A stretch of DNA of 64,000 nt from Gammaproteobacteria bacterium (GTDB lineage Bacteria > Pseudomonadota > Gammaproteobacteria > Acidiferrobacterales > Sulfurifustaceae): NCBI GenBank assembly GCA_029863005.1, contig JAOTWF010000002.1, forward strand, positions 1 to 64,000. Reading direction: 5' to 3'. The position numbers and the translations under genes are program-made. The notes under the pieces were generated by a model. The model made no database searches. It was not told where the DNA came from and saw only the letters and a list, made by a program, of their open reading frames with translations. Below are positions 1 through 64,000 of the stretch, in pieces (positions within the stretch are counted from its first letter, which is position 1; each line of letters starts with the position of its first letter).

Positions 1-18
1 ATTCCCGCGCCCCCGCCC

Positions 19-1503
19 ATGCAGGAAGCCAAGAAAAAAAATAGCGTCCCGGGCCGTGCCGCGACACGCACCGGCCGCCATTCCTCCTCACCGGCGAACA
101 TTTCTCAGGGCGCTCGCGTTGGGCGCTATACAGTTGGCAGGCGACTGCACGAAGGCGGCATGGCTGACGTGTACGCCGTAGAAGCGCCTCGGGCGCGCAT
201 GCCACTCGTGCTCAAATCGCCGAAACTCGGGCGCGATCATCCACTCTCAAGCCAGATGGCGTTCGACAACGAAATGCAGGTGCTGGCGCGCCTGCGCGGA
301 CCGCACGTGCCACGCCTGTTGGCAAGCAGTGACTCGCGCCCGCGGCCGTACCTGATCATGGAGCGTATCGAAGGCGATGCCCTGGCACAGGCGGCGAAGC
401 GCGCGCCGATTGAGATTGAGGAGTTGTGCAAGCTCGGCGCACACCTGTGCCGCGCGGTGCATGCGTTGCACCACCAAGACGTCATTCATCTTGATCTCAA
501 TCCGTCCAACGTGCGCAACCGTGCCAACGGCGAGATGGTGTTAATCGATTTCGGCATGGCGCACCACGCCCAGCTGCCGGACCTGCACGATGCCGCATTT
601 GGCGAGGAAGAGGGCACGACGCCATATATCGCGCCGGAACAATTACATCATGTGCGCAGCGATTCACGAAGTGACATCTACGCCATTGGGGCGATTCTCT
701 ATCAGCTTGCGACCGGTCAATATCCGTACGGCCGGCCGAACGTGTTGTCGCTCGCCAAACGTCTGGTGATGCCACCATACCCGCCACGCTATCATAGGCC
801 GGAACTGCCGGCGTGGTTGCAGGAGATCATTTTGCGCTGTCTCGAAATACGTCCAGATCGGCGCTACGCCACAGCCAAGAAGATTGCCTACCAGCTCGCG
901 CATCCCGAGGTCGTGCATGTGGGCGCGCGCGGCCATGCCACCCTTCCGCCCGGCGGATGGCAGCGCCTGCGAGGCTGGTTGCGATCGCTGTTCCAGAAAT
1001 TCGACGAACAACCGCCGTTGCGTCCGTATGAACGTTTGGCTACGCGTCCGCATGTGCTCGTCGCACTTGATCTTGGACAGTGCTCAAAGGCACTCAGCGA
1101 GGCGTTGCACCGCGCTGTTCGGCGTCTTGCGCACAGTGAACCACACAGCTATTTTACCTGCTTGTCGGTTCTGCCAATGCAGGAGCGCGCGTCATCCGGC
1201 AGCGCCACCGCGCCCGACGTAACACGCCAGGTTGCCATGCGCAACTGGGCGCAAGCGCTCAAGCTCGCGCCGACGCGCCTGGTATTTCAGGTGCTGCCCG
1301 GCGACCCGGCGCACGCGATTGTGGACTACGCGCGCCAACACCAGGTGGACATGATCGTGATTGGCCCACGCAAGAGTTCGGCTTTGCGATGGCGTCTTGG
1401 CAGTGTAACCGCCGTGGTCGCCGCCCAGGCGCCTTGCAGCGTCACCGTGGTACGCACCCGCCAGAATGAAGAATTGATCAAATCAAAAAAGACCAGACGC
1501 TAG
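19..1503 (+). CDS. Serine/threonine protein kinase with C-terminal universal stress protein (UspA) domain
   Basis: Kinase motifs: LHEGGMADVY, VLKSPK (Lys), HLDLNPSNV, LIDFGMA (DFG), APEQL. C-terminal LVALDLGQCS...VDMIVIGPRKSS...APCSVTVVR is UspA-like. Confidence 0.85.
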   Translation: MQEAKKKNSVPGRAATRTGRHSSSPANISQGARVGRYTVGRRLHEGGMADVYAVEAPRARMPLVLKSPKLGRDHPLSSQMAFDNEMQVLARLRGPHVPRLLASSDSRPRPYLIMERIEGDALAQAAKRAPIEIEELCKLGAHLCRAVHALHHQDVIHLDLNPSNVRNRANGEMVLIDFGMAHHAQLPDLHDAAFGEEEGTTPYIAPEQLHHVRSDSRSDIYAIGAILYQLATGQYPYGRPNVLSLAKRLVMPPYPPRYHRPELPAWLQEIILRCLEIRPDRRYATAKKIAYQLAHPEVVHVGARGHATLPPGGWQRLRGWLRSLFQKFDEQPPLRPYERLATRPHVLVALDLGQCSKALSEALHRAVRRLAHSEPHSYFTCLSVLPMQERASSGSATAPDVTRQVAMRNWAQALKLAPTRLVFQVLPGDPAHAIVDYARQHQVDMIVIGPRKSSALRWRLGSVTAVVAAQAPCSVTVVRTRQNEELIKSKKTRR

Positions 1504-1813
1504 CCATGTCAATGGTTGTCCGTAAGGCAGCAACCGAATGTTATACCGGCGTATGAAACCGCTTAAGCCTTCCTGCAGACGGTGGCTGTGATGATAAAGA
1601 CAGAATCATTCTGTAGAAAAACCAACATTTATGCGGACTTAGATGGGTAAGCGCCTGACCCTGACCTACTGAGAGTAAATCCTAGGCATAAGCCATTAAC
1701 CCCTACTTTACGAACTTACTTTTTAAGCGCAAAGTATTGCCACGCAAGGAGGGCGGTTTTTCTACCTTGCCATATTTCAGTACCAACCAAACGTAATTAT
1801 TAGGAGATTCAGA

Positions 1814-2002
1814 ATGAAGAAGTTACTGACGGGTCTGATGGCGCTTACCTTCATCGCCGGCTTGGGCTTGAGCACCACCAGCTTTGCGGCCAAGCACATG
1901 GCGGAAGCCATTGCCAAGGCCTGCAAAGACAAGAAACCTGGTGACATGGTGAAGGTAGACGGGAAGGAAGTGAAGTGCCCAGAACCGATGAAGACGAAGT
2001 AA
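1814..2002 (+). CDS. Small secreted protein (62 aa) with signal peptide, hypothetical
   Basis: TAGGAGA Shine-Dalgarno upstream; MKKLLTGLMALTFIAGLGLSTTSFAA signal peptide; mature part has two Cys (ACKDKKPGDMVKVDGKEVKCP). Confidence 0.7.
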   Translation: MKKLLTGLMALTFIAGLGLSTTSFAAKHMAEAIAKACKDKKPGDMVKVDGKEVKCPEPMKTK

Positions 2003-2052
2003 GAAAACAAAAAACAAACAGAAAAGTTATAATCCAGCTTTAACAGTTTCTT

Positions 2053-2085
2053 AAAAAACGCCCCCCGGCTGGGGGGCATTTTTTT
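2053..2085. terminator. Probable bidirectional Rho-independent terminator
   Basis: aaaaaac-GCCCCCC-ggct-GGGGGGC-attttttt: 7-bp GC stem, 4-nt loop, T-run on the plus strand and A-run before it (T-run on minus). Lies between convergent genes. Confidence 0.85.
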
Positions 2086-2137
2086 GTCCATCGCGCCCGT
2101 AGGAGAGTTACTTTTATCTGCCGACCCTGACGATCGG

Positions 2138-4633
2138 TCACGATTCCCGCAACACGGTGAGCGGACTTTGGGTTACTACCCGCCGGGTACCGTAATAGCC
2201 TGCCAAGCCAATCAAGACGCCCCCGGCCAATGGTGTAACCAACCACACCGGCCATTTGAAACTGTATTCAAGATCAAACGCACGCGTGTAAAGCACATAG
2301 GCAATCAACTCGGTGCCTATCGCGGCCAACAGGCCCGCGAGCACGCCGAGCACAGCGAACTCGGCCAGGTGCCCGGCGCGCAGTTGGCGGCGGTTCGCCC
2401 CCAGCGTGCGCAGCAACGCGCCTTCGTAGAAGCGCTCATCGAGACTGGCAGCCAGTGCGGAGAACAACACCGCAAACCCGGCAGCAAGAACAAACAACAA
2501 CACCAGCTCGATGGCGGCGGTGGCTTGTGTGAGGATCACGCGCACCTGCGCCAAAACCTGGTCCATCTCCAGTACCGTCACCGACGGGAATGCGCGCACC
2601 AATGACGTGAGCAGGGGTTTCTGCTGCGGCGACAGATGAAAGCTTGTTAAATACGTGGCCGGGTAGCCTGCAAGCGCCCCCGGTTGGAAGATCATGTAAA
2701 AGTTGGGATGGAACGAATCCCACTGTACCGTGCGAATGCTCGCCACTTGCGCCTGAAGCTTCACATCGGCAATCGAGAATGTCAGCTCATCACCCAGCGC
2801 GATGCCGAGTTTGCCCGCAAGCTTCATTTCCACCGATACCCGGTTGCCCGTTGCCGGGGTGTCCCACCATGCGCCGCTGGCAATGCGGTTGTCGGGCGGG
2901 ACTGAGACGGCCCAGCTGAGATTGAGTTCGCGCTGGAGTGCTTCGTTGTCTGACTCCTCCTTGGTCACCGCACGTGTTACCGGTTTGCCATTGATCTCCG
3001 TCAGACGCCCGCGCACCATGGGGTAGAGTGCGCTCGCCTCAATCTGATGCGTTATGAAAAACTTCTGCACCGCGGCCGCATCCTTCGGGAGGATGTTGAA
3101 CGCGAAATGATTCGGCGTTTCCGGTGGCAGTTGCGTCTGCCAGGTGGTTAAAAGATCAGTGCGCAGCAAAGCGATCACCGCCATGGCCATGAGCGCCAAC
3201 CCGAAGGCAAGAATCTGGCTGATGCTGGTGCCTGAGCGACGCCAAAGATTGTTGAGGCCGAACCGCCAGGCCACACCCACGCGCCGATGCAGCCGCCGGC
3301 TCATGGCCAGCAAGGCGCCGGCAAAGGCCGCGAGTGCAGCGGCCGCCACGAGGCTGCCGGCCAGTACTGAGAACGTGAGCAGCAGATCGCCGGTAAAGCG
3401 CCACATCAATAGGAGCACTGCTACAACTGCTGAGCCGTACACCGCCCAGGCCGACGGTGGCAGCGGCGTGAGTTCGCGGCGTAGCACGCGCAACGGTGGT
3501 ACGCGCTTTAAGCGCAGCAGCGGAGACAGGGCGAAACCGGTAAGTGTGATAAAGCCGGCGAGAAAACCGTAAGCCACGGGCGCGATGCCGGCCGGCGGCA
3601 GACCCGCCGGGCGCAGGTCCTTGAGGAGATAAAAGATCGCTTCCTGTGCCAGCCAGCCGAGGACGCAGCCGAGCGCGCTGGCCGCCAAGCCCAGTACCAG
3701 GAATTGCGGCAGGAAAAGTGAAACGATGTCGCGCTGGGTAGCGCCCAGGCAACGCAGCATGGCACCCATGTCGTAGTGGCGCTCACTGTAGCGGCGTGCG
3801 CCCATGGCGATGGCAACTCCGGCGAGAATCACGGCCAGCAGGCTGGTGAGCCCGAGATAACGCTCGGCGCGCTTGAGCGAACGGCCGATCGAGCTGGCCT
3901 CGTCACGCACATCCAGCAGCCGGTGGTGCGGTGCAAGGCGTGGCGTGAGCCATTCTTTGAAGTGGGTCAGATCCGCGTCAGTGCCGGAGAAAAGATAACC
4001 ATAGTTGACACGGCTGCCGGGTTGGATCACTCCGGTGCGCGGGACGTCATCCGTGTGGATCAGCACACGTGGAGCGAAGGCGAAGAAACTGCCGGCGCGT
4101 CCCGGCTCGTAGGTGAGCACGCGAGTGACGCGGAACACGGCATTACCGATCTCGATGCCCGCACCCATATCAATGCCGAGTGATTGCATCACGCGTGGCT
4201 CAACCCAGGCCGTGCCAGGGGCAGGGGGTTCGGCAATTTTCTCATCCGGGGTATACAGGGCCTGAGCGGTGCGCAATGTGCCACGCAGTGGATAGCCCGG
4301 GCCCGCGGCCTTGACGCTCGTCAATTGAAGTTTGTCGCCGCGCACAACCACACTCGCAAATTCGAGCGTCGTAGTCTGGCGCAGCTTGTACCCCTCGGCC
4401 GCCGTAAGCCACTTTTCTGATAGTGGCTGCGAGCTGCGCAGCTGCAAATCGGCCCCCAGCAGGTCGGCCGATTGGTAAGCCATGGCGCGGTGCAGGCGGT
4501 CGTTGAAAAAGCCGATTGCGGTAACCGCGCCAACCGCGATCACCACGGCCGCGGCCAGGAGGTGCAACTCACCGGCGCGCCAGTCGCGCGACAGCAGGCG
4601 CAGGGCGAGACGGATTTTATGCCAACCGGGCAT
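2138..4633 (-). CDS. ybbP: ABC transporter permease, FtsX/MacB superfamily (YbbP-like)
   Basis: FtsX-like permease with repeated TM domains; start at MPGWHKIRL follows the ATPase stop by 1 nt. Confidence 0.85.
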   Translation of the reverse strand: MPGWHKIRLALRLLSRDWRAGELHLLAAAVVIAVGAVTAIGFFNDRLHRAMAYQSADLLGADLQLRSSQPLSEKWLTAAEGYKLRQTTTLEFASVVVRGDKLQLTSVKAAGPGYPLRGTLRTAQALYTPDEKIAEPPAPGTAWVEPRVMQSLGIDMGAGIEIGNAVFRVTRVLTYEPGRAGSFFAFAPRVLIHTDDVPRTGVIQPGSRVNYGYLFSGTDADLTHFKEWLTPRLAPHHRLLDVRDEASSIGRSLKRAERYLGLTSLLAVILAGVAIAMGARRYSERHYDMGAMLRCLGATQRDIVSLFLPQFLVLGLAASALGCVLGWLAQEAIFYLLKDLRPAGLPPAGIAPVAYGFLAGFITLTGFALSPLLRLKRVPPLRVLRRELTPLPPSAWAVYGSAVVAVLLLMWRFTGDLLLTFSVLAGSLVAAAALAAFAGALLAMSRRLHRRVGVAWRFGLNNLWRRSGTSISQILAFGLALMAMAVIALLRTDLLTTWQTQLPPETPNHFAFNILPKDAAAVQKFFITHQIEASALYPMVRGRLTEINGKPVTRAVTKEESDNEALQRELNLSWAVSVPPDNRIASGAWWDTPATGNRVSVEMKLAGKLGIALGDELTFSIADVKLQAQVASIRTVQWDSFHPNFYMIFQPGALAGYPATYLTSFHLSPQQKPLLTSLVRAFPSVTVLEMDQVLAQVRVILTQATAAIELVLLFVLAAGFAVLFSALAASLDERFYEGALLRTLGANRRQLRAGHLAEFAVLGVLAGLLAAIGTELIAYVLYTRAFDLEYSFKWPVWLVTPLAGGVLIGLAGYYGTRRVVTQSPLTVLRES

Positions 4634-4634
4634 G

Positions 4635-5324
4635 TCAGCGCCTGTCCACAATCCGCCCGGCATCGAGGTAAAGATGGCGTTCGCAACGCGCGGCGATATT
4701 ATCATCGTGCGTCACCAGCACCAGTGTGGTGCGCCGCTCGCGATTCAGGTCGAACAGCAGGTCAATGACGCGCGCGCCAGTGGCACTGTCGAGATTGCCG
4801 GTGGGCTCGTCGGCGAACAGGATCGCGGGCCGCATGGCAAAAGCGCGGGCGATCGCCACGCGCTGCTGCTCTCCCCCCGAAAGCTGGCGCGGGTAATGCG
4901 AAAGCCGCTCACCCAGGCCCACGCGGTCGAGAAGTTCTCGCGCCTCGCGGAACGGATCCGGAAGACCGGCGAGCTCCAGCGGGAGCATTACATTTTCGAG
5001 CGCGGTCAGGCCGGCCAGCAGCTGGAAACTCTGGAACACAAAACCGACGCGCCCGGCGCGTACCCGTGCACGGCCATCCTCATCCAGCCGGTCAAGGCGT
5101 TCACCGGCGAGGGTGACCTCTCCCTGTGTGGGCGTGTCGAGCCCGGCCAGCAGGCCAAGCAGCGTCGACTTTCCCGAGCCCGAGACGCCGATGATGGCAA
5201 CGCGCTCGCCGGTCTTGATCTCGAGATTCACACCCGACAAGATGTCGAGAGTGCCTTCGGCCGTGGGAACCCGTTTCGAAAGATTGGCGGCGGAGACGAT
5301 AACTCCATTGAGGTGTTTTGACAT
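4635..5324 (-). CDS. ybbA: ABC transporter ATP-binding protein (YbbA-like)
   Basis: Walker A GVSGSGKST, signature LSGGEQQRVAIARA, Walker B ILFADEPTGNLD; start MSKHLNG. Confidence 0.88.
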   Translation of the reverse strand: MSKHLNGVIVSAANLSKRVPTAEGTLDILSGVNLEIKTGERVAIIGVSGSGKSTLLGLLAGLDTPTQGEVTLAGERLDRLDEDGRARVRAGRVGFVFQSFQLLAGLTALENVMLPLELAGLPDPFREARELLDRVGLGERLSHYPRQLSGGEQQRVAIARAFAMRPAILFADEPTGNLDSATGARVIDLLFDLNRERRTTLVLVTHDDNIAARCERHLYLDAGRIVDRR

Positions 5325-5928
5325 GCGTCGTGTGTGGCTCGTATTAGTGTGCCTGCTGTGGCTCGCGCCGTTGCCGGCGGCCGCTCGCACGCTGCTGGTT
5401 GTCGGTGACAGCCTGAGCGCGGCCTACGGCATGGACGCAAAATCCGGCTGGGTCGCGTTGCTTCAGAAGCGTCTGGCGCAGGAAAAGCCCGACTACCGCG
5501 TCATCAACGCCAGCATCAGCGGCGACACCACGGCCAATGGGCTGGCGCGTCTGCCGCGTCTGCTCGCCGAGCACAAGCCGGTGCTGATCGTCATTGAGCT
5601 TGGCGGTAATGACGGCCTGCGCGGGCAGTCGCTCGGGCAGATGAAACATAACATTACTGCCATGGTCACGAAAGCGAAGAACATTAAGGCACGCGTACTG
5701 CTGGCTGGCGTACGTCTGCCGCCGAACTATGGCCCAGCCTATGCCGGAAAGTTCCAGCGGGTTTACCAGGAAGTTGCGCGCGAACAGCAAGTGGCGCTGG
5801 TGCCAGACATGCTCGATGACATAGCCAACAATGGCGCTCTGATGCTGCAGGACCGCATCCATCCCAACGCCGAAGCGCAGGCGCAAGTCCTGGAGAATAT
5901 CTGGCCGCACTTACATCGCTTGCTATGA
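5323..5928 (+). CDS. tesA: Arylesterase / acyl-CoA thioesterase I / lysophospholipase (SGNH hydrolase)
   Basis: Signal peptide MRRVWLVLVCLLWLAPLPAAA; GDSLSAAYG block I, GGNDGLRG, DRIHPNAEAQ; GAGGTG SD 7 nt upstream. Confidence 0.92.
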   Translation: MRRVWLVLVCLLWLAPLPAAARTLLVVGDSLSAAYGMDAKSGWVALLQKRLAQEKPDYRVINASISGDTTANGLARLPRLLAEHKPVLIVIELGGNDGLRGQSLGQMKHNITAMVTKAKNIKARVLLAGVRLPPNYGPAYAGKFQRVYQEVAREQQVALVPDMLDDIANNGALMLQDRIHPNAEAQAQVLENIWPHLHRLL

Positions 5929-6004
5929 CCGGCTGATACGCATCGCGCGCCTGGCTTTATGCTAGGATTTCAGCTACGCAATTCCTTCATTGATCCCTGT
6001 GAGC

Positions 6005-7294
6005 ATGACCAAAGCCGGTGACGGCGACACTGCGGCCGCGAAAACGGCGTTCCCCATCCTGGCGGCAATCAGCGTGTGTCATCTGCTGAACGACATGATG
6101 CAATCGCTGCTGCCGGCGATTTACCCGATGTTGAAGAGCAACTATGGGCTCGACTTCGGCCAGATCGGGGTGCTTACATTCACGTTCCAGTTCACAGCTT
6201 CGGTGCTGCAACCGGTGATTGGTTTCTACACCGACCGCCGGCCGATGCCGTACTCGCTACCAGCCGGCATGGGCTTTACGTTGGCCGGGCTGGTGCTGCT
6301 GGCCTATGCACACAATTACCCGGTGTTGCTGCTCGCCGCGGCGCTGATCGGCATCGGCTCGGCGGTGCTGCATCCGGAATCCTCGCGTGTCGCGCGTATG
6401 GCCTCCGGCGGCCGGCACGGATTCGCGCAATCGCTGTTTCAGGTGGGTGGTAACGCCGGCACAGCTATCGGACCGCTGCTTGCGGCATTCATTGTCCTTC
6501 GATACGGACAGTCTAGTGTCGCCTGGTTTTCGATTGCGGCGCTGCTCGGGATTTTCCTGTTGGTGCACGTGGGGCACTGGTACAAGGATCACGGGCTGGC
6601 ACGCATGAAATCACACGTCGCGAAGGGTAGGGAGCAGGCCGCATTGCCGCGCGTCAAGGTAATGGTGACTATCGCTGTGTTGATCGCGCTGATTTTCTCG
6701 AAATTCTTTTACATGGCCAGCCTGACGAGCTACTACACTTTTTACCTGATCGATCAGTTTCAGGTATCGATACAGAGCGCCCAGGTTCACCTGTTCGTGT
6801 TTCTCGGTGCCGTCGCCCTCGGCACTATCTCCGGTGGTTCACTCGGTGACCGTTTTGGCCGCAAGACGGTAATCTGGATTTCGATTCTCGGGGTACTGCC
6901 TTTTACCTTGCTGTTACCGCATGCCAACCTGTTCTGGACCGGTGTGCTCAGTGTGCCCATTGGATTTATCCTTGCCTCTGCGTTTCCAGCGATAGTGGTG
7001 TATGCACAGGAGCTGATGCCTGCGCGCGTCGGCACCGTCGCCGGCTTGTTCTTCGGCTTGGCCTTCGGTCTGGGAGGCATTGGGGCCGCGGTGCTGGGCG
7101 AGGTTGCCGATGCGACCAGCATCCAGACCATGTTTCACGTTAGTGCATTTCTCCCGGTCATCGGCCTGCTCGCTGGTTTCCTCCCGCACTTGGAGACGGA
7201 AAGCCGGCGTCAGCGCTTGCCTACGCCATCGGTGGACCTTACTGGTAATGTCGAGCCCAGTCCGGTGCAGGGTCAATCGGGGGATGGGCACTAA
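6005..7294 (+). CDS. MFS transporter, fosmidomycin-resistance (Fsr) family
   Basis: HLLNDMMQSLLPAIYPMLK..., GGNAGTAIGPLLAAF, multiple TM segments. A TTG at 5990 is an alternative start. Confidence 0.85.
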   Translation: MTKAGDGDTAAAKTAFPILAAISVCHLLNDMMQSLLPAIYPMLKSNYGLDFGQIGVLTFTFQFTASVLQPVIGFYTDRRPMPYSLPAGMGFTLAGLVLLAYAHNYPVLLLAAALIGIGSAVLHPESSRVARMASGGRHGFAQSLFQVGGNAGTAIGPLLAAFIVLRYGQSSVAWFSIAALLGIFLLVHVGHWYKDHGLARMKSHVAKGREQAALPRVKVMVTIAVLIALIFSKFFYMASLTSYYTFYLIDQFQVSIQSAQVHLFVFLGAVALGTISGGSLGDRFGRKTVIWISILGVLPFTLLLPHANLFWTGVLSVPIGFILASAFPAIVVYAQELMPARVGTVAGLFFGLAFGLGGIGAAVLGEVADATSIQTMFHVSAFLPVIGLLAGFLPHLETESRRQRLPTPSVDLTGNVEPSPVQGQSGDGH

Positions 7295-7327
7295 AAGCGA
7301 CATAACGCTCGTTTGCCAGGGACAGGT

Positions 7328-7702
7328 TCAGGCCAACTTGCCTTCTATCAAACGCATCAAGGCCAGATGAAGGCGTTCCGTTTCCAGCGGTTTGCGGATG
7401 AAGCCGTTTGGGTGCAGTTTGCGCAGTTCCGGCGACATGGCCGTGTCCACATCCGCGCTCATGAGCAGCACGGGAATATCATACGATACGTGCGAAGTGC
7501 GCATGCGTTCGAGCGCGGTTTTTCCGCCACCCGCCGGCATGTGAATATCGAGCACGATGACGTCCGGCCGGTTGTGCTGGCTGCTGTGGTATGCCTCCTC
7601 GGCGTTATAAGCGGTCTGTACCTGCCAGCCTTTCTCGCTCAATGCAGCGCTGAGGAAATCAACCAGCTCGTGGTCATCGTCGACAAGCAATACTTTATTC
7701 AT
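7328..7702 (-). CDS. Stand-alone response regulator receiver protein
   Basis: VLLVDDDHE, VIVLDIHMP phospho-acceptor Asp, LLMSA, GFIRKP; no output domain. Confidence 0.88.
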   Translation of the reverse strand: MNKVLLVDDDHELVDFLSAALSEKGWQVQTAYNAEEAYHSSQHNRPDVIVLDIHMPAGGGKTALERMRTSHVSYDIPVLLMSADVDTAMSPELRKLHPNGFIRKPLETERLHLALMRLIEGKLA

Positions 7703-7956
7703 GCGTCAATTTCCTATGAATAATATGATCGTCAAGAAAAGCGTAACGCGGGAGATAAAGGTAAGCGGCATGTTACTTTAAACACCGATATCCACAGGGT
7801 CAATGAAACAAGGCGGTTGTTAACCAATGTTTACAATTCATCCGTTTCCCAGAATTTTGCCTGAGAGGCTGTATTATCAGTCCATTACAGGCAATTAACA
7901 TAACATCAATCTTCAAGTACCCGGATTGGCCTGGTGCTGTAAAATCTGTCATTCGC

Positions 7957-8430
7957 ATGCTGCAAAACCTCAAACAATTCTTCGATCGGAACATCCTTGC
8001 CGGCGGCCAGAACCAAGGCCAAGAAGCCGAGCATGCGTTGCAGGTGGCGACAGCGGCGCTCTTGTTCGAAGTCATGCGCATGAATGGCGAACTCAAAGAT
8101 GTCGAGCGCCATGCCATGACGGCCGCCATCCGGGAACGTTTTGATCTTACAGCTGAAGAGATGACGACACTCCTGCGCCTGGCAGAGGAAGAAGCGGAGG
8201 AGGCGACCGATTATTACCAGTTCACCGCGCTCATCAACAGGCACTATACCCCGGCACAGAAAGAGCAGGTGGTCGAACACATGTGGCAGGTAGCTGCCGC
8301 TGACCGTGAGATAGACCGTTTTGAGCGCACCCTGGTACACAAGGTCGCCGATCTGCTGCATGTCCCGCGCCCGGCGCAATTTGCGGCGCGTGAGCGCGCT
8401 TTTCGCGCCGCCCGCCAGAGCGCGAAATAA
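7957..8430 (+). CDS. TerB-family protein
   Basis: All-helical protein with TerB pattern (AALLFEVMRMNGELKDVERHAM...VAAADREIDRFERTLVHKVADLL). Confidence 0.8.
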   Translation: MLQNLKQFFDRNILAGGQNQGQEAEHALQVATAALLFEVMRMNGELKDVERHAMTAAIRERFDLTAEEMTTLLRLAEEEAEEATDYYQFTALINRHYTPAQKEQVVEHMWQVAAADREIDRFERTLVHKVADLLHVPRPAQFAARERAFRAARQSAK

Positions 8431-8573
8431 GCAACCGGTAACAGCTTTCACTGTCGATCAATTTTGTACAAACTTGCAGGTTAATGCCGGTCAGGTAGCC
8501 ATATTCGCCATTCAGGGGCGAATAAGTATTATCTTGTTCGTATCGTGGACAGTGGTGATATTAAGGAGATGAA

Positions 8574-9545
8574 ATGATTCGCATGATGCTGTACAGCCCC
8601 GCGAACAAACAGTTCGTGACCGGCGGAGAGGAATTGTTGGAAGCCTGGCGGGAACAGCCTGCGGCGCTGTTGTGGGCGGACTTGGCGCAAAATGAAAGTG
8701 CGGCCGAGCAGAGGTTGCTGGTGCAGGAGTTCGGTCTGCATCCACTGGCCGTGGAAGATGCGCAACGCAACCGTCATCCTCCCAAAATCGAAAGCTTCGA
8801 CAATCATTTACTGATCCTCCTCAAGGGCCTCGGGGCAGATCAGCGGGAATTCGAGTTCGGTACTGTCCAGATTGCCCTGTTTCTCGGAAAGCGTTTTCTT
8901 GTCACGCGCCGTTCCGGTGATTCCGCGAGCATCAACAAGCTATGGGAGGATCTGCTCGCTCAGCCAATACAAATGGGCGATGGCGCTGACGCCATGCTGT
9001 TACGCGTTGCTGGAACCATGGTCGATCGCTACCTTAAGAAGCTGTTGTCACTGGAGCCGCGTCTGGAAGAGCTGGAGCAACTCATGCTCACCGATCCGCA
9101 AGATGCGATGCTCGCAGAATTGATCAGCTACAAGACCGACCTGCGTAAATTCCGCCGGGTGTTCGTCTACCATGTACAGATTTTCAATCAGCTGCTTGCA
9201 AAGCAGCCGCCTGAATTCAGCACCGACCGCAGCCACGAGCTCAAAGATTTGTACGAGAAGCAGGAACGCGCCGCCAGCCTGGCCACGCTCTACTATGAGC
9301 TCGCCACGGACCTGATCGATGGATACATTTCGCTTGCCTCGCACCGGCTAAACAATATCATCAAGATTCTCACGATTGTCACGGCGATTTTCGTGCCACT
9401 GAGTTTTCTGGCTGGCCTGTACGGCATGAATTTTGAAAACATGCCCGAGCTGCAATCCAAGTCTGGCTATTTCATTCTGCTGGGCGTAATGGCTACGCTT
9501 GTCACTATCCTGCTGCTGATTTTTCGACGAATGCGCTGGCTGTAG
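8574..9545 (+). CDS. corA: Magnesium/cobalt transporter CorA
   Basis: C-terminal LAGLYGMNFENMPEL (GMN motif) between two TM helices. Confidence 0.92.
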   Translation: MIRMMLYSPANKQFVTGGEELLEAWREQPAALLWADLAQNESAAEQRLLVQEFGLHPLAVEDAQRNRHPPKIESFDNHLLILLKGLGADQREFEFGTVQIALFLGKRFLVTRRSGDSASINKLWEDLLAQPIQMGDGADAMLLRVAGTMVDRYLKKLLSLEPRLEELEQLMLTDPQDAMLAELISYKTDLRKFRRVFVYHVQIFNQLLAKQPPEFSTDRSHELKDLYEKQERAASLATLYYELATDLIDGYISLASHRLNNIIKILTIVTAIFVPLSFLAGLYGMNFENMPELQSKSGYFILLGVMATLVTILLLIFRRMRWL

Positions 9546-9573
9546 AGAATGCAGTCGAAGAGAATTTCTGTAG

Positions 9574-9738
9574 CAAGACCTTACATTTCATGCGCCACTG
9601 AGGATGTGGATCGAGTTTGGCGACGCCTTCGACTTCACCGGCGCGGACTTCAGGGGTTGGTGTCGAGCCGCAGGTTTGAAGCGCTACGAGGTCTTGTTGT
9701 GCGCGGGACCGTGCAGCGCCGCGGTGGCTTACAAATAA
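9574..9738 (+). pseudogene. C-terminal remnant of a class I (O-)methyltransferase-like protein
   Basis: Reading frame gives ...MWIEFGDAFDFTGADFRGWCRAAGLKRYEVLLCAGPCSAAVAYK*, resembling the end of O-methyltransferase-type enzymes, with an in-frame stop (TAG 9571-9573) upstream and no N-terminal part. Confidence 0.5.
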
Positions 9739-9749
9739 GCCGGCTCGGC

Positions 9750-9938
9750 CTATCCTGTTATCAACGCCATCACGAGCAAGAGAGCGGCAATACCCTGGAA
9801 GATAATCCGGGCGTTCATGAACTGGCCGCTGTGTTTGTCATCGTACTCGCCACCCTTGGTCATGGATCGGAGGCCTGCCACCATGGAGGCGACGGTAGCG
9901 AGGAGAGCCAGGATAACCAGTATTGTTATGATTTTCAT
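9750..9938 (-). CDS. Small two-TM protein (HIG1 / twin-transmembrane-like)
   Basis: 62 aa, two TM helices flanking LRSMTKGGEYDDKHSGQFMNARIIFQ. Confidence 0.65.
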   Translation of the reverse strand: MKIITILVILALLATVASMVAGLRSMTKGGEYDDKHSGQFMNARIIFQGIAALLLVMALITG

Positions 9939-10149
9939 AAGTTGCTCCTGTCTTGGATTGCCCCAAATAGCACAACACTTTCACCCGTCATTATCAACCG
10001 AGTAATCCAGTAAAGATCACTCAGGCCGGGGAATGCTGGCAAAATCGAAGGACTCCTCTGCACGACTGTATCGCGGCACACAGACGTTTTTCGCGCGCAG
10101 CCCGATAAAGGATAAAATATTCAACCGGCAATGAATCTATCAATTTAAA

Positions 10150-10893
10150 ATGTCTATCGTGACTAAGGCGAAACGGACCCGGAACCTTTATGAACCGGGC
10201 AAACCCTTCAAATTGTCTCGTTCCAAAATTGAAAACTTTCTGAATTGCCCACGTTGCTTTTACCTCGACCGGCGTCTCGGGATCGGGCAGCCATCGGGCC
10301 CGCCGTTCAATCTCAATTCTGCGGTGGACCATCTTCTCAAGAAGGAATTCGACGTCTTTCGGGCTGAAGGCAAGCCGCATCCCCTGATGCAGGAACACGG
10401 GATTGATGCCATCCCGTATGCCGATGAGCGGCTTTCGGAATGGCGCGAGAATTTCAAGGGCGTGACATACCACCATGCGTCAACCAACTTGGTCATCTCC
10501 GGCGCGGTGGACGATCTGTGGATCAACCCGAAAGGCGAGGTGAACGTCGTAGATTACAAGGCCACCAGCAAGGACAGCGAAGTCAATCTCGACGCTGACT
10601 GGCAGATATCCTACAAGCGTCAGATGGAGATTTACCAATGGCTGTTGCGCCGCAACGGCTTGAGCGTGTCGGACACCGGTTACTTCGTATACTGCAACGG
10701 CCGTCGCGACCGGGGCGCTTTTAATGGAAAATTGGAATTCGCCGTGAAAATTATTCCCTATGCTGGTAATGACAGTTGGGTGGAGGAGTGCATCGTATCC
10801 GCCCACCGCTGCCTGTCATCGGCCGACATTCCACCGCACAATCCTGTTTGCGAGTTCTGCAACTACCGCGCAGCCGTTCGCGAAGTAGAATGA
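10150..10893 (+). CDS. PD-(D/E)XK nuclease superfamily protein, RecB/Cas4-like
   Basis: CPRCFYLD N-terminal motif, GAVDDLW, VVDYKAT (D-x-K), QMEIYQWLL (QxxxY), C-terminal CEFCNYR. Confidence 0.8.
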   Translation: MSIVTKAKRTRNLYEPGKPFKLSRSKIENFLNCPRCFYLDRRLGIGQPSGPPFNLNSAVDHLLKKEFDVFRAEGKPHPLMQEHGIDAIPYADERLSEWRENFKGVTYHHASTNLVISGAVDDLWINPKGEVNVVDYKATSKDSEVNLDADWQISYKRQMEIYQWLLRRNGLSVSDTGYFVYCNGRRDRGAFNGKLEFAVKIIPYAGNDSWVEECIVSAHRCLSSADIPPHNPVCEFCNYRAAVREVE

Positions 10894-10909
10894 TACCAAG
10901 GGGCCAAAC

Positions 10910-11179
10910 ATGAGCGGCATGAAGAAATTGAAACACGAAACCGAACTGGTAAAAGGAGCCATCCTCGCCGGTATGAAATACGGTGAGGACCGTGGCGCGG
11001 TCGTGTTTGAACCTACGGATTCAGCCAGCGAGAAAATCCTTTTCATATACCGGTTGCTGGTGCATGACAAGCTCATTCAGCCCCTGCCGGAAGACCAGGT
11101 ATCGCAACAAACCATGCGCCACAAACTGGCCATCTGGTATTCCAAGCAACTGCCACCAGATCATCCGTTATTGAAATAA
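10910..11179 (+). CDS. DUF5062-like small protein
   Basis: 89 aa, MKKLKHETELVKGAILAGMKYGEDRGA... pattern recognised as DUF5062-like. Confidence 0.6.
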   Translation: MSGMKKLKHETELVKGAILAGMKYGEDRGAVVFEPTDSASEKILFIYRLLVHDKLIQPLPEDQVSQQTMRHKLAIWYSKQLPPDHPLLK

Positions 11180-11196
11180 GTGAATACGGATTGTTT

Positions 11197-11457
11197 ATGA
11201 ATATTGAAAACATGATTGAAGCCGCACTCAATTTCATTAGTGTCCATCCATACGCAACTGGCGCCATCCTGGCCATCGCGGGTGTATTCTCGTATTTCAA
11301 GATTAAAATTGTCTTGAAAGCGGTCATCGCCTGCCTGATATTTGGCGCCATCGTGTATGTCGTCCTGTTCTTCGTCAATCTGGCCTCAACGGGGATGGAG
11401 AATACTGAAAAATTACTAGCTAATCCGAATCAGGTGGTTGACAAACTGAAAAAATAA
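11197..11457 (+). CDS. Small membrane protein, hypothetical
   Basis: Two or three hydrophobic segments; ATG at 11197 preferred over TTG at 11191. Confidence 0.55.
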   Translation: MNIENMIEAALNFISVHPYATGAILAIAGVFSYFKIKIVLKAVIACLIFGAIVYVVLFFVNLASTGMENTEKLLANPNQVVDKLKK

Positions 11458-11540
11458 GACGGAAGAATCTGTAACCAGCCACCATCTCTCGATAGCAATA
11501 TGGTTATTACACTTCTACAAGTTTCAATAGGAGCCGGCCT

Positions 11541-12026
11541 ATGAAGAAAATATTGATCTCGCTGTTCATCGGTACCTTGCTGGGTGGGGCGGGCGGGTTC
11601 GCCCTGGGGATTTTCCTGTACCCGTATATTTTTCTATCTGACATCGTGGCAAAAGAACAAGTCGTGAATGTAGCGCAGAAAAAAATTATCGCCGCCGGAA
11701 AATTTATCCATGCCAATCCGAGCGATCCGATTCATCATGGAAAGGGTGCGGTGACGGTTTATAACGATGCCGTGCATCTGAATGCCGACTTCGAGGTTGG
11801 TCCAGGTCCCGCGTATCATGTCTATCTTGTCCCGATCGATACCGTAACTCCGGACACGGCGGTGGAAAAGGCTATGTTCGTGGATCTCGGCCGTCTGCGC
11901 GCTTTTAAGGGTAGCCAGGTGTATGACATCCCCCCTGGCATGGATCTGAAAAAATATCCCAACGTGGTAATCTGGTGCGAGCATTTCAGCGTGCTGATCT
12001 CGCCTGCCAAGCTCGAGTTCAAGTGA
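11541..12026 (+). CDS. DM13 domain-containing membrane-anchored protein
   Basis: N-terminal TM, then GKFIHANPSDPIHHGKGAVTVYNDAVHLNADFEVGPGPAYHVYLVP...VVIWCEHFSVLISPAKL (DM13 pattern with conserved Cys). Confidence 0.75.
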   Translation: MKKILISLFIGTLLGGAGGFALGIFLYPYIFLSDIVAKEQVVNVAQKKIIAAGKFIHANPSDPIHHGKGAVTVYNDAVHLNADFEVGPGPAYHVYLVPIDTVTPDTAVEKAMFVDLGRLRAFKGSQVYDIPPGMDLKKYPNVVIWCEHFSVLISPAKLEFK

Positions 12027-12121
12027 GGTAATCATTATCATTACTTCCGCTTTTCAGGGCGGGAGTTCTCTTCATGACAAACCCGCACTTATGACGGTAC
12101 ATGAAGTAGAATAGGGCGGGT

Positions 12122-12511
12122 ATGGAAAAACCTAATTATTCTTATCCCGGGAATCCCCTTCATCGTCCGCGCTTCCGTATCGGGCGAATTCTGTTCCCGC
12201 TGGCTTTCGCGGTGGTCGTCCTCGTGATCCTTGGAGACAAGATCCCCGCGGTTCATGATGCCAAAGAAAAGCTGCTACATCCGGAGAATTATCAGGCGCG
12301 GCAGGCCTGTCATGCCGCTGCGCTGGCGGCTGCCAGCCAGCCGGCTTATGCACGTATCGTAACTCCCGGTAATGTGCATGAAACGCTGGGTGCGCGTTAT
12401 GTGGAAGGCGTCACAATCGGTGAGATGGGGCAGGGGGGAAGCGAGGTTACGTTCCCATTCAGCTGTTACGTCGAACCCGGCGGCAAGATCATCAAAACCT
12501 CTAAACAATAA
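12122..12511 (+). CDS. Hypothetical membrane-anchored protein
   Basis: Single TM segment near the N-terminus, soluble C-terminal domain. Confidence 0.45.
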   Translation: MEKPNYSYPGNPLHRPRFRIGRILFPLAFAVVVLVILGDKIPAVHDAKEKLLHPENYQARQACHAAALAAASQPAYARIVTPGNVHETLGARYVEGVTIGEMGQGGSEVTFPFSCYVEPGGKIIKTSKQ

Positions 12512-12525
12512 GCCCCTCACGCAGG

Positions 12526-12981
12526 TCAGCGCCGGGGGTTGAATTCTCCCTGGTATTCGAACGGCAGCTTTCCCAGGCGGTCTGCCACACTGATACCGCC
12601 TGACAAGCGATAATGCAGGCTTTGCCCCTTGTTGCTTTCCATGCCGCGGACCTGGTCGAAGAGCCGCACCAGATTGCTTACTAGGTTGAGCTCCACCAAC
12701 GCCTCGCCGTAGGCCGGGACCGTCACCGCCTGGTGGGTGACGCCGCGCCCGAATTCAGTGTCGTTGATATCGAGCCGAAAGTTCATTCCGCTGATAGGTA
12801 TCGGGACCGGATTGGGGTTCTGTACCCTCAGCGTCACGGCGTATCGCTGTTCCAGCAGCGTCATGTCCAGGACCTGGAGATTGTTCAAGGTGACATGCGG
12901 ATTTTCGATCCCCGGGGGGAGCACCGTGCAACCGGTTAACAGGGCCACCAAAAACAGACTAAATAGTTTCTTCACGAACAT
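12526..12981 (-). CDS. LEA type 2 (WHy domain) lipoprotein
   Basis: Lipobox VALLTGC; VTLRVQNPNPVPIPISGMNFRLDINDTEFGRGV is the LEA-2/WHy signature. Confidence 0.82.
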   Translation of the reverse strand: MFVKKLFSLFLVALLTGCTVLPPGIENPHVTLNNLQVLDMTLLEQRYAVTLRVQNPNPVPIPISGMNFRLDINDTEFGRGVTHQAVTVPAYGEALVELNLVSNLVRLFDQVRGMESNKGQSLHYRLSGGISVADRLGKLPFEYQGEFNPRR

Positions 12982-13120
12982 GTCCTGGATCGGTTCTCGA
13001 AATCTGCCTGGCCGGTAATTTATTCGTGTAAGGATTGTATCAAGTGGTTTGAAAAAATCTTCAAACTGGTACTCAAGAATTTACAAATCTTAACATTCCG
13101 GCGGGTCATTTATTTCTATA

Positions 13121-13151
13121 TTGACATTAGAATCCATTGTGTCACTGTATA
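13121..13151 (+). promoter_or_regulatory. Candidate sigma70-like promoter
   Basis: TTGACA (13121-13126), 19-nt spacer, TGTATA (13146-13151), upstream of a small ORF with AAGGAGA SD; spacer is longer than optimal. Confidence 0.35.
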
Positions 13152-13184
13152 AATCCATTAACACTAATTAATTAAGGAGATGGC

Positions 13185-13340
13185 ATGGCCAAGGCAAGAA
13201 GAACGACTCACCGCAGCAGCAAGGGCACCAAGCTGTACGCCGTGCGTGACAGCAAGGGGCGTTTCAAGGATATCCAGTCCTACAAGCGTTCACACGCCGC
13301 CGATATGCGGCGGAAGTCCAAAAAAGAAAAAGCACGCTAG
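13185..13340 (+). CDS. Small highly basic protein (51 aa), absent from the supplied ORF track
   Basis: ATG...TAG encodes MAKARRTTHRSSKGTKLYAVRDSKGRFKDIQSYKRSHAADMRRKSKKEKAR; AAGGAGA SD at 13174-13180. Confidence 0.75.
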   Translation: MAKARRTTHRSSKGTKLYAVRDSKGRFKDIQSYKRSHAADMRRKSKKEKAR

Positions 13341-13423
13341 CCAAGCTATGGCCGGACCGATCCCGCCACCCGGCTGGACAAGTCTGGTGTAGACATTCAA
13401 CCCGATCGCGATTTCACAGGAGA

Positions 13424-13846
13424 ATGACGTTGAGTATTCTAGATAAAATCACCGGCGGAATCGCCGATCAATTGAAAGGCCAGGCGGACGAGCAGGGCAA
13501 CCTGCTCAATGCCGCCATGGAGATCATGAACAGCCCCGATGTCGGCGGACCCAGTGGCATGCTCCAAGCCTTGACGAAACAAGGGCAGGGGGATGTCGTC
13601 AATTCCTGGCTATCGACCGGGAAAAACCTTCCCATATCTCCGGATACGCTGCTAAATGTCTTCGGCCAGGAAAAAGTTCAACAAATGGCCGCAAGCATGG
13701 GTATGTCCATCCCGTCGCTCTTGAGCGGCCTTTCAACCATGTTGCCCGAGATGATAGACAAGCTCTCGCCCGGCGGCAAACTACCTGCGGGAGAAGAAGC
13801 GAGCGACGCGTTGGGCCAGCTGGCAAAAAATTTTTTCCGCAACTAA
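13424..13846 (+). CDS. YidB family protein (DUF937)
   Basis: MLQALTKQGQGDVVNSWLSTGKNLPISPDTLLNVFGQEKVQQMA...LLSGLSTMLPEMIDKLSPGGKLP. Confidence 0.85.
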   Translation: MTLSILDKITGGIADQLKGQADEQGNLLNAAMEIMNSPDVGGPSGMLQALTKQGQGDVVNSWLSTGKNLPISPDTLLNVFGQEKVQQMAASMGMSIPSLLSGLSTMLPEMIDKLSPGGKLPAGEEASDALGQLAKNFFRN

Positions 13847-13876
13847 CAGACTTTGATCCTCAACTGGAGGTGATAC

Positions 13877-14101
13877 ATGGCAGATAAAGACATGCCGGAT
13901 TTTTCCGGGATTCAGAGCGGTTCCAGCACCACCGCGACGCATATCTACGAGGTCGTATCCGGCGATAGCCTGTCGAAAATTGCCAAGCGCGAATACGGCA
14001 ATGCAAAACTGTGGAACAAGATCTTTGAGGCGAACAAGGACATCATCAAAGACCCAAACAAAATCTATCCTGGCCAGAAATTGAAAATTCCCCCCAGATA
14101 A
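13877..14101 (+). CDS. Small LysM domain protein
   Basis: YEVVSGDSLSKIAKREYGNAKLWNKIFEANKDIIKDPNKIYPGQKLKIP is a single LysM domain. Confidence 0.9.
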   Translation: MADKDMPDFSGIQSGSSTTATHIYEVVSGDSLSKIAKREYGNAKLWNKIFEANKDIIKDPNKIYPGQKLKIPPR

Positions 14102-14144
14102 CCACGTCGTTTTTTTTCATACATCTTCTTTAAGGAGAACATCG

Positions 14145-14609
14145 ATGAAAGTCAGTCACCTATTTTCACTTGCATTGCTGGTGGCGATCAGCACCGCTGG
14201 TTGCGGGAAAAAGGAAACACCACCTCCCGCCGCATCAGTACCGGCCGTTCAAACCGCGCCACAGACTGCGCCGATTGGCGTGACTGTCTCACAAATCAAG
14301 CTTGGCAATGCCATTGGCGCCGACAAGCGCGTGACCACGCCAGGGGCCAGCTTCAACAAGAACGACACGATTTACGCCTCGGTGGAAACTCAGGGCGCCG
14401 GAAAATTGACACTCAAGGCCAAATGGACCTACCACAAGGGTGAAATGGTTGCCCCCGTAAAAGAGAACACCATGGATATCTCGGCTGATGGGCCGGCGGT
14501 GAATGAGTTTCACATCAGCATGCCGGCTGGGTTGCCTTCTGGAAAATACCAGGTCGAGATTTTCGCCGACAATAAGTCGGCGGGAGTGAGTGATTTCACA
14601 ATCAACTAG
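14145..14609 (+). CDS. Lipoprotein, hypothetical
   Basis: Lipobox ISTAGC; Pro/Ala-rich linker then an Ig-like beta domain. Confidence 0.65.
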   Translation: MKVSHLFSLALLVAISTAGCGKKETPPPAASVPAVQTAPQTAPIGVTVSQIKLGNAIGADKRVTTPGASFNKNDTIYASVETQGAGKLTLKAKWTYHKGEMVAPVKENTMDISADGPAVNEFHISMPAGLPSGKYQVEIFADNKSAGVSDFTIN

Positions 14610-14691
14610 GCATTGGCCAATGTCGGCGTCGTCAACATCGGCGCCGACCTGATTGCCTTCACGGCAAGTAAAAGTAAAAAAGAACATACTT

Positions 14692-15051
14692 TCACTGACA
14701 AAGATAGGAATTCTTGTAACCGCGTTCCTTGCGTGGTTGCCGGCAACGGACGGAATACGAAGTCGTGACATCACGTCGGCGTGTGGAGTAGTTGCACAAC
14801 ACGGCGTCACCCCGATATGGGGAAGATCCAATCAGGTTAAATTGAATACGCTTTTTTGATTCGAGGCTGATTGGATCGCGCGTCGCGAGGCCATTGCCGT
14901 CCACCTCAATCCAGACATTGATCGAGGCCGCGCACTTTACACTGTGGGGACGGGTTTGCCGTGAAGTGGCCGGTGCCTCCGGCTCGGCCGCAACATTAAT
15001 TGGGGTTGATGCAGTAAGGACGATAAACAAGAGATACGGTTTCAGGCGCAT
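14692..15051 (-). CDS. Exported hypothetical protein
   Basis: Start MRLKPYLLFIVLTASTPINVAA (signal peptide) with GGGAGA upstream; shorter than the supplied ORF, which starts at 15207. Confidence 0.5.
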   Translation of the reverse strand: MRLKPYLLFIVLTASTPINVAAEPEAPATSRQTRPHSVKCAASINVWIEVDGNGLATRDPISLESKKRIQFNLIGSSPYRGDAVLCNYSTRRRDVTTSYSVRCRQPRKERGYKNSYLCQ

Positions 15052-15236
15052 AAATTCTCCCTTTCCATGTATTATGAGCCTAGCTTCTGGTCCACAGCCC
15101 GCAAGGCCGCCGGTCCGGATAACTGGGTGCCAATAGGAGCCCCTTGCCGCGTGGGTGTTTTGGCCAGCGACTGCGATAATGAACAAAATCGAAGTAAACT
15201 TCATCATCCTTAATCAATTCCTATGGAGGATAATCC

Positions 15237-15725
15237 ATGCGAAAAATATCACTCGCGCTGCTAGGACTGTTGGTATACACGTCCACTTTGGCCGATGATG
15301 TGTTGAACACCAAGCTCATGTCACTCGACTTGGCGCGCGATATCGCTAATGCCACACTTCAGGATTGCCGCAAGAAAGGATTTAACACGGCCATCGTCGT
15401 GGTGGACCGCTCGGGTGATGTGCAGGTGGTATTGCGCGATATATACGTCTCACGCCATGCTATCGAGATCGCCCAACGCAAGGCGAGCGCGGTGGTGATG
15501 TCGGGCGTCAGCACACACGATTTCATCAAGAACCGCGGTGAAATCCGTGCCGAATTGAATGAGGTCCCAGGCATCCTGTTGCTCCAAGGAGGCGTACCGA
15601 TTCGTGCTGTTGGTTCACTGATTGGTGCCGTGGGTGTCAGCGGAGCCCCTGGTGGGGAAAAAGATGAAGCCTGTGCCCTGGAAGGGATCAAGGCAGTGCA
15701 AGAAAGGCTCGATTTCGCCACTTAG
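15237..15725 (+). CDS. GlcG/HbpS family heme-binding-like protein, exported
   Basis: Signal peptide; LARDIANATLQDCRKKGFNTAIVVVDRSGDVQVVLRD...GGVPIRAVGSLIGAVGVSGAPGGEKDEACALEGI. Confidence 0.85.
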   Translation: MRKISLALLGLLVYTSTLADDVLNTKLMSLDLARDIANATLQDCRKKGFNTAIVVVDRSGDVQVVLRDIYVSRHAIEIAQRKASAVVMSGVSTHDFIKNRGEIRAELNEVPGILLLQGGVPIRAVGSLIGAVGVSGAPGGEKDEACALEGIKAVQERLDFAT

Positions 15726-15827
15726 GGAGATACAGCAGGGGGGTTGTCTTGGGTTCTTCATGGGCAAGCCGTAAGATAAAATGTTTGGATATTTCAGCAT
15801 TTACTTTGTACTCGCATTCCAAAGATC

Positions 15828-16643
15828 ATGAAAAATACTATGTGGTTGGTGGTAGTACTGGTTATCGGAGGAATCGCCGCCGGATTTTACTTTTGGCAGT
15901 TGAAAAAAGATGAAACACCGCCGCCCGTTGCTGAATCGACCCTGCCAGCGGCACCACCAGAGCCCCAGATAAAACATCCTATCAGGGAAGCACCGGCATC
16001 GGATGAACCACTGCCGCTACTGGAAGATAGTGACGGCGCCCTGCTTGGGGCGCTTACAGGATTTTTCGGGCAAAAAGCGGTTCAGGAATTCTTCGAAGTC
16101 AAGGAACTGGCCCGGCGCTTTGTAGTTACGGTCGACAATTTACCGCGTCAGAAAGTCCCGCTGCGTTATCGCTTGTTCAAGCCAGTAGCGGGGAAGTTTC
16201 TAGTCACCGGTGTCGGAGACGACTTTCTCTCCAAACCCGAGAATCACCGGCGTTACAACGCCTACGTGCTGCTGACCGGAGCCGTGGATATTAAAAAACT
16301 GGTGGCGGTGTACACGCGTTTTTACCCGCTGTTCCAGGAGGAATACGTCAACCTCGGTTACCCCCAAGGATATTTCAACGACCGCCTAGTGGTGGCGATC
16401 GACGACATGCTGGCGGCCCCGGACATCTCGGGTTCGATCAAGCTAATTCGGCCGAAGGTTCTATACTTGTTCGCAGACCCCGCGCTCGAGGAACTCTCGG
16501 CTGGCCAGAAGATCATGATTCGAATGGGTGTCGAAAACGCCGTGCGCGTGAAAGCGCGTTTGCGTGAATTCCGCAAGGAACTGATTTATAAGGCGCCAAA
16601 AACCGAAGAAACAACGACAGAGCCAACGACGAACAAGAACTGA
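15828..16643 (+). CDS. DUF3014 domain-containing protein
   Basis: N-terminal TM, Pro-rich linker, RYNAYVLLTGAVDIKKLVAVYTRFYPLFQEEYVNLGYPQGYFNDRLVVAIDDML. Confidence 0.75.
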   Translation: MKNTMWLVVVLVIGGIAAGFYFWQLKKDETPPPVAESTLPAAPPEPQIKHPIREAPASDEPLPLLEDSDGALLGALTGFFGQKAVQEFFEVKELARRFVVTVDNLPRQKVPLRYRLFKPVAGKFLVTGVGDDFLSKPENHRRYNAYVLLTGAVDIKKLVAVYTRFYPLFQEEYVNLGYPQGYFNDRLVVAIDDMLAAPDISGSIKLIRPKVLYLFADPALEELSAGQKIMIRMGVENAVRVKARLREFRKELIYKAPKTEETTTEPTTNKN

Positions 16644-16656
16644 TTGGAGATTTGTT

Positions 16657-17100
16657 ATGCCCTCAGCCCAGGAACGGGCCAAACAACTTGCCCAGGAGAT
16701 GCGCAAGGCGGTCAAGGAAGCCAAGGAAGCAGAGGCCCGCGCCAAACGCCTAGGTGAAGAGGTTATGCAGGCGCTCGCCGAAGCTAAAGCCGAGGCGGAA
16801 TCTTTAGCGGACGTGGTCGAATACCCTCCGGGGAGATATGAGTGCAAGTCCTGCCGGCAACCTCTGCTGTTCATGGAGCCGACACGGGAACTAACCCCCT
16901 GCGAGAACTGCGGCGGAACGGAATTCGTCGGGCACGAGCCCCGAGTTTTGAAAGTGACACCTCCGCCACCGAAAAAATACCCTGCCGGGATGTATGAATG
17001 CGCCGGCTGTGGGTCGCGCGTCGCGTTGGCCGAGGGTGTAGATAAACTCACGCCATGTGATATTTGCGGTATAGCGGTTCTGCGCGCCCCTCAATCGTAA
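16657..17100 (+). CDS. Coiled-coil protein with two zinc-ribbon motifs
   Basis: YECKSCRQPLLF...CENCGG and YECAGCGSRV...CDICG (CxxC pairs) after a helical N-terminus. Confidence 0.7.
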   Translation: MPSAQERAKQLAQEMRKAVKEAKEAEARAKRLGEEVMQALAEAKAEAESLADVVEYPPGRYECKSCRQPLLFMEPTRELTPCENCGGTEFVGHEPRVLKVTPPPPKKYPAGMYECAGCGSRVALAEGVDKLTPCDICGIAVLRAPQS

Positions 17101-17133
17101 TATTTCTTCAAATATTCAAGGAGATTCACCATT

Positions 17134-17613
17134 ATGTTCATGCCATTTACCATTCCCTTTGGTTGCGTAATGCTCTACAACGTCCTCAAACTAAAGCCTG
17201 GGGTAACTCGGGAGGACATCGAGCTTGCCATCGGTGAGATGTGTAATGTGGTCAAAAACACCTATGGCGACGATAAAGGTGGCTTTATTGGCGGACAGGT
17301 ATTCAAATTCACGGGATTCATCTCGGAAGAAGGCTCTTTCGCGACAGAACAGAGGGCCGAGGACCATGTCGCCATCCTGACTTACTGGCACTCGTTCGAG
17401 CAGCATGAGGCCTCACACGCTGACCATATATTTAAAGCCAAATTCGACGCTGTGGGAGAGTTTTGCACTGATGCCTACGAGATTGGCTACGAAATGCTAT
17501 GGCAAGGCGAGCCAGAAGAACCGCACAAGCCAAAGCCGACCAGGAAAACCAAAAAGGTGTCAAAAAAATCCAAACGCAGAGCAGGGAAGAAGTCAAAAGC
17601 TAAGCGCCGCTAA
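17134..17613 (+). CDS. Hypothetical protein with polycationic C-terminal tail
   Basis: Folded N-terminal domain followed by KPKPTRKTKKVSKKSKRRAGKKSKAKRR. Confidence 0.55.
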   Translation: MFMPFTIPFGCVMLYNVLKLKPGVTREDIELAIGEMCNVVKNTYGDDKGGFIGGQVFKFTGFISEEGSFATEQRAEDHVAILTYWHSFEQHEASHADHIFKAKFDAVGEFCTDAYEIGYEMLWQGEPEEPHKPKPTRKTKKVSKKSKRRAGKKSKAKRR

Positions 17614-17864
17614 GCGATATTATACAGGTGTTCCTTCTGATGAAGAGAGGAGTAGATGCATGGGTGGTAATCTATTCATTTTATTATTTTACATAATATA
17701 CATTATACGAATAATGTGAAACCATGGACTTTCATTCATGACTGCCAAAGTCTAAGACACTTACAAAAAGCCCACCTTACCCATAAACTCTTAAGGCAAT
17801 ACCGCCAGAATTTGAAAGGTATTATTCTTAGATAGAACTCTAAATGAATCTATAAACTATTTGT

Positions 17865-20800
17865 TTATTTGGATATATTTTTTGGTGCTAAAAGGGCTAC
17901 GGGAAAATATGAGAGCAGTGAACTTACGGTAAAGAATAATTTCCCTTCCCGCTTAACTGTCTCCACTGGTTCCCCGGTAAGTACATTGATATAGCCGTGC
18001 CCGATCTGAGGAGCCTCTATCCGGGTATCCTTCCAGATGGCCGGGCCCAAGGGAGCTGAATGGTTATCTGTGATCAAGCGTGTCAACAAGCGCGGGACGA
18101 TCACATTTATGGCCTGATCGTTGTGTATGCGGGAAAAAGCGCATAAATGGTCGATTTTTTCGCCTTCGGGGCTTAATGGCAGGTAATCCCCCTCGGTAAA
18201 CCATTGGGGATGGTGACGACGCAGCATTAATACCCGCCATATCAGATAAAGCTTGGCGCGCCCGTCCTCCATGGTTTTCAGCAAAGCGTGGACCTGTTCG
18301 GGGCGTTTTTCCACGTTAGTCTGTGCCACGGAGATAACCTCATCCAACAGGCGTTGCCGGGTGAAATGGTCCACCGGCCGGCGGTTGTCCGGATCAACCA
18401 GGCTCAAATCGAACAATTCACAGCCTTGATAGATATCCGGCACGCCGGGCGAAGTGAGCTTCAGCAGGGTCTGGCTTAACCCATTGAGGTAGCCCAGCGG
18501 AGCGATGCGGTGCACGAGAGTCTGAAAATCGTCCAGGAATAGGTTGCGTTCGAGCGAGTTCAGCAGCCCTTTCACGAAGTCGCATACGCCCTCCTCGTAC
18601 TCCTTATTCGGGTTGATCCAGCTGGTGTGGGCCTTGGCCTCGCGGATCGCCTTGAGCATGTAAGCCTCGATACGTTCACGCACGGATTCGAGCTGCGTTG
18701 CATTGACCTGACCCGGCGGCCACATGCCCAATAACGTCTGATAGAACAGGTATTCATCATTTTGACTTGGCGCCCAGCCGGTGGAGAGCCGACGCTTTTT
18801 GCTGCGATTGATGCGACTCCAGCGCGCCAGGTGCTCGCGCCATTCTCCCGGAATCTCTGAAAGTACATTCAGACGGGCACGCACATCCTCGCTGCGTTTG
18901 GTATCGTGCGTGGAGGTGCTCAACATCGCATTCGGCCAGCGGCGCTGGCGTTCCTGGTTGGCATGGTGAAAGGCCGCGGGGGATACGGCGAATCGGCGCA
19001 GATCGGCGCCGACCTCATTCAGCGAGACCAGGCGGTTGTAACGGTAGAACAGCGTGTCCTCCATTCCCTTGGCCATTACCGGCGAGGTGAACTGTTGAAA
19101 GCGCATGGTGAACTCCACCACCGCCCTTTTATACCGCTCGCTGCGCCCTTCCAGATCCTCCAGTAACAGGATGCGGCGTATGAAGTCAAAGATCGAGACA
19201 TCGGCCGCCGTGCTGCGGCGTTTTGCAGCCGCGATCGCCCAATCGACATAACGCCGGTCCTCATCTGTGACGCTCTCGCTCGTGACATAAGTTCGGTAAA
19301 CCGGAAAGCAGGCGACGACCTCGAACAAGGCGGCACGCTGTGCTGTGTGCGTAAAGTCGCGTGTGTGCCGGTCGGATTCCGAGATGCGATCGAGATAGTT
19401 GGCGAGCACGTGCAGCTCGCTTGAGAGTGCGGTACGCATGACGAGTTTTTTACACTCATATAGTTGGTCATCGAGGTCCGGCTGATTGCCTGCAAAACGA
19501 CGATAAATGCGATCCATCTCGCGTTCAGACGGTCCGTAGACAAACAATCCGTTCACCAGGTTAGTGAATTCATAACCGGTCGTGCCGTGTACCCGCCAGT
19601 TGTCCGGTAGCCGTTCGTGGCTGGCGAGAATTTTTTCGGCCACCACGAAAAGCGCCGGTTTTGTCTCTGCACGAGAAGCGCTGGCTATTTCTGCGGACGG
19701 GGCATTCCCTGACAATGCCAGAAGCCGTTGTTCCAGACGTTCATAGTATTGCGCGGGATCGTACAGCCCATCGGGATGGTCGATGCGCAAGCCATCAACC
19801 TGACCACGACTAATCATCTCGAAGATTAAGCGATGGGTGGCATCGAAGACCTCCAGGTTTTCCGTGCGCAGCCCGGCCAGATCATTAATATCAAAAAACC
19901 GACGATAATTAATTTCATCGCTCGCTACCCGCCAGTAAGAAAGCCGAAAGGCCTGAGCCTCCAGCAATTCATGCAATAAATCAAAGCGGGTGGCTTCCGT
20001 ACCGGCACCATTGAACGTTGCCACGTTTTCCTCGACGAATTGGCGAATATCCGAATGATCACGTATGAGTTGTGCGAGTCGGCGCTTATGCGCCTCTTTG
20101 TCTCGACGCCGTTCCTTGATCCGTGTCTCATAGGTTTGTGAGCGCTGCGGCAGATTGCGCAGCGCTGTAACCAAGCTCTCGTAATCAGACAACAGGGGGT
20201 GCTCGGGGCCGAGTTTCTGTTCCAGGCGCATGTGATCGTGATGCAGGATCAACGGGAAGGTGTGCGGGTCAATGGGGAGGCGATGCTGGAAATAGCGCAC
20301 GGCAAACGCTCCCTGCTCCGCTTCGAACACCAGCTTGAGTTCGCCACTTTCTAACAATTTGCCGTAATGATCGCCAAGTACCGGACACAATACCTTACCT
20401 CGCAGATCTTCCTTCGGTGGCTGCCAGTCGATATCGAAAAAATCAGCATAGGCAGACGATTGACCGTTTTCCAGGACGTCCATCCACCAGTGGTTGTCAT
20501 CACCCCCCACGCCCATATGGTTTGGAACGATGTCGAGTACCTGCCCCATCCCATGTTCATGCAGTGCTTGCACGAAGCGATCAAAATCCTCGGGGCTGCC
20601 GACCTCCGGATTGAGAGAGTTATGATCGACGATGTCGTAGCCATGCTGACTTCCCGCGCGCGCCTTGAGATACGGCGAGGCATAACAATGACTGATGCCA
20701 AGACGGTGCAGGTAGGGAACGATGGCGGCCGCTTGGATGAAGGTGAAGTCGCGGTGGAACTGCAGGCGGTAGGTGGCGGTTAGGGCGGTCGCAGCCGGGC

Positions 20801-23015
20801 GCTGCCTGGCAGGAGCCGGAGCCGGTGAGCGATGCGCGCGCAATAATGCCGTGAGTTCGCGCCAGCGAGCATCTTTCGGTAAATCCTCGATGTCGAGCAT
20901 GATCCGGTATCGCCAGTTGGGTCGTTCGGTCGAGGTACCCGGTAAATTGACCTGGCGCCGCTGTCCCAGCACGTCCTCGAGCTGAACCAGCATGATTTTC
21001 GACGGGGCGTGGGCGAGATAATCGTGAATCGCGCACGCCAGTTTCGGCGTCATCTCCGGGCTCGAAACCGGATGTACGGTAAGACCAGCTGGCAGCAGTT
21101 TTTCGCGATCCAGTGCCAGCAGCAGACGTGCGCGATCTTCGGCGCGCGCGATCACCTGTCGGTTCCGGTCTGCCTCGGATGGATAATGATTGAGCGCCGC
21201 GCGTTCCACCAAGTCATCACCATGCCAAAAACCGGCCAAGGTCGGCAGATCATGAGTGCTGATGGCCACCAGGGCTTGTGCCGGGTAGGTTACCGGCAAC
21301 CGGAAGTCCCCCTTTTCATCTTTCTCAAAATACAGCAAACGGTAGGAAAGCACGCCGAGTGCCGCCAGCTTGGTGCGCACCTCTTCCGGAACGGTGCCCA
21401 GATCCTCGCCCACCACGAGACAGTTATTACGCTGGCTTTCGAGGGCGAGAATGCCCAGCAGATCATCGAAAGGATATTGCACATAGGTACCATCAGCCGG
21501 TCCACCCTCCTCCGGCACCCAGAACAAGCGCATGAGCCCCATGACATGATCGATGCGCAGAGCCCCACTGTTGCGCATGTTCGCGCGGAGAGTGGCGATG
21601 TAAGGCGCGTAGGCAGATTCTCGCAATTCGTCCGGATTCCACGGTGGCAACCCCCAATTTTGTCCGTTAAGGTTGTAATCATCTGGCGGTGCGCCGATGC
21701 TCACGCGTGCCACGTAAAGCAATTGGTTCGCCCAGGCCTCGGCGCCGGCACGGTCCACACTGATCGCGAGATCCTGGTAAAGGCCCACACCCAGTCGCAA
21801 CTCCATCGAGCGCCGGCCACAGGCGGCCAATTGTTCGTCGGCCTGCCATTGCAGGAATTGATAGAACTCGACGCGGTCCCGGTGCTCTTCGGCAAATTGT
21901 TTGACTTGAAGTGAACGCGGGTCTCGGTACGGCTCGGGCCATACCGGCCAGCCCCAGATTGATGGATCCTGTGAATGAAATTTTTCCTGCAAGGCCTCGT
22001 ACAATGCATGCCGGTGCAGCGCCTCGCCCTCGCGCTCGCAAAAGGCTGTGAAGGCACGGGCACGTTCCGTGCGACGTGCGGCATGCTGCGTGCGAAAATG
22101 TTCGAAAACCTCCTCCAGGACCGGCCACTTCATGGCCGCGACTCCGGGATAATCAACCAGTTCCGCCGCGCGCAGGGCCTGCAATCGCGCCTGGAAATCC
22201 GAGGCGGTAACTTTCCGCCGAGCCGGCTCGCACTCGGCGTACTCGGGAATCGCTTCGACATCTATATACAGAATGTTCAGGAACAACCGGCTCGAAGGAC
22301 TGTAGGGACTGGCATGTGGCGGATTGTGGGGAAACAGCGCGTGCAGCGGATTAAGCCCGATAACGTTGGCGCCGTTGGCGCCACATTCCTCGACGAGTCG
22401 GTATAAATCGGTGAAGTCGCCAATTCCCCAGTTGCGCCGCGAACGTACAGCGTACAGTTGCACCGCCGGTCCCCAGACTTTCCCATCGCCGCAAAGTGCG
22501 GGTGGCTGGAAACAGGCGTTGGGCGCCGCGATGAGCAACATGCTTGCGGTTTTTTCCCCGTGCCTCGCCTCGAAGCGGTGATAACCGGATGGCAGCGATT
22601 CCGTTAGTGTCAAACGGTATCGGGCGATGGCCGTGCCGTCGACGACATGCTCTTCCTGGTTTACCAGATCAGTTGGCTGAATTTTTCCCTGCACCATGCC
22701 TCCATCTTCGAGGTGCAATGTCCATTCAAATGCTGTACCGGACTGAGCCCGTGGCAGCATGATGTCGACACTCCACGATGTTGCCGCCGCACGCACCACC
22801 TGGCCCGGTGGCAGCAGACGTTGCCAAGCGCGTCGATCAAGCGCCGCCAGCGCCTCCTGCCGGTGCGCCTCATCTTCAGCGTGGATGCCGAGAGCCATGA
22901 GCAAGGCGCTCGCTGATTCCGGGGAGACAGTGTGTGTTTTGCCCCAGATATCGATGTAGGCAGTATCGATGCCAAAATCACGACAAAGACGTTCGAGCGT
23001 TTCCGGATCGTTCAT
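17865..23015 (-). CDS. Fusion of 4-alpha-glucanotransferase (MalQ) and malto-oligosyltrehalose synthase (TreY)
   Basis: N-terminal ~730 aa MalQ (NWGIGDFTDLYRLVEECG, RIDHVMGLMRLFW, VGEDLGTVPEEV). RSPAPAPARQRP linker. C-terminal ~980 aa TreY (TYRLQFHRDFTF, GSQHGYDIVDHN, DIVPNHMG, GLRIDHPDGLYDP). Start overlaps treZ stop (ATGA). Confidence 0.9.
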   Translation of the reverse strand: MNDPETLERLCRDFGIDTAYIDIWGKTHTVSPESASALLMALGIHAEDEAHRQEALAALDRRAWQRLLPPGQVVRAAATSWSVDIMLPRAQSGTAFEWTLHLEDGGMVQGKIQPTDLVNQEEHVVDGTAIARYRLTLTESLPSGYHRFEARHGEKTASMLLIAAPNACFQPPALCGDGKVWGPAVQLYAVRSRRNWGIGDFTDLYRLVEECGANGANVIGLNPLHALFPHNPPHASPYSPSSRLFLNILYIDVEAIPEYAECEPARRKVTASDFQARLQALRAAELVDYPGVAAMKWPVLEEVFEHFRTQHAARRTERARAFTAFCEREGEALHRHALYEALQEKFHSQDPSIWGWPVWPEPYRDPRSLQVKQFAEEHRDRVEFYQFLQWQADEQLAACGRRSMELRLGVGLYQDLAISVDRAGAEAWANQLLYVARVSIGAPPDDYNLNGQNWGLPPWNPDELRESAYAPYIATLRANMRNSGALRIDHVMGLMRLFWVPEEGGPADGTYVQYPFDDLLGILALESQRNNCLVVGEDLGTVPEEVRTKLAALGVLSYRLLYFEKDEKGDFRLPVTYPAQALVAISTHDLPTLAGFWHGDDLVERAALNHYPSEADRNRQVIARAEDRARLLLALDREKLLPAGLTVHPVSSPEMTPKLACAIHDYLAHAPSKIMLVQLEDVLGQRRQVNLPGTSTERPNWRYRIMLDIEDLPKDARWRELTALLRAHRSPAPAPARQRPAATALTATYRLQFHRDFTFIQAAAIVPYLHRLGISHCYASPYLKARAGSQHGYDIVDHNSLNPEVGSPEDFDRFVQALHEHGMGQVLDIVPNHMGVGGDDNHWWMDVLENGQSSAYADFFDIDWQPPKEDLRGKVLCPVLGDHYGKLLESGELKLVFEAEQGAFAVRYFQHRLPIDPHTFPLILHHDHMRLEQKLGPEHPLLSDYESLVTALRNLPQRSQTYETRIKERRRDKEAHKRRLAQLIRDHSDIRQFVEENVATFNGAGTEATRFDLLHELLEAQAFRLSYWRVASDEINYRRFFDINDLAGLRTENLEVFDATHRLIFEMISRGQVDGLRIDHPDGLYDPAQYYERLEQRLLALSGNAPSAEIASASRAETKPALFVVAEKILASHERLPDNWRVHGTTGYEFTNLVNGLFVYGPSEREMDRIYRRFAGNQPDLDDQLYECKKLVMRTALSSELHVLANYLDRISESDRHTRDFTHTAQRAALFEVVACFPVYRTYVTSESVTDEDRRYVDWAIAAAKRRSTAADVSIFDFIRRILLLEDLEGRSERYKRAVVEFTMRFQQFTSPVMAKGMEDTLFYRYNRLVSLNEVGADLRRFAVSPAAFHHANQERQRRWPNAMLSTSTHDTKRSEDVRARLNVLSEIPGEWREHLARWSRINRSKKRRLSTGWAPSQNDEYLFYQTLLGMWPPGQVNATQLESVRERIEAYMLKAIREAKAHTSWINPNKEYEEGVCDFVKGLLNSLERNLFLDDFQTLVHRIAPLGYLNGLSQTLLKLTSPGVPDIYQGCELFDLSLVDPDNRRPVDHFTRQRLLDEVISVAQTNVEKRPEQVHALLKTMEDGRAKLYLIWRVLMLRRHHPQWFTEGDYLPLSPEGEKIDHLCAFSRIHNDQAINVIVPRLLTRLITDNHSAPLGPAIWKDTRIEAPQIGHGYINVLTGEPVETVKREGKLFFTVSSLLSYFPVALLAPKNISK

Positions 23016-24862
23016 GCCCGACCTCCCCTACCGGCATCCAGGAACCACCATACCGACCATGGAGGCAAGGTATTATCAAAGTCGGTCGTTGTTCCGGATG
23101 GCAGATGATATAGCACTCTTTCGCCCGGCCGGGCGACATCTGTGATCGTTTGTTCTCCCATGTTGGCCAACAGGGTCAGCATGGTGCCGTCCGCCAGCTG
23201 CCAGTGGGCGCGCAAGCCGCGGTCGTCGAGCGTTTCATATTCAGCGTTTCTGGCCGGCAGGTTGCGCAACCACGGGACGATTTCGCGCGCGCGCAGGCCT
23301 AGCAATTCCCGGTGGAATCGAAACCAAGTCTGTGCCGTTTCGGTCCGTAAGCTTTCTCGATCAAGACGGGTGCGCAGAAAGGTCTTTTCGTCATTGGGGT
23401 CTGGAATGCGAGCACGTGCGTTTTCGTCGCTGAATTCGGGGAAGCGCGCGAACTCATTACGCCTTCCTTCCGTCACTGCGGTGGCCAGCTCGGGTCCGAA
23501 ATCACAGAAAAAAAGAAACGGTTGCGACGCTCCCCACTCTTGTCCCATGAACAGCAATGGTGGCGAAGGCGCCAGCAACAGGATTGCCGTGGCCGCGCGC
23601 ACTGCGTCTTCCGGCGCAATTCGGGTAATACGCTCGCCCATGGCGCGGTTGCCGATTTGGTCGTGATTCTGCAAGAAAGACACAAACGCCGTTGCCGGCA
23701 GATGGCGCGAAGTTTCTCCGCGACGCGCACCGTGACGGTAACGCGAAAGATCATCCTGGTAGGCGAAACCCTCGGTAAGACATCGACCCAGATGGTGCAC
23801 CGGATGGTCGGCAAAATCTTCGTAATATCCACCCTGCTCGCCGGTAGTCAGCACATGAAGCGCGTGATGGATGTCATCGTTCCACTGGGCGACGTACCAG
23901 CGCGGGTGATGAGCAACATCCCTCTCGAGATAACGCGCGGCGTTGTGTTCGTTTTCGAGCACCAGATGCACTTGGCGTGTAGCGCCCGGTCCGGTCAGTA
24001 TGGCTCGTGCAATGTCCTGTAGAATATCAGGCTGGGAATCGTCGATGATGGCATGCACCGCGTCCAGCCGCAGGCCATCGACGTGATACTCCTCGATCCA
24101 GTAAAGCGCATTGTGGATGAAAAAATCACGCACCGGAGCGCTGTCCGGTCCGTCAAAATTGATGGCAGCGCCCCACGGGGTGTGATGCCGGTCTGTAAAA
24201 AAGGCCGGGGCGTACAGATGCAGGAAATTACCATCCGGCCCGAAATGGTTGTAAACCACGTCGAGAAACACCATGAGCCCGCGCGCATGGGCGCTTTGGA
24301 CCAGGTCTTTGAGTTCTTCCGGCGTACCGTAAATGCTGTCCGGCGCGAACGGCAGCACACCGTCATATCCCCAGTTGCGCCGGCCGGGAAAATCTGAAAG
24401 CGGCATCAACTCGATGGCCGTGATGCCCAGATCGACCAGTTCATCAAGGCGCTGTTTCACGCCGGCATACGTGCCAGCTTCCGTGAATGTGCCGACGTGC
24501 AATTCATAGATCACGGCTTCTTCCCAGGGACGTCCGTGCCATGACGCATCTTTCCATTCCCATGCCTCGGGATCGACCGCCTGGGTGGGTCCGTGCACAT
24601 CCTGTGGCTGGAAGCGCGACACCGGATCGGGAACACGTTGACCGCCGTCGATGCGATAGCGGTACAGTGTTCCTTGTCTGGCGCGATCCGTGGTAATGCT
24701 GAACCAACCGTCTGCTTCCTTCTTCAGTGGCAACAAGGTTTCCTTGGATGAATCATCCAGGCACAAATCTACGGTGTGAGCGCCTGGCGCCCACAATCGG
24801 AAACGCCAGGTCCCGTCCGATTGGGGTTCGGCGCCAAAAGGCATGGAATGTCGTCGCTTCAC
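23012..24862 (-). CDS. treZ: Malto-oligosyltrehalose trehalohydrolase
   Basis: GH13 with N-terminal CBM48-like domain; VIYELHVGTFTEAGTYAG, DVVYNHFGPDGN, GLRLDAVHAI, NHDQIGNRAMGER. Confidence 0.92.
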   Translation of the reverse strand: MKRRHSMPFGAEPQSDGTWRFRLWAPGAHTVDLCLDDSSKETLLPLKKEADGWFSITTDRARQGTLYRYRIDGGQRVPDPVSRFQPQDVHGPTQAVDPEAWEWKDASWHGRPWEEAVIYELHVGTFTEAGTYAGVKQRLDELVDLGITAIELMPLSDFPGRRNWGYDGVLPFAPDSIYGTPEELKDLVQSAHARGLMVFLDVVYNHFGPDGNFLHLYAPAFFTDRHHTPWGAAINFDGPDSAPVRDFFIHNALYWIEEYHVDGLRLDAVHAIIDDSQPDILQDIARAILTGPGATRQVHLVLENEHNAARYLERDVAHHPRWYVAQWNDDIHHALHVLTTGEQGGYYEDFADHPVHHLGRCLTEGFAYQDDLSRYRHGARRGETSRHLPATAFVSFLQNHDQIGNRAMGERITRIAPEDAVRAATAILLLAPSPPLLFMGQEWGASQPFLFFCDFGPELATAVTEGRRNEFARFPEFSDENARARIPDPNDEKTFLRTRLDRESLRTETAQTWFRFHRELLGLRAREIVPWLRNLPARNAEYETLDDRGLRAHWQLADGTMLTLLANMGEQTITDVARPGERVLYHLPSGTTTDFDNTLPPWSVWWFLDAGRGGRA

Positions 24863-25983
24863 ACAGGCTCCGTGGTATGTTTCTCTCGCCGTTGTTCGAG
24901 TGCGGCCTGGAGCTTGTCGAACGGCTCGATGAATTTTTTTACTCCCTCATCTTCCAGTTGCTGTGCCACGGTTTCAAGGTCAATGCCATGTCTGGCCAAA
25001 CCGGCGATGGCATCGTCGGACTGTTTGAGTTCCTGCTCCAGACGCAATGCCGGATTGCCATGCTTGCGGTAGGCATTCAGCGTTTCCGGAGGCAGGGTAT
25101 TGACCGTATCGGGCCCGATCAGGGGCTCAACGTATTTTACGTCGCTGTAAGTCGGATCCTTGGTGCCAGTACTGGCCCACAACAGCCGCTGCGACTGTGC
25201 GCCTTGCCCGGCGAGCCGGTGCCAGCGCTCCGACTTTTCCATCTCATTCCAGATCTGGTAGGCACGGCGTGCATATGAAATTGCTGCCGTGCCGCGTAGA
25301 ACAGAAACAGATTTATCCTTGTTGCCGATCGCATCGAGGCGCTTGTCCACCAGCACATCGATACGGCTGAGGAAAAAGCTCGCCACCGAGGCCACCGAGG
25401 ACAATGGTATTCCCGCCTTCACGCGATCTTCCAGACCACTTAGCCAGACATCCAACACTTCACGATAGCGTGCCAGTCCGAACAACAATGTCACATTGAC
25501 ATTAACGCCCTTGGCGATGAGTTGCCTTACCGCCGGCAGCCCTTCCCGGGTGCCGGGGACTTTGATCATGATATTGGGCCGGTGCAGCCGTTCCCACAGT
25601 CGCACCGCTTCCTTCACGGTCTTGGCCGTGTCGTAGGCCAGGTGCGGCGAGACCTCGATGCTCACATAGCCATCGCGCCCCTTGCTGCTTTCATATACCG
25701 GCAGAAACAGGTCGGCCGCGTGCCCGATGTCTTCAAATACGATAGTTTCATACATTTCCGTGGCATTCTGGGCGCTGAGCGCCAGCCGGGCGATTTCCGC
25801 GTCGTAATCCTCGTGGCCGGTGATGGCCTTTTCAAAAATGGCCGGATTCGACGTTATGCCCGCCAATCCGTCACGCTTGATCAAGTGTGCCAGTTCTCCG
25901 CTTTCGAACATTCCACGCTCAATGTAGTCGAGCCAGATGCTCTGGCCCAGGGACCTGATGCGCAATAAGGGGTTGGTAGTCAT
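24859..25983 (-). CDS. tal: Transaldolase (longer ~370-aa type)
   Basis: IWLDYIERGM, GITSNPAIFEKAITGHEDYD, VSIEVSPHLAYDT, IMIKVPGTREGLPA, LLWASTGTKDPTYSD. Confidence 0.92.
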   Translation of the reverse strand: MTTNPLLRIRSLGQSIWLDYIERGMFESGELAHLIKRDGLAGITSNPAIFEKAITGHEDYDAEIARLALSAQNATEMYETIVFEDIGHAADLFLPVYESSKGRDGYVSIEVSPHLAYDTAKTVKEAVRLWERLHRPNIMIKVPGTREGLPAVRQLIAKGVNVNVTLLFGLARYREVLDVWLSGLEDRVKAGIPLSSVASVASFFLSRIDVLVDKRLDAIGNKDKSVSVLRGTAAISYARRAYQIWNEMEKSERWHRLAGQGAQSQRLLWASTGTKDPTYSDVKYVEPLIGPDTVNTLPPETLNAYRKHGNPALRLEQELKQSDDAIAGLARHGIDLETVAQQLEDEGVKKFIEPFDKLQAALEQRREKHTTEPV

Positions 25984-26004
25984 ACGATGTTCCTCATGGA
26001 AATG

Positions 26005-27297
26005 TCATGGCTTGCTCACGGTGACCGGCAGTCCCGAGGCAGACAGGCGCTGTTGGTTCAAAGAGAATGTCGCTTCGAAGGCGCTGAACAGATCCAGATA
26101 TTGCTCGATCAATCGGCTCATGAGAAACCGCTGGCGCACGGTTTCGCGCGCACGACGTCCGATTTCCCCCCGCCGCCCGGGATCCCGCAGCAGTTGTATA
26201 AGGCACTGCGCCGCCGTCTCTACGGAAGCAGCGAGGAAACCATTGATGCCTTCCTCGATCTGGTGGCGAATGCCGCCGCAATTACCCCCGACAACGGCGG
26301 CACCCTTCCACATCGCCTCCGTGACGGTAAGTCCGAATCCTTCACGTAGCGATTTCTGCATCACCACGGCGGCACGTCGCTGTAGCGCATTTACCAGCGC
26401 GCTGTCCTCGGCGGTGAGAATGATGATGCGCTCCTCCTTTCGGGACAGGAGAGATTCAAATACTTCTTGTCCTTCAGGATCATCGGTCGCCACGTTGCCC
26501 AGCAGCACCAAGGTGGCATCGACCTCCGTGCGTGCGAGATTAAATGCCTGGATCACCCCTTCCGGATCCTTCCAGTGGTCAAAGCGCGACACCTGGACCA
26601 CGATCGGCAGGTCATCGGGTATCCCATAGTGTTCGAGCCGGTCCTTGATCTCGGCGGCTCCCATCTCGGCGTTCTTGAGCGAGAACGGGTTGATGGCCGG
26701 CATGATCGACACCTGTGGCGGGGCGATGCGCTGCGCGTACTCGGGCAACGACAGGATTACCGCATCGTACTCATTAATGAAACCGCGCAGGTATTCCCAG
26801 ATCTCGGGATTGGGCTGCGAGAGATCGATATGGCAGCGCCACATCCAGGGACAGGTGCGACGGAAATGGCGAATGAGCGGCAGAGGCTGAGGATCGTGGA
26901 TCACCACCACGTCGTAGCCCGTCAGGTCCATGCGCAACGCATTCTGGACCACAATTTCTTCGTAGACCTCTTTCTTCAGCTCCGTGAGGTTGATCTTCGC
27001 GCCCTGCAGGGCGTTATGGATTTTCTTGGTTACGTTAAAAAAGTCAGGGCTTCCCTGGATAAGGCGCCAGTCGGCCTTGATCCCGAGGCTGCGCGCGAGC
27101 AGCGTGGCCGATGACAGCATCTCGGCCACGCCGCCGCCATAGAACGTCGAACTCAGGTGCAGCACACGCAGATCTCGCAGCCGGTGCGCTTTGTGCAGGA
27201 TCCGCTCCAAGACCTCGTCGCCGATCAGCGGCGCGTAGTCCTCGATGTTGACGTGCCAGGAGTGCTTTTTCACGGCGCAACGCCTCAATACGGCCAT
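26005..27297 (-). CDS. treT: Trehalose synthase, glycosyl-transferring TreT-like (GT4)
   Basis: [70 protein letters not shown] resemble archaeal TreT. GTG at 27273 is an alternative start that would avoid the xfp overlap. Confidence 0.8.
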
Positions 27298-29699
27298 TTC
27301 CAGTCGCGCACTTCGGGCATGTCCTGCCCGTGTCGTGCGATGTATTCGCGATGCCGGATGCGCTTGTCACGCATGCGCTGCTTTAGGTATGCGGCGCGGG
27401 ATCCGAGGGTCGGGACACGATCGATGACATCCGCTACCAAGTGGAAGCGATCGAGATCGTTGCGCACAACCATGTCGAACGGCGTCGATGTGGTGCCCTC
27501 CTCCTTGTATCCACGCACATGCAGATTGGGGTGGTTCGTACGCCGGTAGGTGAGGCGGTGGATCAGCCAGGGATAGCCGTGATACGCGAAGATGATCGGC
27601 TTGTCGGTGGTGAACAGCGTATCGAAATCCTTGTCCGACAGTCCGTGCGGATGCTCCTCGCGCGGCTGCAGTGTCATGAGATCGACCACGTTGACCACAC
27701 GCACCTTGAGATCGGGCTGGTGTTTGCGCAACAAGTCCACGGCGGCCAAAGTTTCCAGCGTGGGCACGTCGCCGGCGCAGGCCATGACCACGTCCGGATC
27801 TGCACCTTCGTCGTTGCTGGCCCACTCCCAGATGCCAATGCCCTTGGTGCAATGCGTCACGGCGGCGTCCATATCAAGCCATTGCGCCTCCGGCTGCTTG
27901 CCAGCCACAATCACGTTGATGAAGTCGCGCGAACGTAAGCACTTGTCGGTCACGTACAGGAGGCTGTTCGCATCTGGCGGCAGATACACTCGGATTACGT
28001 CCGCCTTCTTGTTGACCACATGATCGATGAATCCCGGATCCTGATGAGAAAAGCCGTTGTGATCCTGGCGCCAGACATGCGAGGTCAGCAGGTAATTAAG
28101 CGAAGCGATGGGTTGTCGCCACGGGATTTCGCGCGTGACCTTGAGCCATTTCGCGTGCTGGTTGAACATCGAATCGACGATGTGGATGAAAGCCTCGTAG
28201 CAGGAGAAAAAACCGTGCCGGCCGGTCAGGAGGTAGCCTTCCAACCAGCCTTGGCAGGTATGCTCGCTCAGTATTTCCATCACTCGGCCATCGGACGCGA
28301 GATGATCGTCTTCGGGCAGGGTATCGGCCAGCCAGGTGCGGCCAGTAACCTCCAGCAGTGCGCCTAGCCGGTTCGAAGCGGTTTCATCCGGCCCCATAAC
28401 ACGAAAATTACCCCGCTCCAGATTGAGCTTCATGACATCGCGCAGGAAATTTCCCATGACCCGAGTCGCCTCCGCCCGTGATTGACCCGGTTTAGGGACT
28501 TCCACGGCGTAGTCGCGAAAATCCGGCAGGCGCAAATCTTTCAGCAGGACACCGCCGTTGGCGTGCGGATTCGCGCCCATGCGCCGGGTCCCGGTCGGTG
28601 CCAGCTCCGCCAGTTCCGGCCGCAGCGCGCCGATATCATCGAACAGTTCCTCCGGGCGGTAGCTTTTCATCCACTGTTCCAGCAGATGGACATGTCCGGG
28701 TTTTTCCGCCATTTCGGAAAACGGCACCTGGTGTGAGCGCCAGGAGTCCTCGGTTTTCTTGCCGTCGACTTCCTTCGGCCCGGTCCAGCCCTTAGGCGAG
28801 CGCAAGATGATCATGGGCCAGCGCGGCCTTGTAACAGAACCGGTGGCGCGCGCCTGGGCCTGAATTGCCTTGATCTCACCAATGACTGTATCGAGGACGA
28901 GCGCCATCTGCTGATGCATGAGTTGCGGATCCGCGCCTTCGACAAAGTACGGTTTGTAACCGTAGCCGATGAAAAGACTTTCAAGCTCATCACGGCTGAT
29001 GCGCGCCAAGATGGTCGGATTCGCAATCTTGTAGCCGTTCAAATGCAGGATCGGCAGCACCGCCCCGTCATGTATCGGATTGAGAAATTTGTTCGAATGC
29101 CAGGCAGTTGCGAGCGGCCCGGTTTCGGCTTCGCCGTCACCGACCACACAGGCGACGATCAGATCCGGATTGTCAAAGGACGCACCGAAGGCGTGCGAAA
29201 TAGCGTAGCCGAGTTCACCGCCTTCATGGATAGAGCCGGGCGTTTCCGGTGCGACATGGCTCGGAATTCCACCCGGAAAGGAAAATTGCCGAAACAGTTT
29301 CTTCATTCCCTCGGCGTTTCGAGGAACATCCGGGTACACCTCACTGTAGGTTCCCTCGAGCCAGGTGTTTGCGACCAACCCGGGCCCGCCGTGACCGGGA
29401 CCGGTGATATAAATCATATTAAGATCATCCCTCTTGATGACACGGTTCAGATGCGCATAAATGAAATTGAGCCCCGGCGTGGTGCCCCAATGGCCCAGCA
29501 GCCGCGGTTTGATGTGCTCCAGCGTGAGCGGAACCCGGAGCATTGGGTTGTCGAGCAGGTAAATCTGCCCGACCGAGAGATAGTTGGCCGCGCGCCAGTA
29601 GGCATCGAGACGGCGCAGTTCACCGGAGGAAAGCGGCCCCTCGCTTTCCCCGCGGGAAGGTTTCATGCGCGCCGGAGTAGCCGTTGCGTGTTGTGTCAT
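27285..29699 (-). CDS. xfp: Xylulose-5-phosphate/fructose-6-phosphate phosphoketolase
   Basis: [75 protein letters not shown] before ATG at 29699. Confidence 0.95.
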
Positions 29700-29726
29700 G
29701 TTGCACCTCCATTGTCTGCAGCCCAA

Positions 29727-30857
29727 TCAGGATTCGGCGGTGGCGGCCAGTGCCGCTTGTGCCAGTATCCGGGCTTCGTTGACAGGAATCACCCAAATCT
29801 CCGCGCGGCTGTCCGCGCGGCTGATAAGTTGTTCGTTGCCGGCGATGAAGGCATTTTTCCCGGGATCGAGACGGATGCCGGCCCATTTCATATTCTCGAA
29901 AATCCGCGCACGGATCTCTGGGGCATTCTCACCCACGCCTCCGCCGATCAGGACTGCATCCACACCGCCGAGCACGGCTATGTACGCCCCGATGTATTTC
30001 CGGATTCGGTAGCAATAGAGATCCACCGCCCGCTGCGCCCGGGGATCGCCGGATTCAAGCAATTCGCGCATGTCGCCGCTGAGCCCGGAGACGCCCAGCA
30101 AACCGGAGGCGTCATTGAGCAGGCGCTCGGTGTCCTGCGGCGAAAGGTTTTCCCGTTGCTGCAGGTGGGTGATTAGCCCTGCATCGATATCGCCACTGCG
30201 GGTGGCCATGACCAGCCCCTCTAGGGGCGAGAAACCCATGGAGGTGTCCTTCACGCCGTCCTTGTCCGTGGCCGTGATCGAGCATCCCGCGCCGAGCTGA
30301 AGCGAAATGATGCGTTGTTCATGCGCGGCACCGGAGCGCCGTTCCCGCCAGCGGCGCCACATAGCCTCATGCGCCAGGCCGTGAAAACCATAACGACGCA
30401 AGTGATGCCGTTCTGTCATCTCGGCTGGAAGTGCGTAGATTCGTGCCACTTCCGGAAGCCGTGCGTAATAGGCTGTATCGAAAACGGCCACCTGTTTTAC
30501 CGCAGATCCCAAAGTTTCGCGACAGGCACGCATCCATTGCAAGGCTGCCGGATTATGCAATGGCGCGAGCGGCGCGAGTCTGTCAATTTCCGCTTCCACC
30601 TCGGGGTTGATCAAAGTGGGGAATTGCAAGTTGTCACCACCGTGCACCACGCGGTGCGCGACAAGAGCGAATCCGGAGAGAGCGTGCGTCTGAATAAACT
30701 GACGCAATACTTCCGTTGCTTCCGTTGCCTTGTCCGAACTCGACTCATGACGCGCATATGCTATCTGCTCCATCCGGTTTTCCGCTGCTGTTTCAAAGGC
30801 AACGAGACGGATGGACGAACTCCCGGCATTGACCGTCAGAATCTTCACCTTCTGCAT
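29727..30857 (-). CDS. ackA: Acetate kinase
   Basis: ILTVNAGSSSIRLV, AHRVVHGGD, FDTAYYARLPEVARIYALP, RRYGFHGLAHE, DTSMGFSPLEGL. GTG at 30848 has a better-spaced SD (AAGGA) and may be the real start. Confidence 0.92.
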   Translation of the reverse strand: MQKVKILTVNAGSSSIRLVAFETAAENRMEQIAYARHESSSDKATEATEVLRQFIQTHALSGFALVAHRVVHGGDNLQFPTLINPEVEAEIDRLAPLAPLHNPAALQWMRACRETLGSAVKQVAVFDTAYYARLPEVARIYALPAEMTERHHLRRYGFHGLAHEAMWRRWRERRSGAAHEQRIISLQLGAGCSITATDKDGVKDTSMGFSPLEGLVMATRSGDIDAGLITHLQQRENLSPQDTERLLNDASGLLGVSGLSGDMRELLESGDPRAQRAVDLYCYRIRKYIGAYIAVLGGVDAVLIGGGVGENAPEIRARIFENMKWAGIRLDPGKNAFIAGNEQLISRADSRAEIWVIPVNEARILAQAALAATAES

Positions 30858-30907
30858 TCCTTGGTGCGCCGCCACATATGCCGTGTGCTTTCGTCAGGCT
30901 AAAAAAC

Positions 30908-30913
30908 ACTATA
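30908..30913 (-). promoter_or_regulatory. Predicted -10 element (TATAGT) of the ackA operon promoter
   Basis: TATAGT on the minus strand; FNR-box centre 28.5 bp from its first base, giving a predicted site centre near -40.5. Confidence 0.65.
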
Positions 30914-30934
30914 CCGCGGCTGTTTTACGGGTTC

Positions 30935-30948
30935 TTGATATCGATCAA
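30935..30948 (-). promoter_or_regulatory. FNR/ANR-type binding site
   Basis: TTGATATCGATCAA, a perfect TTGAT-N4-ATCAA palindrome. Confidence 0.8.
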
Positions 30949-31112
30949 TTCATTCAACTATTACTCAGTCGGGTGCTGAATCGCGAAAACGTTCAGCCGT
31001 ATCCGCGGATTCACTTGATTGCCAACCGCCCGCCGTGCCAGTTGCGCATTGTCTTGGCTCTGTTCACCGTGGACAAGCCATGGCTAGCGGTTGGGCGCGC
31101 AGACATGAAAAA

Positions 31113-31469
31113 TTATTTCCGGTGTCTGGCAGCTGGCTTCCAGGGCCAGTGCCCTTCGATACCGTACTCGAGGGTGAAACTGAGAAAGGCGCGTATCAGT
31201 ACGATCACGCCCAATACTGCCACGCTCTCAAACGAATGCGAAACTGCCACGGTGCGGATGATGTCCCCGGCGATCAGGAACTCGAGCCCCAGGATAATCG
31301 CCTTTCCCAATTTGCGACGGTACTCGCCATACACGGCGGATTTGTCGGCTGCATGCCACTGCGTGAACACCCACACCGTCGCCAGCGCGAAACCCGCCAG
31401 GATCGTGAAAACCCCGACCGCTTCCATGATTACCGCTGATTGGCCAAACAGTTCCTTGAGTGTATGCAT
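31113..31469 (-). CDS. DUF1622 membrane protein
   Basis: MEAVGVFTILAGFALAT...YRRKLGKAIILGLEFLIAGDIIRTV...VLIRAFLSFTLEYGIEG. Confidence 0.8.
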   Translation of the reverse strand: MHTLKELFGQSAVIMEAVGVFTILAGFALATVWVFTQWHAADKSAVYGEYRRKLGKAIILGLEFLIAGDIIRTVAVSHSFESVAVLGVIVLIRAFLSFTLEYGIEGHWPWKPAARHRK

Positions 31470-31491
31470 ATCGTCCTCTCTGTCGAAACCA

Positions 31492-31695
31492 TCACCGCTT
31501 GCGCCGCAGGGACAGATAGCCATGCAGCAACCAACTGAGGACCATGCCAACCGCCAGCACAACCAGAATCATCAGCGCTCTGGACATGGACACGGTCCAG
31601 AACAGAAACCGGATTTCGACCACGGTCGTGTTTTGAAAAATAAACACGGCAATCATCATGGAAAGCAGGAATGCCAGAATAAGTTTAAATGACAC
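31492..31695 (-). CDS. LapA-domain (DUF1049-like) small membrane protein
   Basis: GTG start; VSFKLILAFLLSMMIAVFIFQNTTVVEIRFLFWTVSMSRALMILVVLAVGMVLSWLL. Confidence 0.75.
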   Translation of the reverse strand: MSFKLILAFLLSMMIAVFIFQNTTVVEIRFLFWTVSMSRALMILVVLAVGMVLSWLLHGYLSLRRKR

Positions 31696-31717
31696 GCGTA
31701 GTTTCCAGTCAGATATA

Positions 31718-33856
31718 TTATGTCGGGGTGCCGGGATCCATTTCACGCATGAGCACGAAGGAACGACCCTGCAATGGATAGGTGTGCGTGCCTTCAAATG
31801 TTCCGTCGCGCGCGAGCCCGGCTTCATGGCTGGTATCCAGCTCCGTCTTCCACAGCTTGCCCGGATGATAGGCCGGCAAAACGAATCCTATTTCGTCATG
31901 GTGAGCGTTGATGAGAAGCAGGAAGTTGGCGTCCGAGATGGGTTGGCCGCGGTCGTCATATTCATTCAGTCCAGCGCCGGCGAGCAACAGACCCAAACAA
32001 CGGGCAAATGACTGCTGCCATTCCTCGTCGGTCATTTCGTTCCCGTCGGGCTTGAGCCAGACGATGTCTTTGATTTCGCTGCCACGAATCTGACGTCCTT
32101 GAAAGAAAGAACGACGTCGGAACACGGGATGTCGCTGAAGAATTTGGATGATACGACGCGTGAATTCAATCAGTTGGCGGTCATCCGGCTTGAGGTTCCA
32201 ATCGATCCAGTTGAGTTCATTGTCCTGGCAATAGGCATTGTTGTTGCCGCCTTGAGTGCGTCCCATCTCGTCCCCCGCCAGCAGCATGGGTACACCTTGT
32301 GAGAAGAAAAGCGTCGCCAGAAAATTGCGCTTTTGCTGGGCGCGCAGCGCCTTGATCGCCGGGTCATCGGTCGGACCTTCGACCCCGCAATTCCAGGACA
32401 GATTGTGATCGTGGCCGTCACGGTTGTTCTCGCCGTTTGCCTCGTTGTGCTTGTCGTTGTAACTGACCAAGTCGTGCAGCGTGAATCCGTCATGCGCTGT
32501 TATAAAGTTGATGGAGGCGTACGGCCGGCGGCCGCTGTGGCCGTACAGGTCGCTGGAGCCGGTGAGGCGATAAGCCAGCTCGCCGATCACGCCGCCCTCG
32601 CCTTTCCAGTAGGCGCGCACCACGTCCCGGTATTTGCCGTTCCATTCGGTCCAGCCTACGGGGAAATTACCGACCTGGTATCCGCCCTCACCCAGGTCCC
32701 AGGGTTCCGCGATGAGCTTCACCTGCGACAGCACCGGATCCTGGTGGATAATGTCGAAAAAGGCGGACAGTCGGTTAACCTCGTGCAGCTCGCGCGCCAG
32801 CGCCGAGGCAAGATCGAATCGAAACCCGTCCACATGCATCTCAAGTACCCAGTAACGCAAACTGTCCATGATGATCTGCAATACACGTGGGTGCTGCATA
32901 TTGAGCGTGTTGCCGCAGCCGGTGAAATCGACGTAATAGCGCGGATCGGTCGCACTCAGGCGGTAATAGGATTCATTGTCGATGCCGCGGAAAGAAAGCG
33001 TGGGCCCCAGTTGGTTGCCTTCGGCGGTGTGGTTGTACACCACATCAAGAATGACCTCGATGCCGTTCGAGTGCAACGTCTTGACCATGGTCTTGAATTC
33101 GCTGATGCGACCGGTAGCCGAATAGCGCATGTCCGGAGCCAGGAAACCGATCGAATTGTACCCCCAGAAATTCCGTAATCCCTTTTCCACGAGGTTTCGT
33201 TCGTCCACGAAGGCGTGAACCGGCATGAGCTCGACGGCCGTGATGCCGAGATGTTTGAGATGCCGGATTACCGGCTCGGTGGCGAGCCCGGCATAAGTTC
33301 CGCGCAGGGGCGCCGGCACCTGTGGATGATTCTGCGTGAACCCTTTGACGTGCAGTTCATAAATAATGGTCTCGTGCCACGGCGTGCGTGGCGGTTTGTC
33401 ACCGCCCCACGTGAAGGCCGGGTCGATGACCCTGCACTTTGGCACGCCTGGCGCGTTGTTGCTGCGGTCGAACGACAGATCTTCCTGTTTGTGGCCCACG
33501 CGGTAACCGAAATCCGCGTTACTCCATTTGACCTGACCGACGATCGACTTTGCATAGGGATCGAGCAGCAACTTATTGTGATTGAAGCGTTTTCCTTTTT
33601 TGGGTTCGTAAGGCCCGTAAACTCGATAGCCGTATAACAACCCGGGTCGCGCGTCGGGCAAATAGCAGTGCCAAACCAGGTCAGTCTGCCAGGATAAGGC
33701 AATGCGCGTGATTTCGCGATTCCCCTTGGCTTCGAACAGGCACAATTCCACTTTCTCGGCGTGCTCGCTGAACAATGCGAAATTCACCCCTTCGCCATCC
33801 CAGGTGGCGCCCAAGGGATAAGGTCCACCCGGCCAGACCGGCATATTATTGTTCAT
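31718..33856 (-). CDS. glgX: Glycogen debranching enzyme GlgX
   Basis: GH13 with N-terminal CBM48; [88 protein letters not shown]. Confidence 0.94.
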
Positions 33857-33962
33857 GGACTAATCATCCTATTTTCATTCTTCAACGGCCAAATTCGGGC
33901 CGACACACAGGACACCGGCACTTACCCCAGCCTCTATACATGGCTGAATACGCCTTATCGTT

Positions 33963-34646
33963 TTATTTATCGTCAGAAGACCCCTTTTTCGGCCACCAGC
34001 GCGCGAGCAGATCGCCCGCGGTCTTTTGCCCGCCGATCCCGAAGGCCAGCGCCAGCGCCAAGACAACACCGGCCAGCAAAACCATAAAGGTCTGGCGTAT
34101 GATGTCAGTTACCACGTTCACCTGGTCAAGCGCGATGAGTACGACAAAAACCATGATGGCGTATTGCGCGATGCGGCCAAGAAGTTCTGCATCTTCCATT
34201 CCCACGTTCTTGCTGTAGGCGGAAACCAACTGGGAAATGAAACGGGCGAAATACAAGCCCACCGCCAGGATCAACACCGCTACGACGACCTTGGGAATGA
34301 AGAGCACGATCTGGCTCACCAGTTCGGTGACATAGGTCAGGCCCAGACTGTTGAAGGCGACCATCAGCGTCAGCAGGATCACCAGCCAGTATCCTAGGAT
34401 GCCCAGGACACCGGCCATACCGGCTTGAATACCGCCTTGGCGCAGAAAGCCGTCGATGCCGGCCTTTTCCGTGAGCACGTGGAAATTGATGGTCTGCAAA
34501 CCCTTGACCACCACCAGTTTGACGAATTTCGCCAACAGCCAACCGGCGACAAGAATTATAATTGCCAACAACAGTCTCGGCAAAAAAACTCCCAATTGCG
34601 CGAGAAAGGCCCGTGCCGGCTCGAGCGCCAAATTTACCTGTTCCAT
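33963..34646 (-). CDS. MscS-type TM-helix repeat membrane protein without a recognisable beta domain
   Basis: Repeated TM helices (PRLLLAIIILVAGWLLAKFVKLVV; VVVAVLILAVGLYFARFISQLV; VLALALAFGIGGQKTAGDLL), 227 aa only. Confidence 0.7.
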   Translation of the reverse strand: MEQVNLALEPARAFLAQLGVFLPRLLLAIIILVAGWLLAKFVKLVVVKGLQTINFHVLTEKAGIDGFLRQGGIQAGMAGVLGILGYWLVILLTLMVAFNSLGLTYVTELVSQIVLFIPKVVVAVLILAVGLYFARFISQLVSAYSKNVGMEDAELLGRIAQYAIMVFVVLIALDQVNVVTDIIRQTFMVLLAGVVLALALAFGIGGQKTAGDLLARWWPKKGSSDDK

Positions 34647-34773
34647 AGGTCCTCCTTTATGACATCGAAAAAAAACACGGCAGCCATCGTTACGCCGCCC
34701 CCACTTACCATATCATCACGGGAGAAAGCTTTATATTAAACCGTGCACGCCACACCCGTCCGGCAGCATCGTT

Positions 34774-37700
34774 TCATTCCAGCAGGCTTGATATCCCCAT
34801 CAGCGGGATACGTGCCCACGAGGGACGGTTGTTCAGCTCGTAGCGCAACTCATAAAATGCTTTTTCAAGCATAAATAGTCTTAACAACCCGCGCGCCTGA
34901 TCCCAGTCAGAATAGATCCCAGCAATCCGCACATGCGCCTCATAGGATTGCAAGAATGTGCGGGCGACCTCGGTTTCCCATTCATGGATCACCGTTTCGA
35001 CCTGCACGGAATCCTCCGATTGTTCGGCGGTTATGTGCGACGCGGCGGTATAGGCCGCATAATTGAACGAACGCAGCATGCCCGCGACATCCCGCAACGG
35101 AGAATGTTTGCGAAGCCGTTCGTCCAGCGAACGCGCCGGCTCGCCCTCGAAATCAATAATGACAAAATCATTCTGCCGCAACAGCACCTGGCCGAGATGA
35201 TAATCTCCGTGATAGCGGGTTTTCAGGGACTCCAGACCCTCGGGGACGCATTCCTCGATCCAGTCATGAACGATTTTGCGCCGCTCGATGAGCGACGCTG
35301 CCATCACCCGCATATCATCGGTAAGCGAATCGAGACGCTCCTCGAGCAGCCCAAGCGTGGCGTCCGCCTCTTCACGCAGACGATGTTTCCAATCGGTTAT
35401 TTCACGTTTGCCGACGGGCTCAGGTTCGAAGGCCGGGTCACCCGTGGACATGGCCAGGGCCCGGTGCAATTCGCCCGTTCGCTGACCGAGCACCTGTATT
35501 AGATTGAGAAAACCCCCGTGCACCTCGATCGATGATACGGATGTTTCAGCAGGTCCCCGATGCTCCTCCAGGAAACGTTCCAGGTAATTCAGCGTGTAGG
35601 TCCAGCCATCGCCCTGGTTCTCGACAAATCCCTGAAGGACAGCCAGGGTCATCAAGCCGCCATCATTGGCCACGTATTCCACGGCGCCCGCGACTGGCAC
35701 GATGTTTGGAAATTGCGCCACCTCGGTCAGGAAGCGGCCGACCTCCACCTCCGGGCTCTCTCCGGATTGCAAACGACGGAACGCCTTGAGAAACAGCCGA
35801 TTGCCAATCACGATAGCGGTGTTGCTGCCTTGCGCAGCGGATGGGCGAACCGTCAGTTCGTTTATGTCATCGCCGGCCAATTCGCGGAAGGCTTTCGTGG
35901 GCACGAAACGGATCGTCCCGGCCGTGCCGGCCAGCTCACGTCCGGTCCCGATGGCTTCCACCATGGCGCGGCAAAACATTTCATCTGCCAGGGCATCGCC
36001 CATGATGCCGATGCGCGCCTGCTGACGTACCCGCGCCAAGCTCGCCGGTAACAATCCTCGCTGGCGTTCTTCTGGTTCGTGCTCCCAGACCAGTGACAGC
36101 GGTAAGAAGTAGATTGATTGATCGCCAGCGCCGCCTTCGATGCGGTACAGCGATATAAACCAGCTATTGGAATCCATCTCCCAGACAACATGTTCGATCA
36201 ATACGGCACGCGTCATCGGTTCGCCCTTGGCGGCGAACCAGCGCTGCGCCGCCATAAAGTGGGGCAAGACATTGTTTTCTAGCTGGATGCGGACTTTATC
36301 GGCCATGCCGATGCGCCAGGGGACTACGCGCTCACGGAAGAAACTGCTCCAGCCATCGAACAGCACCAATAACGGCAGCTCTTCGCGCGGCAGACGTTCC
36401 TCGTGCCAGGACGGTACTTCCTCACCCTTGGCAAGTCGGAACCAGTAAAAACCATGGCCATGCAGGGTGAGCAGATACGGGAGTTCGCCGATTGGCGGGA
36501 ACGCCGTGCGACCCATCATTTCCACCGGTACGCAGCCTTTATACTTGCCCAGATCGAGCTCCACCGGTTGCGCCGAGCGTGCCAGATTGGCCACGCACAG
36601 AATGGTTTCGTTTTCGTACTCGCGCAGAAATGCCAGGATTTTTCGATTGCCCGGTTTGAGAAAATGCAAGGCCCCGCGACCGAAGGCTTGGTGGCTCTTG
36701 CGCACGCTGAGCAAACGCTTCATCCAATTAAGCAATGATGAGGGATCGCGAGACTGCGCCTCCACATTCACGGCCTCGAACCCGTATACCGGATCCATGA
36801 TGGGGGGAAGGAACAAGCGCTGAGGATCGGCATGGGAAAAACCGGCGTTACGGTCGGGGCTCCACTGCATGGGCGTGCGCACACCGTTGCGATCACCCAA
36901 ATAAATATTGTCCCCCATGCCAATTTCATCACCATAATAAAGAATGGGAGAACCCGGCATCGACAGGAGCAGACTGTTCATGAGTCGAATTTTTTCGAAA
37001 TCGTTGTCCATGAGTGGTGCCAGTCGGCGGCGGATACCGAGATTCAGACGTGAGCGGGGGTCGGCGGCGTACATGCGGTACATGTAATCGCGCTCCTTGT
37101 TAGTCACCATTTCAAGTGTAAGCTCGTCATGATTGCGCAAGAAAATCGCCCACTGGCAGTTTTCAGGTATCTCCGGCGTCTGGTTCATGATTTCCACGAT
37201 GGGATGACGGTCCTCCTGGCCGATGGCCATGTACATGCGTGGCATCAAGGGAAAGTGGTAGGCCATATGACACTCGTCACCGGAACCGAAATAGTCACGC
37301 ACATCCTCCGGCCACTGATTGGCCTCGGCCAGGAACATTCGGTTCTTGTAATGATTGTCGATCACGGATCGCATCTGCTTGATGACGGCGTGCGTCTCGG
37401 GGAGGTTCTCATTATTGGTGCCCTCGCGCACGCACAGGTAGGGAATCGCGTCGAGGCGCAGCCCGTCCACGCCCTGATCCAGCCAAAATTGCATGACCTT
37501 GGTGACTGCTTTCACCACCTGGGGATTATTGTGGTTAAGATCAGGCTGATGTGAGAAAAAGCGATGCCAATAATAGGACTTGGCCGTATCGTCCCAGGCC
37601 CAGTTGGATTTCTCGGTGTCGGAAAAAATAATACGTGTATCTTCATATTTCTTGACGGTATCGCTCCACACGTAGAAATTACGCTTGGGCGAACCGGGCG

Positions 37701-38085
37701 GCGCCTTGCGTGCCGCCTGGAACCACGGGTGCTGGTCCGAGGTATGGTTGATGACGAGTTCGGTGATGACTCGCAGACCGCGCTCGTGCGCCGCCTTCAC
37801 GAAGACCTGAAAATCCTTGCGCGTGCCGTATTCAGGATGGATATTCCGGTAGTCGGAAATATCATAGCCGTCGTCGCGCATGGGCGACGGATAAAACGGC
37901 AGGATCCACAACGTGTTGACACCCAGTTGCTGCAAATAATCGAGCTTTGAGGTCAGTCCCGCAAAGTCACCGATACCGTCATTATTGCTGTCGCAAAATG
38001 CCTTGACGTGAATCTCATAAACGACGGCATCCTTGTACCAGAGCGGATCGTCGATGAGGATTTCGTGGCGGCGTTCACTGGTCAT
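34774..38085 (-). CDS. treS: Maltose alpha-D-glucosyltransferase (TreS) fused to maltokinase (Mak/Pep2)
   Basis: N-terminal GH13 TreS ([39 protein letters not shown]); C-terminal kinase ([25 protein letters not shown]). Confidence 0.93.
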
Positions 38086-38097
38086 GCGCTTTACACT

Positions 38098-40110
38098 TTA
38101 CATGTAGTAGTCAAAATCATGTTCGGTATGCACGCGGCGGCGCAGGCGGAAGATATGCGCCGGCACGGTTTGCGGGTCGAGTTCGACGTAATTGCGAACT
38201 CCGTTCCAGATGTAGCGCCCCCCCGTCAGCAAGTCATGCACCTGGTACGGCTGCTCGCTCGGCAGGCCCAGTGTATCGAGCGGCAATTCAACCCAGCCCG
38301 ATTGCCGGTGATGCGGGTCGAGGTTGACGACTACCAGGATGATGTCGCCCAGATCCTCAGTGGTCTTGCTGTAACAGATCAGTTTGTCATTGTCGACGGG
38401 ATAGAACTGCAGCCCCCGGTCGCTCTGCAATGCCGGATTCTCGTGGCGAATGCGGTTCACGCGAGTGATGAAATCGCGCAGGCTGTCGGGCCGATCCAGA
38501 TTCCAGCGACGCAACTGGTATTTTTCCGAATCCAGATATTCTTCGCTGCCGGGCTCACGCGCACGGCTCTCAGACAGTTCGTACGCCGGGCCGTAAATGC
38601 CGTAATTCGCCGCCAGCGTTCCCGCCAACACCAGTCGTATCATGAATGCCGGCCGGCCCCCAAACTGAAGGTATTCATTGAGGATGTCGGGTGTGTTGGG
38701 CCATACGTGCGGGCGAAAATACTCACGCCCTTCGGATTGGGTGAGCTCGGTGAAGTATTCGGTCAGTTCCTGCTTGGTGTTGCGCCATGTGAAGTAGGTG
38801 TATGACCAGGTGAACCCGAGCTTGGCCAGACGGTGCATGACCTTGGGACGGGTAAAGGCCTCGGCCAGAAACAAGACGTCGGGATGGGCGCGCTTGATGT
38901 CGGCGATGGCCCATTCCCAGAATGGGAACGCCTTGGTATGCGGGTTGTCGACGCGGAATATCTGCACGCCCTGCTCGATCCAGAAATCGAAGATGCTTTT
39001 CAGCTCGCGCCAGAGCTCCTGCCAGGATTCGCCCTCGAAATCGAAGGGGTAGATGTCTTGGTATTTCTTCGGTGGATTCTCGGCATATTGCACACTGCCG
39101 TCCGGCCGGCGGCGGAACCACTCCGGATGCTCCTTTACGTACGGATGATCCGGTGAACACTGGTAAGCGATATCCAAGGCGATTTCCATTCCAAGTTCTT
39201 TGGCCTTATTCACGAACCAGCGGAAATCGTCGAGCGTGCCGAGTTGTGGGTGCACAGCCTTGTGACCGCCCTCTTTTGCACCAATCGCCCAAGGGCTGCC
39301 GACGTCTTCCGGCTTGGCGGTCAAGACGTTGTTGGGCCCCTTGCGGAATGACTGGCCGACGGGATGAATCGGCGGCAGATAAACCACATTAAATCCCAGG
39401 GAAGCAGCGTAACGCAGGCGTTCTTCGCAATCACGGAAGCCGGCATGCTTGTCGCCGTCGCAGGAGCGCGGAAAAAATTCGTACCAGGAGCTGTAACGAG
39501 CGCGCTCGCGGTCAACTTCCAACATTAATTCTTTGTCATAACGGGTGACAAAGCGGCGTTCGGCGTGGCGCCCCATCAACTTCGCGGTCTCTTCATCCAA
39601 GGCCACGCGGCGTTTTTCCGTCAAAGCAGCGCCACCGCTGAGCGTGCGCGCAAGCGCGTTCAGACGTTCCGCGTCTTTCCCGGTGATGTTCGCGGCGGCT
39701 TTTTTGACAAGCTCGGAACCGGTCAGAAAGACCATTTTCAAATCCGGATCGGTGTCCGGCCGACGCTCCAAGTCGTGACACCAGGACTGGTAGTGATCAA
39801 CCCAAGCCACGATCGTGTAGCGGTAACGACCGACCTCGGTCACTTGAAAAGTGGCGTGCCAGCGATCATTGACCAGGGGGACCATGGGAACTTCGGTCCA
39901 TTCGTGGGAGGTCTCGCGCCGGTAGAGCAACAGGCTTGCGAGCTTATCGTGCCCGTCGACGAACACGTCCGCCTCGATCGTCACCGGCTCACCGACACTA
40001 CGCTTGATGGGATAGCGACCATTGTCAACTTCAGGACGCACGCCTTCGATCACCACTCGGCTTTGCCCGTCGGTGGAAATTGGCGATGGGGGAACCCGGG
40101 TTTTAGCCAT
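38098..40110 (-). CDS. glgE: Alpha-1,4-glucan:maltose-1-phosphate maltosyltransferase
   Basis: RYSSWYEFFPRSC, GFNVVYLPPIHPVGQSFRKGPNN, FRVDNPHTKAFPFWEW, FLAEAFTRPKVM. Confidence 0.94.
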   Translation of the reverse strand: MAKTRVPPSPISTDGQSRVVIEGVRPEVDNGRYPIKRSVGEPVTIEADVFVDGHDKLASLLLYRRETSHEWTEVPMVPLVNDRWHATFQVTEVGRYRYTIVAWVDHYQSWCHDLERRPDTDPDLKMVFLTGSELVKKAAANITGKDAERLNALARTLSGGAALTEKRRVALDEETAKLMGRHAERRFVTRYDKELMLEVDRERARYSSWYEFFPRSCDGDKHAGFRDCEERLRYAASLGFNVVYLPPIHPVGQSFRKGPNNVLTAKPEDVGSPWAIGAKEGGHKAVHPQLGTLDDFRWFVNKAKELGMEIALDIAYQCSPDHPYVKEHPEWFRRRPDGSVQYAENPPKKYQDIYPFDFEGESWQELWRELKSIFDFWIEQGVQIFRVDNPHTKAFPFWEWAIADIKRAHPDVLFLAEAFTRPKVMHRLAKLGFTWSYTYFTWRNTKQELTEYFTELTQSEGREYFRPHVWPNTPDILNEYLQFGGRPAFMIRLVLAGTLAANYGIYGPAYELSESRAREPGSEEYLDSEKYQLRRWNLDRPDSLRDFITRVNRIRHENPALQSDRGLQFYPVDNDKLICYSKTTEDLGDIILVVVNLDPHHRQSGWVELPLDTLGLPSEQPYQVHDLLTGGRYIWNGVRNYVELDPQTVPAHIFRLRRRVHTEHDFDYYM

Positions 40111-40120
40111 GAACTGGCGC

Positions 40121-42088
40121 TCAGCGATCAGGCGCACTCGGCGCCTTCAAGTAAACGATGCTCAGGGGCGGCAAAGTCAACGAGATCGAATGATAGCGGC
40201 CATGGCACGGGACTGGCGCGGACTCTACGCCCCCCACGTTCCCCTGACCGCTACCGCCATAGATCGTGGCATCGCTGTTCAAGATTTCACGCCAATAGCC
40301 ACTGCGCGAAACCCCAATGCGATAATTGGCTTGTGGGACCGGCGTGAAATTGCAAACGACCAACACCACGTCCTCCGGCTTCTCGCCCTTGCGGAAAAAA
40401 CTGATGATACTGTGTTCCCAGTCGTGCAGGTCCGCCCACTCGAAACCGCTCGAATCAAAGTCACGCGCGTACAGTGCTGGCTCGCGCCGGTACGTATGGT
40501 TGAGATCTTTCATCCAGCGCTGAACCCCCTGATGCGGAGCCTGCTCGAGAAGATGCCAGTCCAGGCTCTGATCGTGGTTCCATTCGCGCCATTGCCCGAA
40601 TTCGCTGCCCATGAACAGGAGTTTCTTTCCCGGATGGCCGTACAGGTAACCGAACAGGCATCGCAGATTGGCGAACTTCTGCCAGTCGTCGCCCGGCATT
40701 TTCCCGAGGAGCGAACCCTTGCCATGCACCACTTCGTCATGCGAGAACGGCAATACGAAGTTTTCATGAAACGCATACATGATGCTGAAAGTGAGCTGGT
40801 TGTGGTGATATTTCCGGTGGATCGGGTCGTGCGAGAAATAATCCAGCGTGTCGTGCATCCAGCCCATGTTCCACTTCATGCCGAATCCCAGCCCTCCGAG
40901 ATAGTTCGGACGCGAGACCATAGGCCAGGAGGTCGATTCCTCGGCGATGGTCTGCGTGTCAGGGTGATCGCGGTACACAGCCTCGTTCAGATCGCGCAGA
41001 AACTGGATCGCGTCGATGTTTTCCCTGCCGCCGAATTCATTCGGTATCCATTCACCTTGGCGGCGCGCGTAATCGAGATACAGTATTGACGCGACGGCGT
41101 CGACCCGCAGTCCGTCGGCGTGGTATTTGTCGAGCCAGAAGAGCGCACTCGAAGTCAGAATCGAACGCACTTCGTTGCGGCCATAATTGAAGATGCTCGA
41201 ATTCCATTCCGGGTGGAAACCGCGTTTGGGATCGGCATGCTCGAACAAATATGTACCGTCGAAGTACACGAGCCCGTGCTCGTCTGTGGGAAAGTGCGAT
41301 GGCACCCAGTCGAGGATGACGCCGACACCACCCTGGTGCAGGCGATCGACCAGATGCATGAATTCCTGCGGGGTACCGTAACGTGCCGTGGGCGCGAAGT
41401 AACCCGTGGTTTGGTAGCCCCAGGAGCCGTAGAACGGGTGTTCCGTGACCGGAAGAAACTCCACATGGGTGAAACCCATGTCTCGAACGTACTCGGTCAG
41501 TTGTGAGGCGTGCTCGCGGTAGTGGAAGGAGCGGTTGCCCTCGTTCGGGACGCGCTTCCACGACCCGAGATGAGTTTCGTAGGTGGACATGGGGGCATTC
41601 AACGCGTTGACCTTGCTCCGCTCCTGCATCCACATCTGGTCTCCCCACTGGAAATCCAGGTCCCACACGATCGAGGCGGTGCGAGGCGGTGTTTCGGTAT
41701 GCAGGGCAAAGGGATCGGTCTTCTCAACTTGGTAATTCCGGTGATGGGAGGTCAGGTGATATTTATATTTTGCCCCGCGGGTCACTCCAGGAATGAATCC
41801 CTCCCAGATTCCCGAATCATCCATGCGCGCCGTTAATAGATGCGAATTGGACCGCCAGCCGTTGAAATCGCCGACAACGGCCACTTGACGGGCATTGGGT
41901 GCCCAGACCGCGAAATAGACACCGGCGACGCCATTGACGACATGCAGGTGTGCTCCGAGCTTGTCATACAGACGGAAATTCCTGCCTTCCTTGAACAGGT
42001 AAATGTCGTGCTCTGTCAGCAGGCTGACACCATTTTGAACGGGTTGGACATCGACAGATTTTATGTCTTTCGTCCGCGTTGTCGCCAT
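40121..42088 (-). CDS. glgB: 1,4-alpha-glucan branching enzyme
   Basis: [73 protein letters not shown] before ATG at 42088. Confidence 0.95.
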
Positions 42089-42248
42089 AAAGAGCCTCCT
42101 GGCTACCGCCACTTAGACCGGTTAATTACTCGGCTTGTTGGTCCGCCGGTTGTTGCTGCACAATGCTCACGCAATAAATCAGCGGTGGTTTCAAGTGATG
42201 CAAGATGTTCGGTTGTTGCGATGAGTCAGATTATTGTCACCGTGCTTT

Positions 42249-42261
42249 CGCGATGATCGCG
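42249..42261. promoter_or_regulatory. 13-bp palindrome in the predicted glgB 5' leader
   Basis: CGCGAT-G-ATCGCG. Confidence 0.3.
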
Positions 42262-42326
42262 CGATGGATACCGTTGCACGGACTGTCGTCATGAACGATG
42301 GCTTGTATTTATATTTTGATATTTTG

Positions 42327-42358
42327 ACTTTACCGCATATCCAGTATTTGATCAAATA
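42327..42358 (-). promoter_or_regulatory. Candidate glgB-operon promoter with a 14-bp palindrome over the -35
   Basis: Minus strand: TTGATC-N17-TAAAGT, with TATTTGATCAAATA (42345-42358) covering the -35. Confidence 0.45.
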
Positions 42359-42488
42359 TTTTGCGCTGTAACTGTATGAAATAGATACAAAAGAGTGATT
42401 TTCTTCATGCGATGGAGGTCCGGCCCCAATTGTTCATGAAGAGGCCATGCAACAATAATTTCAAACGCAAGGTGGGATGAATCGACTG

Positions 42489-43280
42489 TCAAGCATCCAC
42501 TACGGCAGAATTGGCATTCTTGAACAGTGAAAAGAAATTGCGTGTAGTAATTTTCGCGATGAGTTCAAAATCGATCCCGCGTACCTCCGCCAGGCATTGG
42601 GCGACGTGCCGCACATAGGCCGGCTCATTGGTTTTTCCCCGATGCGGTGCGGGCGCAAGATACGGAGAATCGGTTTCGATCAGCAGACGATTCTCCGGCA
42701 CCTGTTTTGCCACGTCACGCAGCGATTCGGCGTTGTGGAATGTCACGATGCCAGAAAACGAAATATGGAAATCAAGGTCGAGGGCCTGACGCGCCACCTG
42801 TAAACTTTCGGTGAAGCAATGCATGACGCCACCTACCTCGCTGGCCTTTTCCTCACGCATGATACGCAAAGTATCTTCTGCCGCCTCGCGGGTATGAATG
42901 ATGAGCGGCTTGCCGGACTGTCGCGCCGCACGGACATGTTGACGGAAACGTTCTTGCTGCCAGATCATGTCGCCGTGTGAGCGGTAATAATCGAGGCCGG
43001 TCTCACCGATGGCCACCACGCGCACATCATTCGCCAGGTCCGTTAATTCATTCATGGTCGGCTCGCGCCCTTCCCGCTCGTTGGGATGCACACCCACCGA
43101 GGCAAAAATGTCCGGATGATTGTGCGCGATGGCGCGGATTTCAGGAAAAGTTTCGAGCGTGACCGACACGCACAGCATGTGTCCGACCCCGTTGTCCCGG
43201 GCTCTTTGAATTACTTCTTCCAGGTTGCTATGGAGGGGATCGAAATTGAGATGACAGTGGGAATCAACGAGTAGCGTCAC
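42489..43280 (-). CDS. tatD: TatD family DNase
   Basis: LVDSHCHLNFD, GVHPNE, IGETGLDYYR, HTREA, HCFTES, ETDSPYLAP; GTG start at 43280 just after the pilZ stop. Confidence 0.92.
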   Translation of the reverse strand: MTLLVDSHCHLNFDPLHSNLEEVIQRARDNGVGHMLCVSVTLETFPEIRAIAHNHPDIFASVGVHPNEREGREPTMNELTDLANDVRVVAIGETGLDYYRSHGDMIWQQERFRQHVRAARQSGKPLIIHTREAAEDTLRIMREEKASEVGGVMHCFTESLQVARQALDLDFHISFSGIVTFHNAESLRDVAKQVPENRLLIETDSPYLAPAPHRGKTNEPAYVRHVAQCLAEVRGIDFELIAKITTRNFFSLFKNANSAVVDA

Positions 43281-43281
43281 G

Positions 43282-43686
43282 TTACATCGTGTGCGTGAGC
43301 CGGTCGGAATTGAGCGCGCCGGCCAGGATGCCTTCAATTTTGTTGCGTGCAATGCCGGAATCTTTCTCGCTGAACTGGACACCGATTCCGGCGGTGCGGT
43401 TGCTCTGCGCGCCCGGAGGCGTGACCCAGACGACATGGCCGGCGACCGGAATCTTTTCTTTGCTGTCCATTAGGGTCAGCAGCATAAACACCTCTTCGCC
43501 CAGCTTGTAAGACCGGTTACTTGGTACAAAAATACCGCCACCCTTCACGAAAGGCATGTACGCTGCGTACAGCGCATTTTTGTCCTTGATGGTCAGGGAC
43601 AGAACGCCGGGTCGCGCCGCGACTGGCATAGGTTTTCCCGCCTTGGGTGCGCCGGCGGAAGGTTGTGCGGTGGTTTTATCGATCAT
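43282..43686 (-). CDS. PilZ domain protein
   Basis: GVLSLTIKDKNALYAAYMPFVKGGGIFVPSNRSYKLGEEVFMLLTL; syntenic with holB and tatD. Confidence 0.88.
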   Translation of the reverse strand: MIDKTTAQPSAGAPKAGKPMPVAARPGVLSLTIKDKNALYAAYMPFVKGGGIFVPSNRSYKLGEEVFMLLTLMDSKEKIPVAGHVVWVTPPGAQSNRTAGIGVQFSEKDSGIARNKIEGILAGALNSDRLTHTM

Positions 43687-43705
43687 AGGAAGCGACAGCT
43701 CATTT

Positions 43706-44722
43706 TCATTGTAGTCGGCTCAATCGGACCCAGCGTATCAAAACATCCTCCAGCATCAATAGTTCATCGATCGGGCTGTTAAGCTGACGATATTTCTCAA
43801 GAATAGCATCAATAAAATCGTATAACTCGCTAATTTTATATTTATTTTTTATAACAATCTCAAATGATACTGCCTCTTTGTTCATCATAGCCGATACAGG
43901 GGCGCCCTGACCTAATTTGATGAGGTCGTTGGCAAATCCATACAGCCAGCCGAGAACGCGCGCTGTTCCCATACCTTTCCAGCGGGTGGCACAGGCCACC
44001 GGATGTTCCCGCGACTGGGTCAGCGCCGCCAGATCCTGAAGCAGTTGAGCGCGTAGCTGAAGAAAATCCTGGGACTCGAGGGATTCCGCCAACAACGGTG
44101 AACCTCCTGCATAATTCAGAAGCCAAGCCGGGTTTCCTCCAGAATTAGGTCGGGCCCGCAGCCAGGCCAGCCCGACCGCGGCGGCTGGCTGCCTAAAAAG
44201 CAAACGGGCGCAGCGGCTGCGAATCGTAGCCGGCAAGCGTGCCGGATGGCTGGTGACCAGCAGCAGCATGCAGCCCGAGGGGGGCTCCTCGAGCTGTTTC
44301 AGCAGGCTGTTGGCAGCATTGAGATTCATGGCCTCCGCCGGCGATATGATCACCACCTTGCGCTTGGCCGTATGCGGTCGCAGCGACAGAAAATCCCCCA
44401 GCGCGCGGATCTGGTCCACCGTAATACTTCTGGCTTCGTCCGCCAGCCCGATACCGGAAAGATCGGGATGGGTGCCGACCCGGAACAGGTGACAGGCATG
44501 GCATTGCCCGCAGGCCACGGCATTTCGCGGGCGCTCGCATAAAAACGCCTGGGCCAGCTGCACCGCAAAATCATGCTTGCCGAGACCAGGGCGCCCTTGT
44601 AACAACAGCGCATGCGGGAGCTGGTCGAACTGGCGTGAAAGAGCCGACCACAACGCCTCATGCCACGGGTAACGTTCTGGCGCCGCGGAAAAACGGTCCA
44701 CCGTAGGGTTATCACCGGCCAT
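43706..44722 (-). CDS. holB: DNA polymerase III subunit delta'
   Basis: HALLLQGRPGLGKHDFA, CGQCHACHLFRVGTHPD zinc module; start MAGDNPTVD. Confidence 0.9.
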   Translation of the reverse strand: MAGDNPTVDRFSAAPERYPWHEALWSALSRQFDQLPHALLLQGRPGLGKHDFAVQLAQAFLCERPRNAVACGQCHACHLFRVGTHPDLSGIGLADEARSITVDQIRALGDFLSLRPHTAKRKVVIISPAEAMNLNAANSLLKQLEEPPSGCMLLLVTSHPARLPATIRSRCARLLFRQPAAAVGLAWLRARPNSGGNPAWLLNYAGGSPLLAESLESQDFLQLRAQLLQDLAALTQSREHPVACATRWKGMGTARVLGWLYGFANDLIKLGQGAPVSAMMNKEAVSFEIVIKNKYKISELYDFIDAILEKYRQLNSPIDELLMLEDVLIRWVRLSRLQ

Positions 44723-45341
44723 GCACCGCCTCCTGCAGCACGCTGACGATTTGCTGCTCGACCTGCTCAATAGGGCGGCTGGCGTCAATAATTCGAATGC
44801 GTTTAGGCTCCCGGGTAGCACGAGCAATATAAGTTTCTCGAACCCGCCGGAAGAATTCATTGTTTTCGCGTTCGAAACGGTCTGGTTCGCTGCGCTGTCC
44901 GGCACGTTCACGCCCGGCTTCCACGGATACATCAAAGAGCAATGTCAGATCCGGGCGAAGGTCGCCCTGCACCCAGTTTTCGATGGCCGCGATCCGGTCA
45001 GCATCCAGACCTCGGCCACCCCCCTGATAGGCATAAGTGGCATCGGTAAAACGATCACACAACACCACTTTGCCAGCTTCCAGGGACGGGCGTATCACCT
45101 TGCTGATATGTTCGGTGCGCGCGGCAAACATCAAGAGCACTTCACTCTCCGGCGCGATGTGGAGTTGTTTACTGTGCAACAGAAAATCGCGAATGTGCTC
45201 ACCCAGTTCTGTTCCGCCAGGTTCGCGCGTGACGACCACATCGCAGCCTTCGTGCTGCAACCATTGGTGAATGAAGTCGAGGTTGGTGCTTTTACCGGCA
45301 CCCTCCCCGCCTTCCAGCGTGATGAATAATCGACGTGGCAT
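44712..45341 (-). CDS. tmk: Thymidylate kinase
   Basis: FITLEGGEGAGKSTN, REPGGTELGE, CDRFTDATYAYQGGGRG. Confidence 0.95.
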   Translation of the reverse strand: MPRRLFITLEGGEGAGKSTNLDFIHQWLQHEGCDVVVTREPGGTELGEHIRDFLLHSKQLHIAPESEVLLMFAARTEHISKVIRPSLEAGKVVLCDRFTDATYAYQGGGRGLDADRIAAIENWVQGDLRPDLTLLFDVSVEAGRERAGQRSEPDRFERENNEFFRRVRETYIARATREPKRIRIIDASRPIEQVEQQIVSVLQEAVHGR

Positions 45342-45356
45342 GGAAACTATTAATAA

Positions 45357-46418
45357 TTAAGGCGACAGTTTAATTTTTGAAGTATGTCCCACGGCATCCG
45401 GAGCCCTCGAGGGAAATACATTACGCGATTTTCCCTTGAGCTGATATTTGAGCACGGCACGGTTGTGCTCCTCCAGCGAACTGGAAAATTCGTGGCTGCC
45501 ATCGCCGCGGGAGACGAAGTACAGCGCCTTTGTCGCCGCAGGATGCAGTACCGCCTGCAAGGCCTCTTTCCCGGGCATGGCCACCGGCGTCGGCGGCAGG
45601 CCCTTGCGCGTATACGTGTTATAAGGCGTGTCGTTCCGCAGGTCCTTCAGCCGGATGTTGCCGTCAAACTCTTTTCCCATGCCATAGATCACGGTCGGAT
45701 CAGACTGCAGACGCATACCGAGTCGCAACCGATTAATGAAAACTCCGGCGATCAAACCGCGTTCATTGGCTTGACCTGTTTCCTTTTCCACAATGGATGC
45801 CAAAATCAGCGCCTCGTAGGGGTTATTAAGCGGAAGATTGTTTTCACGGCCTTCCCATGCCCGTTGCAAGAGTTGTTGCATTTTGTCATAGGCATTCGCG
45901 AGAATCATGATATCGGTTTGTCCGGCCGAGTAATAATAGGTATCTGGAAAGAACCGTCCTTCCGGATGCTCATCGGAATGACCCAGGCGCTCCATAACGG
46001 CCTCGTGGGATTTTCCTGTTAGCGTCCGTCCGAGTTTGGGCGCCGCCGTCAGCGCGGCTAAAAACTGCCCGAAGGTCCAGCCTTCGACCAGCACCACCGA
46101 GTACTCGATCACTCTACCGGCGATGATTTGATCGAGTAGTTCGCGCGCCGACATCCCATCGCGAAAACGATATTCCCCCGATTTCAAAGCGCGGTCATGG
46201 CCGGTCAAATGTGCCAACAAGACAAAAGAATGACTTTCCGGCAAGACATGGCGTGCGCTGAGCATGCGCGCGAACGCGCGCAGGCTCGTACCGGGCTTAA
46301 CTTCATAAGTTTCACTGCCGGGGCGAAGGGGATGATTCCAGGACCACAGCAGATAGGCGGAACCAATCAGAAAAAGGCCGATCACGCCGAAGATGATTCT
46401 AATAATCGATGTGCGCAT
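45357..46418 (-). CDS. mltG: Endolytic murein transglycosylase MltG
   Basis: LASIVEKETGQANERGLIAGVFINRLRLGMRLQSDPTVIYG, YNTYTRKGLPPTPVAMPG. Confidence 0.95.
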   Translation of the reverse strand: MRTSIIRIIFGVIGLFLIGSAYLLWSWNHPLRPGSETYEVKPGTSLRAFARMLSARHVLPESHSFVLLAHLTGHDRALKSGEYRFRDGMSARELLDQIIAGRVIEYSVVLVEGWTFGQFLAALTAAPKLGRTLTGKSHEAVMERLGHSDEHPEGRFFPDTYYYSAGQTDIMILANAYDKMQQLLQRAWEGRENNLPLNNPYEALILASIVEKETGQANERGLIAGVFINRLRLGMRLQSDPTVIYGMGKEFDGNIRLKDLRNDTPYNTYTRKGLPPTPVAMPGKEALQAVLHPAATKALYFVSRGDGSHEFSSSLEEHNRAVLKYQLKGKSRNVFPSRAPDAVGHTSKIKLSP

Positions 46419-47217
46419 CGCGGACAGCTTCCTGTATCCGTTGGGTGATCCGGCCTACGGGATATTCCCGTGTTTGAATGCGGCGCACTGGCCATAACCC
46501 AATCAGGCTGTTGGTCAAAAAAATCTCATCGGCGGCCAGGATGTCCGCGCGAGTCAGTACGTTAATATTACAGGGGATGGAAAGCGCCGCGGCATTCTCC
46601 AATACCACAGCGCGCATCACGCCTTCCACGCCACTGTGCGTCAGATCCGGCGTAATCAAACTTCCGCGCACTACAATGAAAAGATTCGTCATGGTTCCGT
46701 CAATGACATGACCGGCCTCATCCTGCATCAGGCCTTCGGCGCAATCATCATTCAATTCCATCCTTCCCAGTATTTGTTCCAGGCGGTTGAGATGCTTCAG
46801 ACCCCCGAGCCGGTTGTGACGTGATATCAGGGTATGACAGAACTGGACACTGACGCCTTGCGTGCGACGCTGCGCAGGATAATCCGGCCACGGAAACAGA
46901 CCAACGGTTCGCGTCGGCTCCACTCCGATGGATGGCGCATACCCCCTCCCCGATATCCCGCGAGTGATAACAATCTTCAGTACGCCACGACTGGCGCCTC
47001 GGCATATCTGTCCTGATTCGTGCTGCAAAAGTTCAGCTGAAGGTGCCTGGATACCAAGTCGGGCCGCGCCGTTAAGCATACGCCGCAGATGTTTATCCCA
47101 GAGCAGAGGCTCGCCGTTTTCAACTGCCAATGTTTCAAATAGTCCATCGCCGAATTGAAAACCGCGGTCAAGAGCCGATACGCTCCCCTCAGCAAATCCA
47201 TTGACAAGAAGCATCAT
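46399..47217 (-). CDS. pabC: Aminodeoxychorismate lyase
   Basis: Class IV PLP fold; DRGFQFGDGLFETLAVENG, next to pabB. Confidence 0.92.
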   Translation of the reverse strand: MMLLVNGFAEGSVSALDRGFQFGDGLFETLAVENGEPLLWDKHLRRMLNGAARLGIQAPSAELLQHESGQICRGASRGVLKIVITRGISGRGYAPSIGVEPTRTVGLFPWPDYPAQRRTQGVSVQFCHTLISRHNRLGGLKHLNRLEQILGRMELNDDCAEGLMQDEAGHVIDGTMTNLFIVVRGSLITPDLTHSGVEGVMRAVVLENAAALSIPCNINVLTRADILAADEIFLTNSLIGLWPVRRIQTREYPVGRITQRIQEAVRDAHIDY

Positions 47218-48626
47218 GGAATCCCGAGAGCCACGAGCAGGCCCCGGGCCTTGGCACGGGTCTCCGCCAATTCACGCTCTGGTACTGAATCGGCGACAAT
47301 GCCCGCCCCGGCACGCAGGGAAATATTTTGTCCGCTTCGCACGATGGTACGTATCAGAATGTTCAGATCAAGACTGCCATCATGATTGATGTATCCCATC
47401 GCTCCGGTGTAGGCACCGCGAGGCGCTCGTTCCAGTTCGGCGATTATTTGCATGCATCGCACCTTGGGGCATCCGGTGATCGTGCCACCGGGAAACACGG
47501 CGCGTATCACCTTTGCCGGTGTCATGTGTTCCTTCAGTTCACCGCTGACTTCCGAAACAATATGGTGCACATGACGGTAGGATTCCAGTGTCATGAATTC
47601 ACTGACGCGGATCGATCCGGTCCGGCAGACGCGCCCGAGATCATTGCGCTCGAGATCGATCAGCATCACGTGCTCGGCACGCTCCTTGGGGTGCCGCAAC
47701 AGATCCTGAGATAAAGCGAGGTCGTGGACAGGATCCGGGCTGCGCGGAAAGGTTCCAGCGATGGGGCGCGTGTGCACACGGTTGCCACGCACTGCCACCA
47801 GTCGCTCTGGCGATGAACTGATAACAGCGCGGTCATTATCCCAGGTCATCATGCCGGCAAACGGACCGGGATTCGCGGCACACAAGCGGCGAAACAGTCT
47901 ACTTGAGCTCACGGGCGATAACAGTTTGGCGCGCCACAGACGCGAAAGGTTCACCTGAAACACATCGCCAGCGCGGATGTACTCCTGAACCACTTTTACA
48001 TTCTCGAGAAAATCCCGTGATGCTTCCTCGCTAGCTTCCATCACAGGGAAGGCATCGTCGGTTGCTGCCGTCGAGGCGGCCAGCACGTCTTCTTCCAATT
48101 GAGGCATGAGTTCCGCGGCGCATTCTGTCTCGCACATCAGCCAGCTCTGTTGCCGAGCCCGGTCAACGATCAAAGCTGCCGGAATGCGCACGGCACAGGC
48201 AACTGGGAAAGCTGAGTCAAATTTTATGCCTGTGACAGTAGGCTCGATTTGAGACACCATTTCATATCCGAAAAATACAAACCAGCCGCCGGTAAACGGT
48301 AGTTGATCGGGGCTTGATAGGTAATCCGGCACCGCGAAAGATTTTGCTTGCCATTCGCGCTCGAAGGTTTCCAGGAAATCGCCATGGCCTTGCCGTTGCC
48401 CGTTGCGATAGAGCTGGGAATCCGCTTCTAATGTCAGGGTTTCGCCAGGAAAAGCGAACAGCATGTCATAGCGGGCACGCGGTGTACCGTCCGCTACGCT
48501 GGCCAGCAGGTGCGGATATCGTTCGGGTAAGCGTGAATGCAGCGCAACGAGATCGGGGATATATGTCAGGCGGCGACAGACATATCCCGGGGGGATTATG
48601 GCTTGCTCTGCTGGATGGGCATTCAC
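47214..48626 (-). CDS. pabB: Aminodeoxychorismate synthase component I
   Basis: [55 protein letters not shown]. Confidence 0.92.
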
Positions 48627-49882
48627 ACCAATTTGCGAAATACCAGCGTCCCGTTGGTGCCACCGAAACCGAAGGAATTGGAAATGGCGACTTCAATTTT
48701 CATCTTGCGCGCTGTATTGGGCACGTAATCCAGGTCGCATTCCGGGTCAGGGGTGGTGAGGTTGATTGTGGGTGGTGCCACCTGGTCCCGCAGCGCGAGA
48801 GCCGTGTATACCGCTTCGATTCCGCCAGCCGCGCCCAGGAGGTGGCCTGTCATGGATTTTGTCGAACTCATGGCGAGCTTGTGCGCATGATTGCCAAACG
48901 CGGACTTGGCGGCCAGCGACTCGGCCTTATCGCCAAGCGGAGTGGACGTGCCGTGGGCGTTGATGTACTGCACCTGTTCGGGATTAACGCCGGCATTGCG
49001 CAAGGCATTGTGCATACAGCGTGCCGCCCCCTCACCACTCTCCGGCGGGCTGGTCATGTGATAGGCGTCCCCGCTCATACCGAAACCCACAAGTTCGCAG
49101 TAGATTTTTGCGCCGCGCTTTTTGGCGTGCTCGTATTCTTCAAGCACCACAGCACCCGCACCCTCGCCCAGTACAAAGCCATCGCGGTCCTTGTCCCAGG
49201 GACGGCTGGCGGTCTCGGGACTGTCGTTTCGCGTGGACAGGGCCTTGGCGTTGCCAAAACCGGCGATCGCGGTCGGCGTGATAGCAGCCTCGGCACCACC
49301 GGCAATCATGACATCGGCATCACCGTATTCGATCAGTCGGCCGGCGTCACCGATCCCGTGCGTGGCCGTGGCGCAAGCGGTGACCATGGAAAGATTCGGC
49401 CCCTTGAGCCCGTACATCACCGAGAGGTCACCCGAAATCATGTTGATGATGCTCATGGGAACATAGAACGGCGATACCCGACGCGGCCCTTTTTCCTTGA
49501 TGGTCAGTGTGGTGTTTTCGATCGTCCCGACGCCGCCAATTCCGGCGCCGAGGTGCACGCCAATGCGCTCGGCGTTGGCTTCCGTCACTTCTATCCCTGA
49601 ATCTTTGATCGCCTCGATGCCAGCGGCCATCCCGAGCTGGATGAATCGGTCCATGCGGCGCGCTTCCTTCTCGGAAATGCCGAAGGCGGTCGGATCGAAA
49701 TTCTTAACTTCGCCGGCGATAGTGGAAGGATAATTGCTGGCGTCGAACAGCGTGACCGGGCCGATGCCGCTTTGGCCGGCGAGGATACGGCGCCAGTTTT
49801 CCGCGACACCGATGCCAAGGGGGGACAGGACACCAAGGCCGGTTATGACGACACGCCGTTTGCTCAAAGCCGAGTTCCTCAT
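48623..49882 (-). CDS. fabF: Beta-ketoacyl-ACP synthase II
   Basis: [29 protein letters not shown] active-site Cys, [22 protein letters not shown]. Confidence 0.95.
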
Positions 49883-49962
49883 CTGGGCGCGGCACCGCTG
49901 CGCTATGAAAACCAAGAGGCCGTCATCCTATCCGGGTGACGGCCCCTTATTCTAATGAGTTA

Positions 49963-50199
49963 TCAGTTCAGACGGGAGTTAATGTAATCGATGGCCTGCT
50001 GGACGGTGGTGATTTTTTCCGCCTGCTCGTCCGGAATTTCGCAGTCAAATTCCTCCTCCAGCGCCATCACCAGCTCAACCGTGTCAAGGGAATCCGCGCC
50101 CAAGTCATCCACGAAGGAGGCGGCGGGCTTAACCTCGCCCTCATTGACGCCCAACTGCTCCACGACAATCTTCTTGACGCGTTCTTCGACACTGCTCAT
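49963..50199 (-). CDS. acpP: Acyl carrier protein
   Basis: [21 protein letters not shown] with phosphopantetheine Ser. Confidence 0.97.
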
Positions 50200-50320
50200 G
50201 AGTGATTATTCCTCCAAGAATTGACGTTACAGCCCTCGTGCGGGCGCCTAGTTAACACCATTTACACAAAACCGTCCAGCCGATCATTTAAGGGGGTTAT
50301 TTCAGTTATATATACCCGAT

Positions 50321-51064
50321 TTAGTTCATGTACATCCCGCCGTTTACGTGCAGGGTGCTACCGGTAATATAGCCGGCCTGCGGCGAGGCGAGGAATGCCA
50401 CGGCTGCGGCCACTTCTTCGGCCAGCCCTAACCGGCCCAGCGGGATTTGCTTGAGCAGCGCTTCTTTCTGCACCTCCGGCAGGGCCCGGGTCATGTCGGT
50501 ATCGATGAACCCCGGCGCCACCGCGTTGACCGTTATATTCCGCGAACCCACTTCGCGCGCGAGCGCCTTGGTGAATCCGACCAGCCCCGCCTTGGCGGCG
50601 GCGTAATTCACCTGTCCGGCGTTGCCGATCGCCCCCACTACCGAGCTGATGCTGATGATGCGCCCGCCGCGCGCCTTCGTCATGGCACGCAGGCAGGCCT
50701 TGCTCAAGCGATAAACCGATTTGAGGTTAGTGTCCAGAATGGCATCCCACTCCTCTTCCGACATGCGCAACAGCAGGTTGTCGCGCGTGATGCCGGCATT
50801 GTTTACCAGAATCGTCGGCGCGCCGGCGGATTTTTCGATCTCGGCTAAAGCGGAAGCAATCGATTCTGTGCTGTTCACTTCCAGCACCACGCCCTTTCCT
50901 GCCGCGCCTTTTTCCTTGAGCACACTGCTGATATTTTCAGCACCGTCCTGGGAGGTGGCCGAACCGAAAACCTGGGCACCCTGCTTCCCCAGTTCCAGTG
51001 CAATGGCCTGACCGATTCCACGACTGGCACCAGTAACCAGCGCGATTTGCCCTTTCAAATTCAT
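50321..51064 (-). CDS. fabG: 3-oxoacyl-ACP reductase
   Basis: ALVTGASRGIGQAIA, NNAGITRD, YAAAKAG, GMYMN C-terminus. Confidence 0.96.
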   Translation of the reverse strand: MNLKGQIALVTGASRGIGQAIALELGKQGAQVFGSATSQDGAENISSVLKEKGAAGKGVVLEVNSTESIASALAEIEKSAGAPTILVNNAGITRDNLLLRMSEEEWDAILDTNLKSVYRLSKACLRAMTKARGGRIISISSVVGAIGNAGQVNYAAAKAGLVGFTKALAREVGSRNITVNAVAPGFIDTDMTRALPEVQKEALLKQIPLGRLGLAEEVAAAVAFLASPQAGYITGSTLHVNGGMYMN

Positions 51065-51083
51065 GGTCGTCCTTGTTTTTGCT

Positions 51084-52022
51084 TTATGCGGGAGAAATTT
51101 TGCTGATCGTTTCCCGTATCGTGGACGGGTCGTAAACCGAATATGTCTCGAGGCTTTTTACGATACGCTTGTTCAGCCCGGTCAACACCTTCCCCGGTCC
51201 GCATTCTACTATTTGAGTGACACCCTCGACAGTCATTTTCTGGATGGTCTCCACCCAGCGCACCGGCGATTCTATCTGGCGCACGAGCGCATTTCTAATC
51301 GCATCAGGATTGGATTCCGTCTGCACATGCATATTATGGATCACGGGAATCTGCGGAGGGCGGATATCCGCTTGCTTCAGTCGCTCAGCCATTTGCTGCG
51401 CGGCCGGATGCATCAGGCGACTATGTGCCGGCACGCTCATCGGGAGCCGCACGGCGCGTTTGGCGCCAGCCGCCTTGGACTGTTCCAAGGCGCGCGCCAC
51501 CGCTGTGGCGGTGCCGGCAATCACGACCTGTCCGGGCGTATTGAAATTCACGGCATCCAGGACCTCGCCTTGGGACGCCTGTTCGCAGAGTTGGCGAACC
51601 GCGTCATCCTCAAGACCCAAAATCGCGGCGATGCCGCCCTGTCCGGCCGGCACCGCCTGCTGCATGAAACGCGCCCGATCCGACACCAATTTCATGGCCT
51701 CGGGAAATTCAATCGACCCGGCACATACCAGCGCAGAATATTCGCCGAGGCTGTGGCCAGCCATGCAACCGGGTCGCGGGCCCTTGGCGGCCAGCCACGT
51801 GCGCCAAGTGGCCACCCCCGCCGCCAGCATGATGGGTTGAGTGATCTCGGTTTGATTCAGTATTTCATCCGGCCCCTGCACTACCAGTTGCCACAGGTCT
51901 TTGCCCATCGCCAGCGAGGCTTCGGCGAAAGTTTCTCTGACAATGGGGAATTCCTCCGCCAGGGCATTCATCATACCCACGGATTGGGATCCTTGTCCGG
52001 GAAAAACAAATGCCACCGTCAT
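51084..52022 (-). CDS. fabD: Malonyl-CoA:ACP transacylase
   Basis: VFPGQGSQSVGM, MAGHSLGEYSALV; start MTVAFVFPG. Confidence 0.95.
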   Translation of the reverse strand: MTVAFVFPGQGSQSVGMMNALAEEFPIVRETFAEASLAMGKDLWQLVVQGPDEILNQTEITQPIMLAAGVATWRTWLAAKGPRPGCMAGHSLGEYSALVCAGSIEFPEAMKLVSDRARFMQQAVPAGQGGIAAILGLEDDAVRQLCEQASQGEVLDAVNFNTPGQVVIAGTATAVARALEQSKAAGAKRAVRLPMSVPAHSRLMHPAAQQMAERLKQADIRPPQIPVIHNMHVQTESNPDAIRNALVRQIESPVRWVETIQKMTVEGVTQIVECGPGKVLTGLNKRIVKSLETYSVYDPSTIRETISKISPA

Positions 52023-52128
52023 GGATAATTCCAGACTATTTTTCTCACCACTTGGGCGAGAAGGATGCCAGGTAAAAACGGAATGACTCTGCCAAAACAA
52101 AGCATTCCTGCACGTTGAATTGTGCGAT

Positions 52129-53121
52129 TCAATATTTCAATAACACAGAACCCCAAGTGAATCCGCCGCCGAAGGCCTCCATCATGACGGTATCTCCGAG
52201 CTTGATTCTTCCGTCACGAACCGCTTCATCGAACGCCAGTGGGATCGAGGCTGCCGAGGTGTTGCCGTGGCGATCTACCGTCATGACCACATGGTCCATG
52301 GACATGCCGAGTTTTTTTGCCGTTGCCGCAATGATGCGGTGGTTGGCCTGATGTGGCACGAGCCACTGGATGTCGGTCTTTTTCATATGGTTCGCCGCCA
52401 GCGTCTCATCCACGATGCGGCCGAGCGTGTTCACCGCGACTTTGAAGACTTCGTTGCCTTCCATTTTCACGTAGGCCGTTCCGTCCCTGACCTTGTCATA
52501 TCCTTTGGAGATACCTGACGGTACGCTCAAGAGATCCTTGTATTTTCCATCGGCATGCAGATGCGTGGAAATAATTCCCGGCGTGTCGGACGCCCCCAGG
52601 ATCATGGCACCGGCACCGTCGGCAAACAACACGCATGTCGTGCGATCGGTCCAGTCAATGATGCGCGACAGAGTCTCGCTGCCGACTACCAGCGCACATT
52701 TGGCCGAACCAGTGCGCACGAACTTGTCTGCGACGCTAAGCCCGTACACAAAACCCGTGCACACCGCCTGCACGTCGAATGCCGCACAGCCGTGTATCCC
52801 GAGACGATCCTGGATCAGGCAGGCCGTGCTGGGAAACACTTGGTCAGCGGTGGTGGTCGCCACCACAATAAGGTCTATTTCCCGAGCACTGATACCGGCT
52901 GCTTCAATCGCGCGTCGCGCGGCCTGCTCCCCCATGAAAGCGGTGGTCTCGTCTTCGCTGGCGATATGGCGCTCACGAATTCCGGTACGCTCGACGATCC
53001 ATTGGTCCGTGGTCTCGACCATTTTTTCGAGATCATGATTGGTGAGCACCTTGGCCGGCAGGTAGCCGCCGGTGCCGATGATACGAGAATAGGTGGTACC
53101 GGCATCGCGGCTCATGCTCAC
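52129..53121 (-). CDS. fabH: Beta-ketoacyl-ACP synthase III
   Basis: [47 protein letters not shown]. Confidence 0.95.
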
Positions 53122-53224
53122 GGCGCCTCCGATCGAACAAACAAGATCATGGCGCCGTCCTGTCGGCGTCCTGTGGCCTTCGCCGGTCGCATCCCCACTT
53201 GCGGTGGGGCCCCTGCTCCGCGGC

Positions 53225-54244
53225 TCATACCACTACACCCTTGGCAGCCATTGCCGTCAGCTCCTGACCAATGCGTTCCGGCACATTGTTTTTCACTTCC
53301 GCCAAGGCTCCGAGAATGGCATGTTCAAAGGCTAGCACGTCGGCTCCGCCGTGGCTTTTAATTACGGTCCCGTTGAGCCCGATCAACGTCGCACCGTTGT
53401 AGCGGCGTGGATCCACGCGTTTCCGGAATGCTTGCAATACCGGCAGGGACACGAACGCGGACAACCGGGTCAGCAGGTTGCGCTTGAATTCTTGTTTTAT
53501 GAAATGCGTGATCATCTGCGCCAACCCCTCGCTGGTCTTGAGCATGACATTGCCGACGAATCCGTCGCAGACAACAACGTCCAGGTCGCCGGTATAGATT
53601 TCGTCACCTTCAACGAAACCGGCATAGTTCAGTGAACTGGCGCGCAAGAGTTCATGGGTTTTTTTTACGGATTCATTGCCCTTGATATCTTCTTCGCCGA
53701 TGTTGAGCAGGCCCACGCGCGGACGGGGCTTGCCCTCGACGGCACTGACCAGGATGGAGCCCATCACAGCAAATTGCAAAAGCTGCTCCGGCGTGCAATC
53801 CACATTGGCGCCCAGGTCGAGCACGTGCACATGATCGTGCATGGTCGGCAACGCGGTGATAATGGCCGGCCGATCGATACCCGGAAGCGTCTTGAGCACA
53901 AAGCGTGCAGTGGCCATAAGCGCGCCGGTATTCCCGGCGGAGACGGTGGCCTGGGCGATTCCTTCTTTTACCAAGTTGATCGCCAGGCGCATGGAAGAAT
54001 CTTTTTTAGTGCGCAAGGCTTGCGCAGGCGGTTCATCCATGCCGACAATTTCAGAGGCGTGGTGAATGGTAAGGTGTTCACTGATGGTTTGCTTATGGCG
54101 CTGAAGCTCGGCTTCAATGGCTTCCTGTTGCCCGACCAGAATAAGCTTTACCGCCGAATGCTGCTTCAGCGTCTGAAGGGCCGCGGGCACGGTGACGCTC
54201 AGACCGTGATCACCCCCCATGGCGTCGAGGGCAATCGTGATCAC
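53225..54244 (-). CDS. plsX: Phosphate acyltransferase PlsX
   Basis: [37 protein letters not shown]. Confidence 0.95.
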
Positions 54245-54282
54245 GTTCTCAAGTTCCTGATTGTTTACGGATCAAACCGGGA

Positions 54283-54462
54283 CTATTCCGATTTGGTGTC
54301 CAGCACCTTGCGGCCACGATAGTATCCGTCAGCGGTGACATGATGGCGGCGATGCGTTTCGCCACTCGTCTTGTCCACGGAAAGTGCCGACTTCTTGAGG
54401 GCATCGTGAGAACGACGCATCCCGCGACGGGAAGGGGAAACTCGGCTTTTCTGTACGGCCAT
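54283..54462 (-). CDS. rpmF: 50S ribosomal protein L32 (59 aa), absent from the supplied ORF track
   Basis: Minus-strand translation [59 protein letters not shown]; between yceD and plsX. Confidence 0.95.
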
Positions 54463-54498
54463 AACAATTCCTCGATAAAAGTTAGTAAATAAACTGAC

Positions 54499-55032
54499 CT
54501 ACCTGGTTTTCTTCATCTTGCCCAACACGGCAAACGGATTTTTTCCTTTCTCACCGACGCCTCTGTCGCGCGCCACGTATGACTTGGCCGGGCACTGGTT
54601 CAAATCATGCATTGGCACCATCGGCATCTCCAGCAGCAACTCATCCTCCACCAGGGCGCTCAGTGAAAGAGGTTTGTCCACCACTAAGACATCTACATCG
54701 CTATCGTTCTGTACCAGCCGTTCTCCCGCCTTTATCAGAATCACCGAGGGTGAGGCTTCCAGTTCCAGGTCCATTGCCTCCAAACATCGCTGGCAGGTGA
54801 CCCGCAGGTGAACGTGCAAGATCCCGTGCATCAGGAAAATCTTTTCGCCTTCCGAACGCTCAAATGAGAGATCGACGAAAATATCTCCCGACCCCGCAAG
54901 ACTCCCTGGCGCCATCCGCGGCATGCTTTTCAACGGGAGGGTGCCTGTCAGATGCGCGCCTCGTTCTGCCAGCTGTATCGGATCGATACTTTCAGGCAAC
55001 TGTCCGTGCCGCGCCTTCCAGGATGACGACAT
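54499..55032 (-). CDS. yceD: YceD family protein (DUF177)
   Basis: VTCQRCLEAMD, VDVLVVDKPLSLSALVEDELLLEMPMVPMH; directly upstream of rpmF. Confidence 0.92.
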   Translation of the reverse strand: MSSSWKARHGQLPESIDPIQLAERGAHLTGTLPLKSMPRMAPGSLAGSGDIFVDLSFERSEGEKIFLMHGILHVHLRVTCQRCLEAMDLELEASPSVILIKAGERLVQNDSDVDVLVVDKPLSLSALVEDELLLEMPMVPMHDLNQCPAKSYVARDRGVGEKGKNPFAVLGKMKKTR

Positions 55033-55196
55033 AAATCCCCTCTCAAAGCCCGGGACTGTCCCCGAATCGGACATTAACAACCGCATCCGGCCGTTTTCTG
55101 CTCACAGTAGGCCCGATACAGGCCGCGCATCATATATTTGCTACAAACTTGTGTCAAAATAGGGTTTTAGGACTTATTGTCGGACAGCTAATCCTG

Positions 55197-55225
55197 TTGA
55201 CACTATTGTCCCCTTTCCGTAAAAA
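55197..55225 (+). promoter_or_regulatory. Candidate sigma70 promoter of pycA-pycB
   Basis: TTGACA-N17-TAAAAA about 55 nt upstream of the TTG start codon. Confidence 0.5.
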
Positions 55226-55280
55226 ACGAGACGCAACGCCCTAAAGGGGCGCCGGGCGGACGTCTCAGCGGAGTTTCAGC

Positions 55281-56699
55281 TTGATCGAAAAAATTCTGGT
55301 TGCCAACCGCGGCGAAATCGCGGTGCGCGTGGTGCGTGCCTGCGCTGAAATGGGCATAAAATCCGTCGCCATCTACACCGATGCCGACCGTCATGCGCTG
55401 CACGTCAAGAAAGCCGACGAAGCCTATAACGTTGGACCGGACCCCGTGGGTGGCTATCTCAATGCCCACCGGATCGTAAATTTGGCGGTGGCCACCGGCT
55501 GCGATGCGCTGCATCCCGGTTATGGTTTTCTTTCGGAAAACCCCCAGCTGACCGAAATCTGCGCCCGGCGTGGGATTATCTATATTGGCCCTTCCTTGGA
55601 ATCCATCCGCCGGATGGGCGACAAAACTGCCGCACGCGCAGCCATGGTAGCCGCCGGTGTCCCGGTGATACCGGGCAGTGAGGGCAATCTCAAGGATATC
55701 GCCGACGCCTTGAAATTGGCCAATCGAATCGGCTACCCGGTGATGCTCAAGGCCACCTCGGGTGGCGGCGGGCGTGGCATCCGACGCTGCAACGATGAAG
55801 CGGAGCTCAAACGCGCCTACGAGCGCGTTGTCTCCGAGGCCACCAAGGCCTTCGGGAGCGCCGAGGTCTTTATGGAAAAGGCAATCGTCAATCCGCGCCA
55901 CATCGAGGTTCAAGTTCTCGGCGACAAGCACAACAACATCATCCACCTGTTCGAGCGCGACTGCTCGATCCAGCGGCGTCACCAGAAACTGATCGAAATC
56001 GCTCCATCCCCGCAGCTTACCGAAGAGCAGCGCACGGCGGTGTGCGAACTGGGCGTGCGTGCTGCTCGCTGCGTCAATTACCACAATGCCGGGACCGTGG
56101 AATTTCTGTTCGACCAAGAGGGGAAGTTTTACTTCATGGAAATGAACACCCGTCTGCAGGTGGAGCATACCGTGACGGAACAGATCACCGGCGTGGATAT
56201 CGTCCAGGAACAGATACGCATCGCCGAAGGACGACCTCTCTCCTATCGTCAGGAAGACATCCAGCGACGCGGTTACGCGATCCAATTTCGCATTAATGCC
56301 GAAGATCCAAAAAACGATTTCCTCCCGAGTTTCGGACGTATCACGCGCTATTACGCTCCGGGCGGTCCAGGCGTGCGCACCGATGCTGCCATTTACACCG
56401 GTTATGAATTTCCATCGCATTACGACTCCATGTGCGCCAAACTCACGGTGTGGGCGCTCACCTGGGAAAAGGTTTTGGCCCGGGCCCGGCGCGCACTGTT
56501 TGATATGGGTGTGCACGGCGTGAAAACCACTAAACCCTTCTATCTGGAAATACTCGGCACGGAAGAGTTTCGGGACGGAAAGTTCGACACCGGATTCATA
56601 GAACAGCACCCGGAACTGCTAAACTACTCGGTCCGTCGTCCGCCCGCCGATCTGGCGGCGGCCATCGGTGCCGCGATTGTGGCGCATCACGGTCTGTAG
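55281..56699 (+). CDS. pycA: Biotin carboxylase subunit, likely pyruvate carboxylase subunit A
   Basis: ATP-grasp; ILVANRGEIAVRVVRACAEMG, KATSGGGGRGIR, FMEMNTRLQVEHTVTE; TTG start with GGAG SD; followed by an OadA/PycB-type gene. Confidence 0.85.
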   Translation: MIEKILVANRGEIAVRVVRACAEMGIKSVAIYTDADRHALHVKKADEAYNVGPDPVGGYLNAHRIVNLAVATGCDALHPGYGFLSENPQLTEICARRGIIYIGPSLESIRRMGDKTAARAAMVAAGVPVIPGSEGNLKDIADALKLANRIGYPVMLKATSGGGGRGIRRCNDEAELKRAYERVVSEATKAFGSAEVFMEKAIVNPRHIEVQVLGDKHNNIIHLFERDCSIQRRHQKLIEIAPSPQLTEEQRTAVCELGVRAARCVNYHNAGTVEFLFDQEGKFYFMEMNTRLQVEHTVTEQITGVDIVQEQIRIAEGRPLSYRQEDIQRRGYAIQFRINAEDPKNDFLPSFGRITRYYAPGGPGVRTDAAIYTGYEFPSHYDSMCAKLTVWALTWEKVLARARRALFDMGVHGVKTTKPFYLEILGTEEFRDGKFDTGFIEQHPELLNYSVRRPPADLAAAIGAAIVAHHGL

Positions 56700-56714
56700 G
56701 AATAAAGAGGAAAC

Positions 56715-58556
56715 ATGGCCTCGTCGTCAAAGAAAGTGATGGTGACCGATCTGGTGTTGCGTGATGCGCACCAGTCGTTGCTGGCCACACGCATGCGCAC
56801 CGAGGACATGCTGCCCATCTGCGACAAGCTCGACAAGGTTGGTTACTGGTCGCTGGAAGCCTGGGGAGGCGCTACCTTCGATGCCTGTCTGCGCTTCCTG
56901 AAGGAAGATCCTTGGGAACGGTTGCGTAAACTAAAACAAGCGTTACCCAAAACACCAATCCAGATGCTGTTGCGCGGCCAGAACCTGCTTGGCTATCGTC
57001 ATTACTCCGACGACGTGGTCAAGGCCTTCGTGAAAAAGGCGGCAGAGAACGGCGTCGATGTGTTCCGCATCTTTGACGCCATGAATGACATGCGCAACCT
57101 CAAAGTTTCGATCGAGACCGTGCTTGAGGCCGGGAAGCATGCGCAGGGCGCCATTTGCTATACCACCAGCCCCGTGCACACCACCGAACACTTTGTCGAA
57201 ATGGCACGGGTAATGGAGAAAATGGGCTGCCAGTCCATCGCCATCAAGGACATGGCCGGCCTGATCACGCCGGCACGCACCGTAGAGCTGTATCAGGCAC
57301 TGTCCAAGGCCGTGAAAATCCCGCTCGCCTTTCATTCGCACACGACCGTGGGCGTAGCCAACATCTGCATGTACCTCGCCGTCGAGCACGGGGCAAGACA
57401 CATCGACACGGCGATCTCCTCGCTTTCCTGGGGCACCAGTCATTCTCCGACCGAAAGCATGGTGGTCGCCCTGCGCGAAACTCCCTACGACACCGGCCTG
57501 AACCTCGAGTCGCTCCAGGAGATCGGCTTTTACTTCCGCGAGGTGCGCAAGAAATACCACCAGTTTGAGAGTGAATACGCGGAGATCGACACGCGCGTGC
57601 AGGTAAGCCAGGTGCCGGGGGGCATGATCTCGAACCTGTCGAACCAGCTCAAGGAACAGGGCGCACTCAACCGCATGAACGAAGTGCTGGCAGAAATCCC
57701 GCGTGTGCGAGAGGATCTCGGCTTCCCGCCGCTGGTGACACCGACCTCCCAAATTGTCGGTACTCAGGCCGTGCTCAACGTGCTCACCGGAAACCGCTAC
57801 AAAAGCATCACCAACGAGGTGAAGCTCTACCTCCAGGGACGCTACGGAAGAGCACCGGGCAAGATCAACGACGCCGTGCGCAACATGGCCATTGGCAGCG
57901 AGGAAGTGATCACCTGCCGCCCGGCGGACAAGATCAAGCCCGAGCTCCATCGCTTGCGGGAGGAAATCGGCGATCTCGCCAAAAGTGAGGAAGACGTCCT
58001 GACTTTTGCCATGTTCCCCGAAATCGGGCGCAAGTTTCTCGAAGAGCGCGCCGCCGGTACCCTCACCCCGGAAGAACTCAAGCCGCCCAAATCCGCGGTA
58101 ACGACAGGCCTGCCGGCCTACGCGCCAACGGATTTCAATGTCACGATGCATGGCGAGACCTATCACATCCGCGTCACTGGCGCCGGTCACAAGACCGAAG
58201 AACAGCGTCCGTTCTTCGTTTCGGTGGACGGTGTGCCGGAGCAAATTCTCATCGAAACGCTCACCGAGACGATTCCGACCGATGCCGGCATGGTGGACAC
58301 ACGCCGCGCGTCCAAAGGATCGAAGCGACCCAAAGCGTCCAAGGAAGGCCATGTCACCAGTTCCATGCCCGGCACCATCGTGGACATCCTGGTCAAGGCC
58401 GGCGCCAAAGTGAAAGCCGGCGACCCGGTGCTGGTAATCGAGGCCATGAAAATGGAAAACGAAGTGCCGGCCCCGGTGGCCGGGATGATTAAGGCAGTAA
58501 ATGTCGCCAAGGGTGACAGCGTTAATCCCGACGAAGCCCTGGTTGAGATTGAATAA
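56715..58556 (+). CDS. pycB: Pyruvate carboxylase subunit B / OadA-type carboxyltransferase with biotinyl domain
   Basis: LRDAHQSLLATRMRTEDM, FRIFDAMND, C-terminal VIEAMKMENEVPAPVAG biotin site. Confidence 0.88.
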   Translation: MASSSKKVMVTDLVLRDAHQSLLATRMRTEDMLPICDKLDKVGYWSLEAWGGATFDACLRFLKEDPWERLRKLKQALPKTPIQMLLRGQNLLGYRHYSDDVVKAFVKKAAENGVDVFRIFDAMNDMRNLKVSIETVLEAGKHAQGAICYTTSPVHTTEHFVEMARVMEKMGCQSIAIKDMAGLITPARTVELYQALSKAVKIPLAFHSHTTVGVANICMYLAVEHGARHIDTAISSLSWGTSHSPTESMVVALRETPYDTGLNLESLQEIGFYFREVRKKYHQFESEYAEIDTRVQVSQVPGGMISNLSNQLKEQGALNRMNEVLAEIPRVREDLGFPPLVTPTSQIVGTQAVLNVLTGNRYKSITNEVKLYLQGRYGRAPGKINDAVRNMAIGSEEVITCRPADKIKPELHRLREEIGDLAKSEEDVLTFAMFPEIGRKFLEERAAGTLTPEELKPPKSAVTTGLPAYAPTDFNVTMHGETYHIRVTGAGHKTEEQRPFFVSVDGVPEQILIETLTETIPTDAGMVDTRRASKGSKRPKASKEGHVTSSMPGTIVDILVKAGAKVKAGDPVLVIEAMKMENEVPAPVAGMIKAVNVAKGDSVNPDEALVEIE

Positions 58557-58640
58557 GGCTTAAAATCTCCAAGGCGCGAATTCACTGGATAATCATCTTC
58601 CCACGCACCACTCTCCAGCAAGATAGCTGTCGATCGTTAC

Positions 58641-59216
58641 ATGAAACTAATTTTGGCTTCCTCCTCCCCCTATCGCCGCGAACTGTTGGAGCGGTTGAAA
58701 ATTCCCTTTGAGGTGATCACTCCGGAGATAGACGAAACTCCGCGTTCCGGCGAAGCACCGGAACAAGTGGTCGAAAGACTGGCTATCGAAAAGGCGGAAA
58801 AAGTGGCCAACCAGAACCCGGGGGCGCTAGTGATCGGTTCGGACCAAGTAGCGGTCTATGACGAGAAAATCGTAGGCAAACCGCATAACCACGACAAGGC
58901 CGTGGAACAACTGCGCAGTGCTTCGGGGAAAACCGTGACGCTATACACCGGGCTCGCGCTGATCAATGCCGCTACCCGGCGCGTGCAATGCGAGGTCGTC
59001 CCGTACCGCGTAACTTTCCGCCACTTGAATGAGGGACAAATCGAATCTTACCTGCGTCAGGAACAACCATACTCCTGTACCGGCAGCGTCAGATCGGAAG
59101 GCCTGGGCATCGCCTTGCTGGAGAAATTCGAGGGCGACGATCACAACACCCTGATTGGGCTGCCGCTCATCCGCCTGGTACGGATGCTCGAAAGCGAAGG
59201 GATAAAAATAATTTAA
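58641..59216 (+). CDS. Maf family nucleoside triphosphate pyrophosphatase
   Basis: MKLILASSSPYRRELLERL, VIGSDQVAVYDEKIVGKP, YSCTGSVRSEGLGIALLEKFEGDDHNTLIGLPL. Confidence 0.93.
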   Translation: MKLILASSSPYRRELLERLKIPFEVITPEIDETPRSGEAPEQVVERLAIEKAEKVANQNPGALVIGSDQVAVYDEKIVGKPHNHDKAVEQLRSASGKTVTLYTGLALINAATRRVQCEVVPYRVTFRHLNEGQIESYLRQEQPYSCTGSVRSEGLGIALLEKFEGDDHNTLIGLPLIRLVRMLESEGIKII

Positions 59217-59250
59217 TTAATCGTCACCCAAACACAGGCCAGGAATTTGG

Positions 59251-60234
59251 TTATTTCAGAACTGGCGCACGGCCAAGAAAATCGGTGCCGAGTGTTTGCG
59301 CCATGGCCGTACCCAGTCGTCGTGCAAATCGGTCGAAGACGTTTTCCCGATAAGTGTAATCGACGATTTCTTCCGCGCCGATCACCTCGCGCGCCACGTA
59401 ACTGGTGCCGCCGAGACTGTCCACCAAACCCATCTTGATGGCTTCTTCACCCGTCCAGAAAAGTCCCGAGTACATGTCCTTGGTTTCCTTCAGTGCTTCA
59501 CCTCGTCCCTGGCGTACAGTGTCGATAAATTGCTTGTGAATCTCAGTGAGCATTTGCTGGGCATGTTTCACTTCCCCAGGCTTCACGGGTCCGAAAGGAT
59601 CAAGAAAACCCTTATGCTCGCCGGCAGTGATGAGGCGTCGCTCCACGCCGAGTTTCTTCATCGAATCCACGAAGCCAAAACCATTCATGAGCACACCGAT
59701 GGAACCGACGACGCTCGCCTTGTCGGCATAGATTTTGTCTGCGGCCGCGACAACGTAGTAGCAGCCCGAAGCGCACACGTCACCAATGACGGCATACAAG
59801 GGGACCTTCGGATATTTCGTGCGCAAGCGTTTTATTTCATCGTTGATATAGCCGGCCTGCACCGGGCTCCCGCCAGGGCTGTTGGCGCGCAGGACAATAC
59901 CCTGAGTTGTTTTGTTCTCAAACGCGGCACGCAAACCGGAAATGACGTTGTCAGCGTTGGCGAGGCTGTCGGCACTGATTACGCCTTGCATGTCGATGAG
60001 TGCGGTGTGACGTGACTTCAGCGCTTTGCTGCTCAAGCTATCAGACATCGCGATCACCAAAACCAATACCAGATAGATGGCGAAGAACAGCTTGAAGAAA
60101 ATGCCCCATCGACGTGACCGACGCTGCTCCGTCAGCGAGGCAAACGCCAGCCGTTCAAGCAGATCACGCTCCCAGTGTGCTGGCCGGCCGTTGGCGGCGG
60201 AATCCGCTAGGGGAGAAGGATTGTCGTCTGTCAT
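59251..60234 (-). CDS. sppA: S49 family signal peptide peptidase (SppA-like)
   Basis: VLRANSPGGSPVQAG, VCASGCYYVVAAADKIYADKASVVGSIGVL. Confidence 0.92.
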   Translation of the reverse strand: MTDDNPSPLADSAANGRPAHWERDLLERLAFASLTEQRRSRRWGIFFKLFFAIYLVLVLVIAMSDSLSSKALKSRHTALIDMQGVISADSLANADNVISGLRAAFENKTTQGIVLRANSPGGSPVQAGYINDEIKRLRTKYPKVPLYAVIGDVCASGCYYVVAAADKIYADKASVVGSIGVLMNGFGFVDSMKKLGVERRLITAGEHKGFLDPFGPVKPGEVKHAQQMLTEIHKQFIDTVRQGRGEALKETKDMYSGLFWTGEEAIKMGLVDSLGGTSYVAREVIGAEEIVDYTYRENVFDRFARRLGTAMAQTLGTDFLGRAPVLK

Positions 60235-60244
60235 TACCTGGACC

Positions 60245-60634
60245 TCATGAAACGCTTTTTGAACCTACCAAGTGTAGATCATCCCCGGGTTCAAGGAGAA
60301 TGACGCCATTTTCCTCGGTCACCGGAAGCTTCACCAGTCCCGTGCCCACGCACGGACCACCGACACAGGAGCCGGTGGCTGGAATGTATCGCGCGCCGTG
60401 CGTGGCACACAGCAGGTGCTCGCCAAAGGCGTCGAAAAAATCTCCCTCGTTCCAATCGAGCTCCAGGGAGCGGTGGGCGCAGCGGTTGAGATAGCCGTGC
60501 GCCACACCGTTGAAACGAATCACGAAGGCGGGAGCCTCCTCGCCGCAACGGAGAACCGCAAAACGAAATCCGCGCCCGCGTTCCGTCAAATCGCGGCTGC
60601 GGCAGATGATTGATCGCGGTTCGGCTGAAGCCAC
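60245..60634 (-). CDS. Rieske [2Fe-2S] domain protein
   Basis: CAHRS...LLCATHGARY (CxH...CxxH); starts 49 nt inside the upstream HAD gene if the ATG is correct. Confidence 0.85.
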   Translation of the reverse strand: MASAEPRSIICRSRDLTERGRGFRFAVLRCGEEAPAFVIRFNGVAHGYLNRCAHRSLELDWNEGDFFDAFGEHLLCATHGARYIPATGSCVGGPCVGTGLVKLPVTEENGVILLEPGDDLHLVGSKSVS

Positions 60635-61272
60635 GCATAAACCTCATTAAACGAATCAAGACAGGCCAGTGGACCATGCTCCATGAGCAATTCGCGACCG
60701 TGCACGCCGTATGTCACCGCCAGGCTATCCAGGCCCGCTTGGCGTGCCATGTGCATGTCGTAGGTGGTGTCGCCCACCATCAACGCCCTTTCCGCCTTGA
60801 TACCCGTATGCTGCAAAATATCCTCCAGCATCCGTGGATGCGGTTTGGAGAAGGCCTCATCGGCACAACGTGTGATTCGGAAAAGATGTGCCATGCCGGT
60901 ATCGCGCAAAACTCGATCCAGCCCGCGGCGCGCCTTGCCAGTTGCCACCGCCAACAGAAAACCCTTGGCCACGAGCGCTTCCAGTCCTTCACGCACGCCC
61001 GGGAACAGCGGCATTTCCGTCTGATCAAGATGCAGAAAATGTTGGCGATAACGTTCGATGACCTCGGCGCGCGTGGCATGGTCCACTTCGGGCAACAACT
61101 GCATAACGGCCTCAGAGAGACCGAGACCGATGACATGACGCGTGGCCTCCTCGCCAGGAGGCGGTGCACCCACATCATTCACGGCCACCGTGAAACAGCG
61201 CACGATTTTTGCGACGGAATCCATGAGGGTGCCGTCCCAATCAAATACGATTAGGTCATGCCGCGGTTTCAT
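60586..61272 (-). CDS. HAD-IA family hydrolase (phosphoglycolate phosphatase-like)
   Basis: IVFDWDGTLMDS, LLAVATGKARRGLD, ALMVGDTTYDMHMARQAG. Confidence 0.9.
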   Translation of the reverse strand: MKPRHDLIVFDWDGTLMDSVAKIVRCFTVAVNDVGAPPPGEEATRHVIGLGLSEAVMQLLPEVDHATRAEVIERYRQHFLHLDQTEMPLFPGVREGLEALVAKGFLLAVATGKARRGLDRVLRDTGMAHLFRITRCADEAFSKPHPRMLEDILQHTGIKAERALMVGDTTYDMHMARQAGLDSLAVTYGVHGRELLMEHGPLACLDSFNEVYAWLQPNRDQSSAAAAI

Positions 61273-62221
61273 GTGCGAGGCGTTCGAGTAAGGCAGTGAG
61301 TTCGGCAGGAAGCGGGGCTTCAACGTTTATTTTTTGATCGTGCAGCGGATGTGAAAACTGCAGCCGCCAGGCATGCAGAAACATGCGCTTCAGCCCAAGC
61401 CGTTGCAGGTGCCGGTTGAAGTCGCGATCACCGTATTTGTCGTCTCCGGCGATGGGATACCCCGTGTGGGCGGCGTGCACGCGCGCCTGGTGGGTGCGGC
61501 CGGTGAGCAGGCGGATCTCCATCAGCGAGGACGAAGCGTAGCGTTGCCGCGGCGTGAACACACTTGCCGCTTCCCGCCCCTCCTCGGTCACCTCCACCAT
61601 CCGCTCGCCCGACCGCGGACGGTTCTTTTCCAGCGACGCCCGCACTTCACGTGCGCCGCCGCGCCAGGCCCCGGCCACCAGGGCGAGATAAGACTTCTCG
61701 AGCTGGCCGTCACGCAGCATCCGGTGAAGTCGGAGCAATGCCGGCCGGCTTTTGGCCAGCAGCAGGCAACCGGAAGTGTCGCGGTCCAGGCGATGCGCCA
61801 GTTCCAGGGACGGAATTTCAGGACGCAAGCCGCGCAAGGCCTCAATCAGCCCGATGCTGACCCCGCTGCCGGCATGTACGGCCAGGCCCGACGGTTTGTT
61901 GATGACCATCAGGTCGTCATCCTCATGGATAATGCGTGGCAACAACCAGGCAAAACCTTCTGCCTCCCCGGCCTTAAGCGCCGGGGGCGCTTGTCGCAAG
62001 GGGGGTATCCGCACTACATCCCCCGCTTCCAAACGGTACTCCGGGCGCGCCCGGCCCTTGTTGATCCGCACCTCGCCCTTACGCAGGATGCGGTAGATGC
62101 GGCTCTTGGGAACACCTTTGAGGGTAGCGATCAGAAAATTGTCCAGGCGCTGGCCAGCGCGGGTTTCATCAATTTCGAGGTAACGAACAGCGGGAGGAAC
62201 AGGGTCTACGGCCTTTTTCAT
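61256..62221 (-). CDS. rluC: 23S rRNA pseudouridine synthase RluC
   Basis: S4-like N-terminus, LAHRLDRDTSGCLLLAKS catalytic motif, LTGRTHQARVHAAHTGYPIAGDDKYG; start MKKAVDPV; divergent from rne. Confidence 0.93.
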   Translation of the reverse strand: MKKAVDPVPPAVRYLEIDETRAGQRLDNFLIATLKGVPKSRIYRILRKGEVRINKGRARPEYRLEAGDVVRIPPLRQAPPALKAGEAEGFAWLLPRIIHEDDDLMVINKPSGLAVHAGSGVSIGLIEALRGLRPEIPSLELAHRLDRDTSGCLLLAKSRPALLRLHRMLRDGQLEKSYLALVAGAWRGGAREVRASLEKNRPRSGERMVEVTEEGREAASVFTPRQRYASSSLMEIRLLTGRTHQARVHAAHTGYPIAGDDKYGDRDFNRHLQRLGLKRMFLHAWRLQFSHPLHDQKINVEAPLPAELTALLERLAHETAA

Positions 62222-62241
62222 TCCATCGAAATAATAACAGA

Positions 62242-62271
62242 TTGCTGCGTGGCCATTTCGTTTGCTATAGT
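62242..62271 (+). promoter_or_regulatory. Predicted rne promoter (extended -10)
   Basis: TTGCTG-N18-TATAGT with TGC immediately before the -10 (TGCTATAGT). Confidence 0.6.
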
Positions 62272-62378
62272 GCAGATGTGTACTTTCAGTTAATTCTATG
62301 AATTTAACGCAAGTACTCGAAACGCAACGGATTTTTTGCGCGAGCTTAAGCCAGCGCGGGTCTTTCCGCACCGTTGCC

Positions 62379-62699
62379 CACCGGCCCACACGATCCGGTG
62401 CTTACACCTGAAAGCGGACTGAACCCAAAATGGGTAACACGCCTCTCCCCTAATTCCTGTAGAGGCGTATGGATTAGACGCTCCAGATTGAGCGAGTACC
62501 TGCCGAGATCAGTACAGGCAGACGACGCGTGGGACAGGCAAAACCTGTTCACGGCGTGATTAATAGTCTGAATTGCAAAACCGCGCAATGTTTTTTGGCG
62601 CGGGACCAAAGGTAGAAGGCCACCGAATCACATCAGGCGGCCTCTGCACCCTGTCGGCAGGACGAGGTTCCACCATGTCGCGCTGAAAACAACAGCGCG
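62379..62699 (+). promoter_or_regulatory. Hairpin-rich rne 5' leader
   Basis: Inverted repeats: CACCGG/CCGGTG (62379-62400), ACCCA/TGGGT (62423-62435), ACGCCTCT/AGAGGCGT (62439-62468), AGGCC/GGCCT (62617-62643), CCTG/CAGG (62650-62661), CGCGCTG/CAGCGCG (62679-62699). Confidence 0.55.
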
Positions 62700-62743
62700 G
62701 CCGGAATTGCGCGCCAATCCGGACGTCGGGGACACCAACAACA

Positions 62744-64000
62744 ATGAAGCGTATTCTTTTCAACGCAACTCATCCCGAGGAGTTGCGCTTGGCTGTGGTC
62801 GACGGCCAGAAACTGCTTGATCTCGACATCGAATCCTCCACCTACCAGCAGAAAAAGGGAAATATCTACAAGGGCAAGATAACCCGTGTAGAACCCAGTC
62901 TGGAAGCCGCTTTCGTGGACTACGGTTCTGAACGTCAGGGTTTTCTGCCCCTCAAGGAAATCTCCCGCCTCTATTTCCAGGATTACAACGAGCGCACCCC
63001 CATGAGCCAGGTGCGCATCAAAGACGTTATCCGGGAAGACCAGGAATTGATTGTCCAGGTGGACAAGGAAGAGCGCGGCACCAAGGGGGCGGCGCTGACC
63101 ACCTTTATCAGCCTTGCCGGGCGTTACCTGGTGCTGATGCCGAACAACCCCAAAGGCGGCGGGATTTCCCGACGGATTGAGGGCGAGGAACGCGCCGAAT
63201 TGCGCGAGGCCATGGCACAACTCAAACTTCCCAATGACTACTCTGTCATTGCCCGTACCGCCGGTATCGGTCGCTCAGCTGAGGAATTGCAGTGGGATCT
63301 CGACTACCTGATTCATCTGTGGGAGGCCATCTCCAAGGCCGCACAGGACCGTGCTGCGCCCTTCCTGATCTACCAGGAAAGCAATCTGGTGGTGCGCGCC
63401 ACCCGCGATTACCTCAAGTCAGACATCGGCGACATCATGGTGGATAATCCGGAAATCCACGAGCGCATGTCGAAATTCATGCAACAAGTGGCGCCGCAGT
63501 TTCTGGACAAACTCAAGCTATACAAGGACGAAACCCCGCTGTTCTCGCGCTTCCAGATTGAACATCAGATCGAATCGGCATTCTCACGTGAAGTACGCTT
63601 GGAATCGGGCGGCGCGGTCGTGTTCGACAAGACCGAGGCGCTGGTCACCATCGACGTCAACTCCTCGCGCGCTACCAAGGGAGCGGACATCGAAGAGACG
63701 GCGTTGAATACGAATCTGGAAGCGGCTGAGGAAGTCGCCCGTCAGCTGCGGTTGCGTGACCTTGGTGGCCTGATTGTCATCGATTTCATCGACATGACAC
63801 CCGAGCGCAGCCGTCGCGAAGTGGAAAACCGTCTGTTCGAATCGCTCAAGATGGACCGTGCCCGTACCCAAGTCGGGCGTATTTCCCGCTTCGGCCTGCT
63901 CGAGATGTCGCGCCAACGCCTGCGCCCCTCGCTCGGAGAGTCCTCCAGCCTGATCTGCCCTCGCTGCCGGGGGACCGGACACATTCGCAGTGTCCAATCC
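62744..64000 (+). CDS. rne: Ribonuclease E, N-terminal part (continues past window end)
   Basis: [61 protein letters not shown] (S1 domain); [28 protein letters not shown] Zn-link; open to the window edge. Confidence 0.96.

Follow-up and report, generated by a model that had tools for sequence, protein, structure and literature searches.

A conserved FNR-family box in predicted class II geometry upstream of the acetate kinase-phosphoketolase genes of a gammaproteobacterium

Introduction

Control of the phosphoketolase-acetate kinase pair by an FNR-family regulator is already known from rhizobia, where the regulator is FixK2. In Bradyrhizobium diazoefficiens, bll2518-bll2517 encodes this enzyme pair and carries a putative FixK2 box, and its expression was 10-fold lower in a fixK2 deletion strain at 0.5% oxygen (PMC9104804). 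The searched part of a comparative study of alphaproteobacteria places phosphoketolase, together with Hsp20, in a FixK regulon predicted from conserved boxes (PMC2908626), and the searched part of a study of R. palustris TIE-1 gives Rpal_1869 as a FixK target whose expression is altered in a fixK mutant under some conditions (PMC3050613). The ETxSR recognition helix reads TTGAT, and class II FNR sites are centered at about −41.5 (PMC7349173). No paper describing ackA-xfp as an FNR/ANR target outside the alphaproteobacteria was found in the openly licensed literature.

Here we analyze a 64,000-nucleotide stretch of gammaproteobacterial DNA, referred to as the window. An initial annotation had proposed that a perfect FNR/ANR box in this window drives an operon running from ackA to malQ::treY and that this operon is induced when oxygen is low.

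Results

Direct reading of the sequence bore out both the perfect box and the TATAGT −10 element upstream of ackA. The FNR/ANR/DNR-type box, TTGATCGATATCAA, matches TTGAT-N4-ATCAA at 30935 to 30948 on the minus strand (center 30941.5) and is separated by a gap of 21 bp from TATAGT (30913 to 30908, minus strand), which puts its center 28.5 bp from where the −10 hexamer begins. With this hexamer taken as −12 to −7, the box center falls at −40.5 and the predicted transcription start (+1) at 30901 on the minus strand, so that the proposed class II spacing was also recovered. A promoter search recognized no −35/−10 pair of the sigma-70 type around the box. This speaks against an ordinary sigma-70 promoter with a −35 element, and a missing −35 is what is expected at an activator-dependent class II promoter.

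The likely start codon of ackA is GTG 30848, where homology begins and which has a Shine-Dalgarno sequence, AAGGA (30858 to 30862, minus strand), 9 nt upstream; GTG 30875 is a longer, mechanically called start. The predicted ackA leader is about 53 nt. We also considered whether the box might serve another gene, and this was rejected: the plus strand downstream holds only the 3′ end of a DUF1622 gene, in antisense, which leaves ackA as the sole sensible target. The ackA box is the only perfect TTGAT-N4-ATCAA site in the window, and the two further matches, with one mismatch each, are at chance level. As read from the sequence, these features support a box of the FNR family arranged as at class II promoters.

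We placed this site in its genomic context by pattern searches and retrieved stretches of sequence. The 2.45-Mb genome contains 22 perfect TTGAT-N4-ATCAA sites, and the motif written backwards, used as a control, gave 0. Spacers of 0 to 16 yielded 83 sites in total, 61 of them from the 16 non-N4 spacers together (about 3.8 each), so that the excess at N4 (22 versus about 3.8) has a Poisson P value of about 1e−10. When TAnnnT hexamers were counted to either side of the 22 boxes, moving away from each (n = 44), they peaked 33 to 38 bases from the start of the box (2, 2, 6, 3, 5, and 1 of 44), giving 19 over these six offsets versus mostly 0 to 2 per offset elsewhere. This clustering matches class II geometry. 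Many boxes are intergenic and precede genes such as those for a universal stress protein, a COX1-family oxidase, Hsp20, a ribose-phosphate pyrophosphokinase, a proton pyrophosphatase, and a divergent FNR. The spacer excess, the hexamer peak, and the intergenic boxes have the look of a working FNR-family regulon.

At a separate locus of the same genome (L023, G000:C115:9400-19500), three perfect boxes at 2981, 3594, and 7048, all inside a stretch of about 4 kb, adjoin genes for Hsp20, ribose-phosphate pyrophosphokinase, and a phosphoribosyltransferase. Its content is similar in kind to the predicted FixK regulon (Hsp20) and to Bradyrhizobium FixK2 targets (thymidine phosphorylase-family and MBL-fold proteins), and the locus may form a second low-oxygen cluster, one with ties to phosphoribosyl metabolism.

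Conservation of the ackA box was assessed in 13 genomes from six genera of the same order, all carrying this ackA subfamily. A box with no more than one mismatch lies within 150 bp upstream of ackA in 8 of the 13 genomes and 4 of the 6 genera, five of these eight genomes being from one genus and hence not independent. Six of the eight boxes are perfect. Over the same 13 upstream regions, permuted half-sites gave 0 in 18 of 19 cases and 1 in the remaining case, and other spacers gave 0 or 1. In the five genomes of one other genus (G024, G029, G033, G037, and G043), a TATCGT element follows the box after exactly the gap of 21 bp seen in the window, and box and gap are kept though the flanks have diverged; ackA itself is only about 57% identical. 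The gap is 22 bp in G010, where the −10 is TATAAG, and G023 has the box with a −10 that is not clear-cut. Apart from the ackA box, the stretches of about 19 kb read from G023 and the five genomes of that other genus contain no site with one mismatch or fewer, and a 9-kb stretch of G010 holds one extra site of this quality.

These data bear on whether the palindrome is a functionless match, as might be suspected of a 10-base motif for which about 4 perfect sites are expected by chance in the genome. Against this, equal spacing is kept in diverged promoters, and the box occurs in 8/13 regions versus at most 1/13 for permuted half-sites. We consider a chance match to be highly improbable and reject it on the spacer, permuted half-site, and conservation controls. 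The palindrome is very probably a true binding site for a predicted oxygen-sensing activator of the FNR family.

The expectation that orthologous ackA-xfp promoters would share the box held for these eight genomes and failed for others. No box was found close upstream of ackA in G004, G007, and G008, which belong to the same genus as the window and have ackA-xfp in another gene context, so box control of ackA-xfp is not universal. No box was found upstream of ackA in G013 and G019 either. In G004, G007, G008, and G013, ackA overlaps the preceding same-strand gene or lies within about 105 bp of it, and ackA may be expressed from elsewhere in these genomes. For G004, we rejected a long operon that begins upstream and is driven from a distant box: the nearest perfect box is >10 kb upstream of ackA, with other genes and strands between. 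In G019, ackA lies downstream of phosphoribosyl-type genes; here (L193, G019:C248, 2827-12191 reversed) thymidine phosphorylase-like and PRPP synthetase-like genes are followed by ackA, and xfp and tal lie beyond it, in another, boxless arrangement of the same gene set.

The genome encodes four strong CRP/FNR proteins. One of them, L005, is an FNR/ANR orthologue: it has the CKNCTLQELC motif plus a fourth cysteine, its recognition helix reads ETVSR, it scores above the NCBIfam Fnr cutoff, and its nearest solved relative is an FNR. L006 is a divergent FNR that lacks the cysteine motif HPC of FNR; its own start is preceded, 90 bp upstream, by a perfect box. L008 is DNR-like, with Pseudomonas aeruginosa DNR (3dkw) as its best solved match (E value of 3e−45), and L007, also of a CRP type, differs in its recognition helix. 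The genes for L006 and L008 lie on contig C46 (G000:C46:4340-7793), separated by about 3 kb, and the box before L006, near the DNR-like gene, makes a cascade from FNR to FNR/DNR possible. Elsewhere in the genome (L009, G000:C110:4810-7911), genes whose sequences resemble those for NirF and an Lrp-type heme d1 biosynthesis protein suggest nitrite reduction, which fits a DNR-bearing denitrifier.

The ackA box might instead be read mainly by the DNR-like, NO-sensing L008 or by the divergent L006, and the operon would then respond to NO or denitrification, or through a cascade, and not directly to oxygen. The pairing of L006 and L008 on one contig is consistent with this, as is the description, in the searched part of the alphaproteobacterial study, of FNR, FixK, and DNR sites as closely alike (PMC2908626). 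The motif fits FNR/ANR, a divergent FNR, or DNR alike, and so the box does not by itself name the acting regulator. Pointing the other way, an FNR/ANR orthologue is present in 13/13 genomes compared, with the other paralogues variable, and the same part of that study places phosphoketolase in the FixK and not the DNR regulon. We regard a DNR-like or divergent reader as rather unlikely. The box is probably a functional class II activator site at which an FNR-family protein, most likely the four-cysteine FNR/ANR orthologue, would switch on ackA-xfp.

In the window, six minus-strand genes form the predicted operon: ackA (acetate kinase, 29727 to 30848), xfp (phosphoketolase, 27285 to 29726), treT (trehalose synthase-type glycosyltransferase, 26005 to 27297), tal (transaldolase, 24859 to 25983), treZ (malto-oligosyltrehalose trehalohydrolase, 23012 to 24862), and a malQ::treY fusion (4-alpha-glucanotransferase plus malto-oligosyltrehalose synthase, 17865 to 23015), the last assigned by a match to NF011077 above the cutoff. 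The genes after ackA-xfp follow on the same strand with short overlaps or gaps and scant room for promoters. In the relatives with the box, ackA-xfp is present and treT, treZ, and malQ::treY were not found alongside it in the regions read; tal lies beside ackA-xfp only in G007, a boxless genome. These trehalose-free loci do not support a conserved phosphoketolase-trehalose regulon. As judged from these comparisons, the conserved element is the ackA-xfp promoter and not its link to treT, tal, treZ, and malQ::treY. Of the proposal that the box drives the whole operon, the part concerning the ackA-xfp promoter is supported by sequence and comparison, and a conserved regulated unit that includes the trehalose genes is not established.

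Control could accordingly be limited to ackA-xfp, with treT-tal-treZ-malQ::treY having their own expression or being mere neighbors, as the relatives' loci would allow. The overlapping or nearly contiguous genes on one strand argue otherwise, as does the absence of any internal promoter or terminator within the operon scoring above shuffled sequences, and we think such a limit improbable.

Upstream, on the same strand (31718 to 42112), are genes for a glgX-like protein, a mechanosensitive-channel-like protein, a treS-maltokinase fusion, glgE, and glgB. By gene content these are a GlgE-pathway locus adjoining the ackA-xfp operon, which makes the neighborhood a glycogen/trehalose locus. In loci L066 and L077 (Bacterium BMS3Bbin08, a Nitrospirales contig; locus start), treT lies directly 5′ of xfp, so a treT-phosphoketolase link also exists outside this lineage.

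Discussion

We infer FNR-family binding, an oxygen response, co-transcription, and a physiological role from sequence and gene order. As oxygen falls, an FNR-family dimer would bind with its center at about −40.5, substitute for the missing −35, and recruit RNA polymerase to TATAGT, and ackA-xfp would be switched on. Acetate kinase could then form ATP, without respiration, from the acetyl phosphate that phosphoketolase produces. The transcript probably continues into treT-tal-treZ-malQ::treY, and sugar derived from glycogen or trehalose could supply the phosphoketolase route. More tentatively, and on balance doubtfully, a single oxygen-responsive, FNR-family-controlled transcript might lead from glycogen through malto-oligosaccharides and trehalose (MalQ-TreY, TreZ, and a reversible TreT) to phosphoketolase and acetate kinase, yielding ATP without respiration. 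This trehalose/glycogen extension is not seen in the relatives examined; the downstream genes offer a hypothesis for fermentation of a storage polymer once oxygen is gone.

In lineages mostly known from assembled genomes, the conserved site is predicted to tie the phosphoketolase-acetate kinase route to low oxygen. Very probably it is a further example, in another lineage, of the control described in rhizobia and is ordinary in kind. Taken with FixK2 control in rhizobia, it suggests widespread regulation of this enzyme pair by FNR-family proteins.

The closest described system, bll2518-bll2517, has the same enzyme pair, a related box, and an activator of the CRP/FNR family, which is predicted for the window. 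The two differ in gene order (xfp-ackA in Bradyrhizobium, ackA-xfp here) and in the box, which is imperfect in Bradyrhizobium (TTGACCTCACGCAA) and perfect in the window. FixK2 is under the control of FixLJ and of the oxidation of a single cysteine, not of an FNR-type cluster, and bll2518-bll2517 is a predicted operon without trehalose genes. The predicted FixK regulon (PMC2908626), which lists phosphoketolase, and the FixK target Rpal_1869 (PMC3050613) are also comparable with the window; they are alphaproteobacterial and involve another regulator subgroup, and the searched text of these two sources does not mention acetate kinase. In its TTGAT-N4-ATCAA box, weak or absent −35, and four-cysteine FNR, the window resembles E. 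coli-type class II FNR promoters and the ANR/DNR boxes of P. aeruginosa, with the difference that E. coli-type class II sites lie near −41.5 and the window box, measured from the predicted start, is centered at −40.5.
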